Assembly: GCA_963575645.1 (NCBI GenBank)
Contig: OY754466.1
Location: forward strand, 38,720,001-38,784,000
Source of the DNA: Xanthostigma xanthostigma
Lineage: Eukaryota > Arthropoda > Insecta > Raphidioptera > Raphidiidae
Direction of reading: 5' to 3'
Length of the DNA: 64,000 bases
Shown here in pieces: positions 1 through 64,000 of the stretch. The notes under the pieces were generated by a model. That model had not been told where the DNA came from. It searched no databases and saw only the letters and a list, made by a program, of their open reading frames with translations. Both the position numbers and the translations under genes were made by a program. Each line of letters starts with the position of its first letter. Position 1 is the stretch's first letter.

Positions 1-168
1 CTTCATCTTCGATTTTTCAATGACATGCGTAACTATCATAATAATGTAAACAATATTTACAAAAATATGGAGCACGTGATGCTTTACTACATAATATGAA
101 ACGCTCAGCATAGGATAGTTCACTGAAATGCTGAGTAGATGGCTCATGGTAAAAGAGAAGTCCCAATA
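1..168 (+). mobile_element. TIR element (TTGGGATTTTAC family), 5' part outside window
   Basis: This is the right-hand part of a dispersed element. A complete copy lies at 27743-28283 and an interrupted inverted copy at 38581-39624. All three share the stretch around GGATAGTTCACT and finish in TCCCAATA next to the terminal inverted repeat. The left part lies outside the window. I see no coding capacity. Confidence 0.6.
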
Positions 169-429
169 AGTTTTTTTTCTTTCAATTATATATTCAAGTT
201 TCCATAACGTCAAAGCAAAGAAAAATATTAAGTGACCTTTCAGACTTCCGCAAATTTATGTTAACTAATTACTGATAGCACAGTCATTTTTTTATTAAAT
301 GTTTCATTTTTTGCTTTTTATTTAATTCAACATGACCGATTTGGCAAAAAGGGGGACTGGAAATGCATTTTTCGCATAAAAGCAATATTGTTAGTATGAA
401 TATATATTATTTAAAATTTGTGAACTTAC

Positions 430-3400
430 CACTGATACAAATGTAGCAGCATTTAGCGAACTTATCGAACTATCCATCAAATTGTCATTGGTTACTATCA
501 TCTGATTGGTCAATTTATTTGCTACTCCGCCAATGTTAAAAGTTGGTGATATAGAACCATTGTTATTATTTTGAAGTTCCTCTTCCACTTTGGCTAAAAA
601 TTAAACACTTTGTTTTAAAAACTTTTTTATAGAATTATGCATTATCACAACACAAGATGTGTGTTTGTTGATGTAGAAGATAGATAGATTGTAAATTATA
701 GACGCTCAACATCTGAGATCATCAAACTGACTGATATGAGCTCGGGTTCTTGGGAGCGCTAATTCCCAAAAAAAGTTGGAGTGCAAACTAAATTCCAATG
801 TTTCCCCCTGAACTTGTTGAAGAATAAATTCCACATTTTCGTACATCGAGCGCCCCACGCTTTTTTCACAATAATACTAGTACTTTTTATTCATTATTGT
901 TTTAAGCTTATTTTAAAAAAATATTTTTTACTTTTTAGTTCGATATAAAGCGTGTTTTTTAGTTTTTTTTAAACTATATTTATTTTCCACTTTTTAGTTC
1001 GATTTATTGTCAAAAATTTGCCGAAAAAAAAAACAAATTTTTTATTTCTGCGTGGACGGGATTAGAACCCACGACTGGTGAATCCAAGAGTTGACGTCAG
1101 CAAAGACTAGCGCCTTAGACCGCTCGGTCAACAATTGCTCTTACAGTAGTGGCATAACATACTAACAGTAATAAACCACTTGCTGTAGTCCAAACGAGGT
1201 TATAAACAAATATACATACATACAAACTTACAAGTGAAACTAATATAAAACGTGTAAAAAATGCACATTAAACTAGGTCAAAGGTTAGTAGAATTTCAAT
1301 ACCTTTCAGTATATTGCATTTCAGTGGAATTGATTTTGTACCGGTGCTTTGATATTTCGTTTGATTATTTTGTATCATCTCCGGCGCTAATGGTTTTTTC
1401 ATGTCGACTGTATGATCTGCTGAAAAAGATTACAGTTAATTTTTCCGCAAAATTTTTTCCGTAACCAAAAATACATTCACACTTCGCAAGTTAATTTTTC
1501 CTAACGAAGAGCTAATACAGCAAAAACTAATGTTCTGTATTTTTCACGAAACCACTTACTTTCGGTTTTGTTCAGAGATATTGTGTTTGCATTTTGTTCA
1601 TCGAAAACGTTATTGGTGAGCGTCTCCTTTACTAAGCTCTTGATCAAAGTATCCAATTGCGAATCAGTATTCGAGGGGGTTGGACTTGTACTGAGTAATG
1701 GATTAGTTAAATTCTTTTGTCTCTGCAATGATCCACTATGCTTGCTTGCAACCGATAAAGTAGGACTAAAAGATCAACAACACATTATTTATAATAATAA
1801 TTAATAAAACACCTGGTCTTTTACAAAGCACTTTTATCATCTGAGACTTCTTCTGGCGTTAATAATAGTTTCTTCTAAACATGATTCCAATTATTCAAGT
1901 GCGTCAACTTTAACGGATGGCGTTGTTCTAAATCTTTTTGGTTTTGCGGGCTTGTAGGCCGTGGTCCATTGGTATTTCTACCTGTCGTTTTGTCTACAAC
2001 TGCGGTAGACATTATCAAAGGCAATGTTGCAGCGGGTGAGTGTCCTTTTAGGCAGTTCATCTATGTGCTGCCTAGGAAGACATTTTGCCCACTGCCACAT
2101 CGTCTTTGATAATGTCTACCGCAGTTGTAGACAAAACACCAGGTAGAAATACCAATGAACCACGGCATTATGGCATACAAACCCGGAAACCAAGAATATT
2201 TTAAATGATTGCAATAATTTTATTTTAAGCTAGATTGAAAATGCGGCTTCGCTCACGTTATGTACGATTATTGTCCGTAACGTCAATTTTGTCTGCAGAT
2301 CCACTGTCATAAATTATCATCGACCATTTTGAAATATGTAAATATCTGTGCATGACGTTCACAATTTTTTTTTAATGAAATTGTGATTTTTTTAAATTAC
2401 AAAATTCTTTACCTGTAGGCAGAACAGCAACCGACCGATGCTTTTCCGAAAGAGCTTTGATTGTCGGTAAAGCGATTCAGATTTTGATTTTCTGCTTCAG
2501 GAACGGGAGTCAGCGTTTTCATTATTACGTCTGCAGATATGACCGATTCCGAACGCACCGTATTGTCGGACTTATCCGAATTCGATGTTACATCAGAACG
2601 TGTCGATTCGTTTCGGGCAGCTCTGAAAATTAATATTTACGTTCTCGGAATTGACACTTTTTAAACAAGATCATGATATATTTTTTTTCAAAATATAGCA
2701 CATAAAAATCTAGAGGTATTTCTAAATGACATGATAGCCACTGTAGATTATAGACGCTCGACAGCTGAGGCTATTAGAGGTATTTCTGAAAACAAAACAT
2801 AGTTATTCAGAAGCAGGTCTGGTCTGGATCGCCCCGATACCAGATGACCTGGTGCTTACAAGGTCGAGGAACGCCAAAATAAAAATTAGTATAGAAAAAA
2901 ATCATAATTACAAAAAATTCTGGACTTGGTCAAAGAAATAGTCCAGTAGTAAAATTGTTGCAATTTGGGCCCAGAAGTATAGATAGATAGTTTATTCATC
3001 ATAGCGTCATAACATAGTTTGAATATGGCAAGTCACAATATACAAAATGCAAGAATTAGAACATAGAAAAAAAAAATAGTAAGAAGTGCTAATATATAGG
3101 TATATACAACTTATGAGGTATAAAAATCGTCTAGTGAATAAAAACATTGCTCAATTAAAATTTTTTTTAAAATACGCTTGAAGCTGTTAAAATCGTTGAT
3201 GCGTCGAATTGATTCAGGCAATTTAAATAGCACTGCCATAAAATAACGAAGTTTATAATTAACGGCACACTACAAAAAAAAAAAAACAACACTTACTTTT
3301 GTCTTTCGCGTAAAACGTGACTTTGTCTACGCGCATATCTTTGACTCGGACGTCGTTCAAATTGTACAGTTCTCCGTGCCCGCTGCCTTTGTATTGTCTG

Positions 3401-6400
3401 GTACTCTGTTCGTCCTACAAAATTCATTACCAGTTTAAATAATTTAATACCTAATGCAAATTGGGCTTTTGAATGAAATTTTTTTTTGTCATAAATGGAA
3501 AGATCGTATATAAGTTTTATAACAAAACTATTTTTCTTTTTTTTATTTTCGTTATAATTCAAAAGTTATATCAAATTAAAAATAAATTTTTGTACCCAGT
3601 TCCGAGAACGCGCCGACATTTCCCGAACATAATGTGACGTCATAATGTTTTAGTCAATACACATGTAGAAGCCTTTGATAGTATACTGCGTATATACATT
3701 TTACCATTATGACGTCACAACTGTCAAAAACAATAATTTTTAGTGCGTTTGCAGTCACGTGATTTTTTTAAATATTTTATCAATTTTAAATTGCTTATTA
3801 TTAATTTTAAAAAAGTTTTTTGAAAGTTTTTCGTATCGATTATCAATATTATTTATAACAAAGTTTTAAAATACAATAAAAAAATCGATAATTATTTTTT
3901 TTTCAAAAGCCTAATTATTACAAAAAACATTAAAAAAAAAACAAAAAAAAAACTTGTAATTTGCTATTTTCTATAAAAAAGTTATCCGTCACTTCTTGGA
4001 CACTGGATATTTTTCAAGGAAGAATACCTGGATATTTGGCAATAATAGTTTTTAATAAAAGATGCCAATAACAAAACAAGTCGATATCTCATTTAATTTA
4101 GACTGACAGACGGACTACGTAGCCTCAACAAAAGGGCTCCGTTTAGACCGTTTGGATACGGAACTCTAAAAATGAAAATTATAACCTACATAGAAAACTG
4201 CCAAGTTACCTGAATATCGAAAACGTGAACCCATTCGGAAAAAGTTCTGTCTGGCAGACGGACCTTTAACCGGAGCTCTTAACCTAAAAAACGCATGATG
4301 TTCCACAGCGCACTTCCACAAATGTTTACAAGCCTTTTCATTGTGTAATCGAAAAACAAAAGTATGTTCCTGTTCTCTGCCTTGATCGTCATCCTCAACG
4401 ACTACGAGCGTAAGTTTTTTCTTCTTAAAATCCAACTTTCCGATCTTCGGCCAAAAGAATAATCCGATTTTTTGAGCGCCTTCAAACACCAGGATGCCGG
4501 TAGGAGTTAAACCGAGATGATACTCCATTCCGTCTTTGCCTAACACTGTATGCATGTCGACTCCATACATTTCTAGCCATTTAACTTTATTCAAATAGCT
4601 CGTTTCAGCTTGGGCCGGTGTTAGGCCGCGACACTTTTTAAATTCTTCTAATATTGCAATTTCTAACTCTTCTGACTGATTCGGCACAAAATGAAATTCC
4701 GACACTGTCGCAGGCGTATGAACGGAATCATCGAAATCTCCTAGTTCAGCTACAAATTTAATTAATACAAGTTATATTAATCGTAAGGTAATCGGCACAC
4801 GGATCGACTGTCTTGCAACCTGTGTTTCAAATCATACCGTTCAATCGGTTCGCAATTGATTGACGTTCTTTGTCCGCACACTAGCGCGACCGAATCTGAA
4901 TTGGTAAAGACGGTTGCCCTTACCTTATAAAAGAAAAATTTCGCAACCACATGCAACTGAAATTGCTTCTCGACCTGCAAACACGGTCGCACACGACCAG
5001 TTTGAGACTAATTTGAAATCGATCGTGTTTCTGACAGGGTTCGAGGATATATATCAATGGATATATATCAAGATATATATCAATGGATATATATCAATGG
5101 ATATATATCAAGATATATATCAATGGATATATATCAAGATATATATCCGATATATATCAAACTGGGTTCGACGATATATATCCGATATATTATATCAAAT
5201 GGTTTTTTATAATATGTATATTGCAATACAAAAATGTTCTAAAAAATTAATATTGTTATGTAATTTTTATGTTTTTGAGTTGATTTTTTAATATATATAA
5301 GATTTTATGTTTTTTAGTTGATTTTGCCTTATCTGAAAAAAGATTTTATGTTTTGATTTCATTTGTCTGATTTTAAGTACCTAAATAAATAAAACATTAA
5401 AAACATTAATTTTAGTATGTTTATAACTTTATATAACACATATGCAAATAGTATTCATCAATAATACAATAAAATAATAATATGACTTTCATAGAAAATT
5501 GATATAATATATCAAACTTGATATATATCTGATATATATCATAAATATCCGATATTTTGATATATATAATAAATATCGGATATTTTCGAACCCTGGTTTC
5601 TGAACACTCGTGCGGCTCCCCATCCTCTAACATACCAAAGGTCACAGAGCGATCACATCCTGAATCAGTTTGAAACTCAACTTACAAAGCAGTCGCCACA
5701 TGTACGGAGGGCCTAAGATTTTCATAGAGCTCCAGACTAGGGTTGGTAAATAATTGCCATTTGTCTGAGACGTTTTGAAAATTTTAATGTATCTATATGT
5801 AGAAAAATGTAAATGTTTGTTCGTTCGAAATCTTAAATCTCCTAAATTTCTTTACTGATAGCTTTGAAATTTTAACACAACATTGCATTCGAATACGCGC
5901 GTGTTTTTATGTCACAACAGTGACAGGTGAAAACATGCTTTTGTTTTAAAAACAGCGCCATCTGTTAGACGTTAAAACAACACACGCTATACAGCTATAC
6001 TGCATATTTTACGGTAATGGGAGCGCCATCTGTTGAACGTAACAGAAACACACACAAACCAGACTGAGCCACAGAAACGCGTGACCGGGAACAGCTATTT
6101 TAATATAAAATCTATCTGTCTAAGATAATGGCAAAAACCTATTTAATATTCATGAAGAAAAAAGCGCATTTAAATAAATCAAACAAAGTTAATTCAAATT
6201 AAACATTATGCAATATTATAAACACGCTATTTTCTACTGTGACGGTTATGCTAATTATACGAAATTAAAAAGTTAAATAAGGTTGTAATTTGCATTATAA
6301 AATACATATTATAATAATATGTACAGATTAGTGATATAACGAATATTCGCATTCGAATGTCTAAAAATTGACATTCGTTACTTCAATAGTAAGATTGTAA

Positions 6401-9400
6401 ACATAACAGATAAAATAATATTTACTTGGGTATAACAAATCAAAACATTCGGGATGAACCGAAGGATATTACTTTCGATATTTTTATTCTAACTGTATTG
6501 TAAATTATAGACGCTCGACAGTTAAGGTCTTTAGTGTATCCTAGCTGTAGTGAACTAAATGAATTAGTGTAAGGCTGAAATGTTTGCCTTAAATTTTTCG
6601 TTAATAATATAAAATAGCGTTTACACGTCGCTTCGCCTTAGTTTAAACAGGAACCTTATCGATTTAAAATACCAACCATAAAAAATACTTACATTGTAAC
6701 GCAAGGGCCGACAATTCAACAACAGTTTGTTCCGGGCATTCTAGTTTCCCTTCTAAAATGTCTTGTTTCAATTGTAAGAAGAACTGGTATCTTGTAAGTT
6801 CTTCGCGCAAACTATTTGGCTCCGATGAATAAAACTTTACCTTCAATCGTAAAGTATAAGGAGGGCCAACTGTGAATTTAATACAAATCTTTGATTAACG
6901 TCTGAATAGAAATCTTCAAATAAATAAAATTGTCGACCAATTTTTCTCAGACCAATTGGTCGACAATTTTATTTATGTAAATTTAATAACTTGAGTTTAG
7001 CATTAAGATTAAATTAGTGATGGGTACTAGTAGTACCCATCACTAATTTAATCTTAGTACCGTACTACACTGATATGTATGACTATGTACGGATAGCTGA
7101 AGTCCCTTCTTACTTGTGCCTTACTCACTTAGTATCGAACAAAGACTTAATCTATACTAATATATAAAGCTGAAGAGTTTGTTTGTTTGGTTGGTTGAAC
7201 ACGCTAATCTCAGGAACTAGTGGTTCGAATTGAAAATTTTTTTGTTGGATAGTCCATTTATCAAGGAAGGCTATAGGCTATATAATATTACGCTACGATC
7301 AATAGGAGCGGAGCATCAATGCAAAATGTTGCAAAATGTTACTCGAAATTTGTCCGTCCAACAAAAACTTTTTAACGGTAACTCTGATCATCATGAAATT
7401 TGGACACAACATTCATCTCGGTAATCTAAGATGAATGTGCGTAGTCATGTCCCTCCCCCCATTCGTTCTTTTGCACCCGGGTGAAACCGGGCGGGACCGC
7501 TAGTAGTATATAAATGGACCTAGTATCCCCTCTATATCAGTTAATACAATGTAGTGATGACAACATCCAATATGCGAGAGAAGCGGTCGTCGTTTTCTAA
7601 ATACCGATAACATATAGGTGTGCAGTTTTGAGGGATATAAAAGCGACAATTAATGAGGTTTTTTGTTAAGAACATATTCTTCACTTAAGGTAAAAGTCGG
7701 TTAGCCCCTCGAAACGTTATGGGTGAACATACAAAAAATCTCTTTTTTTGAAGTCAGTTAAAAACGACTAAACTGATTTTTATAAAAATTTTATGGTACC
7801 AATCCGCAAACATTCTGAACGAAATGGCGTCGAAATTTTTCAAATCAGTAAACAACTTGAAAAGTGATGGCTGAACATACATAAAAAAATATACGGGTCG
7901 AATCTATAACCTCCTCTTTTTTGAAGTCGGTTAATAAAAACATAACTATGAACAGTTCGATATAAGAAAGATTTCGCTATGTAACCAGAGAATTGTAAAA
8001 TAATAACGGCTTACTTACTTTTAACTTGTTTTTTAATCAGTTTTGTAGGATCTAACCAATGTTTGACATGATTCACGTCGGTATACTGAAGGCCGAAGTA
8101 GTCTTTCTCTATAAGATCTAACGAATAAAATACTTGTTCATACAAATCGACTGCCGGGGACTTTTTCTGTAAAAAATAATTATTTTAATATTTATAAGAC
8201 CATTTCCTCAATATAACACTATGCACTATTGTTCTGTCTAATTAAAAACGCCTAATTAAAAGTTTTATAGTATTATCATTATAATAACAGTGTCAACACT
8301 CATTCTTAAAAAGATGTACTTATTTTGTCTTATGTGATTCATATTTCATTCATGGTATAAAAAGTACACAATATAAGTTTTATAAGATTTCCTAGCCTGG
8401 CTTCGACTGGGTACTCGTTTCGCTTTAAGTGTAAAAATAATTAATACACTCGAATTTTTGTATATATACCTATATATCACGTCGCTTTTGACTTAACTAG
8501 ATTTGGGGTGGCAATTAAGAAATAAAAAAAAAATGTTTTCCAAGTGCATCAAGTGAGGTATCAAATGAAAAGGCTCGTTATGAGTAATACAAATCTATAC
8601 TAATACTTATATCAAGCTGAAGAATTTATTTGTTTGGTTGAAGGCGCTAATCTCAGAAACTACTGGTTCGAATTGAGAATTTTTTTTTTTTGTTGGATAG
8701 CCCATTTATCGAGGAAGGCTATAAGGCTATATAATATTACGCTACGACCAATTGGAGCCGAACATCAATGAAAAATGTTGCAAGATGTATCTCAAAATTA
8801 GTCCGTCCGACAAATATTATCAGGTGAAATGCCTTAACTAAATATTGCAATATTAGCGCTTGAAGTTTATAAGCCCGGATAGCTCAGTCAGTAGAGCGTA
8901 AGACCCTTAATACCAGGGTCTCTAGGGTTCATTTTTATTTATTTTTTTTATTTTCTACATTGCTTTCTTCTAAGGCTAACATTTCAGTTTTTTAAAGTTT
9001 TATTAGGACTAATTAAAATTAAATAAATTTAATTAATAGCTCATTTGAAAACTGTTACAACTATAGGCACCTATATAAAAATAATTTTCCTACAGTGTTT
9101 TCAATTAAATATTTATTATATAAATACTGCTTTTTAACGACAAAAACTTTTGAACGGTAACGTCGATCATTGTGAAGTTTCGACACAACATTCATCTCGG
9201 TAAACTAAGATGAATGTGCGTACTCATGTCCCTTCCTTCCCCATTCGTTCTTTTGCACCCGGGTGAAACCGGGCGGGACCGCTAGTACCTATATATATTT
9301 TTTTATAATTTTAAAATGCACAGTTTAAAAGATATTAAAGAAAATATACGGAAATCCCTGCCGCCATCTCCGAAATTACAGAGTCTAAAATTTTGAAAAA

Positions 9401-12400
9401 AAATAGGGCTTATAGGGTTTCACTAATGATTTACAGGAAACCCTAAACGAAAATCCTAAGTCTTAAAGTTCTCATGGAAAACGGAATGCTATCGAATCCT
9501 TTCCAGGTGAGTTCGGCTCATACTTGACCGGTTTTTTTCTAAATGAAAATAACGGTTGAAAAACAAAAAAATTATGTTTTTATTATGATTCATGCACAGC
9601 TATTGCACAATCCGGTTATTTTATAAAAACAAGTTATGTATAAGAGATAAAAAGTAAAAAGAAGTGAAAAGATTTATAGCTGACTGTTTTATAAAATTTA
9701 TCAAACAATTAAATGTCATTAACATCGAACAAAACATTTGAAACGCAAAGGTGAATGTGGTTTTGCCAAAAACAAAAGGTTCACCGTTCGTGTCGTCGTA
9801 ACTTAAGCTTGACCCAGATTTAAAAGATGCATGCCCTACAGCAGTCAGCGCAACTGTACTCTACAGTATTAAATAATACTACACGATGCCACTTTTCCTA
9901 TTGTCATTAAAGAATATAAAAAATTCTCACACTGCACACATCGATTGTTTATTATTTTTTCCGACTTTTAAATTGCATAATTTCATCTAAAAACTTAGAA
10001 TTCATCAAGTAAATACAATAAACAGAAAACATTTCTTTATTTACGTATTTAAATAAAAAAATAATTTTTAAAAACAAGGCCCAAATTAGGGTCGCGATAA
10101 AAAACTATGTTTTGTAAAAAAAGTACATGGCGTTGTTTACAGGACAATATTATTTGGCGTACTAATAGTTACATTCTTGCTAAAATTTATTATCTAATGT
10201 GAACTAATAATAAAAAAAATGTCTACAAATCTGATCCCGATTATCCTAAGATCAATGAGAGTCCGATAAACGAGGCTTTACAGTACCCAGTTTGATATTT
10301 TTTCATGACTACAAAAATGTTTCCTTTATTTTTCCAAGTTTGTGACCACCCTCTGCCAAATATCGGAAAATAATAATCCGCATTGATCGTTCTGTCCCGA
10401 ATTATTTAACAGCGCCTCTATAATCCGCAATCAATCAAAAGCGAGTCAACGAACCCATTTGTTTAATTTTATATAAACCGCATGTTAAAGAGACACGCAA
10501 AAATATAATATTTATTCTTTCCAATGAACTGAAGATAAGGAAATAAAAATTAAAATATTTTTTATTATTATTAGTATTCTAACACTTCCTAATTCCTATC
10601 TACATATTTCCCTACATTATTTACAGTGTTACTAGATTACTTTACATGTTTTGTTTGTGTTTTTAATTTTATTTAAGATTGGTAATTTTCAGGACTATTT
10701 CGGTCGAATTCCATTTCAAATTTTCAATGTTTTTGAAAGTAAAACTGGGTGAAATCGCCCTGCATTTTTTATATCATCACAAAACGCATAAACAATCTAC
10801 CATTTTGTAAAATTTATATGCTCGCCTAAGTCGTATTTAGTGAGAGAATAATTTAAAGTTGTCAATAATAATAGCGCGGTGACATCGTAATACCTTGACT
10901 GACCCTCAGGGTCTGCTCTACAGAGATAGTAAAGCCATAAGTACCTATATTGAAGGTACTTAATGCTTCACTATGTAACATAAACAGCACAGTTTTATGC
11001 ATAGGATAGGTATGCTTTACATTGTTTTACTGACCAACTTCTTACATTCTGGTAACTCAAGTTTTAATAAATAAAATTATCGACCAATTTTTGAGACAAT
11101 ATACTGAATTTCACAATGGTTAGTATATACTCGAAGCAATATCTTTATTCAAATGACTTAAACATAAACATTATATATTACTTATTTATTAATTTAATTG
11201 GTCTTCTAATTTCCTGGTGAAATTTTTCACTGATAATAATTTTTTACCTACTAAAATAAAATTCATATAAATTTATTAATCAAATAGCTCAACTGTTTTT
11301 TCCATTCAAATCGTAATATTAATTGTAGGTAGTGAACTTTACGATTTGAACTATTTTACACTTTAAACTATTAAATAAATTTATATATTTCATCTTAATA
11401 ATGTTGATTTCTAAAAATCTTCGCATTAATTAATCTATTAAAATGTATGATATATAATAAAAAAATTCATTCCTAGTCTACTTTATATATTTTCTTTGTT
11501 GATTCTTTATATGAGCTAATTTATTATCCATTGTTAATCGTATTCACAGATTAGAATATAAAAACTAAAATATTATGTATCTTCGCACACAAAAAGAATA
11601 ATGACAAGCACATAAAATAATAAATACACAAGTTTAAAATGTTCTCTATGAGAAATAGCATCGGTATTTTAAATTCAACTCAAGTTACAATAATTAGTCA
11701 TCCATCCCGTTAATATTTGGAACAAATTTACTAGTTTGCTTCCTTTCTTCAAAATGATAAAATAGCATTAGAAATTAGCTGAATACAACTGACGGCACTA
11801 ACACTTCCCTGTACGAAATTCGATAATGAAGTACCCTAATATTTTTTTTATCGGAATCTAAAATTATTACGAAAAGATTGTGAAATTTTTTTTGGCAATT
11901 TTACTGTATGTATCACGCCTACCGATCTGTCAAATTGAAAGCGAACCACAATACAGATAGCGTAAATCCGTAAATACATCTCTTTCGATAAAGAAGTGTG
12001 ACATGTTATGGCTCAGATTATAAAAATATATATAGGTATTTCTTTAATTCATAAGAGGAAGGATACATGAATGAAACAGTTATGATAAATAGTATGCACT
12101 GTTCAAAATTATAATACGCATTATAAACTATCATCCAGACAGACATGTATCTATTCTGGAGACAAATATTTAAAATCTATTTGCATAGTAACTGATACCT
12201 CCGAATGCAAATATATTTGTTTTATCGGCAGCCCGAAAAATGACAAAATTTCTTCGTAACTTCTAACCATTTTCTCAATATAATCATTATTCAATATTTC
12301 AATTTTTATTACGGCATTTATTATTCCTAGACAGAGTTCTTGTAACTAGGTATTATCGTGATGCTAAATTTATAATTAATGACGATTACACAGCAGTACA

Positions 12401-12714
12401 AAATGTCAATAAAAATATTGGATTACAACTGTCATTTTCCTTTCTTGGTGCGAAACGTGTTTACTGTTTGTATGTGAATGAACAAATAATAAGTAAGGTA
12501 CACCCTGTTTAATTTGCATTCACATGACAAATAAGTAATTACCTTTTTAACTGATATTACTTACCGATAATTCGACCGAAAGATCTGTGCCATCGAGTAA
12601 TATAACCTTACATTGCACAATATTTTTATTGTGGACGTGAGGCTTCCCTTGTGAACCTTGAGCACCGTTTTGAGCAGTATTCCGCCCCTTTCTGCGACTC
12701 AGAAATCTCAACAT
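430..12714 (-). CDS. yurt: Yurt / band 4.1-like protein 5 (EPB41L5), FERM protein, 3' end outside window
   Basis: Membrane-cytoskeleton adaptor; Yurt and EPB41L5 restrain the Crumbs apical domain at lateral membranes of epithelia. Eight exons, read right to left, agree in phase: 12565-12714, 8019-8166, 6693-6869, 4210-4749, 3297-3414, 2413-2622, 1560-1765 and 430-593. They encode 571 residues and the gene then leaves the window. I start at [10 protein letters not shown] because it matches the vertebrate start and no upstream in-frame ATG is seen. The FERM lobes follow in order: [12 protein letters not shown] and DYFGLQY (F1), [20 protein letters not shown] (F2), then F3 with [20 protein letters not shown] and [11 protein letters not shown]. 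The FERM-adjacent segment ([20 protein letters not shown]) follows, then a Ser/Asn-rich low-conservation tail. A LINE fragment lies in the intron after exon 5, and two Helitrons lie in earlier introns. The exon 1 and exon 2 joins are certain; the last two tail exons rest on phase and splice sites only. Confidence 0.93.
1050..1139 (-). pseudogene. tRNA-Leu-like pseudogene or tRNA-derived SINE head
   Basis: On the minus strand this reads like a type II (long variable arm) tRNA. There is an A-box region ACCGAGCGGTCTAAGG and a B-box GGGTTCTAATCCC, spaced as in tRNA-Leu. The two acceptor-stem halves do not pair and the anticodon stem is poor, so it is unlikely to be a working tRNA. It lies in a yurt intron. 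Confidence 0.5.
1928..2203. repeat. Long near-perfect palindrome in a yurt intron
   Basis: Two inverted arms meet near position 2062. The inner part is near-perfect (left GACATTATCAAAGGCAATGT region, right arm from about 2068). The outer ends near GCCGTGG match with a few changes. Transcribed RNA would form a long hairpin. No transposase is visible and I could not define target duplications. Confidence 0.7.
2981..3270 (-). mobile_element. 5'-truncated LINE 3' end (Jockey/CR1-like clade)
   Basis: On the minus strand an open frame at 3111-3257 encodes the last 48 or so residues of a LINE ORF2-type protein. Its motifs [20 protein letters not shown] and FYSLDDF, followed by a stop, are typical of insect non-LTR ends. 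It ends in a short GATA-type simple repeat (ATAGATAGATAG on the plus strand) near 2981, as LINE 3' tails often do. The rest of the element is missing. It sits in the yurt intron between the exons at 3297-3414 and 2413-2622. Confidence 0.7.
5035..5595. mobile_element. hAT-type MITE with internal ATATAT repeats
   Basis: The element starts CAGGGTTCGA and ends TCGAACCCTG. It is flanked on both sides by the identical 8 bp sequence GTTTCTGA (5027-5034 and 5596-5603), the target-site signature of hAT transposases. The interior holds tandem units alternating GGATATATATCAAT and AGATATATATCA. It has no coding capacity. Confidence 0.85.
5770..5965 (+). repeat. Dispersed repeat, inverted partner at 46235-46420
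   Basis: The segment containing GCATTCGAATACGCGCG and CAGGTGAAAACATG recurs in reverse orientation at 46235-46420. I see no terminal repeats and no coding frame, so the class is undetermined. Confidence 0.55.
6884..6975. mobile_element. Small fold-back element, copy 1 (92 bp)
   Basis: The two arms carry ATTGTCGACCAATTTTTCTC and its complement. The element is bounded by TGTGAATTTAATA on the left (6871-6883) and TGTAAATTTAATA on the right (976-988 of the same kilobase, i.e. 6976-6988), a 13 bp target duplication with one mismatch. It lies directly upstream of the yurt exon at 6693-6869; the duplicated target includes that exon's 3' splice-site bases. Confidence 0.75.
7151..7503 (+). mobile_element. 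Non-autonomous Helitron, complete copy
   Basis: It starts TCTATACTAATA after an A and ends in a short GC-rich hairpin (CCCGGGTGAAACCGGG) followed by GGGACCGCTAG and then a T. The 5' TC, 3' CTAG, terminal hairpin and insertion between A and T are the Helitron signature. It has no Rep/helicase frame. It lies in a yurt intron. Confidence 0.85.
8594..9285 (+). mobile_element. Non-autonomous Helitron interrupted by a ~320 bp insertion
   Basis: This second copy of the element at 7151-7503 has the same TC start, terminal hairpin and CTAG end, again between A and T. It is interrupted between about 8816 and 9140 by unrelated AT-rich DNA that contains a tRNA-like segment. The short sequence CGACAAA occurs on both sides of the insert and may be its target duplication. 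Confidence 0.8.
8873..8930 (+). pseudogene. Truncated tRNA-Lys-like sequence
   Basis: GCCCGGATAGCTCAGT and GTAGAGC match the acceptor, D-arm and A-box of animal tRNA-Lys. The anticodon arm is altered and the T-arm breaks off after GGGTTC into an AT-rich tract. No 3' acceptor half remains. It is probably the head of a tRNA-derived SINE or a tRNA pseudogene. Confidence 0.6.
9286..12564. other. Rest of yurt intron 1; no recognised gene
   Basis: AT-rich intronic DNA. The only recognisable piece is a one-sided fragment of the fold-back family near 11066-11100 (AATAAATAAAATTATCGACC). I see no exon, RNA gene or terminal-repeat element here. Confidence 0.6.
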
Positions 12715-13441
12715 TTTGAAATCACTCTTTAACACTTAATATCGATGAAAATGCTTGATGCTAGATGAACTTGTTTTGGCACAGCCTTTTTTTTATAAGA
12801 AGAGACATATTGCACTTTTAATTTTACCTAAAATTTTCTGGCGAATAAATCACAACTATTATACACATTTTTAAATGGCAACTTCAAATATGTAAGCAGT
12901 TTTTGTAAACTGTTATCTATTTTACTTATTCCTAATTTTAAACACAATAAATCAAACCGTTACAATGCAAAAACTTCACTAAAAATAATCCATGAACACA
13001 CAACAAAAAATTACAGCACAAATAAATGGGTGTACGAAATCAAAATTAACTACGTTTACATTTGATCGACATAAGAATTTTTGGGAAGTCGATTTGATCT
13101 AACACCTGTTTATACAGAACGTTTTTGAAACAAACGCCCCTCCATCTTCTAAACGTGACTGTCGGACTTACGTGCGTCCAAAAAACTTGCGACTGCATCG
13201 ATAAGAAGAAGAAGAAGATTATCTGTCAATGTGCAATGTGCATTTCAAATTTAAATATTTTGTGGTTAAGTATTTCTTATGCGTACATTTATTTCTGTCG
13301 TAAACTTTTAAAAAAATTATTAAAGCATTATCTATAATTAAAGTAAAAAGTAACAATTATGTGCTTTTGTTATTGATCAGCGTAGTAAACTAACAACAAA
13401 TAATACTCATGATTTTTCTGACTATTTTTAAATAAATAAAA
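12715..13441. promoter_or_regulatory. Shared divergent promoter region of yurt and MLH1
   Basis: The 727 bp between the two start codons must hold both promoters and 5' UTRs. Near-matches to the insect DRE motif TATCGATA occur at about 12739-12746 and 13197-13203. DREs are common in Drosophila housekeeping and replication/repair promoters. No convincing TATA box was seen. Confidence 0.4.
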
Positions 13442-16400
13442 ATGGCATCACCACCACTAATAAAAAAGTTAGATGATGTTGTTATAAACAGAATTGCAGC
13501 CGGTGAAGTAATTCAACATCCTGCCAATGCTTTGAAAGAAATGATAGAGAACAGGTTTGTAAATATTATATTTTGGCAAAGCTGAAAGCACCACTTAAAA
13601 AAAATTAATGAAACTAAGGTCGATTTTATAGTTTATACTGTCGCCACAAAGACTGAGCGGGAGCGGCTCGGCAGCGCACTGCCAAACATTTTTAATGAAC
13701 ATATTTTATATTCACATTAACTAAGACCGCTTGCACGTAAGCTTATCGTTATCGTCCATTGAGACAAGCCATTTTTCATTCTCGCAGAGTCTTAGAACTT
13801 AATTGAGTATAAATCGATCTGTATTTGCTAATTATAATTTTAATTTTTTTTACGTTTCAGCCTCGATGCAAAATCAAGTGATATAACTGTGACGATAAGA
13901 TGTGGAGGTTTAAAATTTATGCAGGTGATCAATTGTCAGTATACTTAGTGTATGGTACACCTCATATTTTTGGCGCCTTTTTGGATTGTAATATATTTCG
14001 TCCCTGTTTTTATAGTTTAGTACATTGTAAGTTAATGCGGAAAAAAGGCGTTTGTTCACTCGTCGTAGCTCCCAGGAAAAACTCAAACACAAATAAAATC
14101 CAGTCAATAAGTCCGAAAAATAATATTGTAGGTTACACTGTGATAGTTTGTACACCGCTTATCTTAGGTAATCTATAAATATATAATTTGCGAGGGTTAA
14201 TTTGAATCCTTCATCTCATTGCCGTTTCTTTTTTCCTCTATCGTTATACACTTTATTTGCTAGCAACTATTTTTAACACGCTTTTATTAGTCTCATCTGT
14301 ATGCATTTATGTATCTATCAATCTAATAAAATCTTTCAAATTAATTTTCACCCATTTCCAAACGTCTGAATAATTTGAAGTTTTGCACATTTATTAAAAA
14401 CCCATGACAATACTTTAATTTATATAAATATTTATGAATATATAAATAATGTATAATTAAATGCTTAACTTGAAAAATTACTGTAAGCAGCTAACGAGTC
14501 ATACAGCTCTGTACGTGGCGCTGCCTACACCGTAGGCGTAGTTTTTAGTGCGATAATTAAACAGCGATAGGATGTCCCCCAACTCGATATAATTTAGTTT
14601 TTTGAATAAGCTTAAAATAAGAGTAGCTTATACAAAAAAATAAATTGTATTAAGTTAATGGACATCTATCGATGCTGAACAAAATCATTAGTTTTTTTTA
14701 ACTATAATTTTTTATTTTCGACGCCGATATGCATCACACGACTTTGTCCTAATTTACTGCGCGAGCCTGGGTAGAAACAGACGAACATTGAAAACTTAGC
14801 GTCTAGAAAACATTTTTAATTTTGTATATATTTATTTTGTGAAGATCCAAGATAACGGAACTGGCATTCGCAAAGAAGATTTAGAAATAGTGTGTGAACG
14901 TTTTACCACATCAAAACTACAGCAATTTGAAGATTTAACAAACATTTCGACATATGGATTCAGAGGTGAGGCGCTGGCCAGTATAAGTCATGTGGCGCAC
15001 TTAACAATACTGACCAAAACTTTCTGGGATAAATGCGCGTACAAGTAGGTAACATTATATAAAATTGTAATCGGTCAATTGTCTGTTTTTTTCTTTGTAA
15101 ATCACACGCGAATATTGTTACAGAGTGTTTAGCGCTTTCCCGGTTTTTCCCGCCTTAAACAAAAACAGGCACACGCACCGTCTAGTCCCCTTGTGCACGA
15201 GCACTATACTTATTTTCCATCCCTACCCCCACGCTAACACCTTATGTTACAGAATTTTGCATCTATTAAAAAATAGTGTTAATAGGTATATAATATAAAA
15301 ATAACATAAATTCGATTTCGCACAATTTGAAAAACTTCCCGAATGCTTGACGAATTTCCCGGTTTTTCCCGTTTTCCCGGTCGCTAGACTCAAATATTCT
15401 TAGATTGAGGTTTTCAAATTTATAAAACCAAATATGTTATTGCCAGGGCTTCTTACGTAGACAGTAAATTGAAAGAAAAACCTAAACCATGTGCTGGCAA
15501 TCAGGGCACACAGATCACAGTTGAAGATTTATTTTATAATATGCCAACTCGTAGAAAGGCTTTAAGAAGTCCCAGTGAAGAATATCAACGAATTGCTGAT
15601 ATTGTTGGTAAATATGCAATTCATAATGCCAAGGTAGGATTCAAGTTAAAAAAGTACGGTGAAAAAAATGATATTCGAACCAATGTTCATTCAACACATA
15701 TCGACAATATCAGAAGTATTTACGGAAATAGTATTGCCAAGTAAGAATAAAATTCAATTACAGTGTAAACTCTATAATTATTTAGCGAACTTTAATTTAA
15801 CGAAAAACTTAAAACGTAGAAATTGCTAAGGTTTGTTTGGTTTACATTGTTACCCATATATTTAAACACTATATAGCGTAACCACTCTCAATAGCAAAAC
15901 AATACGTCATTATTTAGACCTCAACAATGGGAAAAGTTCTTTTTATTTAATTAAGATGATCCTACTATATCCCAAGATATGAATAAAATACAACGAAAAA
16001 TACTATTAAAATACTGGCATAGTAAAAAACGACAAACAAAGTTAACAGATTTTAATTTACTTATGCACATCTTGTTCACTTAATTTAGTCAAAATTAAAA
16101 CCATTTATTCGTAAAACTATATTGTTCTCTTTTACTATGACGAAAACTGTTTATAGCACAATGAAATACCCGGTCCCTTCAATTTCGCTATATAGAGTTT
16201 ACACTGTACTTAATTTACATAATACAGTAGATCACTGTTATAACAAGCGGTTCATTAATTATTATATTATACTTTTAGAGAATTACTTGAAATTAAAGAT
16301 AAAGATGATGAATTGAAATTTGAGATGAATGGACTTATCACAAATGTTAATTATTCTACAAAGAAAACGATTTTCCTGCTTTTTATTAACCACAGACTGG

Positions 16401-19400
16401 TAGATTCAACAGGTATTAAATTTATAAAAGTTAGAAAAATATATGTAGCTAGAATTAAAAGTTGTTTGACATCTTCATTTGTCGTGTAGAGGTTCTCTAG
16501 CCATGATAGCTGCACCCCTACTGAAATCTAGAATAATTAAATAGTGTGAAAATGCATTAAACTTACTTCATATTAATCCCTTTTGTTAAACGTTGGCGCC
16601 TGGAAATTCCCCAAATTGCATAAGTGCTAAGGTACGGTTAGAGTATCCCGGATAATCAGTTGTCCATGTTTACCTCCCCCGAACAAAATGTTGGGTACTC
16701 GCTTAATATTTATTGTATACACAGGCTCAGTGGCGTAACTAGGAGTATGTGTGCCCCCCCCGCAGATTTCTGAAAGCGCCCTGCTATTTTGCATCAGTTT
16801 CCATCATTCATATTTTTGGTGAAAAATGTCACTTGTACGCGTTTTTTAATTGAAATGTTTATTAAAATAATATATTTGCACTGTTTGCATGCAAATATTG
16901 TGCAAATATGTGCACCTCTTTGACTACGAAATGACTTCAGCGAGCATGAAAATTAATACTGTTAGTTAACGTTCAAATTTAAGTATGGGACTTCAATTTT
17001 TATTTCGTCACATATTATTAAATTATTTTTCATTTATTATTGCAAATGTTAACTTGTAACAATAACATTGTGCAAGTGATATTAATATTTTATTATTGCT
17101 TGATTTTCTCCGAAACACACGGCAGTCTTTTTTTTGAACATTTATCATTTTCATCAAGGGACTTGAGGGCGCCCCTGGCTGTGGCGCCCCCCCCCCCCGC
17201 AACGCAGGGCCTGCGGGGGCGCTATTTACGCCACTGCACAGGCTCGATCTTCCTGCATTAGATCTTATTAGTTGATCCCCATACACCAGTAAAGTGGTAT
17301 TGTAAAGTCGTCAATAATAATAGCGCAGTTGAAACGAGCGCTCAATTTGATGTAATCTGACGAAATTTTAGCATCGGAGAGATATGTGTCCGACGAATCT
17401 GTGATACAGCATATCTCTGAAACTGTTTGAGCTAGAAACCTGAAACTTAGGAAAAATAGTTTTAAAAAGTAAATACATGTTTTTTGAAAAAAATACACAA
17501 ACATGGAAGAGCGGGTTTTGTAAGATACGAAAACGTTCTAATGTTCACTCCCGTAAAACAATTATATTGTAACAAAACTGTTCTTGTTCGTTGTAGAAAA
17601 TATGTATTTACAGTAATAATAACGATAACAAAACAAATAAACAAACAAACTAAAAGTACTTCTCTATAACGTAACAGAAACAAAACAACAATTATAACTA
17701 ATAAAATAAAAGAATACAAAGTCGCTATTTATGTACACAAAACACTATACGACTATATACACACAATTATTTATGTTGATCCAGATTTATGTGACTTCAG
17801 TCAACGGTCTATTAACCACACTGCACTAGCATTTATTTCGCGCACCCTTTATTCACACAGTTCATTTATCTCAGCAGTTACCTCAGTACTGTTCACGGTA
17901 CTGACTGTCAATTTATGTCGATTGTTCATTTGATGAAATAAGCAATACCTGACTGTCCCTGAGCTATCGCGGTGGTATATATATGCGCTGGATAGTTCTT
18001 TCTTTTTCTTGCATTCATTGTTGTCTGGAATTTGGCAACAAAACCTTTTTTTTCCTACGCATATTGTTATTGTTTGAACAATCAAGCCGCTTGTTGCCCC
18101 ATAACAATCAGTGTGTCATTGTTAGAATGACAAGCCGATTGTTATTTCACAACAGTATGTATGTCATTGTTAGAATGATGAGCCAATTGTTGTCTCACGA
18201 AATTCTTTGTCGTCGCATGCTGGGGGGGTCTCTGTTACAATATATTTTATTTTGTTAATAAAACTGCCTGCACAGTGCACTGGAAAATAATATTGTAGGT
18301 GTCAAATGTCTTATTAAAATAACTGATCTTGTTTATAGCTAAGTTATAACTAATTAATTTGTTGAAATATGATCTACTGATAATAAGATATAATAATTAA
18401 TTGCAGAATGTTTACTACCTACAACACAATTTTCTGCTTTGTAAATGGTACAGTTAAATACGTTACCTGTCTGGTTATTGTTTTTAGCAATACGGAAAGC
18501 TATTGAACTGGTTTACGGAACATATTTGCCGAAAAATAGTCATCCGTTTGTGTATCTTAGCATTGAAATCAATCCAAAAAATGTTGATGTGAATGTGCAT
18601 CCTACAAAACACGAAGTTCATTTTCTTTACGAAGAACAGATTATTGATAAAATAAAACAAACGACGGAAAAAGTGTTGCTGGGATCGAACGCTTCAAGAG
18701 TTTTTTATACACAGGTATAATAAAAAAATTACGTGCAAACAGAACTGAAGAGTATCTTGTGTCTAGGATACTTTTTGTATCTTAGATACTTTCATATATA
18801 TTCTTTTGAGTGTTTAGTATCTTGCAGCCCCGGATCTACGATTTTTTTGAACCGGGGCAGAAACTTGATAATGGCGCCCCCTCTCTCCAGCTTTTGAGAT
18901 AAATTACTTAAAAAAACTCATAAATATATAATGGTTGGTATTTTTCGTGAACGGGAAACCGTCAGAAAACAAGCAGATAGAGTAAATCGGAAAAAGGACA
19001 GATTAGATAGATGTGGTTTTGGCGCCCTCTAAAACTGCCGCCCGGGGCGGGTGCTCCGGTTTGCCCCCCCCCCCCTCAGATCCGGGGCTGGTATCTTGTA
19101 TCTAAATACCTTTTTTTTTAATGTCCTCTGCAGCCCTCAATGCAATTACTATGATGTGTGATTTTAGGCCTTATTACCCGGAGCTTCGAAAACGGAAGAC
19201 TCAAGCAGCAAAAAAGTAGATAAACAAAATAAAATGGACCCTGAAGTAGTACGCGATAAAAATTTGGTACGCACAGATTCGGCTGAGCAAAAATTAGATA
19301 AATTTTTCCAAATATTCAAAGAACCTGTTAAACCAGTAAAAAAACAAGCTTCTAATCTGAGGACGAAAAAGCAAAGGTAAAAATTAAATCAAATAGTCTT

Positions 19401-20590
19401 CCTCTTTGACTATTTAATAGAAATGGACAGCCATTGTGCTTAAACGTGCTTAAAATCAAACTATTTTTTTTAAATGTCAAAGGCGTCTGGTTTAGCGAGT
19501 AACTTCATCCTGTTAATTTTGATCGTACATCGTAAAAAGTCAATGTCATTATTTTTTCATTAAGTACCTATAGTTTCAAATTATCGCCCGATAAACTCTT
19601 GATGTCTCATGCAAACTTTACGCACATTACATAAAAATCGGGCCCACTGAACCTTGATATTTAATTCTCGTTTACAGAATTGAAGTAAAGCTGTACAGTG
19701 TTAATCAACTACGTGAAGCAATCGAAAACAACAGCAACACTGTCCTTAGGACATTGTTTGCTCAACACTCATTCGTAGGCATTGTTGGTCAATGCCAGGT
19801 TCTACTTCAGTACAATACGGAATTGTATCTTTGTCAATTGGAGAAACTTGCCGAAGAATTGTTTTACCAGTTTCTGATATATAATTTTCAAAATTTTGAT
19901 ATAATTAAACTGAATCCTCCATTACCCATATATGATTTGGCTATAATAAATTTCAATCTACCACATTTGGAATACGATGAAGAAAGGTACGGTCCGAAGG
20001 AAGAACTATCCAGATTAATAAAAAGTTTGCTAGTCGAAAGGAGTGATATGCTTAACACTTATTTTTCAATGGAAATTGATGCAGAAGGGAATCTAATTTC
20101 AATTCCTCTATTGTTAGGTGAGTTACAAACTAAATTTACAGAGTATATACCCTTGGGAACCAATTATTTGATTACCAGGTCTATCACGAATTGAGTGAAT
20201 AAACCGGAAGTCTTCTCATAAAAGCCCAGGACTCGAGGATGCAAGTGCATCTTTGGTTTCCAAAAGTCCCCGTCCTACCCAAATGACCGATGTTATTTCT
20301 TCTTCGCAGATAACTACCTTCCGGACATGCGTAATCTACCGACATACATAACGAAAATTGCACTTGATGTGGATTGGGAAAATGAAAAAGAATGTTTTGA
20401 CACCTTTTCAAGACAGACTGCAATGTTCTATTCAAAAATTGCACAGAATAATAACGAATGGGTCATAGAACACGTTCTTCTTCCTGCTATTAAACAGTAC
20501 TTTCTGCCGCCAAAACAGTTCGCACAAAATGGCTACGTACTTCAAGTTGCCAGCTTGCCTAATTTATATAAAGTTTTTGAGCGATGCTGA
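13442..20590 (+). CDS. Mlh1: DNA mismatch repair protein MLH1
   Basis: MutL homologue; as MutLalpha with PMS2 it couples mismatch recognition to strand incision in the nucleus. Nine exons join in phase: 13442-13554, 13861-13924, 14845-15044, 15447-15740, 16279-16412, 18488-18714, 19168-19376, 19678-20117 and 20310-20590. They encode 653 residues (human 756). The N-terminal GHKL ATPase is intact: NRIAAGEV, catalytic-type Glu33 in [18 protein letters not shown] and [18 protein letters not shown]. The transducer domain has [12 protein letters not shown] and [15 protein letters not shown]. The C-terminal dimerisation domain includes HSFVGIVGQ and DYFSLEID-like [12 protein letters not shown], and ends in VFERC, whose Cys helps complete the PMS2 endonuclease site. 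The missing ~100 residues are nearly all from the flexible linker (about residues 345-420). Several introns hold hAT MITEs. Confidence 0.97.
14255..14755 (+). repeat. Dispersed repeat in MLH1 intron 2, related copy at 44885-45500
   Basis: The segments TTAACACGCTTTTATTAG, CAAATTAATTTTCACCCATT and GGATGTCCCCCAACT recur around 44885-45500 in the opposite orientation. Parts of each copy are internally inverted, so the family is probably palindromic. Smaller relatives occur near 880-1000 and 62290-62330. No coding frame. Confidence 0.55.
16728..17236. mobile_element. hAT-type MITE in MLH1 intron 5
   Basis: Starts CAGTGGCGTAACTAGG and ends ATTTACGCCACTG, flanked by perfect 8 bp duplications CACAGGCT (16720-16727 and 17237-17244). 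The ends carry G/C-rich runs of C. It encodes nothing. Confidence 0.88.
18083..18198 (+). repeat. 48 bp tandem repeat, about 2.4 copies
   Basis: Units begin CAAGCCG and contain CATTGTTAGAATGA; the second starts at 18131 and a partial third at about 18179. The units differ at several positions. It lies in MLH1 intron 5. Confidence 0.6.
18825..19090. mobile_element. hAT-type MITE in MLH1 intron 6
   Basis: Starts CAGCCCCGGATCT and ends AGATCCGGGGCTG. Identical 8 bp flanks GTATCTTG (18817-18824 and 19091-19098) mark a hAT insertion. No coding frame. Confidence 0.88.
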
Positions 20591-20747
20591 ATTTTTCATT
20601 ATATCTGATAAGAGTTTTGTTTTAATTATTACATTATTATTTTCAAATGTTTTTTTTTTTAATTTTTTTTTTTTCGTAATTTTATATTAAATAAGAAAAA
20701 TTATTTTGTTTTTATTAAGTTTAATACCTGTTTAGGTCCTCAGGAAG

Positions 20748-20753
20748 AATAAA
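20748..20753 (+). terminator. Candidate polyadenylation signal of MLH1
   Basis: AATAAA lies 158 nt after the MLH1 stop codon, following T-rich 3' UTR-like sequence. Confidence 0.4.
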
Positions 20754-23700
20754 TATAGTTAAGAACTTAAATAAACGTCTATATAAAATATTCAACATAA
20801 ACAAGATAGTAAGCTGTACCTACATATTGTTAGAATGTACTATTATTTCATATTGATGATAAATATTTGGCACTTCCTTATTTAATTGCTCAAGAATTTC
20901 GTTTTTTACTTGTAACAGTAGTGTGCAGGTCGTTCATGCGTCGCCATATTGCGTACTCTCCATATTCTATCATTCTGCTGAAAAACAATAGCCCGGGGAT
21001 CACTAAAAATGCAGAAACAGTGGCGGTTCCATGAGCGCTGCAGAGCTACAGCACAACCACAATCTTAGGCATTTCATAATACGTCATACATACATGATAA
21101 ATGGCTTGTGGCAGCAGTGACTAGTGTTACATTAGAGTGTATATTGAAATTTATTGTCTAGTGTTTAAAAAAAACTTAATAATTAACATAAACATGGATG
21201 TGGTTAATAATTTACCCCCCCCCCCCACATTCCTAGTCTGTGTTAGGAGGTTGACCCTGCAAAACACATTTAAAATGTTTACGAGCTGCCACTGTGCAGG
21301 ATTCCATACAGTCAAGTGACTTTTCGACTTACCAGGATTATCAAATTTCAGTTTACGGAGTGCTGTAAATAATAAAAATTATAGTCTATCACAGGAATCC
21401 ATGACGGATATCGAATTTTTAAGAACCCGGGCTAATGTTCTTTGGGGGCCATTTTTCCGATTTACTTTATAATTATTTCGCTTACTGCTCAACCTACAGT
21501 TGACTTACCGCAATAACAAACTATGTTACTCCTGAAAATATAAGTTATTCGTGATTGGAAATACGTAAATTGGTTTAGTGGTTTTCAAGTAACATACATA
21601 CACGATACCCGGTACATACATACATCTTACGAATATAAGTAAATCGATATTCGATATATATTTTTAGTTTTATGTATTAAAAAAAAATAATAAAAAACAA
21701 TTATTGACACAGAACTTCTACAAACTGCACATAAAATTCATTTTAGTGTTAATGATTAAACTTTTCTTCTCATAATTGCTAAAATACACGAACAGTTAAA
21801 ATTTTAAGAAAACATTTCTACATTCGCTACATTCAATCAACACAAAATTGTTTTGCTAATCGTCACCCATTATAAACATTAAAAAATTTGTACTAAGTAA
21901 TGCTGCTACTAAGTTATTTACTTATTTTTTAACACAATTAATTTCAAATTCCTATTACAAGGCAGTAATGGTATACTATATGCATTTATGATACATTGTT
22001 GCACTTAGGAACTATGTATCAACTTTTAAAAAAATGAAAAAAGAGACCGTGTATATTATACTACACACTACAGAAATGAAACTTCTTGTCGCGTCGACTG
22101 TAGACACACACATTCTCAAAAGGCGCAGAGGAGTGGGACTGCAGCGTTTTGTTAAACGTTCAGCCACATAAATGCAAGTCCCTCTATTGTGCGTAAAGAA
22201 GTTTCACTTCAAAAATAATACGTTTTAATTTAATACTAGAGTTGTATCGAATATTAGGCAACTATTTTAGTATTCTGGCTATTCAGCAATGTTTTTATCG
22301 TTCGTCCGAATATCGAATATTTTTCCACTATTTATAATAATTATAAATTTTTTATTTAGGGAAATAGTGTTAATCGATATTATTGATTAAAAAACAAGTA
22401 GTCTGATGCTTCGCTCGTAAGTTATTCACTGTAGACTGTAGAGGACCTATATATTAATTCGTAAAAGCAATGTAAGATATTTTGCTCCCACTCTCTGGAT
22501 TTTCTGTTTTATTAAACTATAATAAGCGTGATTATCTAGAAACATGATACAGAAAATTCTAAATTATTTACTATGTGACAAACGTAGTGTAAAAAATGTT
22601 AAAAAACTGTGCCTAATATTCGGTTACTCGGCATGTGACCTATTTGTTGCACCTCTACTTACATCTATCATGATTTTTGTATATTTATGTGTATTTAGTA
22701 GGAATACACCAGATAGTTACGTTTTGCCAGATACTGGGCAATAATATTAATTATCGAATTTTCCAGCATGGCTAACAAGGCGGAAACCAAGAAGTTTGAA
22801 TGCAATTATTATATTTTGAAATTTCGACAAAAGTTCAGTTAAATTTAAACAAAACTCTTAATTTGTAAAGATATTTTAATATCCAGGCCAATACAGTAAG
22901 TATCTGAAAAAAAGATGCCAGATATACGCAAAAAATCTTATGCATTCCAGTTTAATGGTCGAATTATATAATATCATCGAGGCTATAAAATATAATCAGA
23001 ATTATTATTTTATGCACCATAAAAGAAATATTTTTTTTTACTTGAGAACAAGGCGTTAATTCAAGAAGTTTCCTACTTTTTAACAAGGGGCTTGGAAACT
23101 GTTAAGAGCCTCTACTTTTTATCACCAGATGTCACAGCGGCATCATAGAACAAAACAAATATTTTATTTACTACAATACTTAAATGAACATTATGCAAAA
23201 CCTATATTATTTTGTTCATAAAAGGTGCCGTAAAAGATGCAATTATTTGTATTATTACACAATACAGTAATAATAATTCTCTATATGTACAGCCTCTGTG
23301 CTGTTCTGCCGCCCTAACCTAAAAATCAATATCTCCAAATAGTTATGAATTGATAAGGTCAGGTGTACTTACTGCAAAGTGTTGTTTGTTAATCTAAAAC
23401 AGACATTTCCATATTAGACCTAGAAGTGAATTAACTACAAATGGGGAGATACTGCTTTTTATGTCAAGACGACAGTATTATAAAATGCATATTATAATCT
23501 TATATTCTACATGTTTTTCATATATAATAAGATCGATGATAATTTTTTTTCGCTTTTGATTAACCGTAATATAAAACAATAATATCAATAAATATACAAT
23601 AATCCAATAATAATACCAAAAAACCGACAGCATTAAATAATAATAAATATTAACTAAGGTATAATTTACTACTTTTTGTAACATTATTGTTTTTTGCACA

Positions 23701-23912
23701 CAATTATTTTTGGCAAGCAACAGAGAATGATCACTAATAATAATCACATTAAGTAGCAGGAATTCTCAATCTGCATTTTTTCATCTTTGGTAATTGTGAT
23801 CAGAAATATAAATATTTATAATTTTAATACAATTCATACATATTTTGATTATTGAAAATAGAATCCCTAGCAAAATGGCAGAGACAGTGTTGTAGCTAGG
23901 GTCATCGGCGCG
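20754..23912. other. Intergenic AT-rich DNA, no gene recognised
   Basis: Only short chance frames occur. It contains C-runs and simple repeats, and one small MITE listed separately at 22075-22215. I see no RNA gene, conserved protein or splice-bounded exon. Confidence 0.5.
22075..22215. mobile_element. Small TIR element (MITE)
   Basis: TGAAACTTCTT near the left end is mirrored by AAGAAGTTTCA near the right end, about 140 bp apart, around a non-coding centre. Target duplications were not resolved. Confidence 0.45.
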
Positions 23913-24251
23913 CAGGGCCGGCGTCACACTTTTTTTTCGAGTAGGTAGTAAGAAAGAGGCTGGGGAGGGGGGGGGCTTTCATGGATGATGTTTTACAATT
24001 TATTTTGATACAGATAAAGGATTAGAACACGTCATGCCTCACTCGCGGCGTGTGTGTGAAATAGAAGAAGGGAGAAAGAGAGAGAGGTATAAGATCTGAC
24101 GTTGGAAACTGCCGCTCGCGCATGTGCGCGGCAATTTTAAATTTCAAACATAGAAAATATTATACTTTAGGGTTTTGTCCGATAATTCCGAGTGGGTATG
24201 TACCCACTGGAGTACCACTACCCATACTACCCACGTCAACCGCTGGCCCTG
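23913..24251. mobile_element. hAT-like MITE, diverged
   Basis: CAGGGCCGGCGTCAC at the left end matches the complement of the right end, GCTGGCCCTG. The flanks TCGGCGCG and TCGACGCT agree at 5 of 8 positions, consistent with an old 8 bp duplication. The right part mimics a short exon (see rejected items). Confidence 0.6.
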
Positions 24252-24577
24252 TCGACGCTCAAGGTAAGATTCTGATTTCGTACCTTCAAAATTATTTACT
24301 CGCTAAATGATTTATTATGAACCGAATCACTGATAATGTTTCTGTTATCAAGCCCTAGCTATAGTGCTTAGTGGAAGGAGAAAACCAATTTAAAATACGT
24401 CATTAATTTTGAAATACGGTAGAGCGTCAATTAACTGAACTAATTTAAAATGAAACTTTCGATTTTTTATTTTATGAATTTTCGAGAGAAAAAAATTGTT
24501 GTTGAATATATATGTGAGCACTTGTTCAATACAAAATTAAAAATCACGCGTTTTATATAACCCAACGATCCTTATAC

Positions 24578-25140
24578 AGTATGTAAACGCGTAAGGTGCG
24601 CATAGGGAAATAAGCATGGGGAAAAAATACTTGGATCAGAGTTAGCCATGACTGCAGTAATTGTTATTTCTATTGAATTATCGTGGTAATCTTGAGGATT
24701 TCTATTTTATTTTGATTTATTTTTATTTTACTTGGCTTTTTTAATAATAAAAAGCTCTTATAAATCATTATTTTAATTTTTTTGTACTAAAATAAAACAA
24801 AAAAACAACTCCATCTGTTTGGAAACATTTCATTCAAAAATTGTCTGACTGGTATGACGTATGCGCGTTGGTAAATCAGTGACCCAAATGTCCAACATGA
24901 ATAGGCGGAGATATTTGATCTCGCACTATTTAAGTATTTTTGGGAATTTAATGTCCCATTAATCAAAAAAGTCCGATTATGTTGTAATCATTTGAATATT
25001 TTCTTCGGTAGTATAGACATTCATTTTGCAAAAGACTATTATCTGTCAAATTAAAAAACAAGATTTCAAGGCTCACTCTGATCCAGTCATTTTTTCCCAA
25101 TGTTAATTTCCCTATGTGCACCTTACGTGTTTACATACTG
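24578..25140. mobile_element. Tc1/mariner-type MITE
   Basis: CAGTATGTAAACGCG and GTGTTTACATACTG form inverted ends extending over about 35 bp (GTAAGGTGCGCATAGGGAAA on the left). A TA lies at each flank, as for Tc1/mariner insertions. Inner segments near ACTTGGATCAGAGT are inverted too. No transposase remains. Confidence 0.75.
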
Positions 25141-25251
25141 TATACTGCATTTGTAAGATTAAAATTACACGTTTATTTCAAATAACTTTTGACGCCCGAT
25201 ATAATGCATTCTGACCTCGAAAATAGCAGTGACGTCATAATATGTTACAAT

Positions 25252-25408
25252 CAGTGCTGTAAATAGGACGGTGCCCCGTCTCAGGGCACAGACCCTGAAT
25301 GGGCGCAGAAATGACCAGACCAGGACCAAGCTTTAAGATTAGAACTTTTTTCAAGGGCGCGGTTATAGAAGCTCGCACCTGGCGCATTAAAGACTAATTA
25401 CGACACTG
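25252..25408. mobile_element. hAT-like MITE
   Basis: Starts CAGTGCTGTAAATAGG and ends TAATTACGACACTG. The flanks GTTACAAT and GTTACAAA match at 7 of 8 positions. Confidence 0.65.
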
Positions 25409-25655
25409 GTTACAAACTGAACAGTACGCAAAGTTTTGTATCAAACAGACGACAATAATGTTTGTATCGGACCTACGTTCCAAACTGGAATCAAAAAGTG
25501 AATACGATAGGCAAATAACACAAATCCACGTTTGGAAATAAAATACAGAAACGCAAATAAAAAACAAATGTATGGCTGAACAAAATCTGAAGTCGAATAA
25601 AATGCAGAATTTTACGAGTTAATTTATTCCTAGTGCGAGCCCGTAAAACGAAAAT

Positions 25656-26120
25656 TTGCGAAATGGGAATTTTTCTCCTACAGATATATTTATTGCCATA
25701 ATATTTAAAATCTTGTTTATAAAACTCGTAAGCCCAGAAACGTGTCAGGCTCCACCTACATTGGATTCGTATTTCTCTCGATCCGACGTCGGTCGAGATC
25801 AAAAGGAAAGCAAACACCAAGATTATAACATAGATGCTTATGTTGAAAAGGAAAGCCTGATACGACAAGAAACGATGACAGTCGTTAACGGACGGACGGG
25901 TGAAAGTGTGATTCAATCGTGGGTCAGAAAGTTCGAAGCAACTGGTTCGGTTCTCAAACAGAAGCCTGCGGGACGCTCAGGTCAACAAGAACGGAAGACA
26001 CAATTGAACAAGTTAGAGCTTCAGTTCAACGTAATCCTGGACTATCGACTCGCAAGCGATCAGCTGATAATATCGATATCATCGATCCATCGCGACTAAA
26101 TTTCCGAGAACCGAGCTTCT
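25656..26120 (+). pseudogene. Mariner-like transposase N-terminal fragment, frameshifted
   Basis: From about 25880 the translation carries the paired-type DNA-binding region of a mariner-like transposase: SVIQSWVRKFEATGSV, then in a shifted frame TIEQVRASVQRNPGLSTRKR. The change of frame near 25990 and the absence of catalytic DDE/D residues make it inactive. The 5' part of the frame (25656-25880) is open but not recognised. It may be unrelated sequence fused by insertion. Confidence 0.6.
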
Positions 26121-26342
26121 CAACCCCACCACCCGCGCAGCCCTTTCTCATAAGGTTCAAACGCAAAAGTGTTTTTAAAATCGCACGCCTTTCTGGCCCA
26201 CCCTGTAGTTTAACAGTTCTATAATCATATGGTGGTAGCCCTTGAAATTACCTAGTTATTGTCATACAGGTTGGCAAGCTTTAAAAACTTCCCATCCAAT
26301 CTATTTTCATTAAACTGATGCACTCGTAACGCTCTTCTCTAG

Positions 26343-26470
26343 TAGAAGCCAGTACAAAAAAATCGTTGTCAGAATCACAATCACAATACAACTTTAACGG
26401 CTCCCCGATTGGGACCACTCACGAAAAACATCGGCACATAGAATCAGATCGGGAGAAATACGGATCCAAG
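26343..26470 (+). other. Exon-like open segment, unidentified
   Basis: A 128 bp segment lies between a pyrimidine-rich acceptor (CTCTTCTCTAG) and a strong donor (AAG|GTAGGT). It is open in one frame with ordinary amino-acid composition (SESQSQYNFNGSPIGTTHEK). No joining exon was found on either side, and it lies among transposon remnants. It could be an orphan exon of a decayed gene, part of an unknown transposon, or chance. I do not assign a function. Confidence 0.25.
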
Positions 26471-26484
26471 GTAGGTGTAGCCTA

Positions 26485-26993
26485 AGGCTGCAATAGGTCA
26501 TATGCATGAGACTCCAAATTAGTTTAAATTTTTATTTCGAAATATATTTTAGTTCCTGATTCTATCGTAATGGATATTTTATTAATCTAATCACTGAAAA
26601 AAAATACAAATAATAAAAAAGAAATGTAGAAAATATGCGCTATTTTCGAATTTTCAAAACGCAGCGTGACGTCAGAGTATATATCAACAACAGTTTCCAT
26701 GACGACTGTGTCGTCTCACAGTAAGATTATGTCAGTATTCAGAGAAAACAACAAATAAACTTCATTTAGAACATTAACAATTTGATATCAAGGTTGACAT
26801 GCATCATATATCATGACGTCACATAAGCCCGCCAACATGGCCGATACTGTCTAATTTTGAATGTGAAATTTAATATTTTTTTTCTTATGATAATATTACA
26901 TTTTTAAATGATTAGCAATTTTTTTCCGTATTATGGTTGACTAAATAATCTATTAACAATATAAAAAAATACATGCATATGACCTATTGCCTC
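26485..26993. mobile_element. TIR element (MITE)
   Basis: GCAATAGGTCATATGCATG on the left is mirrored by CATGCATATGACCTATTGC on the right, 500 bp apart. The interior is non-coding. I could not settle the target duplication. Confidence 0.65.
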
Positions 26994-27742
26994 TATTTAT
27001 ATTTCAAAGGAATTATTTTTTCTTTGAAAACTTGCCCGCTTGATTTGGATAAAAAAATTTAGATATATTTTTATATCAATTTATATCAACACATTTGACT
27101 AAAATTAGGGTCAATTCTCACATGATGACACGACAGTTTTATATTATTATACTCGATTCTAGATAGCAAGGCAACAGTGCACAAAGCGGCATAAAAACGC
27201 TCTCCGAAGCGTTGAATTTTTCGAATCGCGTTGCTCGTGTGAGAACTGCTCCATTTGAAAACACGTAAATGTTTGGAAGAAGCATTTTGCTGTGTCGCCA
27301 TGTGATGATTGGCCTTTAAACATTATAAAACAGTTCCATTGTTTTCAATGTCCAAAGTTTAAAAAATTACATTCGTCGTTTGTTTTTTTTAATAAAGCTA
27401 TACAACACTGAACAATATAAACATGCATGCAGCTATCTTGGCGATAACGGCCTAGTTGTTCCGTTACTTATTACAATATATTGCACAGATTTTAAAATAA
27501 ATATATCTTATTTTTATGTCACATTATAATAATATTCATATCTATTTTAAAGAAAAGATAGCAATAGGCGTTTTCGAATGATTCATTTTTATGTAAACAT
27601 CACCCCTATTAGTTAATATTTTCAGTGTAAAATATTTTGTTGTCTCTTTGATTGCATCTACATTAATAAAATTTCCACAATTATTCAAGTCAGTTCTTTA
27701 TACCCAAAATTTATAAATCACTTCATTTGAGTGTATATTTTC

Positions 27743-28283
27743 TATTGAGATTTTACCCGGAGACGGAGTCCATTTCAAAATATTCAATATGACCAACCTA
27801 TGCAGAGCGTTTGCATTGACAGTACACGAGCTTTCGATGTTTTATTTAAAATGTATATTTACGAGGAAGAAATTTGCATTGCGGTGATACGAATCTTTCA
27901 AAACACAACTATATCAACGGGGAAAAAATCGCGAATGCTGGTCACATTGTAAAATGTGGCAGAACCAATGGCGCAGCTGTAGTGATAAGGTTCACTTTGT
28001 TGCTTTCTCATGCAAACGTAAAAATTGAAAGAGAAACCGCATGAAATCAACGGTGTATAATCAGTTGACAGCTTTCACTTGATCTACTAACACAATTAGG
28101 TACACTCCACAACACATTGTATGCTTCTTCTTCGATTTTTTAATGACGAGTGTAACTTCCATAATTGTAAACAATATAATAAAATAACGTAGCGCGCAAT
28201 GCTTTACTATGTCAAAGGCTCTGCATAGGATAGTTCACTAAAATACTGAGTAGGTGGCTCATGGTTAAAGTAAAATCCCAATA
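27743..28283 (+). mobile_element. TIR element, complete copy (541 bp)
   Basis: Begins TATTGAGATTTTAC and ends GTAAAATCCCAATA. If the outer TA pairs are the target duplication, this is Tc1/mariner-like insertion. Copies at 1-168 and 38581-39624 match along the length and define the boundaries. There is no transposase frame. Confidence 0.7.
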
Positions 28284-28580
28284 AACTTGATTAAGTTAAA
28301 AAAATCAAACGTAATTTCAACATTACGCCTCCCAAAAATGGGACTGTTTGTAAAACATGTTAAAATAGATTAATGGTACGAGTAATAGTTTTTCAAAACA
28401 ATCAGTCGTAGACTTATTACATAAAGGATATTAGTCTTATCAAAATGAGGTTAAATAAATTGATGAAAAACTATTACGTTACAATAAATAAAAAGTGAAA
28501 AAAATGCATTATAATAATGATATACATATTATTAATATGTAAGTACCTATATTTAACTATTAAATTGAAGCAAATCACTG

Positions 28581-28696
28581 TTAATAATAATCTGATTCTG
28601 AACTATTTCGACTGCGCGGATTGAGCGATGTAATTGGTTGGCCGCTTACAAATTTACTGTACGTTAATATTTGTTCCGGTGACTGTTGAACTTTAT
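28581..28696 (-). CDS. Alternative short last exon of the ankyrin gene (ANKRD28-like terminus)
   Basis: An acceptor (TTTCAG) is followed by 116 bp open to a stop. It starts with two bases that complete the one-base overhang of the exon at 32318-32499. The encoded end is LNPRSRNSSESDYY, which resembles the acidic Ser/Tyr terminus DSDSETY of vertebrate ANKRD28. The segment includes KVQQSPEQILTYSKF. The join skips the 1376 bp exon at 30066-31441. Phase match and terminal similarity support it; there is no transcript evidence here, and no clear AATAAA follows. Confidence 0.6.
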
Positions 28697-30065
28697 CTGA
28701 AATATTCAAAAAGACAACCGCGTAATATTTATATCAGTTCTTGTTTTATCAGTACAGTACAAGTCTGGTTATCCAACACCCCGAAACCATAATAGAACAA
28801 ATACATAAATAGAATCAGTCCTCCGTCAGCACTTTGATGTTCGGCCATTTCTTTGACCTTGAGACAGCCGATCACAGTCGTGTTTAGTGTGGGCGACAGT
28901 CATTAGCGCCTTCGACTGCATTTAGTGTAATAGGGCTGTTACGCCATATTAGAAAAATGTTTTTAAATGTAGTGTTGCGTTGGGTAAATAAGCTCACCTC
29001 TAAATACGACACTGCGTGTACGTCATCCTACAACAGAAAACAGTATAGGCGTGTCTGATCGCTCTGCAAGCTAACACAACCTGCGCAGCTCGTCTGCGCG
29101 ACCTATGTACTGACAGAGAGGCGATTCTACTATATGTATTCGTTATACTATGCCAAAACCATCGGCATACATAAAACAATTGAATGCGTACTGTTGCGCA
29201 TTCAAACCGTATGATTCAAACACGCAAGGCAGAGAGGTCGATACGTGATAAGCATACGTTTATCTTCTTATTGGCCGTTAGTCCGCTGTTTTTCGCTGCT
29301 CGCGTTTTTATTTACTGACAAAGACGTCACTCTGTCTCTCTCTACGCGATTTCGTTCACGCAGGCTACCACTCCAGTAATAATAATTTGTCAATGTCTGA
29401 AACCAATCTGCGGGAACTGTGGAGGATTTATCAAGGTTACATCTAACAGATAATTGTGAAAAAATAACTCTAATAATTTAGAATGATGATGATCCTGTTT
29501 CAATGTTTCAATCTTTATTGCCGAAACGTCAGACAATAAAATGTAATAAAAACCTTCAGTATTTGCTTTGTTTCATCGATCCTATGCCACCAGGATTCTT
29601 CCTTTTTAATCTTCTAACAGATATTGTTAATATTTTTAAATATATATTCGGCTTTTAGCAATTTGTGTGTGCAAAATTTCAAAACGTTCATTATTATGGC
29701 CAGCGATGTTCCGTTTCTATTTTTAAAATAAATAAAGAAATAGCTGAGTATTTTAAACATTAAAATCAAAATGTTTTTTATATTTATTCGTATTATTTAA
29801 TAGATTAGTTACACATCGATTCAAAATTGTTGAACGCTTTGTTGACAAAAATTAAAAAAACTGTTTTTTATTTTAATGGATCGGGAAGAAGGGATGGAAA
29901 ATAATAGGGGTCATAGTTAAAATAACTACAATAAGGAGATGGCATCCACATTGAATTTTACATATTTTGTAGTTGATTTAAAAGGTCATGCCGTTATTGA
30001 AAAAAGAATTAAAAAAGTTATAATTTCAGAAAAGTAACACATTTATATTAAACCAGCACAAAAAC

Positions 30066-33000
30066 TCAACATATGACGCAATTCTTTTTAACAATTGAAT
30101 AATCAGATTTTTTACGTTTGCTTTCTTTTTCATTTAATTCAATACTATCTTTGGCCATCAGCAGATATGTTTGTTTTTCCAAATCGTCTTTAGTTTCAGA
30201 CGATAAATTAAAATCATGTTCACTTGTCAAATTTTCATTTTCATTTGAATTAGTTTTCAGATAATCCGACAAAACAATTGCACTATCCTCATCAACTGAA
30301 CAATCAATCGAACTTAAAATTTGTTCGCATTCTGAACATAATACATCGTGACAAATGTATTCATCGCCTATTACAAAATCCGATGAATCGTTATCCAAAT
30401 ATATTTTGTTTTCATTCGATTCAGTCTCATGGCATTTTATTGAATTATCCGATGTGGAATTTATTAGACTATCCATGTCTGATTTCATTTTTAATCGATT
30501 TATATCGGTTTCTGACGAACTTTTTCTCACTTTCAGAGCCAGGTCCCTTGAAATCGTTTCATGTAACCGTAATTTCAAATCGTCTATCGCTGGATTTTCA
30601 AAAGCAGCCTCATTAAGATAAACTCTTATATCGTTTAAAAGATTCAAATTGATTTTTTGCACTCTATCGATTGTTTTGTAAATATCCAATGATTCTTTGT
30701 TTATCAGCGGCCGCCATTTTATTAAGTTAGTAGTCGGAACACTTTGTCTACTCGAAATATTCATCACCGTATCAATTATTTCATTTACAAAATTTTTCAT
30801 AACACATACAACTTTCTTTTCCTCAGTTTTATTTTTTGTCTGTTCACTTTCACCAGAAACATCTGTTTTAACACCGTCAACAGTACATTTTAATTCTTTC
30901 TGTGAATTCTTTAATTCCGTTATTTTTTGTTTTGAATGCCGGGTAACCGCAACTTTCAATTGCAAATTTGAAAAATGCGTTAATGTATTTATACCGGGAA
31001 AAGACCAAAACGTTGGATATCGTTTATCGTGATCACTGAAATCTAGACATTCGTCGAGATCGCTTTCAAAATCATCTTCGTATTCGACAATCATATCGTC
31101 GTCCTGTTGATTTCTTGGCGAAACAAACAAATCGGTGATATACGCTTTGTCAACAATGTACTCTGAATCGAAATTGTAATATTTTTTAGTTAATTTCAAT
31201 TCGAACGGCGCGAAGTTATCGTTTGCGCCCAAATATTGTTTTTCCGAATGCGCAAAAGGTTTTTCAAAATTTAATTCCGATTTTCTCTTAATATCAACCG
31301 AACACACACCGATATTTGAATTGTCTTGAATGGGTCGTGAAGACCCAAATTTATCTGAATCCGTTTTTTGAATATCAAAACTTGGAATGTAACTAGGAAG
31401 AGGTGTAAGGTACGAGTTCAGGAATCCGGAATATTTATTTTCTGTAGTAAAAAGAAAATAAAATGAGTAGAATACAGAAAAGAAATTAGTTTTGGGTTAT
31501 TTATTGTTAAAATCTTTTATTAACGTCTGAATAGAACTCTTCAAATAAATAAAATTGTCGACCAATTTTTCTCAGACCATATATTGACAAAAAATAATAA
31601 AAATACAAATCAATATAACACAAGATGACGTTTCGATCCGGATTTGGATCATCTTGTGTTATATTGATTTGTATTTTTATATTATTTTTTGTCAATATAT
31701 GGTCTGAGAAAAATTGGTCGACAATTTTATTTATTTATTGTTAACTTGTTTATATAATCGAAGTCACCATTTTAGTTAAACGAACGAAATAAATCAATCC
31801 CAAAAATACTTATTTTGATCTTTTTTTGACTCTCAATATTCCCTTCATTTCCATGACTGATTTATAATATTTATAATATAATATTTATAACCAGAGATAT
31901 TACGGATGTTTTATGTCGTAATTGGGTTTTTTTAATGAGTTACATCAGAATTGGTTTTGAAGTTTTGGTGTCGTTTCAATATAATTATTCAATTATCACA
32001 CTCATTCAGTAAAACAAAAACAAAACACGACCAAACTGATGCAGTGCGTGAGTGAACAGCAAAACAAATGCGCGGGAAGGGACGTATATGCACTGGGTGC
32101 GATTTACCGCAAGCGAAGATCGACGTTAATCATCCGTAATAATAATTTAAAATATGGACACGGTATTTAACGTGAAATAGTATCGAATTATCCACAGTAT
32201 CAAAATCGAATCTCCGTAACGTCCCCGCTTTTTACACTGATTTCGCTGCAACTGTTCGACACAAACAGACCTAATTAAAAACTGTCATCAAATAAAAACC
32301 TGTTTTGTTTGACTCACCTATAGTTATATCGGCAGTGGCACTGAGAATAAGCGCAAGGCACTGAGCAACGCTGGCGTCCGGAGCACAACAGAGCGCCGGA
32401 GTCAGACCATTGTTATCGGTTGCAAAAACGTTAGCACCATGAATAAGCAATTGTTCGGTCACTCTGATGAGTCCATTTCGAGCAGCAATATGTAAAGGTC
32501 TATAAAAAAAGAAACACGCTAATTATTATATACAGTGTAACCTCTCATAATGGACACCTCTAATGAGCGGACAGCTCTATTAGGCGGACACTATGTGATA
32601 GTCCGGAATGAAGTACAAGAGAATTCCATAAGACATAATCTCTCTTGAGCGGACTCTCTCTTGGGCGGACGCGGACGCAATATTTAAGTACAAAACTTGT
32701 AAAATTCTCTCTTAAACGGACACAAAAATAAAAATGTTGCAACACGTTGCACTATAAAAAAATGATTTAGGCGAATTCATTATCATCAATAATAACTTAT
32801 TAGTGGAAGATGATGATGACACCTCTTTTAACAAAATTGTAAAAAAAAGGCGACAACCTGACGTTAGTTGAATCTGACGAATCCGATGAAGAAATAACCA
32901 TAACTGATCAATCTAATGCTATAAGTTATCAGCAGGCCATTGGTATGGTGAAAACAATTCAAGAATTTGCCAAAACTAAAGGAGATTCAACAGCAATGCA

Positions 33001-36000
33001 GATGTTATCTGACTTGGAATTACATTTTCAAGACAACATGCTTTAAACTAATACGCGTCAAACTACCATAATTGATTTTTTCAAGCCAACTAAGCTATAC
33101 TTTTTTGTTTGATTTTTTGATTTCATACGTATGTATATTAATGTATATGAGAAAACAATAAAATTCTACCCTATTATGTAAATAAAAAATATGTATGTAC
33201 ATATGTAGTATGCATGTATGTACATATACATAATAATACGTGGTTTTTAATTTTTCCCATACGCGGACACCTCTCTTAGGCGGACATATTTTAATAGTCC
33301 CGAAGGTGTCTGCTTAAGAGAGCTTTCACTGTACCTACATCCGCGGATTAAGTTGCTAACAAAAAGCTGCAGCTTCGGAACAAAATTTCTAAAGTTACGG
33401 TAGACATAGTTATGTCCAAGGTAAACAGTTATATCCACAGTGGATAGAGTTACGTCCACAGTGAACACAGTTGTATTCACGGTGGACACAATAATGCGTT
33501 TTTTGTCTTTGTAATAGCTCTCACAGCCGTAAGCTATAATTTTTGTGGCGGCAAATACAGTGTTGATGAACGCTCATTTTGTACAGGGCGGCAAAAAATA
33601 GCGCTGGCCCTCTGTACGAGAAAAATGGTATTCATGACGGAAACGGAATCTTGCTTTCCCGGGCCGAAATAGTTGAGCCTATCCGCCCCTGCCGACGAAC
33701 ATAAAAGTGTCAATTTTTTTTTTTTTTTTTGTTTGTTTTATGGCCTAACTCTTGTTATTGGCCAGTTGCCGATATCTTGATCTAATTCTGTCGTTGTCTG
33801 TTATAATTTAATTTGACTACACTTCAAATATTGATAAATATAAATACTTACGTTTTAAGTTCTTTGTTAACTATGTTGACGGCCCCTTCTGCAGGCTTAT
33901 TTAACAATGCTAATGCAACGTGAGTATGTTTACGGGCGCATGCAACATGAAGAGCTGTATTTCCGTAATTATCTTGCTTCGAGATGTCGGCATCCCACTT
34001 GATCAAAATTTCTATGCAAAAGGATAAAGGTAAAATGCGTTAATTAGTTAAAATGAGAAACAATTAATATTTTAAGTTATACTTCTTTTGGCGCGTTATG
34101 AAAAAATGATAAGAGTGAGTTATTTTGATGCGCGCGCACACTGTAACATCAAAATTAACAGGATGAAGTTGCTCGCAGAAAAAGGCTACCAACTGAATAA
34201 AGGTAGACACCACGTTTACATGCGCGTAGCGTCTAATAGCTGTATTTATGTTGATATCACTTTAGTCCTTTCTTTTATTTAAAAAAATTATTTGTGGGAA
34301 ATAAAAAAATTCGTTTTTAATCACGCCAAAGAAGTCTCATTACGCGGTACTCGACAAGTATTTAGCAAGCACCAAGTAATTTGTATGAAGTTGTGCGTTC
34401 AGCCCGATGCGCTACTCCTACTTAGTCAGTAAAGTTAAAAGCGACGAGCAGTTGATGCCGAGTGTTTATATCGGCGCGGTATACTATTCGAAAGGTGGCC
34501 GCAATGGCAAACACTTTTGTGGCTGCTAATAAAGTAATAGATAGACACTCACTGGACGAACGCGTATGTTATACAGTGTACTTGTACTGCATGTACCGAG
34601 TAAAATTTGCCAAGCGGCCGGTTTTAAAAGATCGGTGCAGCCAACCCATAGATATATATATATATTAATAGATAGCGGATGCCTATCCTTGAGCATTGTG
34701 CGGAATGGTTCCAATTAGAAGCCATTTTGTACGTGGAAAACGCCGTAAAAAGCGCGCGGGATTCAAAAATATTAAATATTCTATAATATGATGTTAATGG
34801 AAAAACAATAATACTCGCAGTAAACAGTGATATTCGCTCCAAAACCTATTTTTATATTGAAACGTTTCAATATAAAAATAGGTTTTGGAGCGAATATCAC
34901 TGTTTACTGTGAGTTTTGTCGTTTTTCTCAATAAAATCATATTACAAAATAATTAATATTTTTGAATCTCGCGCGCTTTTTACGACGTTTTCCACGTACA
35001 AAATGGCTTCTAAAAGGTACAGGAGGCGCTAGTGTATCCGCAATCTATTAAATATACATATCTATGAGCCAACCAAATACACAAATATTCCTACAAAACT
35101 TAAATGTTTTCTGTACCTAAAGCATTCAGTTGTCCATTATGAGCCGCCGCTATAAGTGGTGTTTTTCCAGAATGGTCAACCTCGTCACTTTTTGCCCCAT
35201 GCGTTAGCAGCAATTGAATACAATCAGAACTGTTGTGAAATGCCGCTAGATGTAGAGGCGTTCTACCTCTTGCATCTCGTAAGCCTATAATATTTGTTGC
35301 TCCGAATGCATTTATTAATAGTTCCAAGCATTGCTCACTACCCTGAAACCTGTAGTCATGAAAATTAGAACCAAAACCAACACTAAATCCAAAACATCGT
35401 CCACGTAGTCGATGCGATCATTTCGCAAAAATTCAGTACAAGATAAATAAATTATATGGGCAAAAAAAAAACCAACACAATCAGAGAAATTATTTGGTTT
35501 TCTTTGATCTTGAATCATTTTTTTTTTTTTTTTGCACAATTTCCCTGACTAATTTGATCCCACACTCTTTTTTTTTAATTTTTATGTTGCCACCGTGAAC
35601 AAATTTACGATACAATTAAAAATTAGTAATGTCTGACAAAAACAAATGACTTAATCACAACTAATAATAGATAAAAAAATATTACATACGCCGCGCAGTG
35701 AACTGGTGAAAATATATTTCCTTCTAATGATTTGAACACATTTTTCTCCAACAAATACTCCAAGCAAGCAGAATACCCTGAAAAATATATTTTGTTTTAG
35801 TGATAGAAAAAAAATGAAAGTAGGAAAGCCAGACACAGACACACTGAAAATGTCCGGACATTTTTAAAATCCAATTTTCTCATAACCTTCCAAAAATTAC
35901 TAAACATAATCTATAGGCAGTGTGCACGAAGCCTACTAGCGCCGTTAGTGGGTAATAGAGAATTATTTAACTCACTTTTTATGGAAATCGCGACATGTTT

Positions 36001-39000
36001 CTATGGTGATAAGTCAAAAACTTTAGTTGGCCACGATGTGTAAAAAAAAATGCTGTTCATTTTATATACAATAAAATTCAAATTGTAAACCATTATATAA
36101 ATAGCATAACATAAAAGGTACGTGAGAATTATTTATTTATCAATGATGACGTACAATATACAAATAATTAATTTGTTTACACTGACAGCATGACGTCAAA
36201 TTATGGCACCAATGATTTTATTTTACTTAAATCGCTATCAGCGCAACAGCCCGGAACACAACATGCATTTCCAGATCGCTTAGTTTTGCCTATGTTTTCA
36301 TTGTAATTAAAAAACTTTTTGAGGCATAATGACAGGCCTGATACACACTGATAAAACCACATATAGGGGAGACACTTTTCAGAATATCAAAATTTGGCAC
36401 GTCTCAGGGAACTGATCACTGTGCCTACGTTATGTCTAAGTTCTATTATTAGTATAGGTGATATTGCAGTTACTATCATAAACATTCCATTCGAAATCAA
36501 TGTCAGGACGCTTGGCAGAATGAAATGAAAATAACATGAAAACATTACCGTTATAGCAGGCCCAATGTAAAACAGTACAGTGCTGATTATCTTGAACTGC
36601 AAGCGCAGCCGGAAGCATTGTACCACAAGCATCGGATAACGCTGTAAGACACTGCAGTTGTCCACACGCTGCCGCTAAATGAAATACGGTTTTACCATTG
36701 CAATCTCGAAAATCTAATCTGGCTCCATCGGACAACAACATTTCTACACATTCTACATTGCCTTGCACCACCTGAAAAATATATATCGCTGATAAGAAAA
36801 TCATATATATTAATACGCTAAGGTTAAAGATGTTTGCCTCCCTTTTTAGAAAAAACCTCACAATTTCTCCACATAAATTATATACCATTTTACAGATAAT
36901 TGCTTGCTCTACTGACATCGACAACTAAAAAATTTATTATTGCTTTTTTTTTGTAAATTAATTAGCAGCAACGCTGAACAACGTCAGCTATCTAACGGCT
37001 TTAATTTTGAAACAGCGAGCAACGCTGAACAACATCACAGCAATGCTGCATGATGCCATCTGGCTTAGCTCAACGCTTTTGCTACTTGCGCCTCTATATG
37101 ACAATTTTAGTAAAATATTTCTTCGATCTGTCATCTGAGCTTCATATTGTAATACAACAAAAAGAAGAACGTTATAAGCAGTGTGCAAAATTAGAAACGA
37201 ATTGAATACCTGCAATCATATTTAAAAAATAATTTTGTAAAGTGATAATTATTATACTTATTTAGTGCGAATAATTCGCACAGGTCACACTAGTGTCATA
37301 AAACTAATTAGAAAGACTAAACGAGCAGCATTGTAAATTAAAGTTTACGGAAGACTACACTATAATCGAAACAGCTTATTAAAAATCCAGATTTATTTTC
37401 CATTTACATTACTTCTAAAAAAAATTGTTTCAAATATATTATTAATCGTAAAATCACGCCCGTAATACAATTTTTAAAATTTTTGACGTGATAACGTCTT
37501 ATAAATTGATGAATCACGTCAAAATAAAAAGATGAAACACCGGCTGCATGCACGAAAAAGTGTAACGTTCCTAACGTTACTAAATGAGCGACTAGTATGC
37601 CTTCGGTAATTTTGAAGCAGATATCATCAACCGATTGAGATGAAAATTTGTATACACGTTTAGTTTGAATGACAATGCATGGTTAGCTGTGTGACGTCAC
37701 TCTAAATCCAATATGGCGGACTTCTAAAGATGGCGGACTAATTTTATTTTGCTTTTCTACAATATGGGTATCAAATGAAAGGGCTTGCTGAGGAATAACT
37801 CGAAAAATAAAGTGACGTCACTCTAAATCCAATATGGCGGACTAAGTTTTTGACGTGATAACGTCTTATAAATTGATGAAACACCAGCTACACGCACGAA
37901 AAAGTGTAACGTTCCGCCTGACCCTGTGCGTGCAAGCGAGAGCGCAGTAATGTATTATTAAATATGATATTCGAGCGGAATACGTTATCACGTAAAACTA
38001 TCGTCCGTAAACCGACTTTACAGACAACCAATTTTTAAAATCAAGCAGTCACCATCGTATCGAGCAGTCATATAGTTGGGCAGTTTCAACACATATACTG
38101 ACTTCACGTGAACGCGACATAGAACAGAAAAACACTCGATCAGTTGACAGTGACTGCTTGAATGGTTCGTGTATGTTGTTCGATGATGAACTGCTGAAGC
38201 AGACCGTTCACGGCGGGCCTCAGAGTACCAAAAATTTTCAAAAAGCAAACCAACCGCTCGAAACAGAGGAGTATGTTGATCGCTATCAGCAATATTTGGA
38301 TCAGCTCCGCACTTTCGCAATTTGGCAACACAATTATTATATCCCGACGCCACAGCGAGAGCCAATGCCGTGCGACCTTTAACGTCCACTCTATTAACAA
38401 CAGCTCTATCTTCTGTATTATCTAAAAGCAAGGTGAGACAATCTATGTGTCCACCCGACACCTGAAATACAAAACATGTTTTAAGATCAACACTATTTAG
38501 TAATCAAATCTTTGATTAACGTCTGATTAGAACTCTTCAATAAATAATTTTATTTATTGAGGACAATTTAGTAATATTACTATTAGTATTTTAGTTCTAC
38601 CATGCGCCATCTACTCAGCATTTGAGGGAACTATCCTATGCGAACCGTTTCTTATGGTGCGCTGCGTATTTTTGTAAATATTTACTGTTTATAACATGTC
38701 ATTGAAAAATCGAAGAAAAAGCACAATATGTGTTGTGCAGTACCTAATGATGTTAGTAACTCAAGTGCAAATGTCGAAATTAAATTATCAGGTGCTACCT
38801 TAGAAGGAGCCTATATCTTTCAAATATATTTTCTTTTCTTTTTTTGTTAAAAAATGTACAGTTATTGTAATTTTGAAAGAAATAAATTCTATAATAAATA
38901 AAATTATCGACCAATTTTTCAGACAATATATTAACAAAAAATATAAAATTAATACATTAACGTTTCAATCCGGATTTGGACCTTCTTCAGAATTGATCTA

Positions 39001-42000
39001 AAAAATATGAAAATAATTAATATTTAAAATCTAATTCGCTTTTTATAGAATATTTCAAAGTTATTTATAATAAAAAGCGAATTAGATTTTAAATATTAAT
39101 TATTTTTATATTTTTTAGATCAATTCTGAAGAAGGTCCAAAACCGGATTGAAACGTTAATGTATTAATTTTATATTTTTTGTTAATATATTGTCTGAAAA
39201 ATTGGTCGATAATTTTATTTATTGAAGAGTTCTAATCAGACGTTAATCAAAGATTTAAATAAATTCTATTCTATTCTAAATGGAAAAGAGATAGGCCTCA
39301 GCTGTATAAACACCGTCGATTTCATGCGGTTTCTCTTTCAAATTTGACGTTCGCATGCAGAAAGCAACAATGTTAACCTGATCTCTACAGCTCGCATCAT
39401 TGATTCTGTCACATTTTACGATGTGACCAGCACTCGCGATTTTTTCTCTTCAATATAATTACGTTAAGAAGGATTAGTATCACCTTACCGATAAATTTCT
39501 TCCTCGTAAATATAAATTTTAAATAACACATCGAAACCTCGATACTGTCAATGCAAACGCTTCGCATAGGGCGACCATACCGAATATCTTGAAATGGGTT
39601 CCGCGTCCAGGTAAAATCCCAATAGATCACGCGCCCCCACTAACGCTATTGTATAAAGAAGTACATACCGCACAGTGTACAGGAGTTCGTGAAGTGATAT
39701 CATCTGCTATGTTCACGTGTGCTCCACATCTCAACAACAACTGCACGCACTGACGATTACCTTTGACGGCTGCCAAATCTAGAGGCGTTTTACCCGAGTT
39801 ATCCCGTAAATCTACATTACTGAAGAGAGGCAGAAGCAAGCGTAATATGTCATTTTGACCGTGATATGCCTGCACACAAAATATCACATCTATTATTTTT
39901 AACGTAACAATTAATATCATTGATTATTTACTGTAGAACTGGTATAGCGCGACCAATTCTTGTTATACTTTGCCGCACTAGTGTGTAATGAGTCATTTTA
40001 CATGCTTGTATACATGTATGTAAAGCAGCTATTATTAGTAATAGTGACGCAAACTTTGTACTTTATGTATTTTGTTTGTAATTAAGGTATTATCACGAGC
40101 AGTGACGTAGTGTTAATAGTGAGGTTACTCGAGCGATATTACAATACTGTAATTTTTGCACGTGCCTCCCATAAAATAGCTAATTTTCACTTCACAATAA
40201 GTATATATACAGCGTGTCCACGGAAGTTCTTTACAAATGGAATTTTTTTTTGTTAATTATTGAAGCAAAAATTTTTTTCTGTGGAAAAGTTCTGCTTCGT
40301 CCAAAACCTCTAAAACACCAAAGAAAATTTTCTTCAGCCTAAAGTTATACGAGGGAAATCAAAAAGTTTTATTTGACTAAAAATAAAAATTATCTGCGAT
40401 ATTCAAGATTTTCGTAAAATTAGTTACATAATCAAATTTAATTCAAAATAATAACATAACTAGCTTCTAAGTAATTATTTATTCAGCATTAAAAATCAGA
40501 ATTCAACATATCCTCCATCTCTCTCCATACAAAGAACGGTTCTCCTTCCAAAATCCGTCACTGAATTTCGAATCATTGTAGAAGGAATTTGATGGATTTT
40601 TTCGGTGATAATCCTTTCCAATTGATCAATATCTTGAAAAGGTCTTTCAGAGTACACCATTTTCTTTAGATAGCCCCAGAGGAAATAATCTAGGGGTGTC
40701 AAATCGGGTGATCTGGCTTTAGTAAAATATAACTTTTTGATTTCCGTCGTATAACTTTAGGCCGAAAAAAAATTTATTTGGTGTTTTAGAGGTTTTGGGC
40801 GAAGCAGAACTTTTCCACAGAAAAAATTTTTGCTCTAATAATTAATAAAAAAAAATTCCATTTGTAAAGAACTTCCGTGGACACGCTGTATATGACAGTT
40901 CAGATTCCGCCATATTGGAATCTATTTGGACTGTTTATGAAGACAACGCCTACTTTGCTTCTCTGTCGTTCATATGAAATTATTGCAACTGATAGTCCAG
41001 TTAAAATAAACATTTCAATTCACTATAATCTGTTACATAGAGCTGAAAATTGGTACATGTCTTAAGTACACTATTACAAATCCCCACCGATCCTTATTCA
41101 AGGTCAAAGGTCAAAATTATCGGTTTTTATGCACTTTTCTCGTAAACGGTAAATATTAAGACGAAAATAGTAGATCATGCAATTGTCCACAAAAACTGTT
41201 CTTATAATTTTTTTGTACGAATCACTATTCCTGAGATATGGGACCAAAATGTCTATGTATGTACTGAACGTATTTATCAAAAATAACGTTAAATATTAAT
41301 ATGCATATTAGTATTTTCGATGTATGAAATTACAATTTCAAAAGAATGGTGATTCGTAGGGAAAAAAAGTATAAGAAAAATTCTTGTAGACAATTGCATG
41401 ATCTACAACGTTTGTCTGACCTATTTTTAGATAACATTTACCGTTTACGAGAAAAGTGCAAAAAATCAATACTCTTAACCTTTGACCTTGAATAAATTTT
41501 TTAGCAAATGTGGGATCGGTGGGGACTTTTGATATTTCATTTGTAATAGTGTACCTAAGACCTGTACTAATTTTCAGCTCTATGTGTATTATTTTAAGCC
41601 TACCACTATTTTTTTGTCTATTTTGACCGGACTATGAGACACATGTAACTATTGGATTGGTGAAATCGCATTACTTTAGTCTAATAATTTACGCACTCGT
41701 GCGAAATGGATCAATTTAATGAAAATCAACTATTTTATAAGAGGTTCGTGCAAAAACATTAATTATGAACTGCAAAATATGACTTCATACTAGAGCCGGA
41801 TAATCCTGGCAGGTAATGGGTTTAAAAATAAACAATAACAAAAACAAAGGAGATTTACAGCTAGATGAAGCGGTGTCAGACGTGGCATTCCCTCTCCATA
41901 CAATGTATACTTGGTGTTGATAACTGCCAATAAATAGCTAAGCCCTGTTTGGTTACCGCCTGCCACTGCGTAATGGATTGGCGTAAAACCGTGATTGTCC

Positions 42001-45000
42001 TTTAAATTCACATCGGCTTTATGTTGAATTAAATACTCAACACATCTGCAAAAAGTATTTCGGTGTTAGTTTAATGCTCGACTAGAACGAAAAAGAATCA
42101 CCGACAAATTAAAAAAAAATAGATAGCTACAAAAACATTTTTAAAACAAAACAAAGTTCACGTACTTTCCTTCAAGGTCGTGGGCCGCAGCAAAATGTAA
42201 AGCACTGAGACCATCGACGTCCTGGGCATTTACAGGACTGCCAACTCCAACGAGTGTAAATAAACAAGCGTAACGGCCACCCGCGGCTGCATAGTGCAAC
42301 GGCAGTCTACTACAAGCGTCCGCCAATTGAAAGTTGGCCCCTGAGCTCACAAGTAAATCTAAGCATTCCACTGCCCTATAATACAAAACTTCTTTATACA
42401 CACTTTCAAATTAGAAGAGCGATTCCTAAACTGATTTAAAAACATGCGTGAGACTCTCGCTTCTTAGGTTCTAGCATTTGTCGACGAATATTGCATTTGA
42501 AGGGTACACGGGAATAAGGCGGTTTGTCAAAAAATGTAAATTGTGCAGGAGAGCATTTTGAAGTGTTTAAGATCGTACCATTTACTTGCTGGTGCATTTC
42601 TTTCAACGCTTATAACTTTTGACCTAGCGTATTCTTGTCTAAAATGAATACACCAACAGAAAGGTACGACTTTTGGCTACAAGATGGCATAAAAAAATTA
42701 ATTTCGAATTTTTACTGACAAATCGCCTTCTTCCCGTGTACCCTTCATTTGTGTTCCATTTCAAAATAAAACTGAAATAAATTATTCACAATAAAACTTT
42801 TCAACACAGGAAAAACTTGTAGGTTATGCCGAAGTGTCATTTGTACACAATAGAGGGTGCGTTCCGATATTCACCGTGAGTACTGACGACGTGACGTCAG
42901 ACAGTAGAGCTGCAGAATCGTTCCTATATTACTTAAACACCCTCCATCGTACAATGTCACTGCTATAACGGAACGCAATCCACAGTAGCTGCTGTGGATG
43001 CCTCACGTCGCGAGCGGCAGTAATCGCAGCAGGAAGTGACGACAAAAACAGTGACGTCATGTGATCACGAAAACGATCTGAGAGTTTACTGTGGCATATA
43101 TCGGAACGGCATTCGTAGTACTCAGAGTACTGGCAGTGAATATCGGAACGCACCTAGAGACATCGACTGCATGCAAGAGGGTTAATTCTCGAAACGATGA
43201 CACTAGATCTCACATGCGAAAGCCGAGTTTCACATGGGACAGCGTACGCGAGACCTTGTGGCATAGTTCGAAGAATAGCCACCCAGAGATCTTTGTTCTC
43301 TGCAGCCGACACACGCAACCCGACAACAGACGAGGTTCACTAGATGCTTGTGAGAAAATGCTACAGAGAGAGTAGAAATACAGAGAAAGTAGAAACGATT
43401 CTCCCACTCTTTACTTTCGACTGCCGGTTGAGGTCAGAGAAGGGGAAGCGTTTCGTTTTTTGTCTGACCCAGGCCAATATGCTCTACCGTGCCTAAGGAA
43501 ATAGATAAACGAGCTTTAATTTCAACTTTGTCATGATAACTACGAAATTATTAGTTGGCAATTTTACTCGTTCACTTCCAGCATAAGGAAAAAATAAAGT
43601 CGTTAGATAAACTTGGACAGCTGATTATAATGAAACATAAAGGCCACTGCACACGAGGCTAGAAACGCTGCTAGAAATGCTGCTAGCTGGTAGGTTGGGT
43701 ACGAAGCTGGAAATGACGTCACTGCGGGCTGCCTTGCTAGCTCAGAAGATAGGTTTTAAAATTAGAACAGGGGCTTTTTTCCCTGCTAGATTTGTTGCTA
43801 GGTGAGAGCAAGAACCAATCAGGAAGCAGGTCACTTGAACAAACGCCCACATAGCGTCATTCTGCTCAGTCAGACAACAGACACGTTTTGCTCTGTGTTT
43901 ATATTCGAACTGTCAGTGCGCGCGCACCAGATCTATCCACAAAACACACTTGAAAAATAATCTCGTGTGAAGCGAGCACTTAACAGCAATCAAGAAAACC
44001 AGCGCTAGAAAACTAGTAGGCAAATCTAGCAAGGAATCTAGCAGCGTGTGCAGTGGCCTTAACTAAAAATTGTAGTTATTGAGTCAAACTTCAGACCGCT
44101 TGACACATACTTGTCGAGCTGTCACGTAAACCACGGCGTGAAGCGAAAATAAACCATTACTTTGATAAACGCTATTAGAGATCATGGTTTATGTGAAAGC
44201 GAACCACAAGGAAGATATTTTATATACGTCTCTCTCTATACATAAAGTAGTGTGACTGTCTTCTTCGTCAACGAATGGCGTTTTGTGTTCAGAGTTTAAA
44301 ACACAGATTTCTTTAATACTTGTTTGCAATTACGAGGAAAGATATAAGAACGAAAAAGTTTGTGTACTTCATTTGTTTACGTCTGACGAATAATACGCAC
44401 TGTTCAAAATTATCAAATTTCGGTACGTGGGACGACCCTATTGTAGTTCGTTTTGCAGAACGATGTTGATTGGCCAAAGTGGCACTAAAGAAGCAATGAA
44501 AAAACAACATACCCTTTGAAAGCAGCGCAATGTATTGGCGTTTTTCCAGTATTATCCTGAGAATCTATGTCAACGTTATGTTGTAAAAATTTACGGCAAC
44601 ATTCTACATAACCTGACAAACAACACATGTGCAACGGTGTGCGACCTGCATAGCTGGAAATGGCAAAAAAAAAATTAATTACTCACAGAATCTGCCTGAA
44701 AAATAATTAATAATAGTCTGACTGTTAAAATTCGATGGGGTGTTGACGTTTGTGAAAATATCTCAGAAATGAAAAACAATTCTGACCACACCTTTACGGT
44801 TTGATGAAATCTGGTTCGCAATTGTTTCTGTATAAGAATATAAGCAATAATTATAATTAGAAAAAAGTTAGGAATGTGCTTCAGGACGGTAGGTTTTATT
44901 TTAAAATATAGTTAAAAAAAAAAAAAAAAACTAAAAAAACACGTTTTTATAGCAATGTGCATTAAACAGTAAAAAATAATTTTTAAATATGTTGTTAATT

Positions 45001-48000
45001 CTTTTGAATTAAAATGAGAATGGCTTATTCAAAAAATTAAATTGTATCAAGTTGGGGGACATCCTATCACCGTTGAACAAAATCATTATATTCAAAAATA
45101 ATTTTTTACTTTTCAGTGCACGTTGCTACAAAAGCGTGTTTCTTAGTTTTTTTAAACCATAATTTGAAATTTGTCACTAAAAACTACGCCTACAGGTAGA
45201 CGACGCAATATACAGCACTGCATCGCTCGTTAGTGCTTACAGTAATTTTTCTAAGTAATCAATTTCTTTATATACTTTTAAATATTTATATTAATTATTG
45301 TATTGTCATGGGTTCTTAATACATATGCAAAATTTCAAATTATTCCGACGTCTGGAAATGGGTGAAAATTAATTTGAAAGATTTCTTTACATGCATATTA
45401 CATATACAAGTGAAAGCTATAAAAGCGTGTTAATAAAAATAGTGGAAATCGGTTGAGTAGCGACAGCTGAAGGACGGTTGAAAGAAAACGGTTAAAATGT
45501 AAAGTTTAATTATTTTGTGTAAGACTTACCCTCTCCTATTCGGATCAGCCCCATGAGCCAGCAGATGATTTGCTAACGATTCATGGCCATTAAGCGCAGC
45601 TATGTGTAACGCCGTACAACTGTTTTTATCTACTAAATCTACAATAGCACCTGGAAATAATTTGCTTATTATACAAACGATACACAGTTTCAATAAAATA
45701 TTCTGGAGCAAGACCGTATTATGGTGGAGCCGAAGGATCTACTGCTGTTTCGTCTCAATCGCGTACGGAGATAAATAAATTGCAGATTATATTATACTCT
45801 CAACAAATGAGTGGAAAAAACAGTAAGATCATTTTTTCACAGTGAGAACAAACCGATTATTCTAAAACAAAATGGCGAACTAAAACAAAAGAGAGCACAC
45901 ACCTCTATCGATTAGCGTTTTTGAGCGCGTGAAGCGGCCATGGAGTGCTGTGTTGTGTAAAGGTGTGCGTCCATCATCCGATTGAACGTTGACATTCACA
46001 CCTTCCCTGAGTAATATCTCCATACTCTCTTCTCCGTACGTACAGGACGCCACTATGTGTAGCGGAGTCTATAAACATTCAATTTATCCTCGTTATTTAC
46101 AGCAAACTATTTCATATCTAGAAATTCAATTTATTAGCATCAAATGAACTATATTAATTCCAAAATAATGAGTTTCACACAATGTGTAGAAGTTTATTAA
46201 AAAATACGCAATGATTATAAATAAACACACAGCGCTGTATTGCGCCATTTTTCAAAAAAAAAAACATGTTTTCACCTGTCACAGTTATGACTCTATAGGT
46301 ATATAGAAAGGCGCGCGTATTCGAATGCAACGTTCTGTCAAAATTTCAAAGCAATCGGTGAAGAATTTTCGGAGATTTAAGATTTTTAACAAACGAACAT
46401 TTACATATTTTTTATTTATAAAGATTAACGTTTCCTACCTGTCCTCTATAGTTGGTAAGATTAATATCAGCATGAGCATGAATGAGATCCCCGATGAGTG
46501 CATCGTGTCCATTGAGACAAGCGAGATGCAAAGGCGTATTGCCATAAGAATTACGTATATTTATGTCGGCCCCATGTTCTAACAATACTTGCACAAGATT
46601 GCCATGGCCAACACTGCAAGCCACGTGAAGTGGAGTATATTGCTGCAAAAACATTGTCATTATTAATATATAAAACAGCAACGGACTCCTAATCTGTAAT
46701 CTTGTTTTCATGTAGGTAGAGTTTTCTTAAGTTTTTCCCGGGTGTCTGATCTTTTATATATTTAATCAGAGATCTAGCTAAAGTTTGTTATTAATGTTGT
46801 TAAGACACATCCGTTGTTACAATACAATAAGTTCGTTCCAAGCAGCCAGCGAACGGTTTCGAAAGCATGCGCAGTAGGTAAAACGAAGCTGTTAGTGGCG
46901 ATTTTAGAACACGTTTTACCTACTACGCATGCAGGCGACGGTTTCGAAACCATTCGCTGGCTGCTTGGAAAAAACCTTATATTAGAAAAATTTACTTTTA
47001 AACGTTGTTACTGTCGGGACACGAACCCAAATCTTTCCACTTTCGCGGCGGAATGAGTTACCATTACTCTACACTCATATGCTCATTTTTAAGTAGATTT
47101 GAAACTGCTTTTTTGCATTATGCGAGAGCTAACTGATCTTAACGCTAGACATGAACCTTAACAATTCCAATCAAAAATGTAGTTTTTCCATTTATTAATC
47201 AGTACCTAGTCAGACAAATATAATTAGGACCACTAATTCGGAAAGGCGCGTTAGACTGTCGTAAATTAACAATCTTAATTTAACTAGACCTCTAACTTTA
47301 TAATTAGTCTTACGAACTATACCGTAGTGAATATTTGAAATATTCAACAATATTAAAAAATATATTTTTAATGTTGCACGATTATATTGGACTTTAAATA
47401 CGGTTGAAAATTCCTATAGTTGATTAAAATCCTAAACTAAGCTTGACCACTCCTACTTCTCGTGTATGAATATCTATCAATGCCAAAATAAGTATAGAGT
47501 AAAATACGCGCCACGAATTTAAAAGGCTTGGAAGTTAGATGCGAATGCGGGCTTGCGCTTGTACAGTCTGTTGAAAAACTACAAACTCGTAACTCAACAA
47601 AACTAAAATAGCAATAACAACTTGACAATAGCGTACTCGACTGTACTTTAAAGCAGGAAAGCGACAAGTGACAAAGGCAACGAGCGATCGCGGCCAATCA
47701 CCGACGAGCGCACGTTCCGTGCAAGTAGCTGAGAGGTGGTGGGAGTATCAACGGCTCTAAAATGTGCCTTTGCGACGCTGTTTGTGACTAACTTCCGAAC
47801 CTTTTAGATCCGTGGCACGTATTATACTTTTTATCCAGATTGAAACAGTTACCTCTCTGTCCTTAACGCAAACATCGGCACTATAAGACAATAACAATCT
47901 CAGCATGTCTTCGTTTCCATTATAAGCCGCCCAGTGTGTTGGACGACAATCGCGTTTATCAGCAGCGTCAATGACAGCACCGCGCATCAACAGGGCTTCA

Positions 48001-49161
48001 GCACAGTCGACGCTTCCATGGTATGCGGCGTGGTGTAGCGGAGTGCGACCTGCACGATCCGGCAGGTGACATGCCGCCCCGGCAGAAAGCAATTGTTCCA
48101 CAAGGCCCGAAGAACAACCGGCGGCCGCCGCCACATGTAAAGGTGTTTGCCATAATCTATCTCGACACAACGCTTCTGCTCCGTGATTTAATAGTATGTT
48201 TACAGTTTCCTAAAAAAAAATATTTATAATGAGACAGGAAAAACAATTAGATTAATATTAATCTGATCGCCCACGGCTGACATCAGGTTTGCAGAGAAAA
48301 TCATTGAGAGAAATTTTTGAGGGGTTAACCGAACTGAAAATTCTGACGTCATTTGAGATCATTTTAATTCCGCGCAATATTATATAACTCAACTGTCACG
48401 AAAAATAAAAAGTAGATACTTTTTATGTTATTGGGTACAAATCAGGGACGCATATTTAAAGTTTCTTTTATAGATTATGAGACATCTTCCATGCAAAAAG
48501 TTCAAAATATTTTCTATGACCGATAATGAGCCGGTACTAATAATAGGCTACAGATATATCGGTATCGGTGAAAAAATCATATCGGTCGATCCCTAGAAAC
48601 AAATTGTAATAGTATCAGTTGGAAATGTTCTCTTGGAGTCAACCTACTGAATACTGGTACATCATTGAAATCTACGTAAGAAAAAATATATAGTATTACC
48701 TCTGATCGAGAACAGCAAGCTCTATGAAGTGGTGTAATCCATTTACTGTCTTTGACGTTAACTCTAGCTCCATTTAATAGCAATAGTTCGGTCATCTGCG
48801 GGTCACCTTTGTAGGCAGCCGCGTGTAGCGGTGTTCGTTTTTCAGTATCTACAAACAACAAAATCAGATATGTATCTAGTACAATGAATCTATTAAGGAA
48901 GCAAACAAGTAAACGGCATACCACTCCAATTGACTGCATCTTTATTTTCTTGAAGAAGTGCTTTCAAATCTTCATAATCGCCTCTTATAATTGCCTGTAT
49001 AATTGGAGGCTAAAAACGTAAGAAAAGAGCTACGTTTCATTCAAAATAAAATATAAAAACAAATGTTTACAGAATCAAAGCATTTTGATTTAATGATCTA
49101 ACCTAATTTTTACAATTAATTCAAATAAGATTACCTCATCTAATAGTTGCTGGATAACCAT
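30066..49161 (-). CDS. PP6 regulatory ankyrin-repeat subunit (ANKRD28/44/52 family), CAAX-ending form
   Basis: Scaffold subunit of protein phosphatase 6. Eighteen exons join in phase: 49135-49161, 48922-49009, 48700-48848, 47853-48209, 46439-46642, 45903-46068, 45530-45650, 44513-44653, 42166-42375, 41859-42045, 39669-39869, 38255-38461, 36549-36771, 35690-35777, 35117-35349, 33852-34011, 32318-32499 and 30066-31441. They encode 1439 residues (human ANKRD28 1053). The start MVIQQLLDE precedes [19 protein letters not shown], as in the family. Ankyrin repeats (pattern TPLHxAAxxGH) fill residues 1 to about 980 without a gap; examples are [22 protein letters not shown] and [11 protein letters not shown]. 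The last exon adds about 458 residues rich in Asp, Glu, Ser and Lys, with [17 protein letters not shown] near its start. It ends in basic KRKKSDYS then CVIC, a prenylation-type motif. Introns hold pogo, mariner, fold-back and MITE insertions. Exon 12 uses the weak donor GTTGGT. Confidence 0.93.
31511..31730. mobile_element. Fold-back element, copy 2 (220 bp)
   Basis: A near-perfect palindrome with arms AATTGTCGACCAATTTTTCT and its complement, and a centre containing ACGTTTCGATCCGG and CATCTTGTG. The 14 bp target TTATTTATTGTTAA is repeated exactly at 31497-31510 and 31731-31744. It lies in the intron upstream of the last ankyrin-gene exon, 56 bp from its acceptor. Confidence 0.82.
32533..33331 (+). 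mobile_element. pogo/Tigger-like transposon remnant
   Basis: Starts CAGTGTAACCTCTC and ends GAGAGCTTTCACTG, with TA on each side. Related GGACACCTC and GGCGGACA repeats occur near both ends. The interior retains only the C-terminal part of a transposase-like frame (32850-33043), with an acidic stretch, [15 protein letters not shown] and a stop, then out of the frame [11 protein letters not shown] as in pogo/Tigger proteins. It is not autonomous. It lies in an ankyrin-gene intron. Confidence 0.75.
34639..35074. repeat. Long fold-back palindrome, centre 34863
   Basis: The arms meet at TTGAAACGTTTCAA. The inner ~60 bp each side are almost identical (AAAATAGGTTTTGGAGCGAA). Further out, arms share GCCATTTTGTACGTGG, and the outermost match is GCCAACC with ATAGATAT. 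It lies between the ankyrin-gene exons at 33852 and 35117. No transposase. Confidence 0.75.
37481..37998 (+). repeat. Duplicated MITE segments (GACGTGATAACGTC family)
   Basis: TTTTGACGTGATAACGTC starts at 37481 and again at 37847. The second copy ends with inverted ACGTTATCACGTAAAAC at 37982-37998, giving a 150 bp TIR element. Between them GTGACGTCACTCTAAATCC plus ATATGGCGGAC occurs at 37691 and 37812. The first copy lacks its right end. The block lies in an ankyrin-gene intron. Confidence 0.6.
38505..38565. mobile_element. Fold-back element, minimal copy 3 (61 bp)
   Basis: Carries the family end ATCTTTGATTAACGTCTGAT followed by a short hairpin around AAATAATTTTATTTATT. The exact 10 bp duplication ATTTAGTAAT flanks it (38495-38504 and 38566-38575). 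Confidence 0.7.
38581..39624 (-). mobile_element. TIR element, inverted copy split by a fold-back insertion
   Basis: Read on the minus strand it matches the complete element at 27743-28283 from start to end (39624 to about 39270, then about 38880 to 38581). The middle is interrupted by the fold-back element at 38893-39256 with its target duplication. Removing the insert leaves a continuous match. Confidence 0.7.
38893..39256. mobile_element. Fold-back element, long copy 4 (364 bp)
   Basis: Palindromic arms of about 150 bp carry AAATTATCGACCAATTTTTC and its complement. The central part of each arm reads CTGAAGAAGGTCC then GGATTGAAACG on one strand. The 13 bp target AAATAAATTCTAT is repeated exactly at 38880-38892 and 39257-39269. 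One outer end is about 35 bp shorter than the other. Confidence 0.82.
40210..40888. mobile_element. Mariner-like element, internally deleted
   Basis: Starts CAGCGTGTCCACGGAAG and ends CTTCCGTGGACACGCTG, with TA at both flanks. The inverted ends are long (about 170 bp, imperfect). The centre keeps a transposase C-terminus (next entry). It lies in an ankyrin-gene intron. Confidence 0.88.
40496..40735 (-). pseudogene. Mariner-like transposase C-terminal fragment
   Basis: The minus-strand frame contains [19 protein letters not shown], which holds the last catalytic Asp region of Tc1/mariner-like DDE/D transposases. It ends [11 protein letters not shown] and a stop. The N-terminal DNA-binding domain and the first two catalytic acids are absent, so it cannot be active. 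The family resembles the N-terminal fragment at 25656-26120, but they need not be parts of one element. Confidence 0.75.
40990..41632. repeat. Large fold-back element (about 640 bp)
   Basis: Arms of about 220 bp, inverted and imperfect, share CCCCACCGATC, CAAGGTCAAAGGTCAAA and CTTTTCTCGTAAACGGTAAA. The centre is unique. It lies next to the mariner-like element in the same intron. No coding frame. Confidence 0.65.
42854..43155. mobile_element. MITE with 15 bp inverted ends
   Basis: AGGGTGCGTTCCGATA at the left and TATCGGAACGCACCT at the right bound 302 bp of non-coding DNA. TAGA occurs at both borders and may be the target duplication. Confidence 0.65.
43639..44061. mobile_element. MITE, AAGGCCACTGCACACG family, copy 1
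   Basis: AAGGCCACTGCACACG and CGTGTGCAGTGGCCTT are the inverted ends. Subterminal CTAGAAACGCTGCTAG-like repeats and the motif GAAATGACGTCACTGCGGG also occur in the related copy at 50131-50960. Confidence 0.7.
44885..45500 (-). repeat. Dispersed repeat related to 14255-14755
   Basis: This region shares TTGGGGGACATCCTATC, ACTACGCCTAC and AAAAGCGTGTTAATAA with the copy in MLH1 intron 2, mostly in reverse orientation. It lies in the ankyrin-gene intron between exons 7 and 8. Confidence 0.55.
46235..46420 (-). repeat. Inverted partner of the repeat at 5770-5965
   Basis: Shares CATGTTTTCACCTGTCAC and CGCGCGTATTCGAATGCAAC in reverse orientation with 5770-5965. It lies just outside the ankyrin exon at 46439-46642. 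Confidence 0.55.
46828..46980. mobile_element. Short MITE
   Basis: CCAAGCAGCCAGCGAA and TTCGCTGGCTGCTTGG form the ends, with inner inverted GTAGGTAAAACG and CGTTTTACCTAC. The central motif resembles the one at 62480-62638. Confidence 0.65.
47003..47086 (-). repeat. tRNA-like sequence, probable SINE head
   Basis: On the minus strand TAGAGTAATGGTAACTC resembles a tRNA A-box region and GGGTTCGTGTCCCG a B-box, at normal spacing. The acceptor ends do not pair well. It abuts the MITE at 46828-46980. Confidence 0.4.
47496..47826 (-). mobile_element. MITE (GCGCCACGAATTTAAAAGG family), copy 1
   Basis: Inverted ends of about 35 bp (TACGCGCCACGAATTT on the left, GATCCGTGGCACGTA on the right). The element is nearly identical in structure to 52733-53062, in opposite orientation. 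It lies 27 bp beyond the donor of the ankyrin exon at 47853-48209. Confidence 0.75.
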
Positions 49162-49389
49162 TGTATTATATTGTACATTTGAATTGTTATTTTCTAATGT
49201 TCATCGCCGTAATAGAAATATTTTAATGCGATCTTTTATTATATAAATTATTAAAAATGTATAAAAATAACTTTAGTCATTTGACAAAAAAATAACAAAA
49301 TTGAAGTGCTGCAAGTGCAACCAGAGATTACAGTGGACAGTACGTTTACAGTCGTGAATCGCGGATCGATTTTAAAGTTTTCCTAACAA
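49162..49389. promoter_or_regulatory. 5' flank of the ankyrin gene, possibly bidirectional
   Basis: 228 bp between the ankyrin-gene start codon and the start of the possible small gene on the plus strand. No TATA box or strong motif was recognised. Confidence 0.3.
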
Positions 49390-50040
49390 ATGCCAACGAC
49401 AAATGCAACCACATGCAACTATACGCCGGTTGTCGATGCAACTATTGAAGACTCGTTAGCCGTTCAAAAACTTGCGGAGAGTGAAAACAATGATATATGG
49501 AATTGACGAACAGAAAATACAGGTATGATATTACAAAAATGCCTCTAAGTTTTCGAAATATTTTGATAAACGGTTTTGATTAATATTTTCCATTACAAAA
49601 ATTGTCGAGTAATTTTGTCGTCTATTAATTACTATCTATGAAATGTAACTGACAGAAAAGTTTTGTTTTATAGATTATCGAATTGTTTACAATCAGTGAA
49701 AAAATATGTAAATTGCTTAGCACATCAAAACTAACTCTCATCTAAAATCTATTTTGATTGTCTAATGTAATATTTTTCTTGGTGTATCTGTTCACAATGA
49801 TATATGCAATGAATAATTTAGTTTCAAACAAACCAATTATCTTTGAAACGTATAATTTTCACAGATACTTTAGATATTTACTTACTTAGTTTAAAAGATG
49901 ATCTAGTTAAGATAGCATTCCATCTTTGTCGCACTATACTCATTTTGTTTGTCTTCCTTGTTGCACTTATAAATTTTCACTATTACGGGCACTATGCAGT
50001 GAGGAAACTCGTCCGGCGCAAAACTGAGACTCAGGTGTGA
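49390..50040 (+). CDS. Possible small single-pass membrane protein (about 88 aa), unrecognised
   Basis: Candidate two-exon gene, 49390-49480 joined to 49865-50040; the join is my inference. Exon 1 starts MPTTNATTCNYTPVVD, with two N-glycosylation sequons (NAT, NYT). Left unspliced it would stop after 39 codons. A donor (GAGA|GTGAAA) and the acceptor TTTTCACAG are in matching phase. Exon 2 gives KIAFHLCRTILILFVFLVAL, a membrane segment, then a basic stretch (KLVRRK) and the C-terminus TETQV, a class I PDZ-ligand pattern. Glycosylatable N-terminus, one helix and basic PDZ-ligand tail would suit a small cell-surface protein, but I recognise no family. The donor is weak, so this could be chance. 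Confidence 0.33.
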
Positions 50041-50130
50041 GTCCCAACTATGTCGCGACAGTGGCATTTACATTTTTAACCTTGTGAAAATGTCATGGCG
50101 ATAATGTTCTGATTGTTAGTTAATTCACCA

Positions 50131-50960
50131 AAGACCGCTGCACACGAGATTAGTTTTGCTGCTAGAATCACTGCTGGGACTTGTACTGGCTGCGAGGATG
50201 GAAATGACGTAACTGCGGGATTTCAATATAACAACTAGTGATGTGCCGGATCGTTAAAAATGTATATCCGCGGATACGGATCTGAATACAGATATTTGGT
50301 TTCAAGATCCGCGGTTACGGATCTTAACTTTCTTAGAGTACGCGGCGGTAAATATTGCACATCGACATTTGGAAAGAGACTATCTGTTATGGGAAAAAGT
50401 TATTGACCTCTTTAAGAGTTAACTCTCATAACAGATTGTCTCTTTCCAAAGATCGATGTGCAATATCGCATTATAAAGATAGTTTTTTTAGTACCTTTGA
50501 GTTATGTACTATTGGTTTGGTACTCACTACGACAAATGTTTGCAATATAAAGGTGCCAAATACGATTTTAAAAAATAAAAGATAATCTGAATGGAATTTA
50601 ACAGTTTTTCATTATTACCTAATCACCTATATATATTAAATTTCATCTATGAATTGAAAATTAATAAGGTAAAAGATCCGCAAAAAACTAACGGATATGG
50701 ATCTTTCTTCATCTTCGGATATCCGCGGATTCGGATACGGATATCCGGCACATCACTAATAACAACCGGTCTTAATTAATTAAAGCCAGCAGAGAAGCAA
50801 GCACGAAAAGTAGCTCCGGTTCTAATTTTGAAATCCATCTTGTGAAAAACGCACGTAAACCCGCAGTGACGTCATTTCCATCCTCATAGCCCGCACGCCA
50901 GCCAGCACAAACACAGCAGTGATTCTAGCGGCAAAACTACCTTCGTGTGCGGTGACCTTA
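50131..50960. mobile_element. MITE, AAGACCGCTGCACACGA family, copy 2 (interrupted)
   Basis: The ends AAGACCGCTGCACACGA and TTCGTGTGCGGTGACCTT match the family at 43639-44061, as does GGAAATGACG...ACTGCGGG. It is split by the hAT MITE at 50236-50758. Without the insert and one duplication it is about 300 bp. Confidence 0.72.
50236..50758. mobile_element. hAT-type MITE nested in another MITE
   Basis: Starts TAGTGATGTGCCGGATC and ends ATCCGGCACATCACTA. Perfect 8 bp duplication ATAACAAC at 50228-50235 and 50759-50766. Subterminal repeats of GGATATCCGCGGAT type occur at both sides, and an inner inverted pair around TCTCTTTCCAAA. No transposase. Confidence 0.9.
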
Positions 50961-51036
50961 ATACAATGAATTTAGTTACTGTAAGGAATCTAATCTTACT
51001 GATTATTGATAATTTTCACTGTTAATATAAAAAATA

Positions 51037-51048
51037 TTTATTTTTATT
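51037..51048 (-). terminator. Candidate polyadenylation signals of RAD51C
   Basis: Two overlapping AATAAA-type signals on the minus strand, about 70 nt beyond the RAD51C stop codon. Confidence 0.4.
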
Positions 51049-51115
51049 AATTAAACGTAACAATTAAAACAAAAATAACGATTTTAAAATTTCTAATTAT
51101 CAGAATCCTATTTCA

Positions 51116-53772
51116 TTATTTACAACTTCTTATGCCTTCTGCTGTAATCTACAAATAAAAAAAAAAAAACAAGCATTAATATTCTTTGTACCAAAGATTA
51201 ATTTACCAAGTATAATATAAAACATAAATAATAATGTAAAATAATAGATTCTTACAGCAAACGATACTGTTTTAACACTATGTACTGGACTTTTTTGAAT
51301 TGTAGCAGAAAATTTACCAGCGTCATTGGTTTTATTTAAAATAACTCTGTAATTTATTCTGTGTGCATAACTATCTCCTAACGCTGGAACTACCCATTGT
51401 GTACTATCGTCTGACAGGCCAACTCTAGTGGTCATTTCATTTGTTACTACAATCTAAAATTAAAAAAATATATATTTTTTACTGAAATACATCGCAATAG
51501 CTTAATAATAAACCATCGCTAACAAGATAAACGGGCATACATAAAAATCTAACATTCTTCGATAGTAGTTTTTTTTATTATTGTCATGCGCCACAATGAT
51601 ATTCAACGAATTATCGATCTGCGATAAACAATACAATAAGGTAGATTTCTAAGTGCAGGAGAGTCAAGCAGCTCCATCTTATAGACATGAGATTTCATTA
51701 GAGACAACTCAAAATCGCACAATTTTCGAATTACGCCCGTTCGTTTTGTTGGCGACGAAATGTTCACGTGCCAGTACTTACAGCTAGAAGATATTTATCT
51801 GCTAAATATTGCATTTTAGAAAATAAATTATACAAAAGACTAACTCTTCCTTCAGTTTCTGTTCGTAAAGGGAAAGATAAACTATCTATAATAATTAATC
51901 GAATCTGTAATTAACGAAATTGGTATCACTAAAAAGCTGTAAAAAATTTAACTCTCGTAATTAATCATAAGACATACATTTGATTTAGTCTTTAGGAAAT
52001 TTTCTAAACTGTTATGAATAGTATGTACTAATTGTGATTTATCCAACGCTTTAATATAAAAAACATTGTTCATAACATTATCGACTGAAAATCTTTTCAA
52101 ATCTTCTTTTAGTTGATCTGAATTAAGATATTTTGCCACGGATTCACAATGTTCAATACAACACTGAGCCATTTCTAAAAAAAAAAAAATGTATTACTTT
52201 TCTTCTACAAGGCATATTGTATTAGAGGTGAATCTTAAGTACACAAGCCCTAGGCGTTATATCAAAACTATAATGCCAGCAGTATACTCTCGGCGAGACG
52301 TAACGGGAGTACTTGCAGAGCTCGGTCTTAATCATGCCGACTCGTCTCGCCTCCCAAACGCTCCGTTTCGAGTCGGGTTTTTGACCACAAACTACGCTCG
52401 CAACTTGATGTAGGCTTTAACGGCCATTTAACTGTTTTAAACGCCTTTTAACTGATTCAACCGCCATTTAAAAATTGTGTTTTAATATTGTCGATAATCA
52501 TACAAATGCATTTTATGGGATTCCATGCATTGTCACCTTAAGAAGTAGGAATAAATAAATAATGCATGGAGCATCTCATCCATTGACTGAACGATAACTG
52601 TATGATGTAAAGCAAGTCAAGTCAAGAGTGTACACAACTCCAGTCGTGGCTCCTTGCCTTACGACTGTCACGCAAGGACTTTCGTCGAGAGTGTAATGCC
52701 GGCATAAAAGCACAGGATGGTAAAAAATATATTATAGTACGCGCCACGGATCTAAAAGGTTCTGAAGTTAGTCACAAACAGCGTCGCAAAAGCACATTTT
52801 AGAGCCGTTGATACTCCCACCACTTCCCAGCTACCCGAACGGAACGTGCGCTCGTCGGTGATTGGCCGTAATCGATCATTGCCTTTGTCATTAATTGTCT
52901 CTTTCTTGCTTTAAAGTACAGTCGAGTACGCTATTGTCAAGTTGTTATTGCTATGTTAGTTTTGTTGAGTTGCGAGTTTGTAGTTTTTCAACAGACTGTA
53001 CAAGCACAAAATTGCATTCGCATCTAACTTCCGAGCCTTTTAGATTCGTGGCGCGTACTATACATCGGGAATTCTCGATCACGCATGTTGGCTGCTAAAT
53101 TAGGCGAACGCATTGTTACAACAAAACCGTGAGAGTTTTTTGCTCTGCTGAATGTTGAAAGGGAAAAAACTGATTGATTACAAATGTCACATGAACGCAT
53201 ATGGAAACTAATTTCTGTGTAGATACACCCCTGCATTATACCCATTATACGAGATTTTATACGTATTTTTGATAATATCGTAGGACCTACGTTTTAATCT
53301 TCTTGTTGTAAATCCTTTATTTGTATCAATATACAGTGCTTTCCCTTCTGTACCGCCAAAAGATTTTGGAATTTGTACGTCTACACATAACTGTAAACTG
53401 AGTATATATAGAAAAAAGTTGATTAATGATTTAATTAAGTAGTCAAAAATTAATTAAATTTTTAATTGTCGTATACCAGATCTGAGTTTTTCCTGTGCCT
53501 GATACTCCACAAAATTCTGTTGAACGCTGTAAGGGTACTCCTTCTAAAAGACAATCATCAATCTCTTTACAAAAAGTTGCTATACTTGGTATTTTTGATT
53601 CTTCTAAACATAAGTCCAAAGCAGATCTTACTTTTATCTTTTCGTCGTTTTTGTAAAATTTATCACATTTTAAATCACTTTTTCTCAGATCATCACAATA
53701 AATAAAACCTTTTTTAATTATTGCATCTAACTCAGGCTCATTTAGTTGCAAAGTTGTGACAGATTGAAACAT
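51116..53772 (-). CDS. Rad51C: RAD51C, RecA-family recombination protein
   Basis: RAD51 paralogue of the BCDX2 and CX3 complexes; assists RAD51 filaments and Holliday-junction processing. Six exons agree in phase: 53477-53772, 53291-53397, 51978-52174, 51782-51904, 51256-51453 and 51116-51148. They encode 317 residues (human 376). I start at MFQSVTTLQL, the first in-frame ATG. An N-terminal helix-hairpin-helix-like region (LNEPELDAIIKKGF) precedes the linker and the ATPase core: Walker A GVSGTGKT (residues 89-96), a Walker B strand RLIIIDSLSF, VTNEMTTRV, VPALGDSYAHR (family VPALGESWGH) and IQKSP. It ends ITAEGIRSCK, short of the human nuclear-signal tail. The conserved DTEGSF-type motif reads DTNKGF here (residues 123-128), replacing the usual Glu. 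A MITE (52733-53062) sits in intron 2. Identity as RAD51C rather than another paralogue rests on the Walker A surround and the PALGDSYAH segment. Confidence 0.92.
52733..53062 (+). mobile_element. MITE (GCGCCACGGATCTAAAAGG family), copy 2
   Basis: Inverted ends TAGTACGCGCCACGGATC and GATTCGTGGCGCGTACTA. The interior matches 47496-47826 in reverse. It lies in RAD51C intron 2. Confidence 0.78.
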
Positions 53773-54096
53773 TATTTCTTTATTTAATTTCAAATGATTA
53801 AAAAAAATAGTTTTATTTCAAAATAATGATAAAACAAATATTTTAAAACTTTCGAAATATAACCTTATAAAATTCAAATTGTCTCTTGAAAGTTGAAACG
53901 TCAAATTGACATTTACGTGTTGCCAACTCTGTTCAAATGGTTCAAATAGAATCGCTATCATAGAGAAGAGAGGTTTTGTTGCTATCATAGAATATCTATG
54001 GTTGCTATGGAAACGCCATGTAAACAACGCCTACTTTAGTACAAATCATAATATGTCCACAAATTTCGTATTTACGAGAATATTGGATCGAGTGAT
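53773..54096. promoter_or_regulatory. Shared divergent promoter of RAD51C and the gene at 54097
   Basis: 324 bp separates two opposing start codons. It contains an imperfect repeat GCTATCATAG / GTTGCTAT. No TATA box is evident. Confidence 0.35.
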
Positions 54097-54333
54097 ATGA
54101 GATTGGGAGGTAGAACAGTAAGCTCTAGAGGCTACAGAGTTCCTGGTGATAGAACGGCTCTCAAAGCAAAAAAAAAAGCTCAGTACTTAAACGAACAATT
54201 TTTCATTCCCAAAGAAAACGGATCACCACAGCAACCAAAGTGTATTCCTGAAGTAAACCGGCATTTTTGGACCCAAAAACAGTCTTTAAGTTCTAAAACA
54301 ACCCGTAAAATGATCCGAGCGAACCCATTTTAA
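54097..54333 (+). CDS. Small basic protein of unknown function (78 aa)
   Basis: A single open frame, ATG to TAA, no intron needed. It is rich in Lys, Arg and Ser: MRLGGRTVSSRGYRVPGDRT at the start, then a Lys-rich stretch KAKKKAQ, FFIPKENGS, NRHFWTQKQS and the end KMIRANPF. There is no signal peptide, membrane segment or recognisable domain; the charge suggests a nuclear or nucleic-acid-binding role, which is a guess. Head-to-head placement 324 bp from RAD51C and a composition unlike the surrounding AT-rich DNA support it being real. AATAAA-type signals follow near 54550. I do not recognise the family. Confidence 0.5.
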   Translation: MRLGGRTVSSRGYRVPGDRTALKAKKKAQYLNEQFFIPKENGSPQQPKCIPEVNRHFWTQKQSLSSKTTRKMIRANPF

Positions 54334-55261
54334 ATAGGTTTCGGTTAAATGTTGCCAAGCTTGAATTGACAAAAAAATCAACTGTAATTCAAATTATGCA
54401 TCACGGATATATCAAATAAATTACACACAATTCAGTTAACAATTTTTTAATAGACAGTAAGTTTACATACCATAATAAGTGCTATTTTTTTATTTTTATT
54501 TAATTAAATGTACTATATGACTAAACAACATTTTAAAAAATGTCTTCTGAATAAACAATAAATAACGATTATATTTTCGAAATACTGCTCTAGTTCAACA
54601 TTTGGGGTAATAATTAGCCTAGATATGTAAGGTATAAAAAAACTGATAACGTAAAATCAAAACTACTTTACATTCTAATTTAGACAGAAGATATTAGTAA
54701 AATATAAATGTCAAACCAAACAGCCCGAATTAGTATTTTTAATCGTACGTAAATGTATGCAATGTAAATAATGTAAATAGTTACAGATAGTACACCAAAG
54801 CCATCAAAACGAGATTTATCAAGCAATTTTAAAACTTTTATTTTATTAATATATATTTTACACCGATCTGTAATATTAAAATTTTTCTCTAAGTCAGCAA
54901 TAGAATCGTGGAAATTCCATCGAAACGATTTATTTTTAACTACTGAAACTAAAACCGTCTATCGGCTGTCGCCATCTAAGCGAATCTTTCATAATGTAAA
55001 CATGCTTTTTTTTACTGACATTTAGAAATATAATTTATGTATTTTTAAAATATAACAACTGTAATAATATTAAAAGAACACAGTAAATGAAAATTTAAAT
55101 ACAATTAAATAAAAATATTTTACATAATAATTTAATACAAATACATGTACATTGTACACAGTGCACGATGTAAACAGACAACATGCTAATAAATATCTAA
55201 ACGAGTATATATGAAATATCTCTTCAGACAGAGTATCGTCACATTCTCGAAATTTAGATTA
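54334..55261. other. Intergenic / 3' UTR DNA between converging genes
   Basis: AT-rich sequence between the gene at 54097 and the end of SUCLA2. No exon, RNA gene or terminal-repeat element was seen. Confidence 0.5.
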
Positions 55262-55267
55262 TTTATT
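55262..55267 (-). terminator. Candidate polyadenylation signal of SUCLA2
   Basis: AATAAA on the minus strand, about 115 nt after the stop codon. Confidence 0.4.
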
Positions 55268-55381
55268 TGAATAACAAAATAAACCTCAAGATGTGTACGG
55301 ATTGAAAAAAGAATTTTGGTCATACATTAAAAAAAAATTTAAGATATTTCGTACTCTAAATGAGTATTACAGTATTTAATA

Positions 55382-58069
55382 CTATAGAGGCATTTCGAAG
55401 TTGACATCCAGTTTGGCGTCACGAGCCAAACTCACGATATTGGCCAGTTTTACGGCCAACCGAGCTGCTTCGTCCAAATTGTCACAAGGAAGAATTTTAA
55501 GTCCTGAGGAAGCGATTAAAACTTTGGCATCATCCACATTTGTACCCTACAAGAAAATAGTTTAGCAAATCAATATTTGATATTATCGTTTCTGTCAGCA
55601 TTATGTTTACAAAATTCAAATTCAGAGTCATATATTATTTATTAATTACTGGCTGCTGCTACCCGCGACTTCGCACGCGATTGAAAAGAAACATGGCAGC
55701 GACAACAGTAACTCCACCGTAGTGCAGTACTACTTTTAAACAAATGCTTATACACTTCAAATTATATTTTTTTGCCACAAACTTTCCTTGATTCGTTTCT
55801 TGGATATGAAATAATTATTTAGGTCGTGTGTAATTCAATTTTACCTGAAGTCTGCAGACAATTGGAACTTTAAGTTTCAATTCTTTGGCTGCAGCAATAA
55901 TACCTTCAGCAATGACATCACAACGCATAATTCCACCAAAGATGTTGACCATTATTGCAAGTACTTTGGGATCAGCTGTTATAATTTTAAAAGCTTCTTT
56001 AACAGCTTGTGCAGTAGCTCCACCTCCAACATCCAAGAAATTGGCTGGTTCTCCACCGTGCAGTTTAATAATATCCATAGTTGCCATGGCCAAACCAGCA
56101 CCATTAACCAAACAGCCGATAGTCCCTAATTAATTAAAATCGTTATTTTTATTAATTGTAATATAGATAAAAATTTAACTGTAATCAAATGAAATTACCA
56201 TCCAGAGCAATGTAATTAAGATCAAATTTAGATGCAGCTACTTCTTTTTCATCCTCTTGTGTTAAATCACGGAGAGCAAATAGATCCTTTTGACGGAATT
56301 CCGCATTATCATCGAATCGAAATTTAGCGTCCAGGCAGAAATCTGAAAATATTGTTTTTGCTTCAAGATTCTAAAACTAGATAAAAACATAAGGAAACAA
56401 AAATCACATACAATTTCCTTCACCGTCTTCAGCATAAGGATTAACTTCAATCAATAAAGCGTCTTTCTCAATAAAAAGTTTGTATAGCTTCAACAACATA
56501 TCTGCTGTTTTCTCCTTCTGACTTCCAAGGCCAACCCTTTCAGCTATGTCTAATGCCTGCTCTCTTTCAAGACCCTTTATAATATCGATGGGCTCATAAA
56601 GTATAGCTTCTGGATTTTTGGCTGCCACGTCCTCAATGTTTACACCGCCTTGTGACGACGCTATTAGTACTGGGCCCTAAAATAAATTTAATTCAAAGTC
56701 TGTTTTAAATTACAAAAAAAAAATAATTATACATTACTAAAAATCACATACATTAAAAGCTCGTTCCATCATAACAGCAAAATAGTACTCTTTTTTGGGA
56801 AATTTTTGTTCAGTTACCATAACTGAATTGCAAATACGTCCTTTTTCACCCGTCTGCTTGGTAATCAAAAGATCTCCTAGCATTTTCCCAACTTTCTCCA
56901 TTGCTTCTTCAGGACTACAAAACACGTTTACAGTAAACACAATTTCGGTATAATATTTCTCGGAAACTTTTTTTAGTTTTATTCTAACACATCAAGTACT
57001 ACGAGTCAGTTGTTCTAACATAACGTTCAACTGTACATGAACTGGTTCATTTAATCTGAAGATTTTTGTTGAATCGCTAGTTAGGGATATGCGCGTATCA
57101 TTAAAAAACAAAGATAGATGATTGACAAACAGTGATTTACTATAAAATTGGCATAGTGCATAATCAGTCACTTTACATGTCTGTAAAGCAGCTATTTTCT
57201 AGAAGGTAATGCGAAAAATTATTTACCTTTTGACCATCAGTACACCAGCTATTTTTCCATTTTTGAAATGACCTTTGCCACGACCTCCTGCTAAAACTTG
57301 AGCTTTAAGAACAATGTCTTTTGTATTCAGCTTAATGGCTAAATCTTTAGCCTCCTGTGGAGTCTTAGCAACTCCAAATTTAGGAACTGGAATTCCTGCT
57401 CCTTGGAGCAAAGTGTAACTGATATGTTCATGGACATTTAAGTTTCGCGACTGTTGCGCTTGTGGTTTCCAGGAATTAACTGACCCCAAAATCTAAAATT
57501 AACGTTAAAATAGAATTCAAAAGCCAAATCATTTTAAGAAAGAAGAGTACAAATTTTTTATATTATGTAACAGGGCTAAGAATGGTTTTTTAAACTGCTC
57601 AATTGAACATAGCAACTACTTAGGTATTTTTGACAAAAATAATGACATTTCTTTCACGAATTATATTTTCGACTGTCAATTTTAATTTGTATAATAGGTA
57701 ATGCTTGCGTAGGAATATTGATTTCAGTAATTGACAGTGCGTAATACATAATTTTTCAATGCGAATCAGGAAAAAATGAGATCGAAGTTCAATTAAATTG
57801 TATAAATGTCATTTATATTTGTTTTTTGAGAAGTTGAAAAGTTTGGTTATATAAACACTCCTATTTTGAGACTGCCAACTGATGACCTAGGAACGCAAAA
57901 TATGCTTTTATGGTCATTTCGTTTTCTGGCCACAAAACACTTACATTCATTTCAAAATCTATTGACGGACCGTGTCATAAATAGCATTAAATGTCAAATT
58001 TCTTACCTTCGTTCCGTTCTTCAATACTACATTTTCAGCAAGGTTTATTCCTCGCAATAGAGTCGCCAT
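55382..58069 (-). CDS. SUCLA2: Succinate-CoA ligase, ADP-forming, beta subunit (SUCLA2)
   Basis: Mitochondrial matrix enzyme; with the alpha subunit it converts succinyl-CoA, ADP and phosphate to succinate, CoA and ATP. Seven exons agree in phase: 58007-58069, 57227-57492, 56752-56914, 56412-56676, 56199-56342, 55845-56125 and 55382-55546. They encode 448 residues (human 463). The N-terminus [20 protein letters not shown] is a plausible mitochondrial presequence. The mature part starts near [18 protein letters not shown]-grasp motifs follow: [27 protein letters not shown] and [15 protein letters not shown]. The ligase domain has [28 protein letters not shown] and [15 protein letters not shown], and the protein ends [19 protein letters not shown] and [11 protein letters not shown] fit SUCLA2 rather than the GDP-forming SUCLG2. 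No missing residues noted. Drosophila calls it skap. Confidence 0.96.
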
Positions 58070-58499
58070 GTTGAGATTAATTTGATTGGACGATCGACTA
58101 TTGTGGGCTGTTATCCCTTGACTGATGTACTCAAATAATATTAATATTCATTGTATTTTTTTTTGTCGATGCGACCTTTATACTTTGCCTTTAATTTATC
58201 AAATATGCACAGAAATAATCAATTTATATTTATATCACGCTGTTCTTAACTGACAGCAAATATTAATTAGTCATTAACGCATTATTACCCTGAATTTTTG
58301 ATAATGATAAATATCATTCCCGGTAATTTCGAATTATTCATTGAACTGTTAAATGTTAATTAATATATTCACTCTACACCTATTTATATTTTTTCAAGTA
58401 ATGACATCGCTACTAAATTGATTTTGTTTAACTTACCTATTTTAAAACCATTCCTCTTATTGACAAACAACTACAAAATTATTTTTATATGCAGTTAAT

Positions 58500-58505
58500 T
58501 TTATT
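58500..58505 (-). terminator. Candidate polyadenylation signal of MRNIP
   Basis: AATAAA on the minus strand, about 160 nt beyond the MRNIP stop codon. Confidence 0.35.
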
Positions 58506-58663
58506 TTACACTGGACGAAAATACATAAAAATCAACAAAAAACTTATAACATTAATTCAAATGTGGTCGATTTTCACCACTGTTTAACCAGATTTTTACG
58601 ACTCTTAAAAATAATACTTTTCGATTGATTGTTATCAATGGCAAAACATTTCTATTTAGTTAT

Positions 58664-59508
58664 TTAATCACTCTCACTATCACAAAATTCAGTCCAAACT
58701 GACGACGAAAGTTTACGACCTGTGTTCCTACTTTCATTAGTTTTATTTGAGTTAATTTTGTCATATTCAGTTTGACTATCGTCTTCACTCCATACAGAAT
58801 CTTGCTTCAAGTCTCGGGTATTTTCTGTTTTAAATGATTCAGAATTTATGCTACGAATGTTATTTTCAGATTTGTTGATATTCTCAAAATTAACATTTCT
58901 ACTTTTCTTTATAGGTTGTGTAGTGCTAGATTGCCCCTTTCTTTTGTTTTTGGAAATTTCTGGAGTATGATTATCATCAATGTCATCATCCTCTTCTTTA
59001 TCAGACAAAAATTCCATCCATTTACTCTGTTTTTTGAAGTTTTCTAATTTTCTGGAAGAACTTTCTTTAAACATCTGTTGTGACACTTCATTTTCGTGAT
59101 TAACAAATCTCAAATTATTTTCATATGGTTCAGTTACTTTGTCCACCTTATCTGAGTCTTCTAAGGCGGCCTCTTCTAGTTCTGATCGAAATTGGTTTAA
59201 TTTCTGAACATGCAAACGACAGTCTTTGCTAATACCCTGTCCGTATATCTGTTAATAAAACGTAAGTTGTAAATAAAATTTAATAAAAAAAACTTTACAA
59301 ATAATTCGGCTTACATTTTGAACTGACTGCTTCTCTCCACATATTTTGCATGTCCACTTGGGAACTTTTTTGACAATTTGTACCTAAGAAAAATATTTTT
59401 TGAAATAGACATATAATTTAAAATGCTTTTAAAAGATATATCTTTCTTAATTCTTACTTGAAAAAAATTGCATTTGAAACATTTTAGACAATAGAATTCT
59501 TGTGGCAT
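58664..59508 (-). CDS. MRNIP: MRN complex-interacting protein (MRNIP)
   Basis: In vertebrates MRNIP binds MRE11-RAD50-NBS1, promotes ATM signalling at breaks and protects replication forks. Three exons agree in phase: 59458-59508, 59315-59383 and 58664-59248, giving 234 residues (human about 343). The N-terminal zinc-binding module is complete: CLKC (Cys7, Cys10) and CKIC (Cys29, Cys32), with VPKWTCKICGEKQS and DCRLHVQKLNQFR as in the human protein. The rest is acidic, Ser/Asn/Lys-rich and likely disordered. It includes SKWMEFLSDKEEDDDIDD (human has a matching SRWLKYLEKD segment), a basic KNKRKGQ stretch that may be a nuclear signal, and WTEFCDSESD at the end. The name rests on the N-terminal module; whether this protein acts in repair here is inferred. 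Confidence 0.85.
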
Positions 59509-60281
59509 TTTTATGCATAACTTGTGAATATAAAAATTTTAACTGTCAAAATCGCGCACATGGGAACCATATCACAACTTTGGCGCTACGATTCGAGATA
59601 AAATTTAATGTGAAGTGTTTATATATGAATAAAATCTAGACAAGTAATTGAATAATCACGTTTCACAGTGGATAGTAGGTTAAATAAAAATATACAGAAC
59701 CCATATATTTAAATTTAATACAGAACGTCGGAACCTGATACCACTGATACGGAATGTACTGAAATCAGGCTCCAGGCTAATGAAACCATGTTTTTTCATA
59801 ATTTCCAATACTTATTACAAGAAAATACTGTACAAAGCAATGTAAACTTTGATAGCATTTGGTAAGCCTTTCTTCCATAGCTATTTTCTAAAGTTACACT
59901 AAACTGAATGTAAAATTATGTAAATTTTTAACTTGTAAACGCCGATGTACAATAATACGAAAATGACAAAAAAGATTGTCGAAACGTCTGTACATAACAT
60001 TATAAATGCAATTTTAACATTGTTATTTAGGTTTTGTGCTATGAAGAAATTCTTTTGCAATTTTGAATACATCGGCGGATCACAAATTCCTTTCTTCCGA
60101 AAATTAAAAAATTCTATTAATTTTAAATGTTCGTCTTAATAGGCATGCCTATCGTATAATGTTAGGGTATAATATTACAAACAAAAAATAAGAGGAACTG
60201 CATATATTTCTGAAAATATTTTTTTATCATTTTACGGAATTGTTACATTTGCTTTTCTAGTGTATTACAAGTACTAAAAGG
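59509..60281. other. Gap between MRNIP and the opsin gene
   Basis: About 770 bp of AT-rich DNA upstream of MRNIP and downstream of the opsin. It should hold the MRNIP promoter. No recognised element. Confidence 0.45.
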
Positions 60282-60287
60282 TTTATT
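60282..60287 (-). terminator. Candidate polyadenylation signal of the opsin gene
   Basis: AATAAA on the minus strand, 63 nt beyond the opsin stop codon. Confidence 0.45.
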
Positions 60288-60349
60288 TTTTTAACGTGAT
60301 ATTTCGTTTTAAATCGTAGTCCATTAAATATGCCAAGTTATTATTATTT

Positions 60350-62955
60350 TTATGATTTTTCTACAGCAGTTCCACTGCTAATGTTTGAAGCGGTATCGGC
60401 AACTGGAGTCTGTTGCGTTTGTTTTTCAGTGTGATCACATACACACCACGGTATGCGTTCTTTTAAAGCGGCTCGATATTTAGGATGACTAAAAATAATG
60501 TATAAATGCAGTGTACATAGGTAATTATGATAAAATAAAAAACATTTAAAAAATGTTTACTTATTACCTGATGCCATATACAATAGGATTATATACAGCA
60601 TTAGCTTTTGCAAATACGGAGCCCCAAATAGTTGTCAGCGGCGTAATGTCAACGCCACCGAATATCCCAACATAATTAATAACGAGATACGGAGTCCATG
60701 CCATGAACCATAAGGATATTGTTACTAATGCCACTTTTGCTAATTTGCATTCCGCGCTGGTTTTGTCTTGCTCTGCAGATCGAAGAGAAGTTACGTTCAT
60801 TTTTTTTGCCTGATCTCGCATAGCCTTTTCGTGAACTGCTACGGCCTAAACATATTAAAATTTGTTTTTAATACGCCCCGGCTTCCCTTGGATTACTTTT
60901 AATCACAAGAAATACCTTCACAATGAAAAAGTAAGAATAGATAATAGTAAACAATGGAAGGTAGTATACAAATATGGAATAGACCAAAATATAACTTTTG
61001 CTAAGCCATTCTTTATTTAAATAATCAGTTCCGCAAGATGTCATGTTTCCTTCTGGAACATATCTGCAAATAAAAAGTACACTCAACAATACTATTCAAT
61101 ACATTGCGATTATTTTATTTTTTTTAGTTTAGGAATATACCTATTCCACCCAAAAAGTGGTAAAATAGTCCATACAAGTCCAAACAACCATATTATCAAT
61201 ATACGAAAAAGTGCAGATTTTATAGTCAACGGTTTTGCGGAAAGTCCCTGGAAATATATAGTTGTCATTTAATTAACAATTAAAGTTTATATATTTAACA
61301 TATTGTTAGAGATATATTAAAAAAAAAAAAACAAACAAAATAATTACTTTTACGATGACATTATATCTGTCTAATGCGATACAAGTCATTGTCCAGATAG
61401 AAGCGCAGCCAAATAATGAACCACACATGGCATAAATGTCACACATTAATGGTCCTACAAAAAATATTTTAAAATGTTGTTTCTACATCTCTACTATCAG
61501 AACAGAACAATGTGGTGATAAAATGCTACACGTTCGGACCCTCACTATTTAAAAAAGTATCTAGATTAGCGTTGGAAAAATTCGATATTTGTCTATATAT
61601 TTACTACTTAGTCAATCAACGATAATTAAAATCAACGATATTTAAATATATCTGATCATCTGATGATATTGGTAATACACAAGTCTAAAATGAATACTTC
61701 TTACACCAATTACCAAGTAGAAGATGCTATTCACGTCACAGGAATACCGATAAATAAGTTACCATAGTGCCACGGCCCATGATGCCATCTACTGTCCAGC
61801 ATCACAGATCTCATTCATTGATTGATAAATATTGGCAAATGTATTATTTTTTTACTGGCGTATATCCAATTAATCAAAAAATATTAAGACTGTCGATCTA
61901 TCACAAATCACTATTTGGCCGACTTAAAAATAAATATTAACATATTTATCGATATTACAATTGCCTTGCATCCCTAAACTCTATAGTAAATGTAAAATTT
62001 TGAAACTATACCTAAAACCCAAGTTTCAAAATAGCAATTAATTATCATTGGAGGGGACATGATGATCATCATTAAAAAATCAGAAAATGCCAGATTAACC
62101 ACAAGTAGATTTGATGGTGATCTTAATGATTTAGTTGTTGAAAAGATATAAACAACAACACCGTTTCCAAACCATGATATAACACCAAGAATCACCATAA
62201 CAATGCCTAAGATTCCATGCCAAAGTGGATTCATCGGTGGATATTGGTACCTAAAATACACACATTACAAATTGAAAACAAAAAAAAAATCTAAAAAAAC
62301 ACGCTTATATCAACGCACTGAAAAGTAGAAAATGAATTTATTTCCATTCTATAACGTTTAAAAGAGTGGGGCACTCACTTTACCTATATTTATTTTAATT
62401 CATCTAGTGCTCCATGCTTCAAAACGTTAAAGAAGAGAAAGAAATTTTTTTTTTTTTAATTCGCCTTTTTCGTTTATTATAGCTCTGTTCCAACCTTTCT
62501 GCGAAGGGTAACAGAACCGTCACAGCCATGCGCAGTTGCTAAACGTGTTTCAAAACCGATGCAACCAGTTTCGTTTTAGCTACTGCGCTTGACTGTGACG
62601 GTTCTGTTACAGTTCGCAGAGAGACTGGAACGGAGCTATTGTGTCGAAATATCCAGGGAATTACTTCGGAAAAAGAAAAGATATATTTTTTGAGCTCTTT
62701 GTTGCCTTTGTTCACCGCACATTGAGTAAATAGACAATGCTTGAGTATAGTAATATTATGTAGGTATATGATGGTTACAAATTCTTAGTTTTTCAAAGCG
62801 TTTAGATTAATTTCTGTTACATATAATAATTCCAAAATAAAATGAAGTACATACCAGTGGGGATCTATTAAATGTAACATTTCCAGCGGCACTCTATCAA
62901 CAACTGTGGTATTAGTGAGCCCTTGCCACCGATTAGCCATATATACGGGCTCCAT
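60350..62955 (-). CDS. Long-wavelength-sensitive rhabdomeric opsin
   Basis: Seven-helix light receptor of rhabdomeric photoreceptors, coupling to Gq. Seven exons agree in phase: 62855-62955, 62012-62250, 61348-61454, 61141-61247, 60916-61063, 60568-60845 and 60350-60488. They encode 372 residues, normal for the family. The N-terminus [20 protein letters not shown] has an NTT glycosylation sequon. Diagnostic segments are [37 protein letters not shown], the DRY-type triad in [59 protein letters not shown], and [20 protein letters not shown]. The last holds the retinal-binding lysine (Lys314) and NPxxY. The tail is short, with Cys-Val-Cys near its start and many Ser/Thr. Sequence around TM3 and helix 7 fits insect LW (Rh1/Rh2/Rh6) rather than blue or UV opsins. 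The exact wavelength cannot be read from sequence. A MITE lies in intron 1. Confidence 0.97.
62480..62638. mobile_element. Short MITE in opsin intron 1
   Basis: TAGCTCTGTTCCAAC and GGAACGGAGCTA form the outer ends, with GTAACAGAACCGTCACAG and CTGTGACGGTTCTGTTAC inside them. Centre CATGCGCAGTTGCTAAACG resembles the MITE at 46828-46980. Confidence 0.7.
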
Positions 62956-63062
62956 TATTGATATTTCAAAGCGATATTTCGGTTTTTATTTAATTCCAAC
63001 TGTGCTGGAACAGTGCCATTCGTAGTACGAGGCTCACTATACAATTTGAATACACAACTTCT

Positions 63063-63073
63063 CTTTATATATA
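63063..63073 (-). promoter_or_regulatory. Candidate TATA box of the opsin gene
   Basis: TATATATAAAG on the minus strand lies about 110 nt upstream of the opsin ATG, a usual distance for a short 5' UTR. About 60 bp further upstream (plus 63128-63148) TTAATTATTAG is a homeodomain-type sequence in the place where rhabdomeric opsin promoters carry their core Pax6-type site. The match is loose. Confidence 0.45.
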
Positions 63074-63097
63074 TATCTCTCAGAAAATATTAAATCG

Positions 63098-64000
63098 TTT
63101 TGATATACATCTTATTTAAAGTAGATTAAACTAATAATTAAATAATGCATTTGATTTCCATACTAGATTGTATGTAGTTTTAAGGATTCTCCAATCATTT
63201 AGGTTTGACAGGAGATTTATTATTTTATACCTGATTATTGTCATTTGAATATCTGTCTTATTAAATCATTTATGCATTGATTTAAAATTATTGTAAATAT
63301 AAAGACGACTATTATTATAGTCTATACAATATGCATTGACCTGTTTTCTAGTTGTAAGATGTGTACAATTTTTACTAAATTTGATAGGTTTAATCACTGA
63401 ACTGGAGTTCAGTTGGTTTAATTCATAAAATTCATAAAGTTTCGTTTATTTAGTAAACAGTGTGTCTGTGTGTTTTTTAAGTCAAGAAAGACGGAAAATT
63501 AAAAAAAGACATAATATAAAGAAAATAAAATTATTAGCCGAGTTAACTTTTTCTTAGAGTTATATTCCAAAATATAAATTCTGACATCAATCTGTATTAT
63601 ATCAATAATATGTATCTTTAACCTAAATTTAAAAAATAGTGTTTAATCATCGTACAAAAAATTATAATAATCTAACTCAAGCTTTGACTGACTACCATTT
63701 TGCTACCAGGCAATTTCTATGACTAGTCCTTATTTATTTTTTTAGGACAAGAAAGTGTAATGGTGGCATATGAATTAATGTAAGTTTGATTTTTATTCTA
63801 AATCAGTATTGGAATTATTTTGATCCATACGCCCAGCGGCGGGGCAAAATTTAAAAGTGGGCAAGATAAATTTTGCGAGACCCTCAGGAATGGCAAATCC
63901 CTGGAGGGCGCGACAACCACTGCAACGCCAACAAATGTTGCTAGACTAGATTTTTTAAAAACGAATGTGCTAAGTTAATATTTTAATAGTCCTAGCTAAA
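63098..64000. other. Upstream flank of the opsin gene
   Basis: AT-rich non-coding DNA. A more GC-rich patch at 63830-63930 (CAGCGGCGGGGCAAAATTT) looks like one end of a hAT-type MITE whose other end lies beyond the window. No further gene. Confidence 0.4.

Follow-up and report, generated by a model that had tools for sequence, protein, structure and literature searches.

A putative PP6-type ankyrin subunit gene of Xanthostigma xanthostigma with a long acidic tail and a candidate CaaX box

Ankyrin phosphatase subunits and CaaX ends

MYPT3 (PPP1R16A) and TIMAP (PPP1R16B) are ankyrin subunits of the phosphatase PP1 that are described as membrane-associated proteins whose CAAX end is prenylated, the prenylation being what takes them to membranes (PMC6737228, PMC3560227). 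TIMAP is reported to have 567 residues with five ankyrin repeats (PMC3560227), and a KVxF docking motif is described for the MYPTs (PMC6737228). The ankyrin subunits of PP6 have been proposed to target and regulate that enzyme (PMC2765987). Here we describe a gene from Xanthostigma xanthostigma (assembly GCA_963575645.1, contig OY754466.1, positions 38,720,001–38,784,000; this whole stretch of 64,000 nt is called the window) whose predicted product, like MYPT3 and TIMAP, is an ankyrin subunit of the kind that targets a Ser/Thr phosphatase and ends in a CAAX box. MYPT3 and TIMAP serve PP1, however, whereas the insect gene encodes a long PP6-type array and is an analog, not a member, of that group. 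We rejected its membership in the MYPT3/TIMAP (PPP1R16) family because its array is far longer and ANKRD28-like: 949 residues precede the tail, as against about five repeats and a total length of about 570 residues in that family. A scan of the tail gave no match to RVxF/KVxF, the PP1 docking motif that lies upstream of the ankyrins in that family.

The predicted C-terminus also recalls anchors of the K-Ras4B type, in which a basic stretch adjoins the CaaX box (CVIM in K-Ras4B), but only 6 of the 14 residues in the insect linker are basic, and it is carried by a phosphatase scaffold rather than a GTPase.

The ankyrin gene and its last exon

As a yardstick for the array we used a hand-entered human ANKRD28 sequence rather than a database copy, and the genome searched comprised 623 Mb in 28 contigs. 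This genome has 78 matches to the odorant-receptor family PF02949, which we read as an insect hallmark. Sixteen minus-strand exons (Table 1) splice into a model of 1407 residues without an internal stop, and a local alignment of this spliced model matches the hand-entered human ANKRD28 at 472 of 993 aligned residues (human 38–1050). The likeness to ANKRD28/44/52 lies in the array upstream of the tail, which is colinear with that of the hand-entered human ANKRD28: the ankyrin exons align to its residues 36–981 one by one and in the same order, last repeat included. When the hand-entered human ANKRD28 was compared with the genome (44 of 202 candidates scored), four matches in the window reached 46–69% identity and the other 67 of the 71 matches listed 28–43%; owing to longer open frames, several of these 67 reach higher bit scores, and by identity the window gene is the best ANKRD28-like gene among the 71. 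The colinear exon order and the level of identity bear out the gene assignment of an earlier sequence-only reading and support the locus as a putative insect ANKRD28/44/52-type ankyrin subunit of protein phosphatase 6. Its boundaries are partly soft: no AG stands at the 5′ edge at 48852, several acceptors score low, the start codon was not found, and in the N-terminal region (49027–48926) a stop precedes PPII.

Table 1. Features of the putative PP6 ankyrin gene, in window coordinates
Feature	Position	Strand	Remarks
CaaX-type box CVIC	30069..30080	-	directly before the stop; a known motif class, plus PMC3017772
Polybasic linker	30081..30122	-	14 residues, 6 of them K/R; the KRKK inside is also a possible nuclear signal
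Last coding exon	30066..31441	-	1376 bases; split Glu codon, 457 residues, TGA
Last intron	31442..32317	-	876 bases; contains a fold-back repeat element
Last ankyrin exon	32318..32499	-	64% identical to hand-entered human ANKRD28 929–981; donor leaves one base of the next codon
Ankyrin exon	33852..34011	-	
Ankyrin exon	35117..35349	-	
Ankyrin exon	35690..35777	-	
Ankyrin exon	36549..36771	-	
Ankyrin exon	38255..38461	-	
Ankyrin exon	39669..39869	-	
Ankyrin exon	41859..42045	-	
Ankyrin exon	42166..42402	-	5′ end uncertain
Ankyrin exon	44513..44653	-	
Ankyrin exon	45530..45638	-	
Ankyrin exon	45903..46068	-	acceptor score weak
Ankyrin exon	46439..46642	-	
Ankyrin exon	47853..48209	-	
Ankyrin exon	48700..48852	-	approximate 5′ boundary; 48855–48691 shares 69% identity with hand-entered human ANKRD28 36–90
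Probable N-terminal exon region	48926..49027	-	resembles hand-entered human ANKRD28 9–36 (also given as 4–36); approximate boundaries

The sequence-only reading had described a last exon open for 1376 bp whose first two bases complete the codon left by the preceding ankyrin exon, and both points held. The minus-strand exon 31441–30066 is open to a TGA at 30068–30066, and exon 32499–32318 ends with a lone G before GTGAGT, so that the split codon reads G plus AA (Glu), and 457 further residues follow before the stop. On splice scores with general weights entered by hand, rather than trained on Xanthostigma xanthostigma, the donor at 32318 shares the top score among the model's 15 donors. The acceptor is pyrimidine-rich (the sequence before the exon is TTTTTACTACAG, also given as TTTTCTTTTTACTACAG). 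Seven phase-compatible, stop-free joins lie no more than about 200 bases from the edges expected for the exons; the best is 32318 to 31441, at 15.2 (donor 10.5 plus acceptor 4.7), followed by one at 7.1. The first Met of the open frame, P0001, is its residue 116, and with none before it the exon needs an upstream exon. We regard the tail as very probably part of the PP6 ankyrin gene.

The tail exon is real and coding. Its surroundings (33500–29000) hold a longest open run of 476 codons; across 500 mononucleotide shuffles the longest run averaged 89.7 codons and never exceeded 150. When codon tables were built leave-one-out from the remainder of the tail, the tail frame scores highest among the three forward frames in all eight 57-codon segments and contains no stops, while the other two have 2–12 stops per segment. 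Its first 114 codons, scored with a table from the ankyrin exons and the rest of the tail, are only weakly coding-like (+2.0), but each of the five other frames scores below zero. At E 0.001 the 623-Mb genome contains a single copy of the tail.

Other endings for the gene were sought with a strict acceptor pattern over 32317–29500, a pattern that the 31441 acceptor itself fails. Three other sites emerged, giving ends of 65 residues (site 31703, in the fold-back element), 40 residues and 7 residues, and within this strict pattern none yields an end resembling a known tail. Read-through into the last intron would terminate the predicted protein there, as read directly from the sequence. A vertebrate-type C-terminus, searched for with the tail of the hand-entered human ANKRD28, had no convincing counterpart in the window; the best hit (E 0.62) lay elsewhere. 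Since this limited search gave no convincing alternative last exon, the tailed form may be the sole form of the protein rather than one isoform, as which it had originally been presented.

The acidic tail

Among its 458 residues the tail has 83 acidic and 59 basic ones (net charge −24), and its charge–hydropathy value of −0.024, versus +0.217 for the ankyrin part, puts it near the border between folded and disordered proteins; it is possibly flexible. AlphaFold2 run on the tail alone was uninformative (pLDDT 33.7), the Pfam matches were all below cut-off (DUF7032, E 0.013; DUF7823, E 0.023), and a PDB search returned nothing better than E 2. No relatives of the tail turned up in the viral and prokaryotic contigs scanned. 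The last ankyrin exon likewise had no matches in the viral contigs scanned, and in the prokaryotic contigs it matched 26 loci, all with bacterial titles and none insect.

The sequence-only reading had called the tail long, acidic and absent from vertebrate ANKRD28/44/52. Length and charge stood, and the absence can be affirmed for the hand-entered human ANKRD28, the one of the three compared. On that same comparison the insect protein differs from ANKRD28 by its 458-residue tail ending in CVIC; the hand-entered human protein has an end of about 70 residues that finishes DSDSETY, without a terminal Cys box. Separately, the tail contains three FxxP motifs (residues 59, 106 and 281 of 458, at 30591–31268), where about 0.5 would be expected from composition, in the form seen in PP4 substrates.

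The CVIC box and a possible membrane anchor

A polybasic stretch followed by C-aliphatic-aliphatic-X had been claimed for the C-terminus, and CVIC-stop can indeed be read directly from the DNA, with the basic stretch stopping one residue short of the Cys. The box has Cys at −4, an uncharged residue at −2 and a terminal residue compatible with FTase, as judged from CVIC-stop in the sequence and hence for a predicted C-terminus in the cell. PMC3017772 places CVIC among the CaaX boxes made, in a study that tested 32 boxes attached to a GFP carrier bearing a basic domain, and reports that Cys-ending CaaX substrates are farnesylated by Arabidopsis farnesyltransferase (PFT), a result for the set rather than a value for CVIC itself. 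Since this plant enzyme farnesylates Cys-ending substrates, farnesyl would be the likelier lipid on CVIC if insect enzymes behave in the same way. Eight matches to PF00432 (prenyltransferase beta) lie above cut-off in the genome, at three places on contigs C12, C1 and C8, with three of the eight spanning stops; these places presumably represent three prenyltransferase beta subunits, as expected. We lean slightly toward a tail that would be prenylated at CVIC and would anchor the PP6 ankyrin subunit to a membrane.

How often such an end arises by chance bears on an alternative that we find doubtful but take seriously, namely that gene and tail are real while CVIC is the accidental, unprenylated end of a fast-evolving tail whose role is that of an interaction region, flexible or phosphorylated. 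Between about 0.2% and 0.6% of random C-termini fit a strict CaaX pattern (C, one of 13 residues, V/I/L/M/T, then S/M/Q/A/C/I/L/F), which was defined after the motif had been seen; many features were surveyed in the first reading, and the closeness of the tail to the folded/disordered border suits an interaction region. In the six frames of the window, this post hoc pattern precedes 12 of the 2132 stops with 20 open codons, CVIC included, and random draws from the tail residues produce it 1643 times per million. The combination with an adjoining basic stretch is rare, however: by the same post hoc standard CVIC alone among the 12, and thus at 1 of the 2132 stops, has at least 6 K/R in the 14 residues upstream, and random draws give box plus basic stretch 12 times per million. 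Chance is also countered by the presence of CVIC within the assayed farnesyltransferase substrate set (PMC3017772).

The basic end (KRKK...KK) might instead, or in addition to being a membrane-anchor linker, be a nuclear localization signal, which we think improbable. KRKK, at tail residues 442–445, is the sole match to the simple pattern scanned, and TIMAP combines an NLS with a CAAX end (PMC3560227); yet the stretch ends one residue from the CaaX Cys, which would be the position of a prenyl-protein linker. Still more improbable is an exon that belongs to another gene, or a tail spliced onward so that CVIC becomes internal. CxIC also opens RING-type zinc fingers, and nine donor-like GTs score above 3 inside the last exon (best 7.6), so splicing within the tail is possible. 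Ownership by another gene is opposed by the late first Met and by how strongly the exon joins the ankyrin gene in phase. Against onward splicing, the coding signal persists up to the stop, candidate poly-A signals occur from 29877 onward, and two patterns for a zinc-finger continuation found none in open frames of the same strand over 30065–20600.

For the prenylated anchor that we favor, we infer the transcript, the farnesylation, the attachment to the membrane and the consequences for PP6. Cytosolic farnesyltransferase would place a farnesyl group on the first Cys of CVIC, and the farnesylated end would then be trimmed and methylated, as is usual in the CaaX pathway. Lipid and basic residues together could keep the ankyrin scaffold at the membrane, with the long acidic tail acting as a tether, and the SAPS subunit and the PP6 catalytic subunit would be held there along with it. 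The genome contains a SAPS gene (PF04499) on contig C4, with four matches above cut-off, two of them spanning stops. It is conceivable, although we would not quite expect it, that the Xanthostigma lineage has a constitutive lipid-anchored PP6 scaffold, with a farnesylated CVIC on a 458-residue tether, of an origin independent from that of MYPT3/TIMAP. If so, PP6 in some insects would be anchored to the membrane directly by a lipid, the same solution would have been reached twice, for PP1 (MYPT3/TIMAP) and for PP6, and a single Cys could offer a simple handle on where PP6 acts. The literature searched contained no paper joining 'regulatory ankyrin repeat subunit' with farnesyl and none joining ANKRD28 with 'ER exit sites', and ANKRD28 was absent among the matches listed for CaaX with ankyrin.

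Several further elements lie in or around the gene. The fold-back element of the last intron (31543–31736) has 61-nt arms that are 98% complementary and 72 nt apart, and its relatives on 12 contigs, with at least 99 matches listed including itself (40 of 138 candidates scored), suggest a MITE-like repeat. Short degenerate tandem repeats at 32540–32670 and 33397–33490, in the intron upstream of the last ankyrin exon, are possibly a transposon remnant. Elsewhere in the genome are very long uninterrupted ankyrin frames, of 2869 and 3378 aa at C7:42836535–42841718 and of 1539 and 2153 aa at C11:9298668–9323966; the window gene, by contrast, is split. Within the window, C-terminal exons of MLH1 (Mlh1_C) at 19658–20590 on the plus strand are convergent with the ankyrin gene, and other minus-strand exons encode a FERM protein (4169–4771), an MRNIP-like protein (58667–59251) and a CoA ligase (55815–56129), the last presumably of the succinyl-CoA synthetase type.
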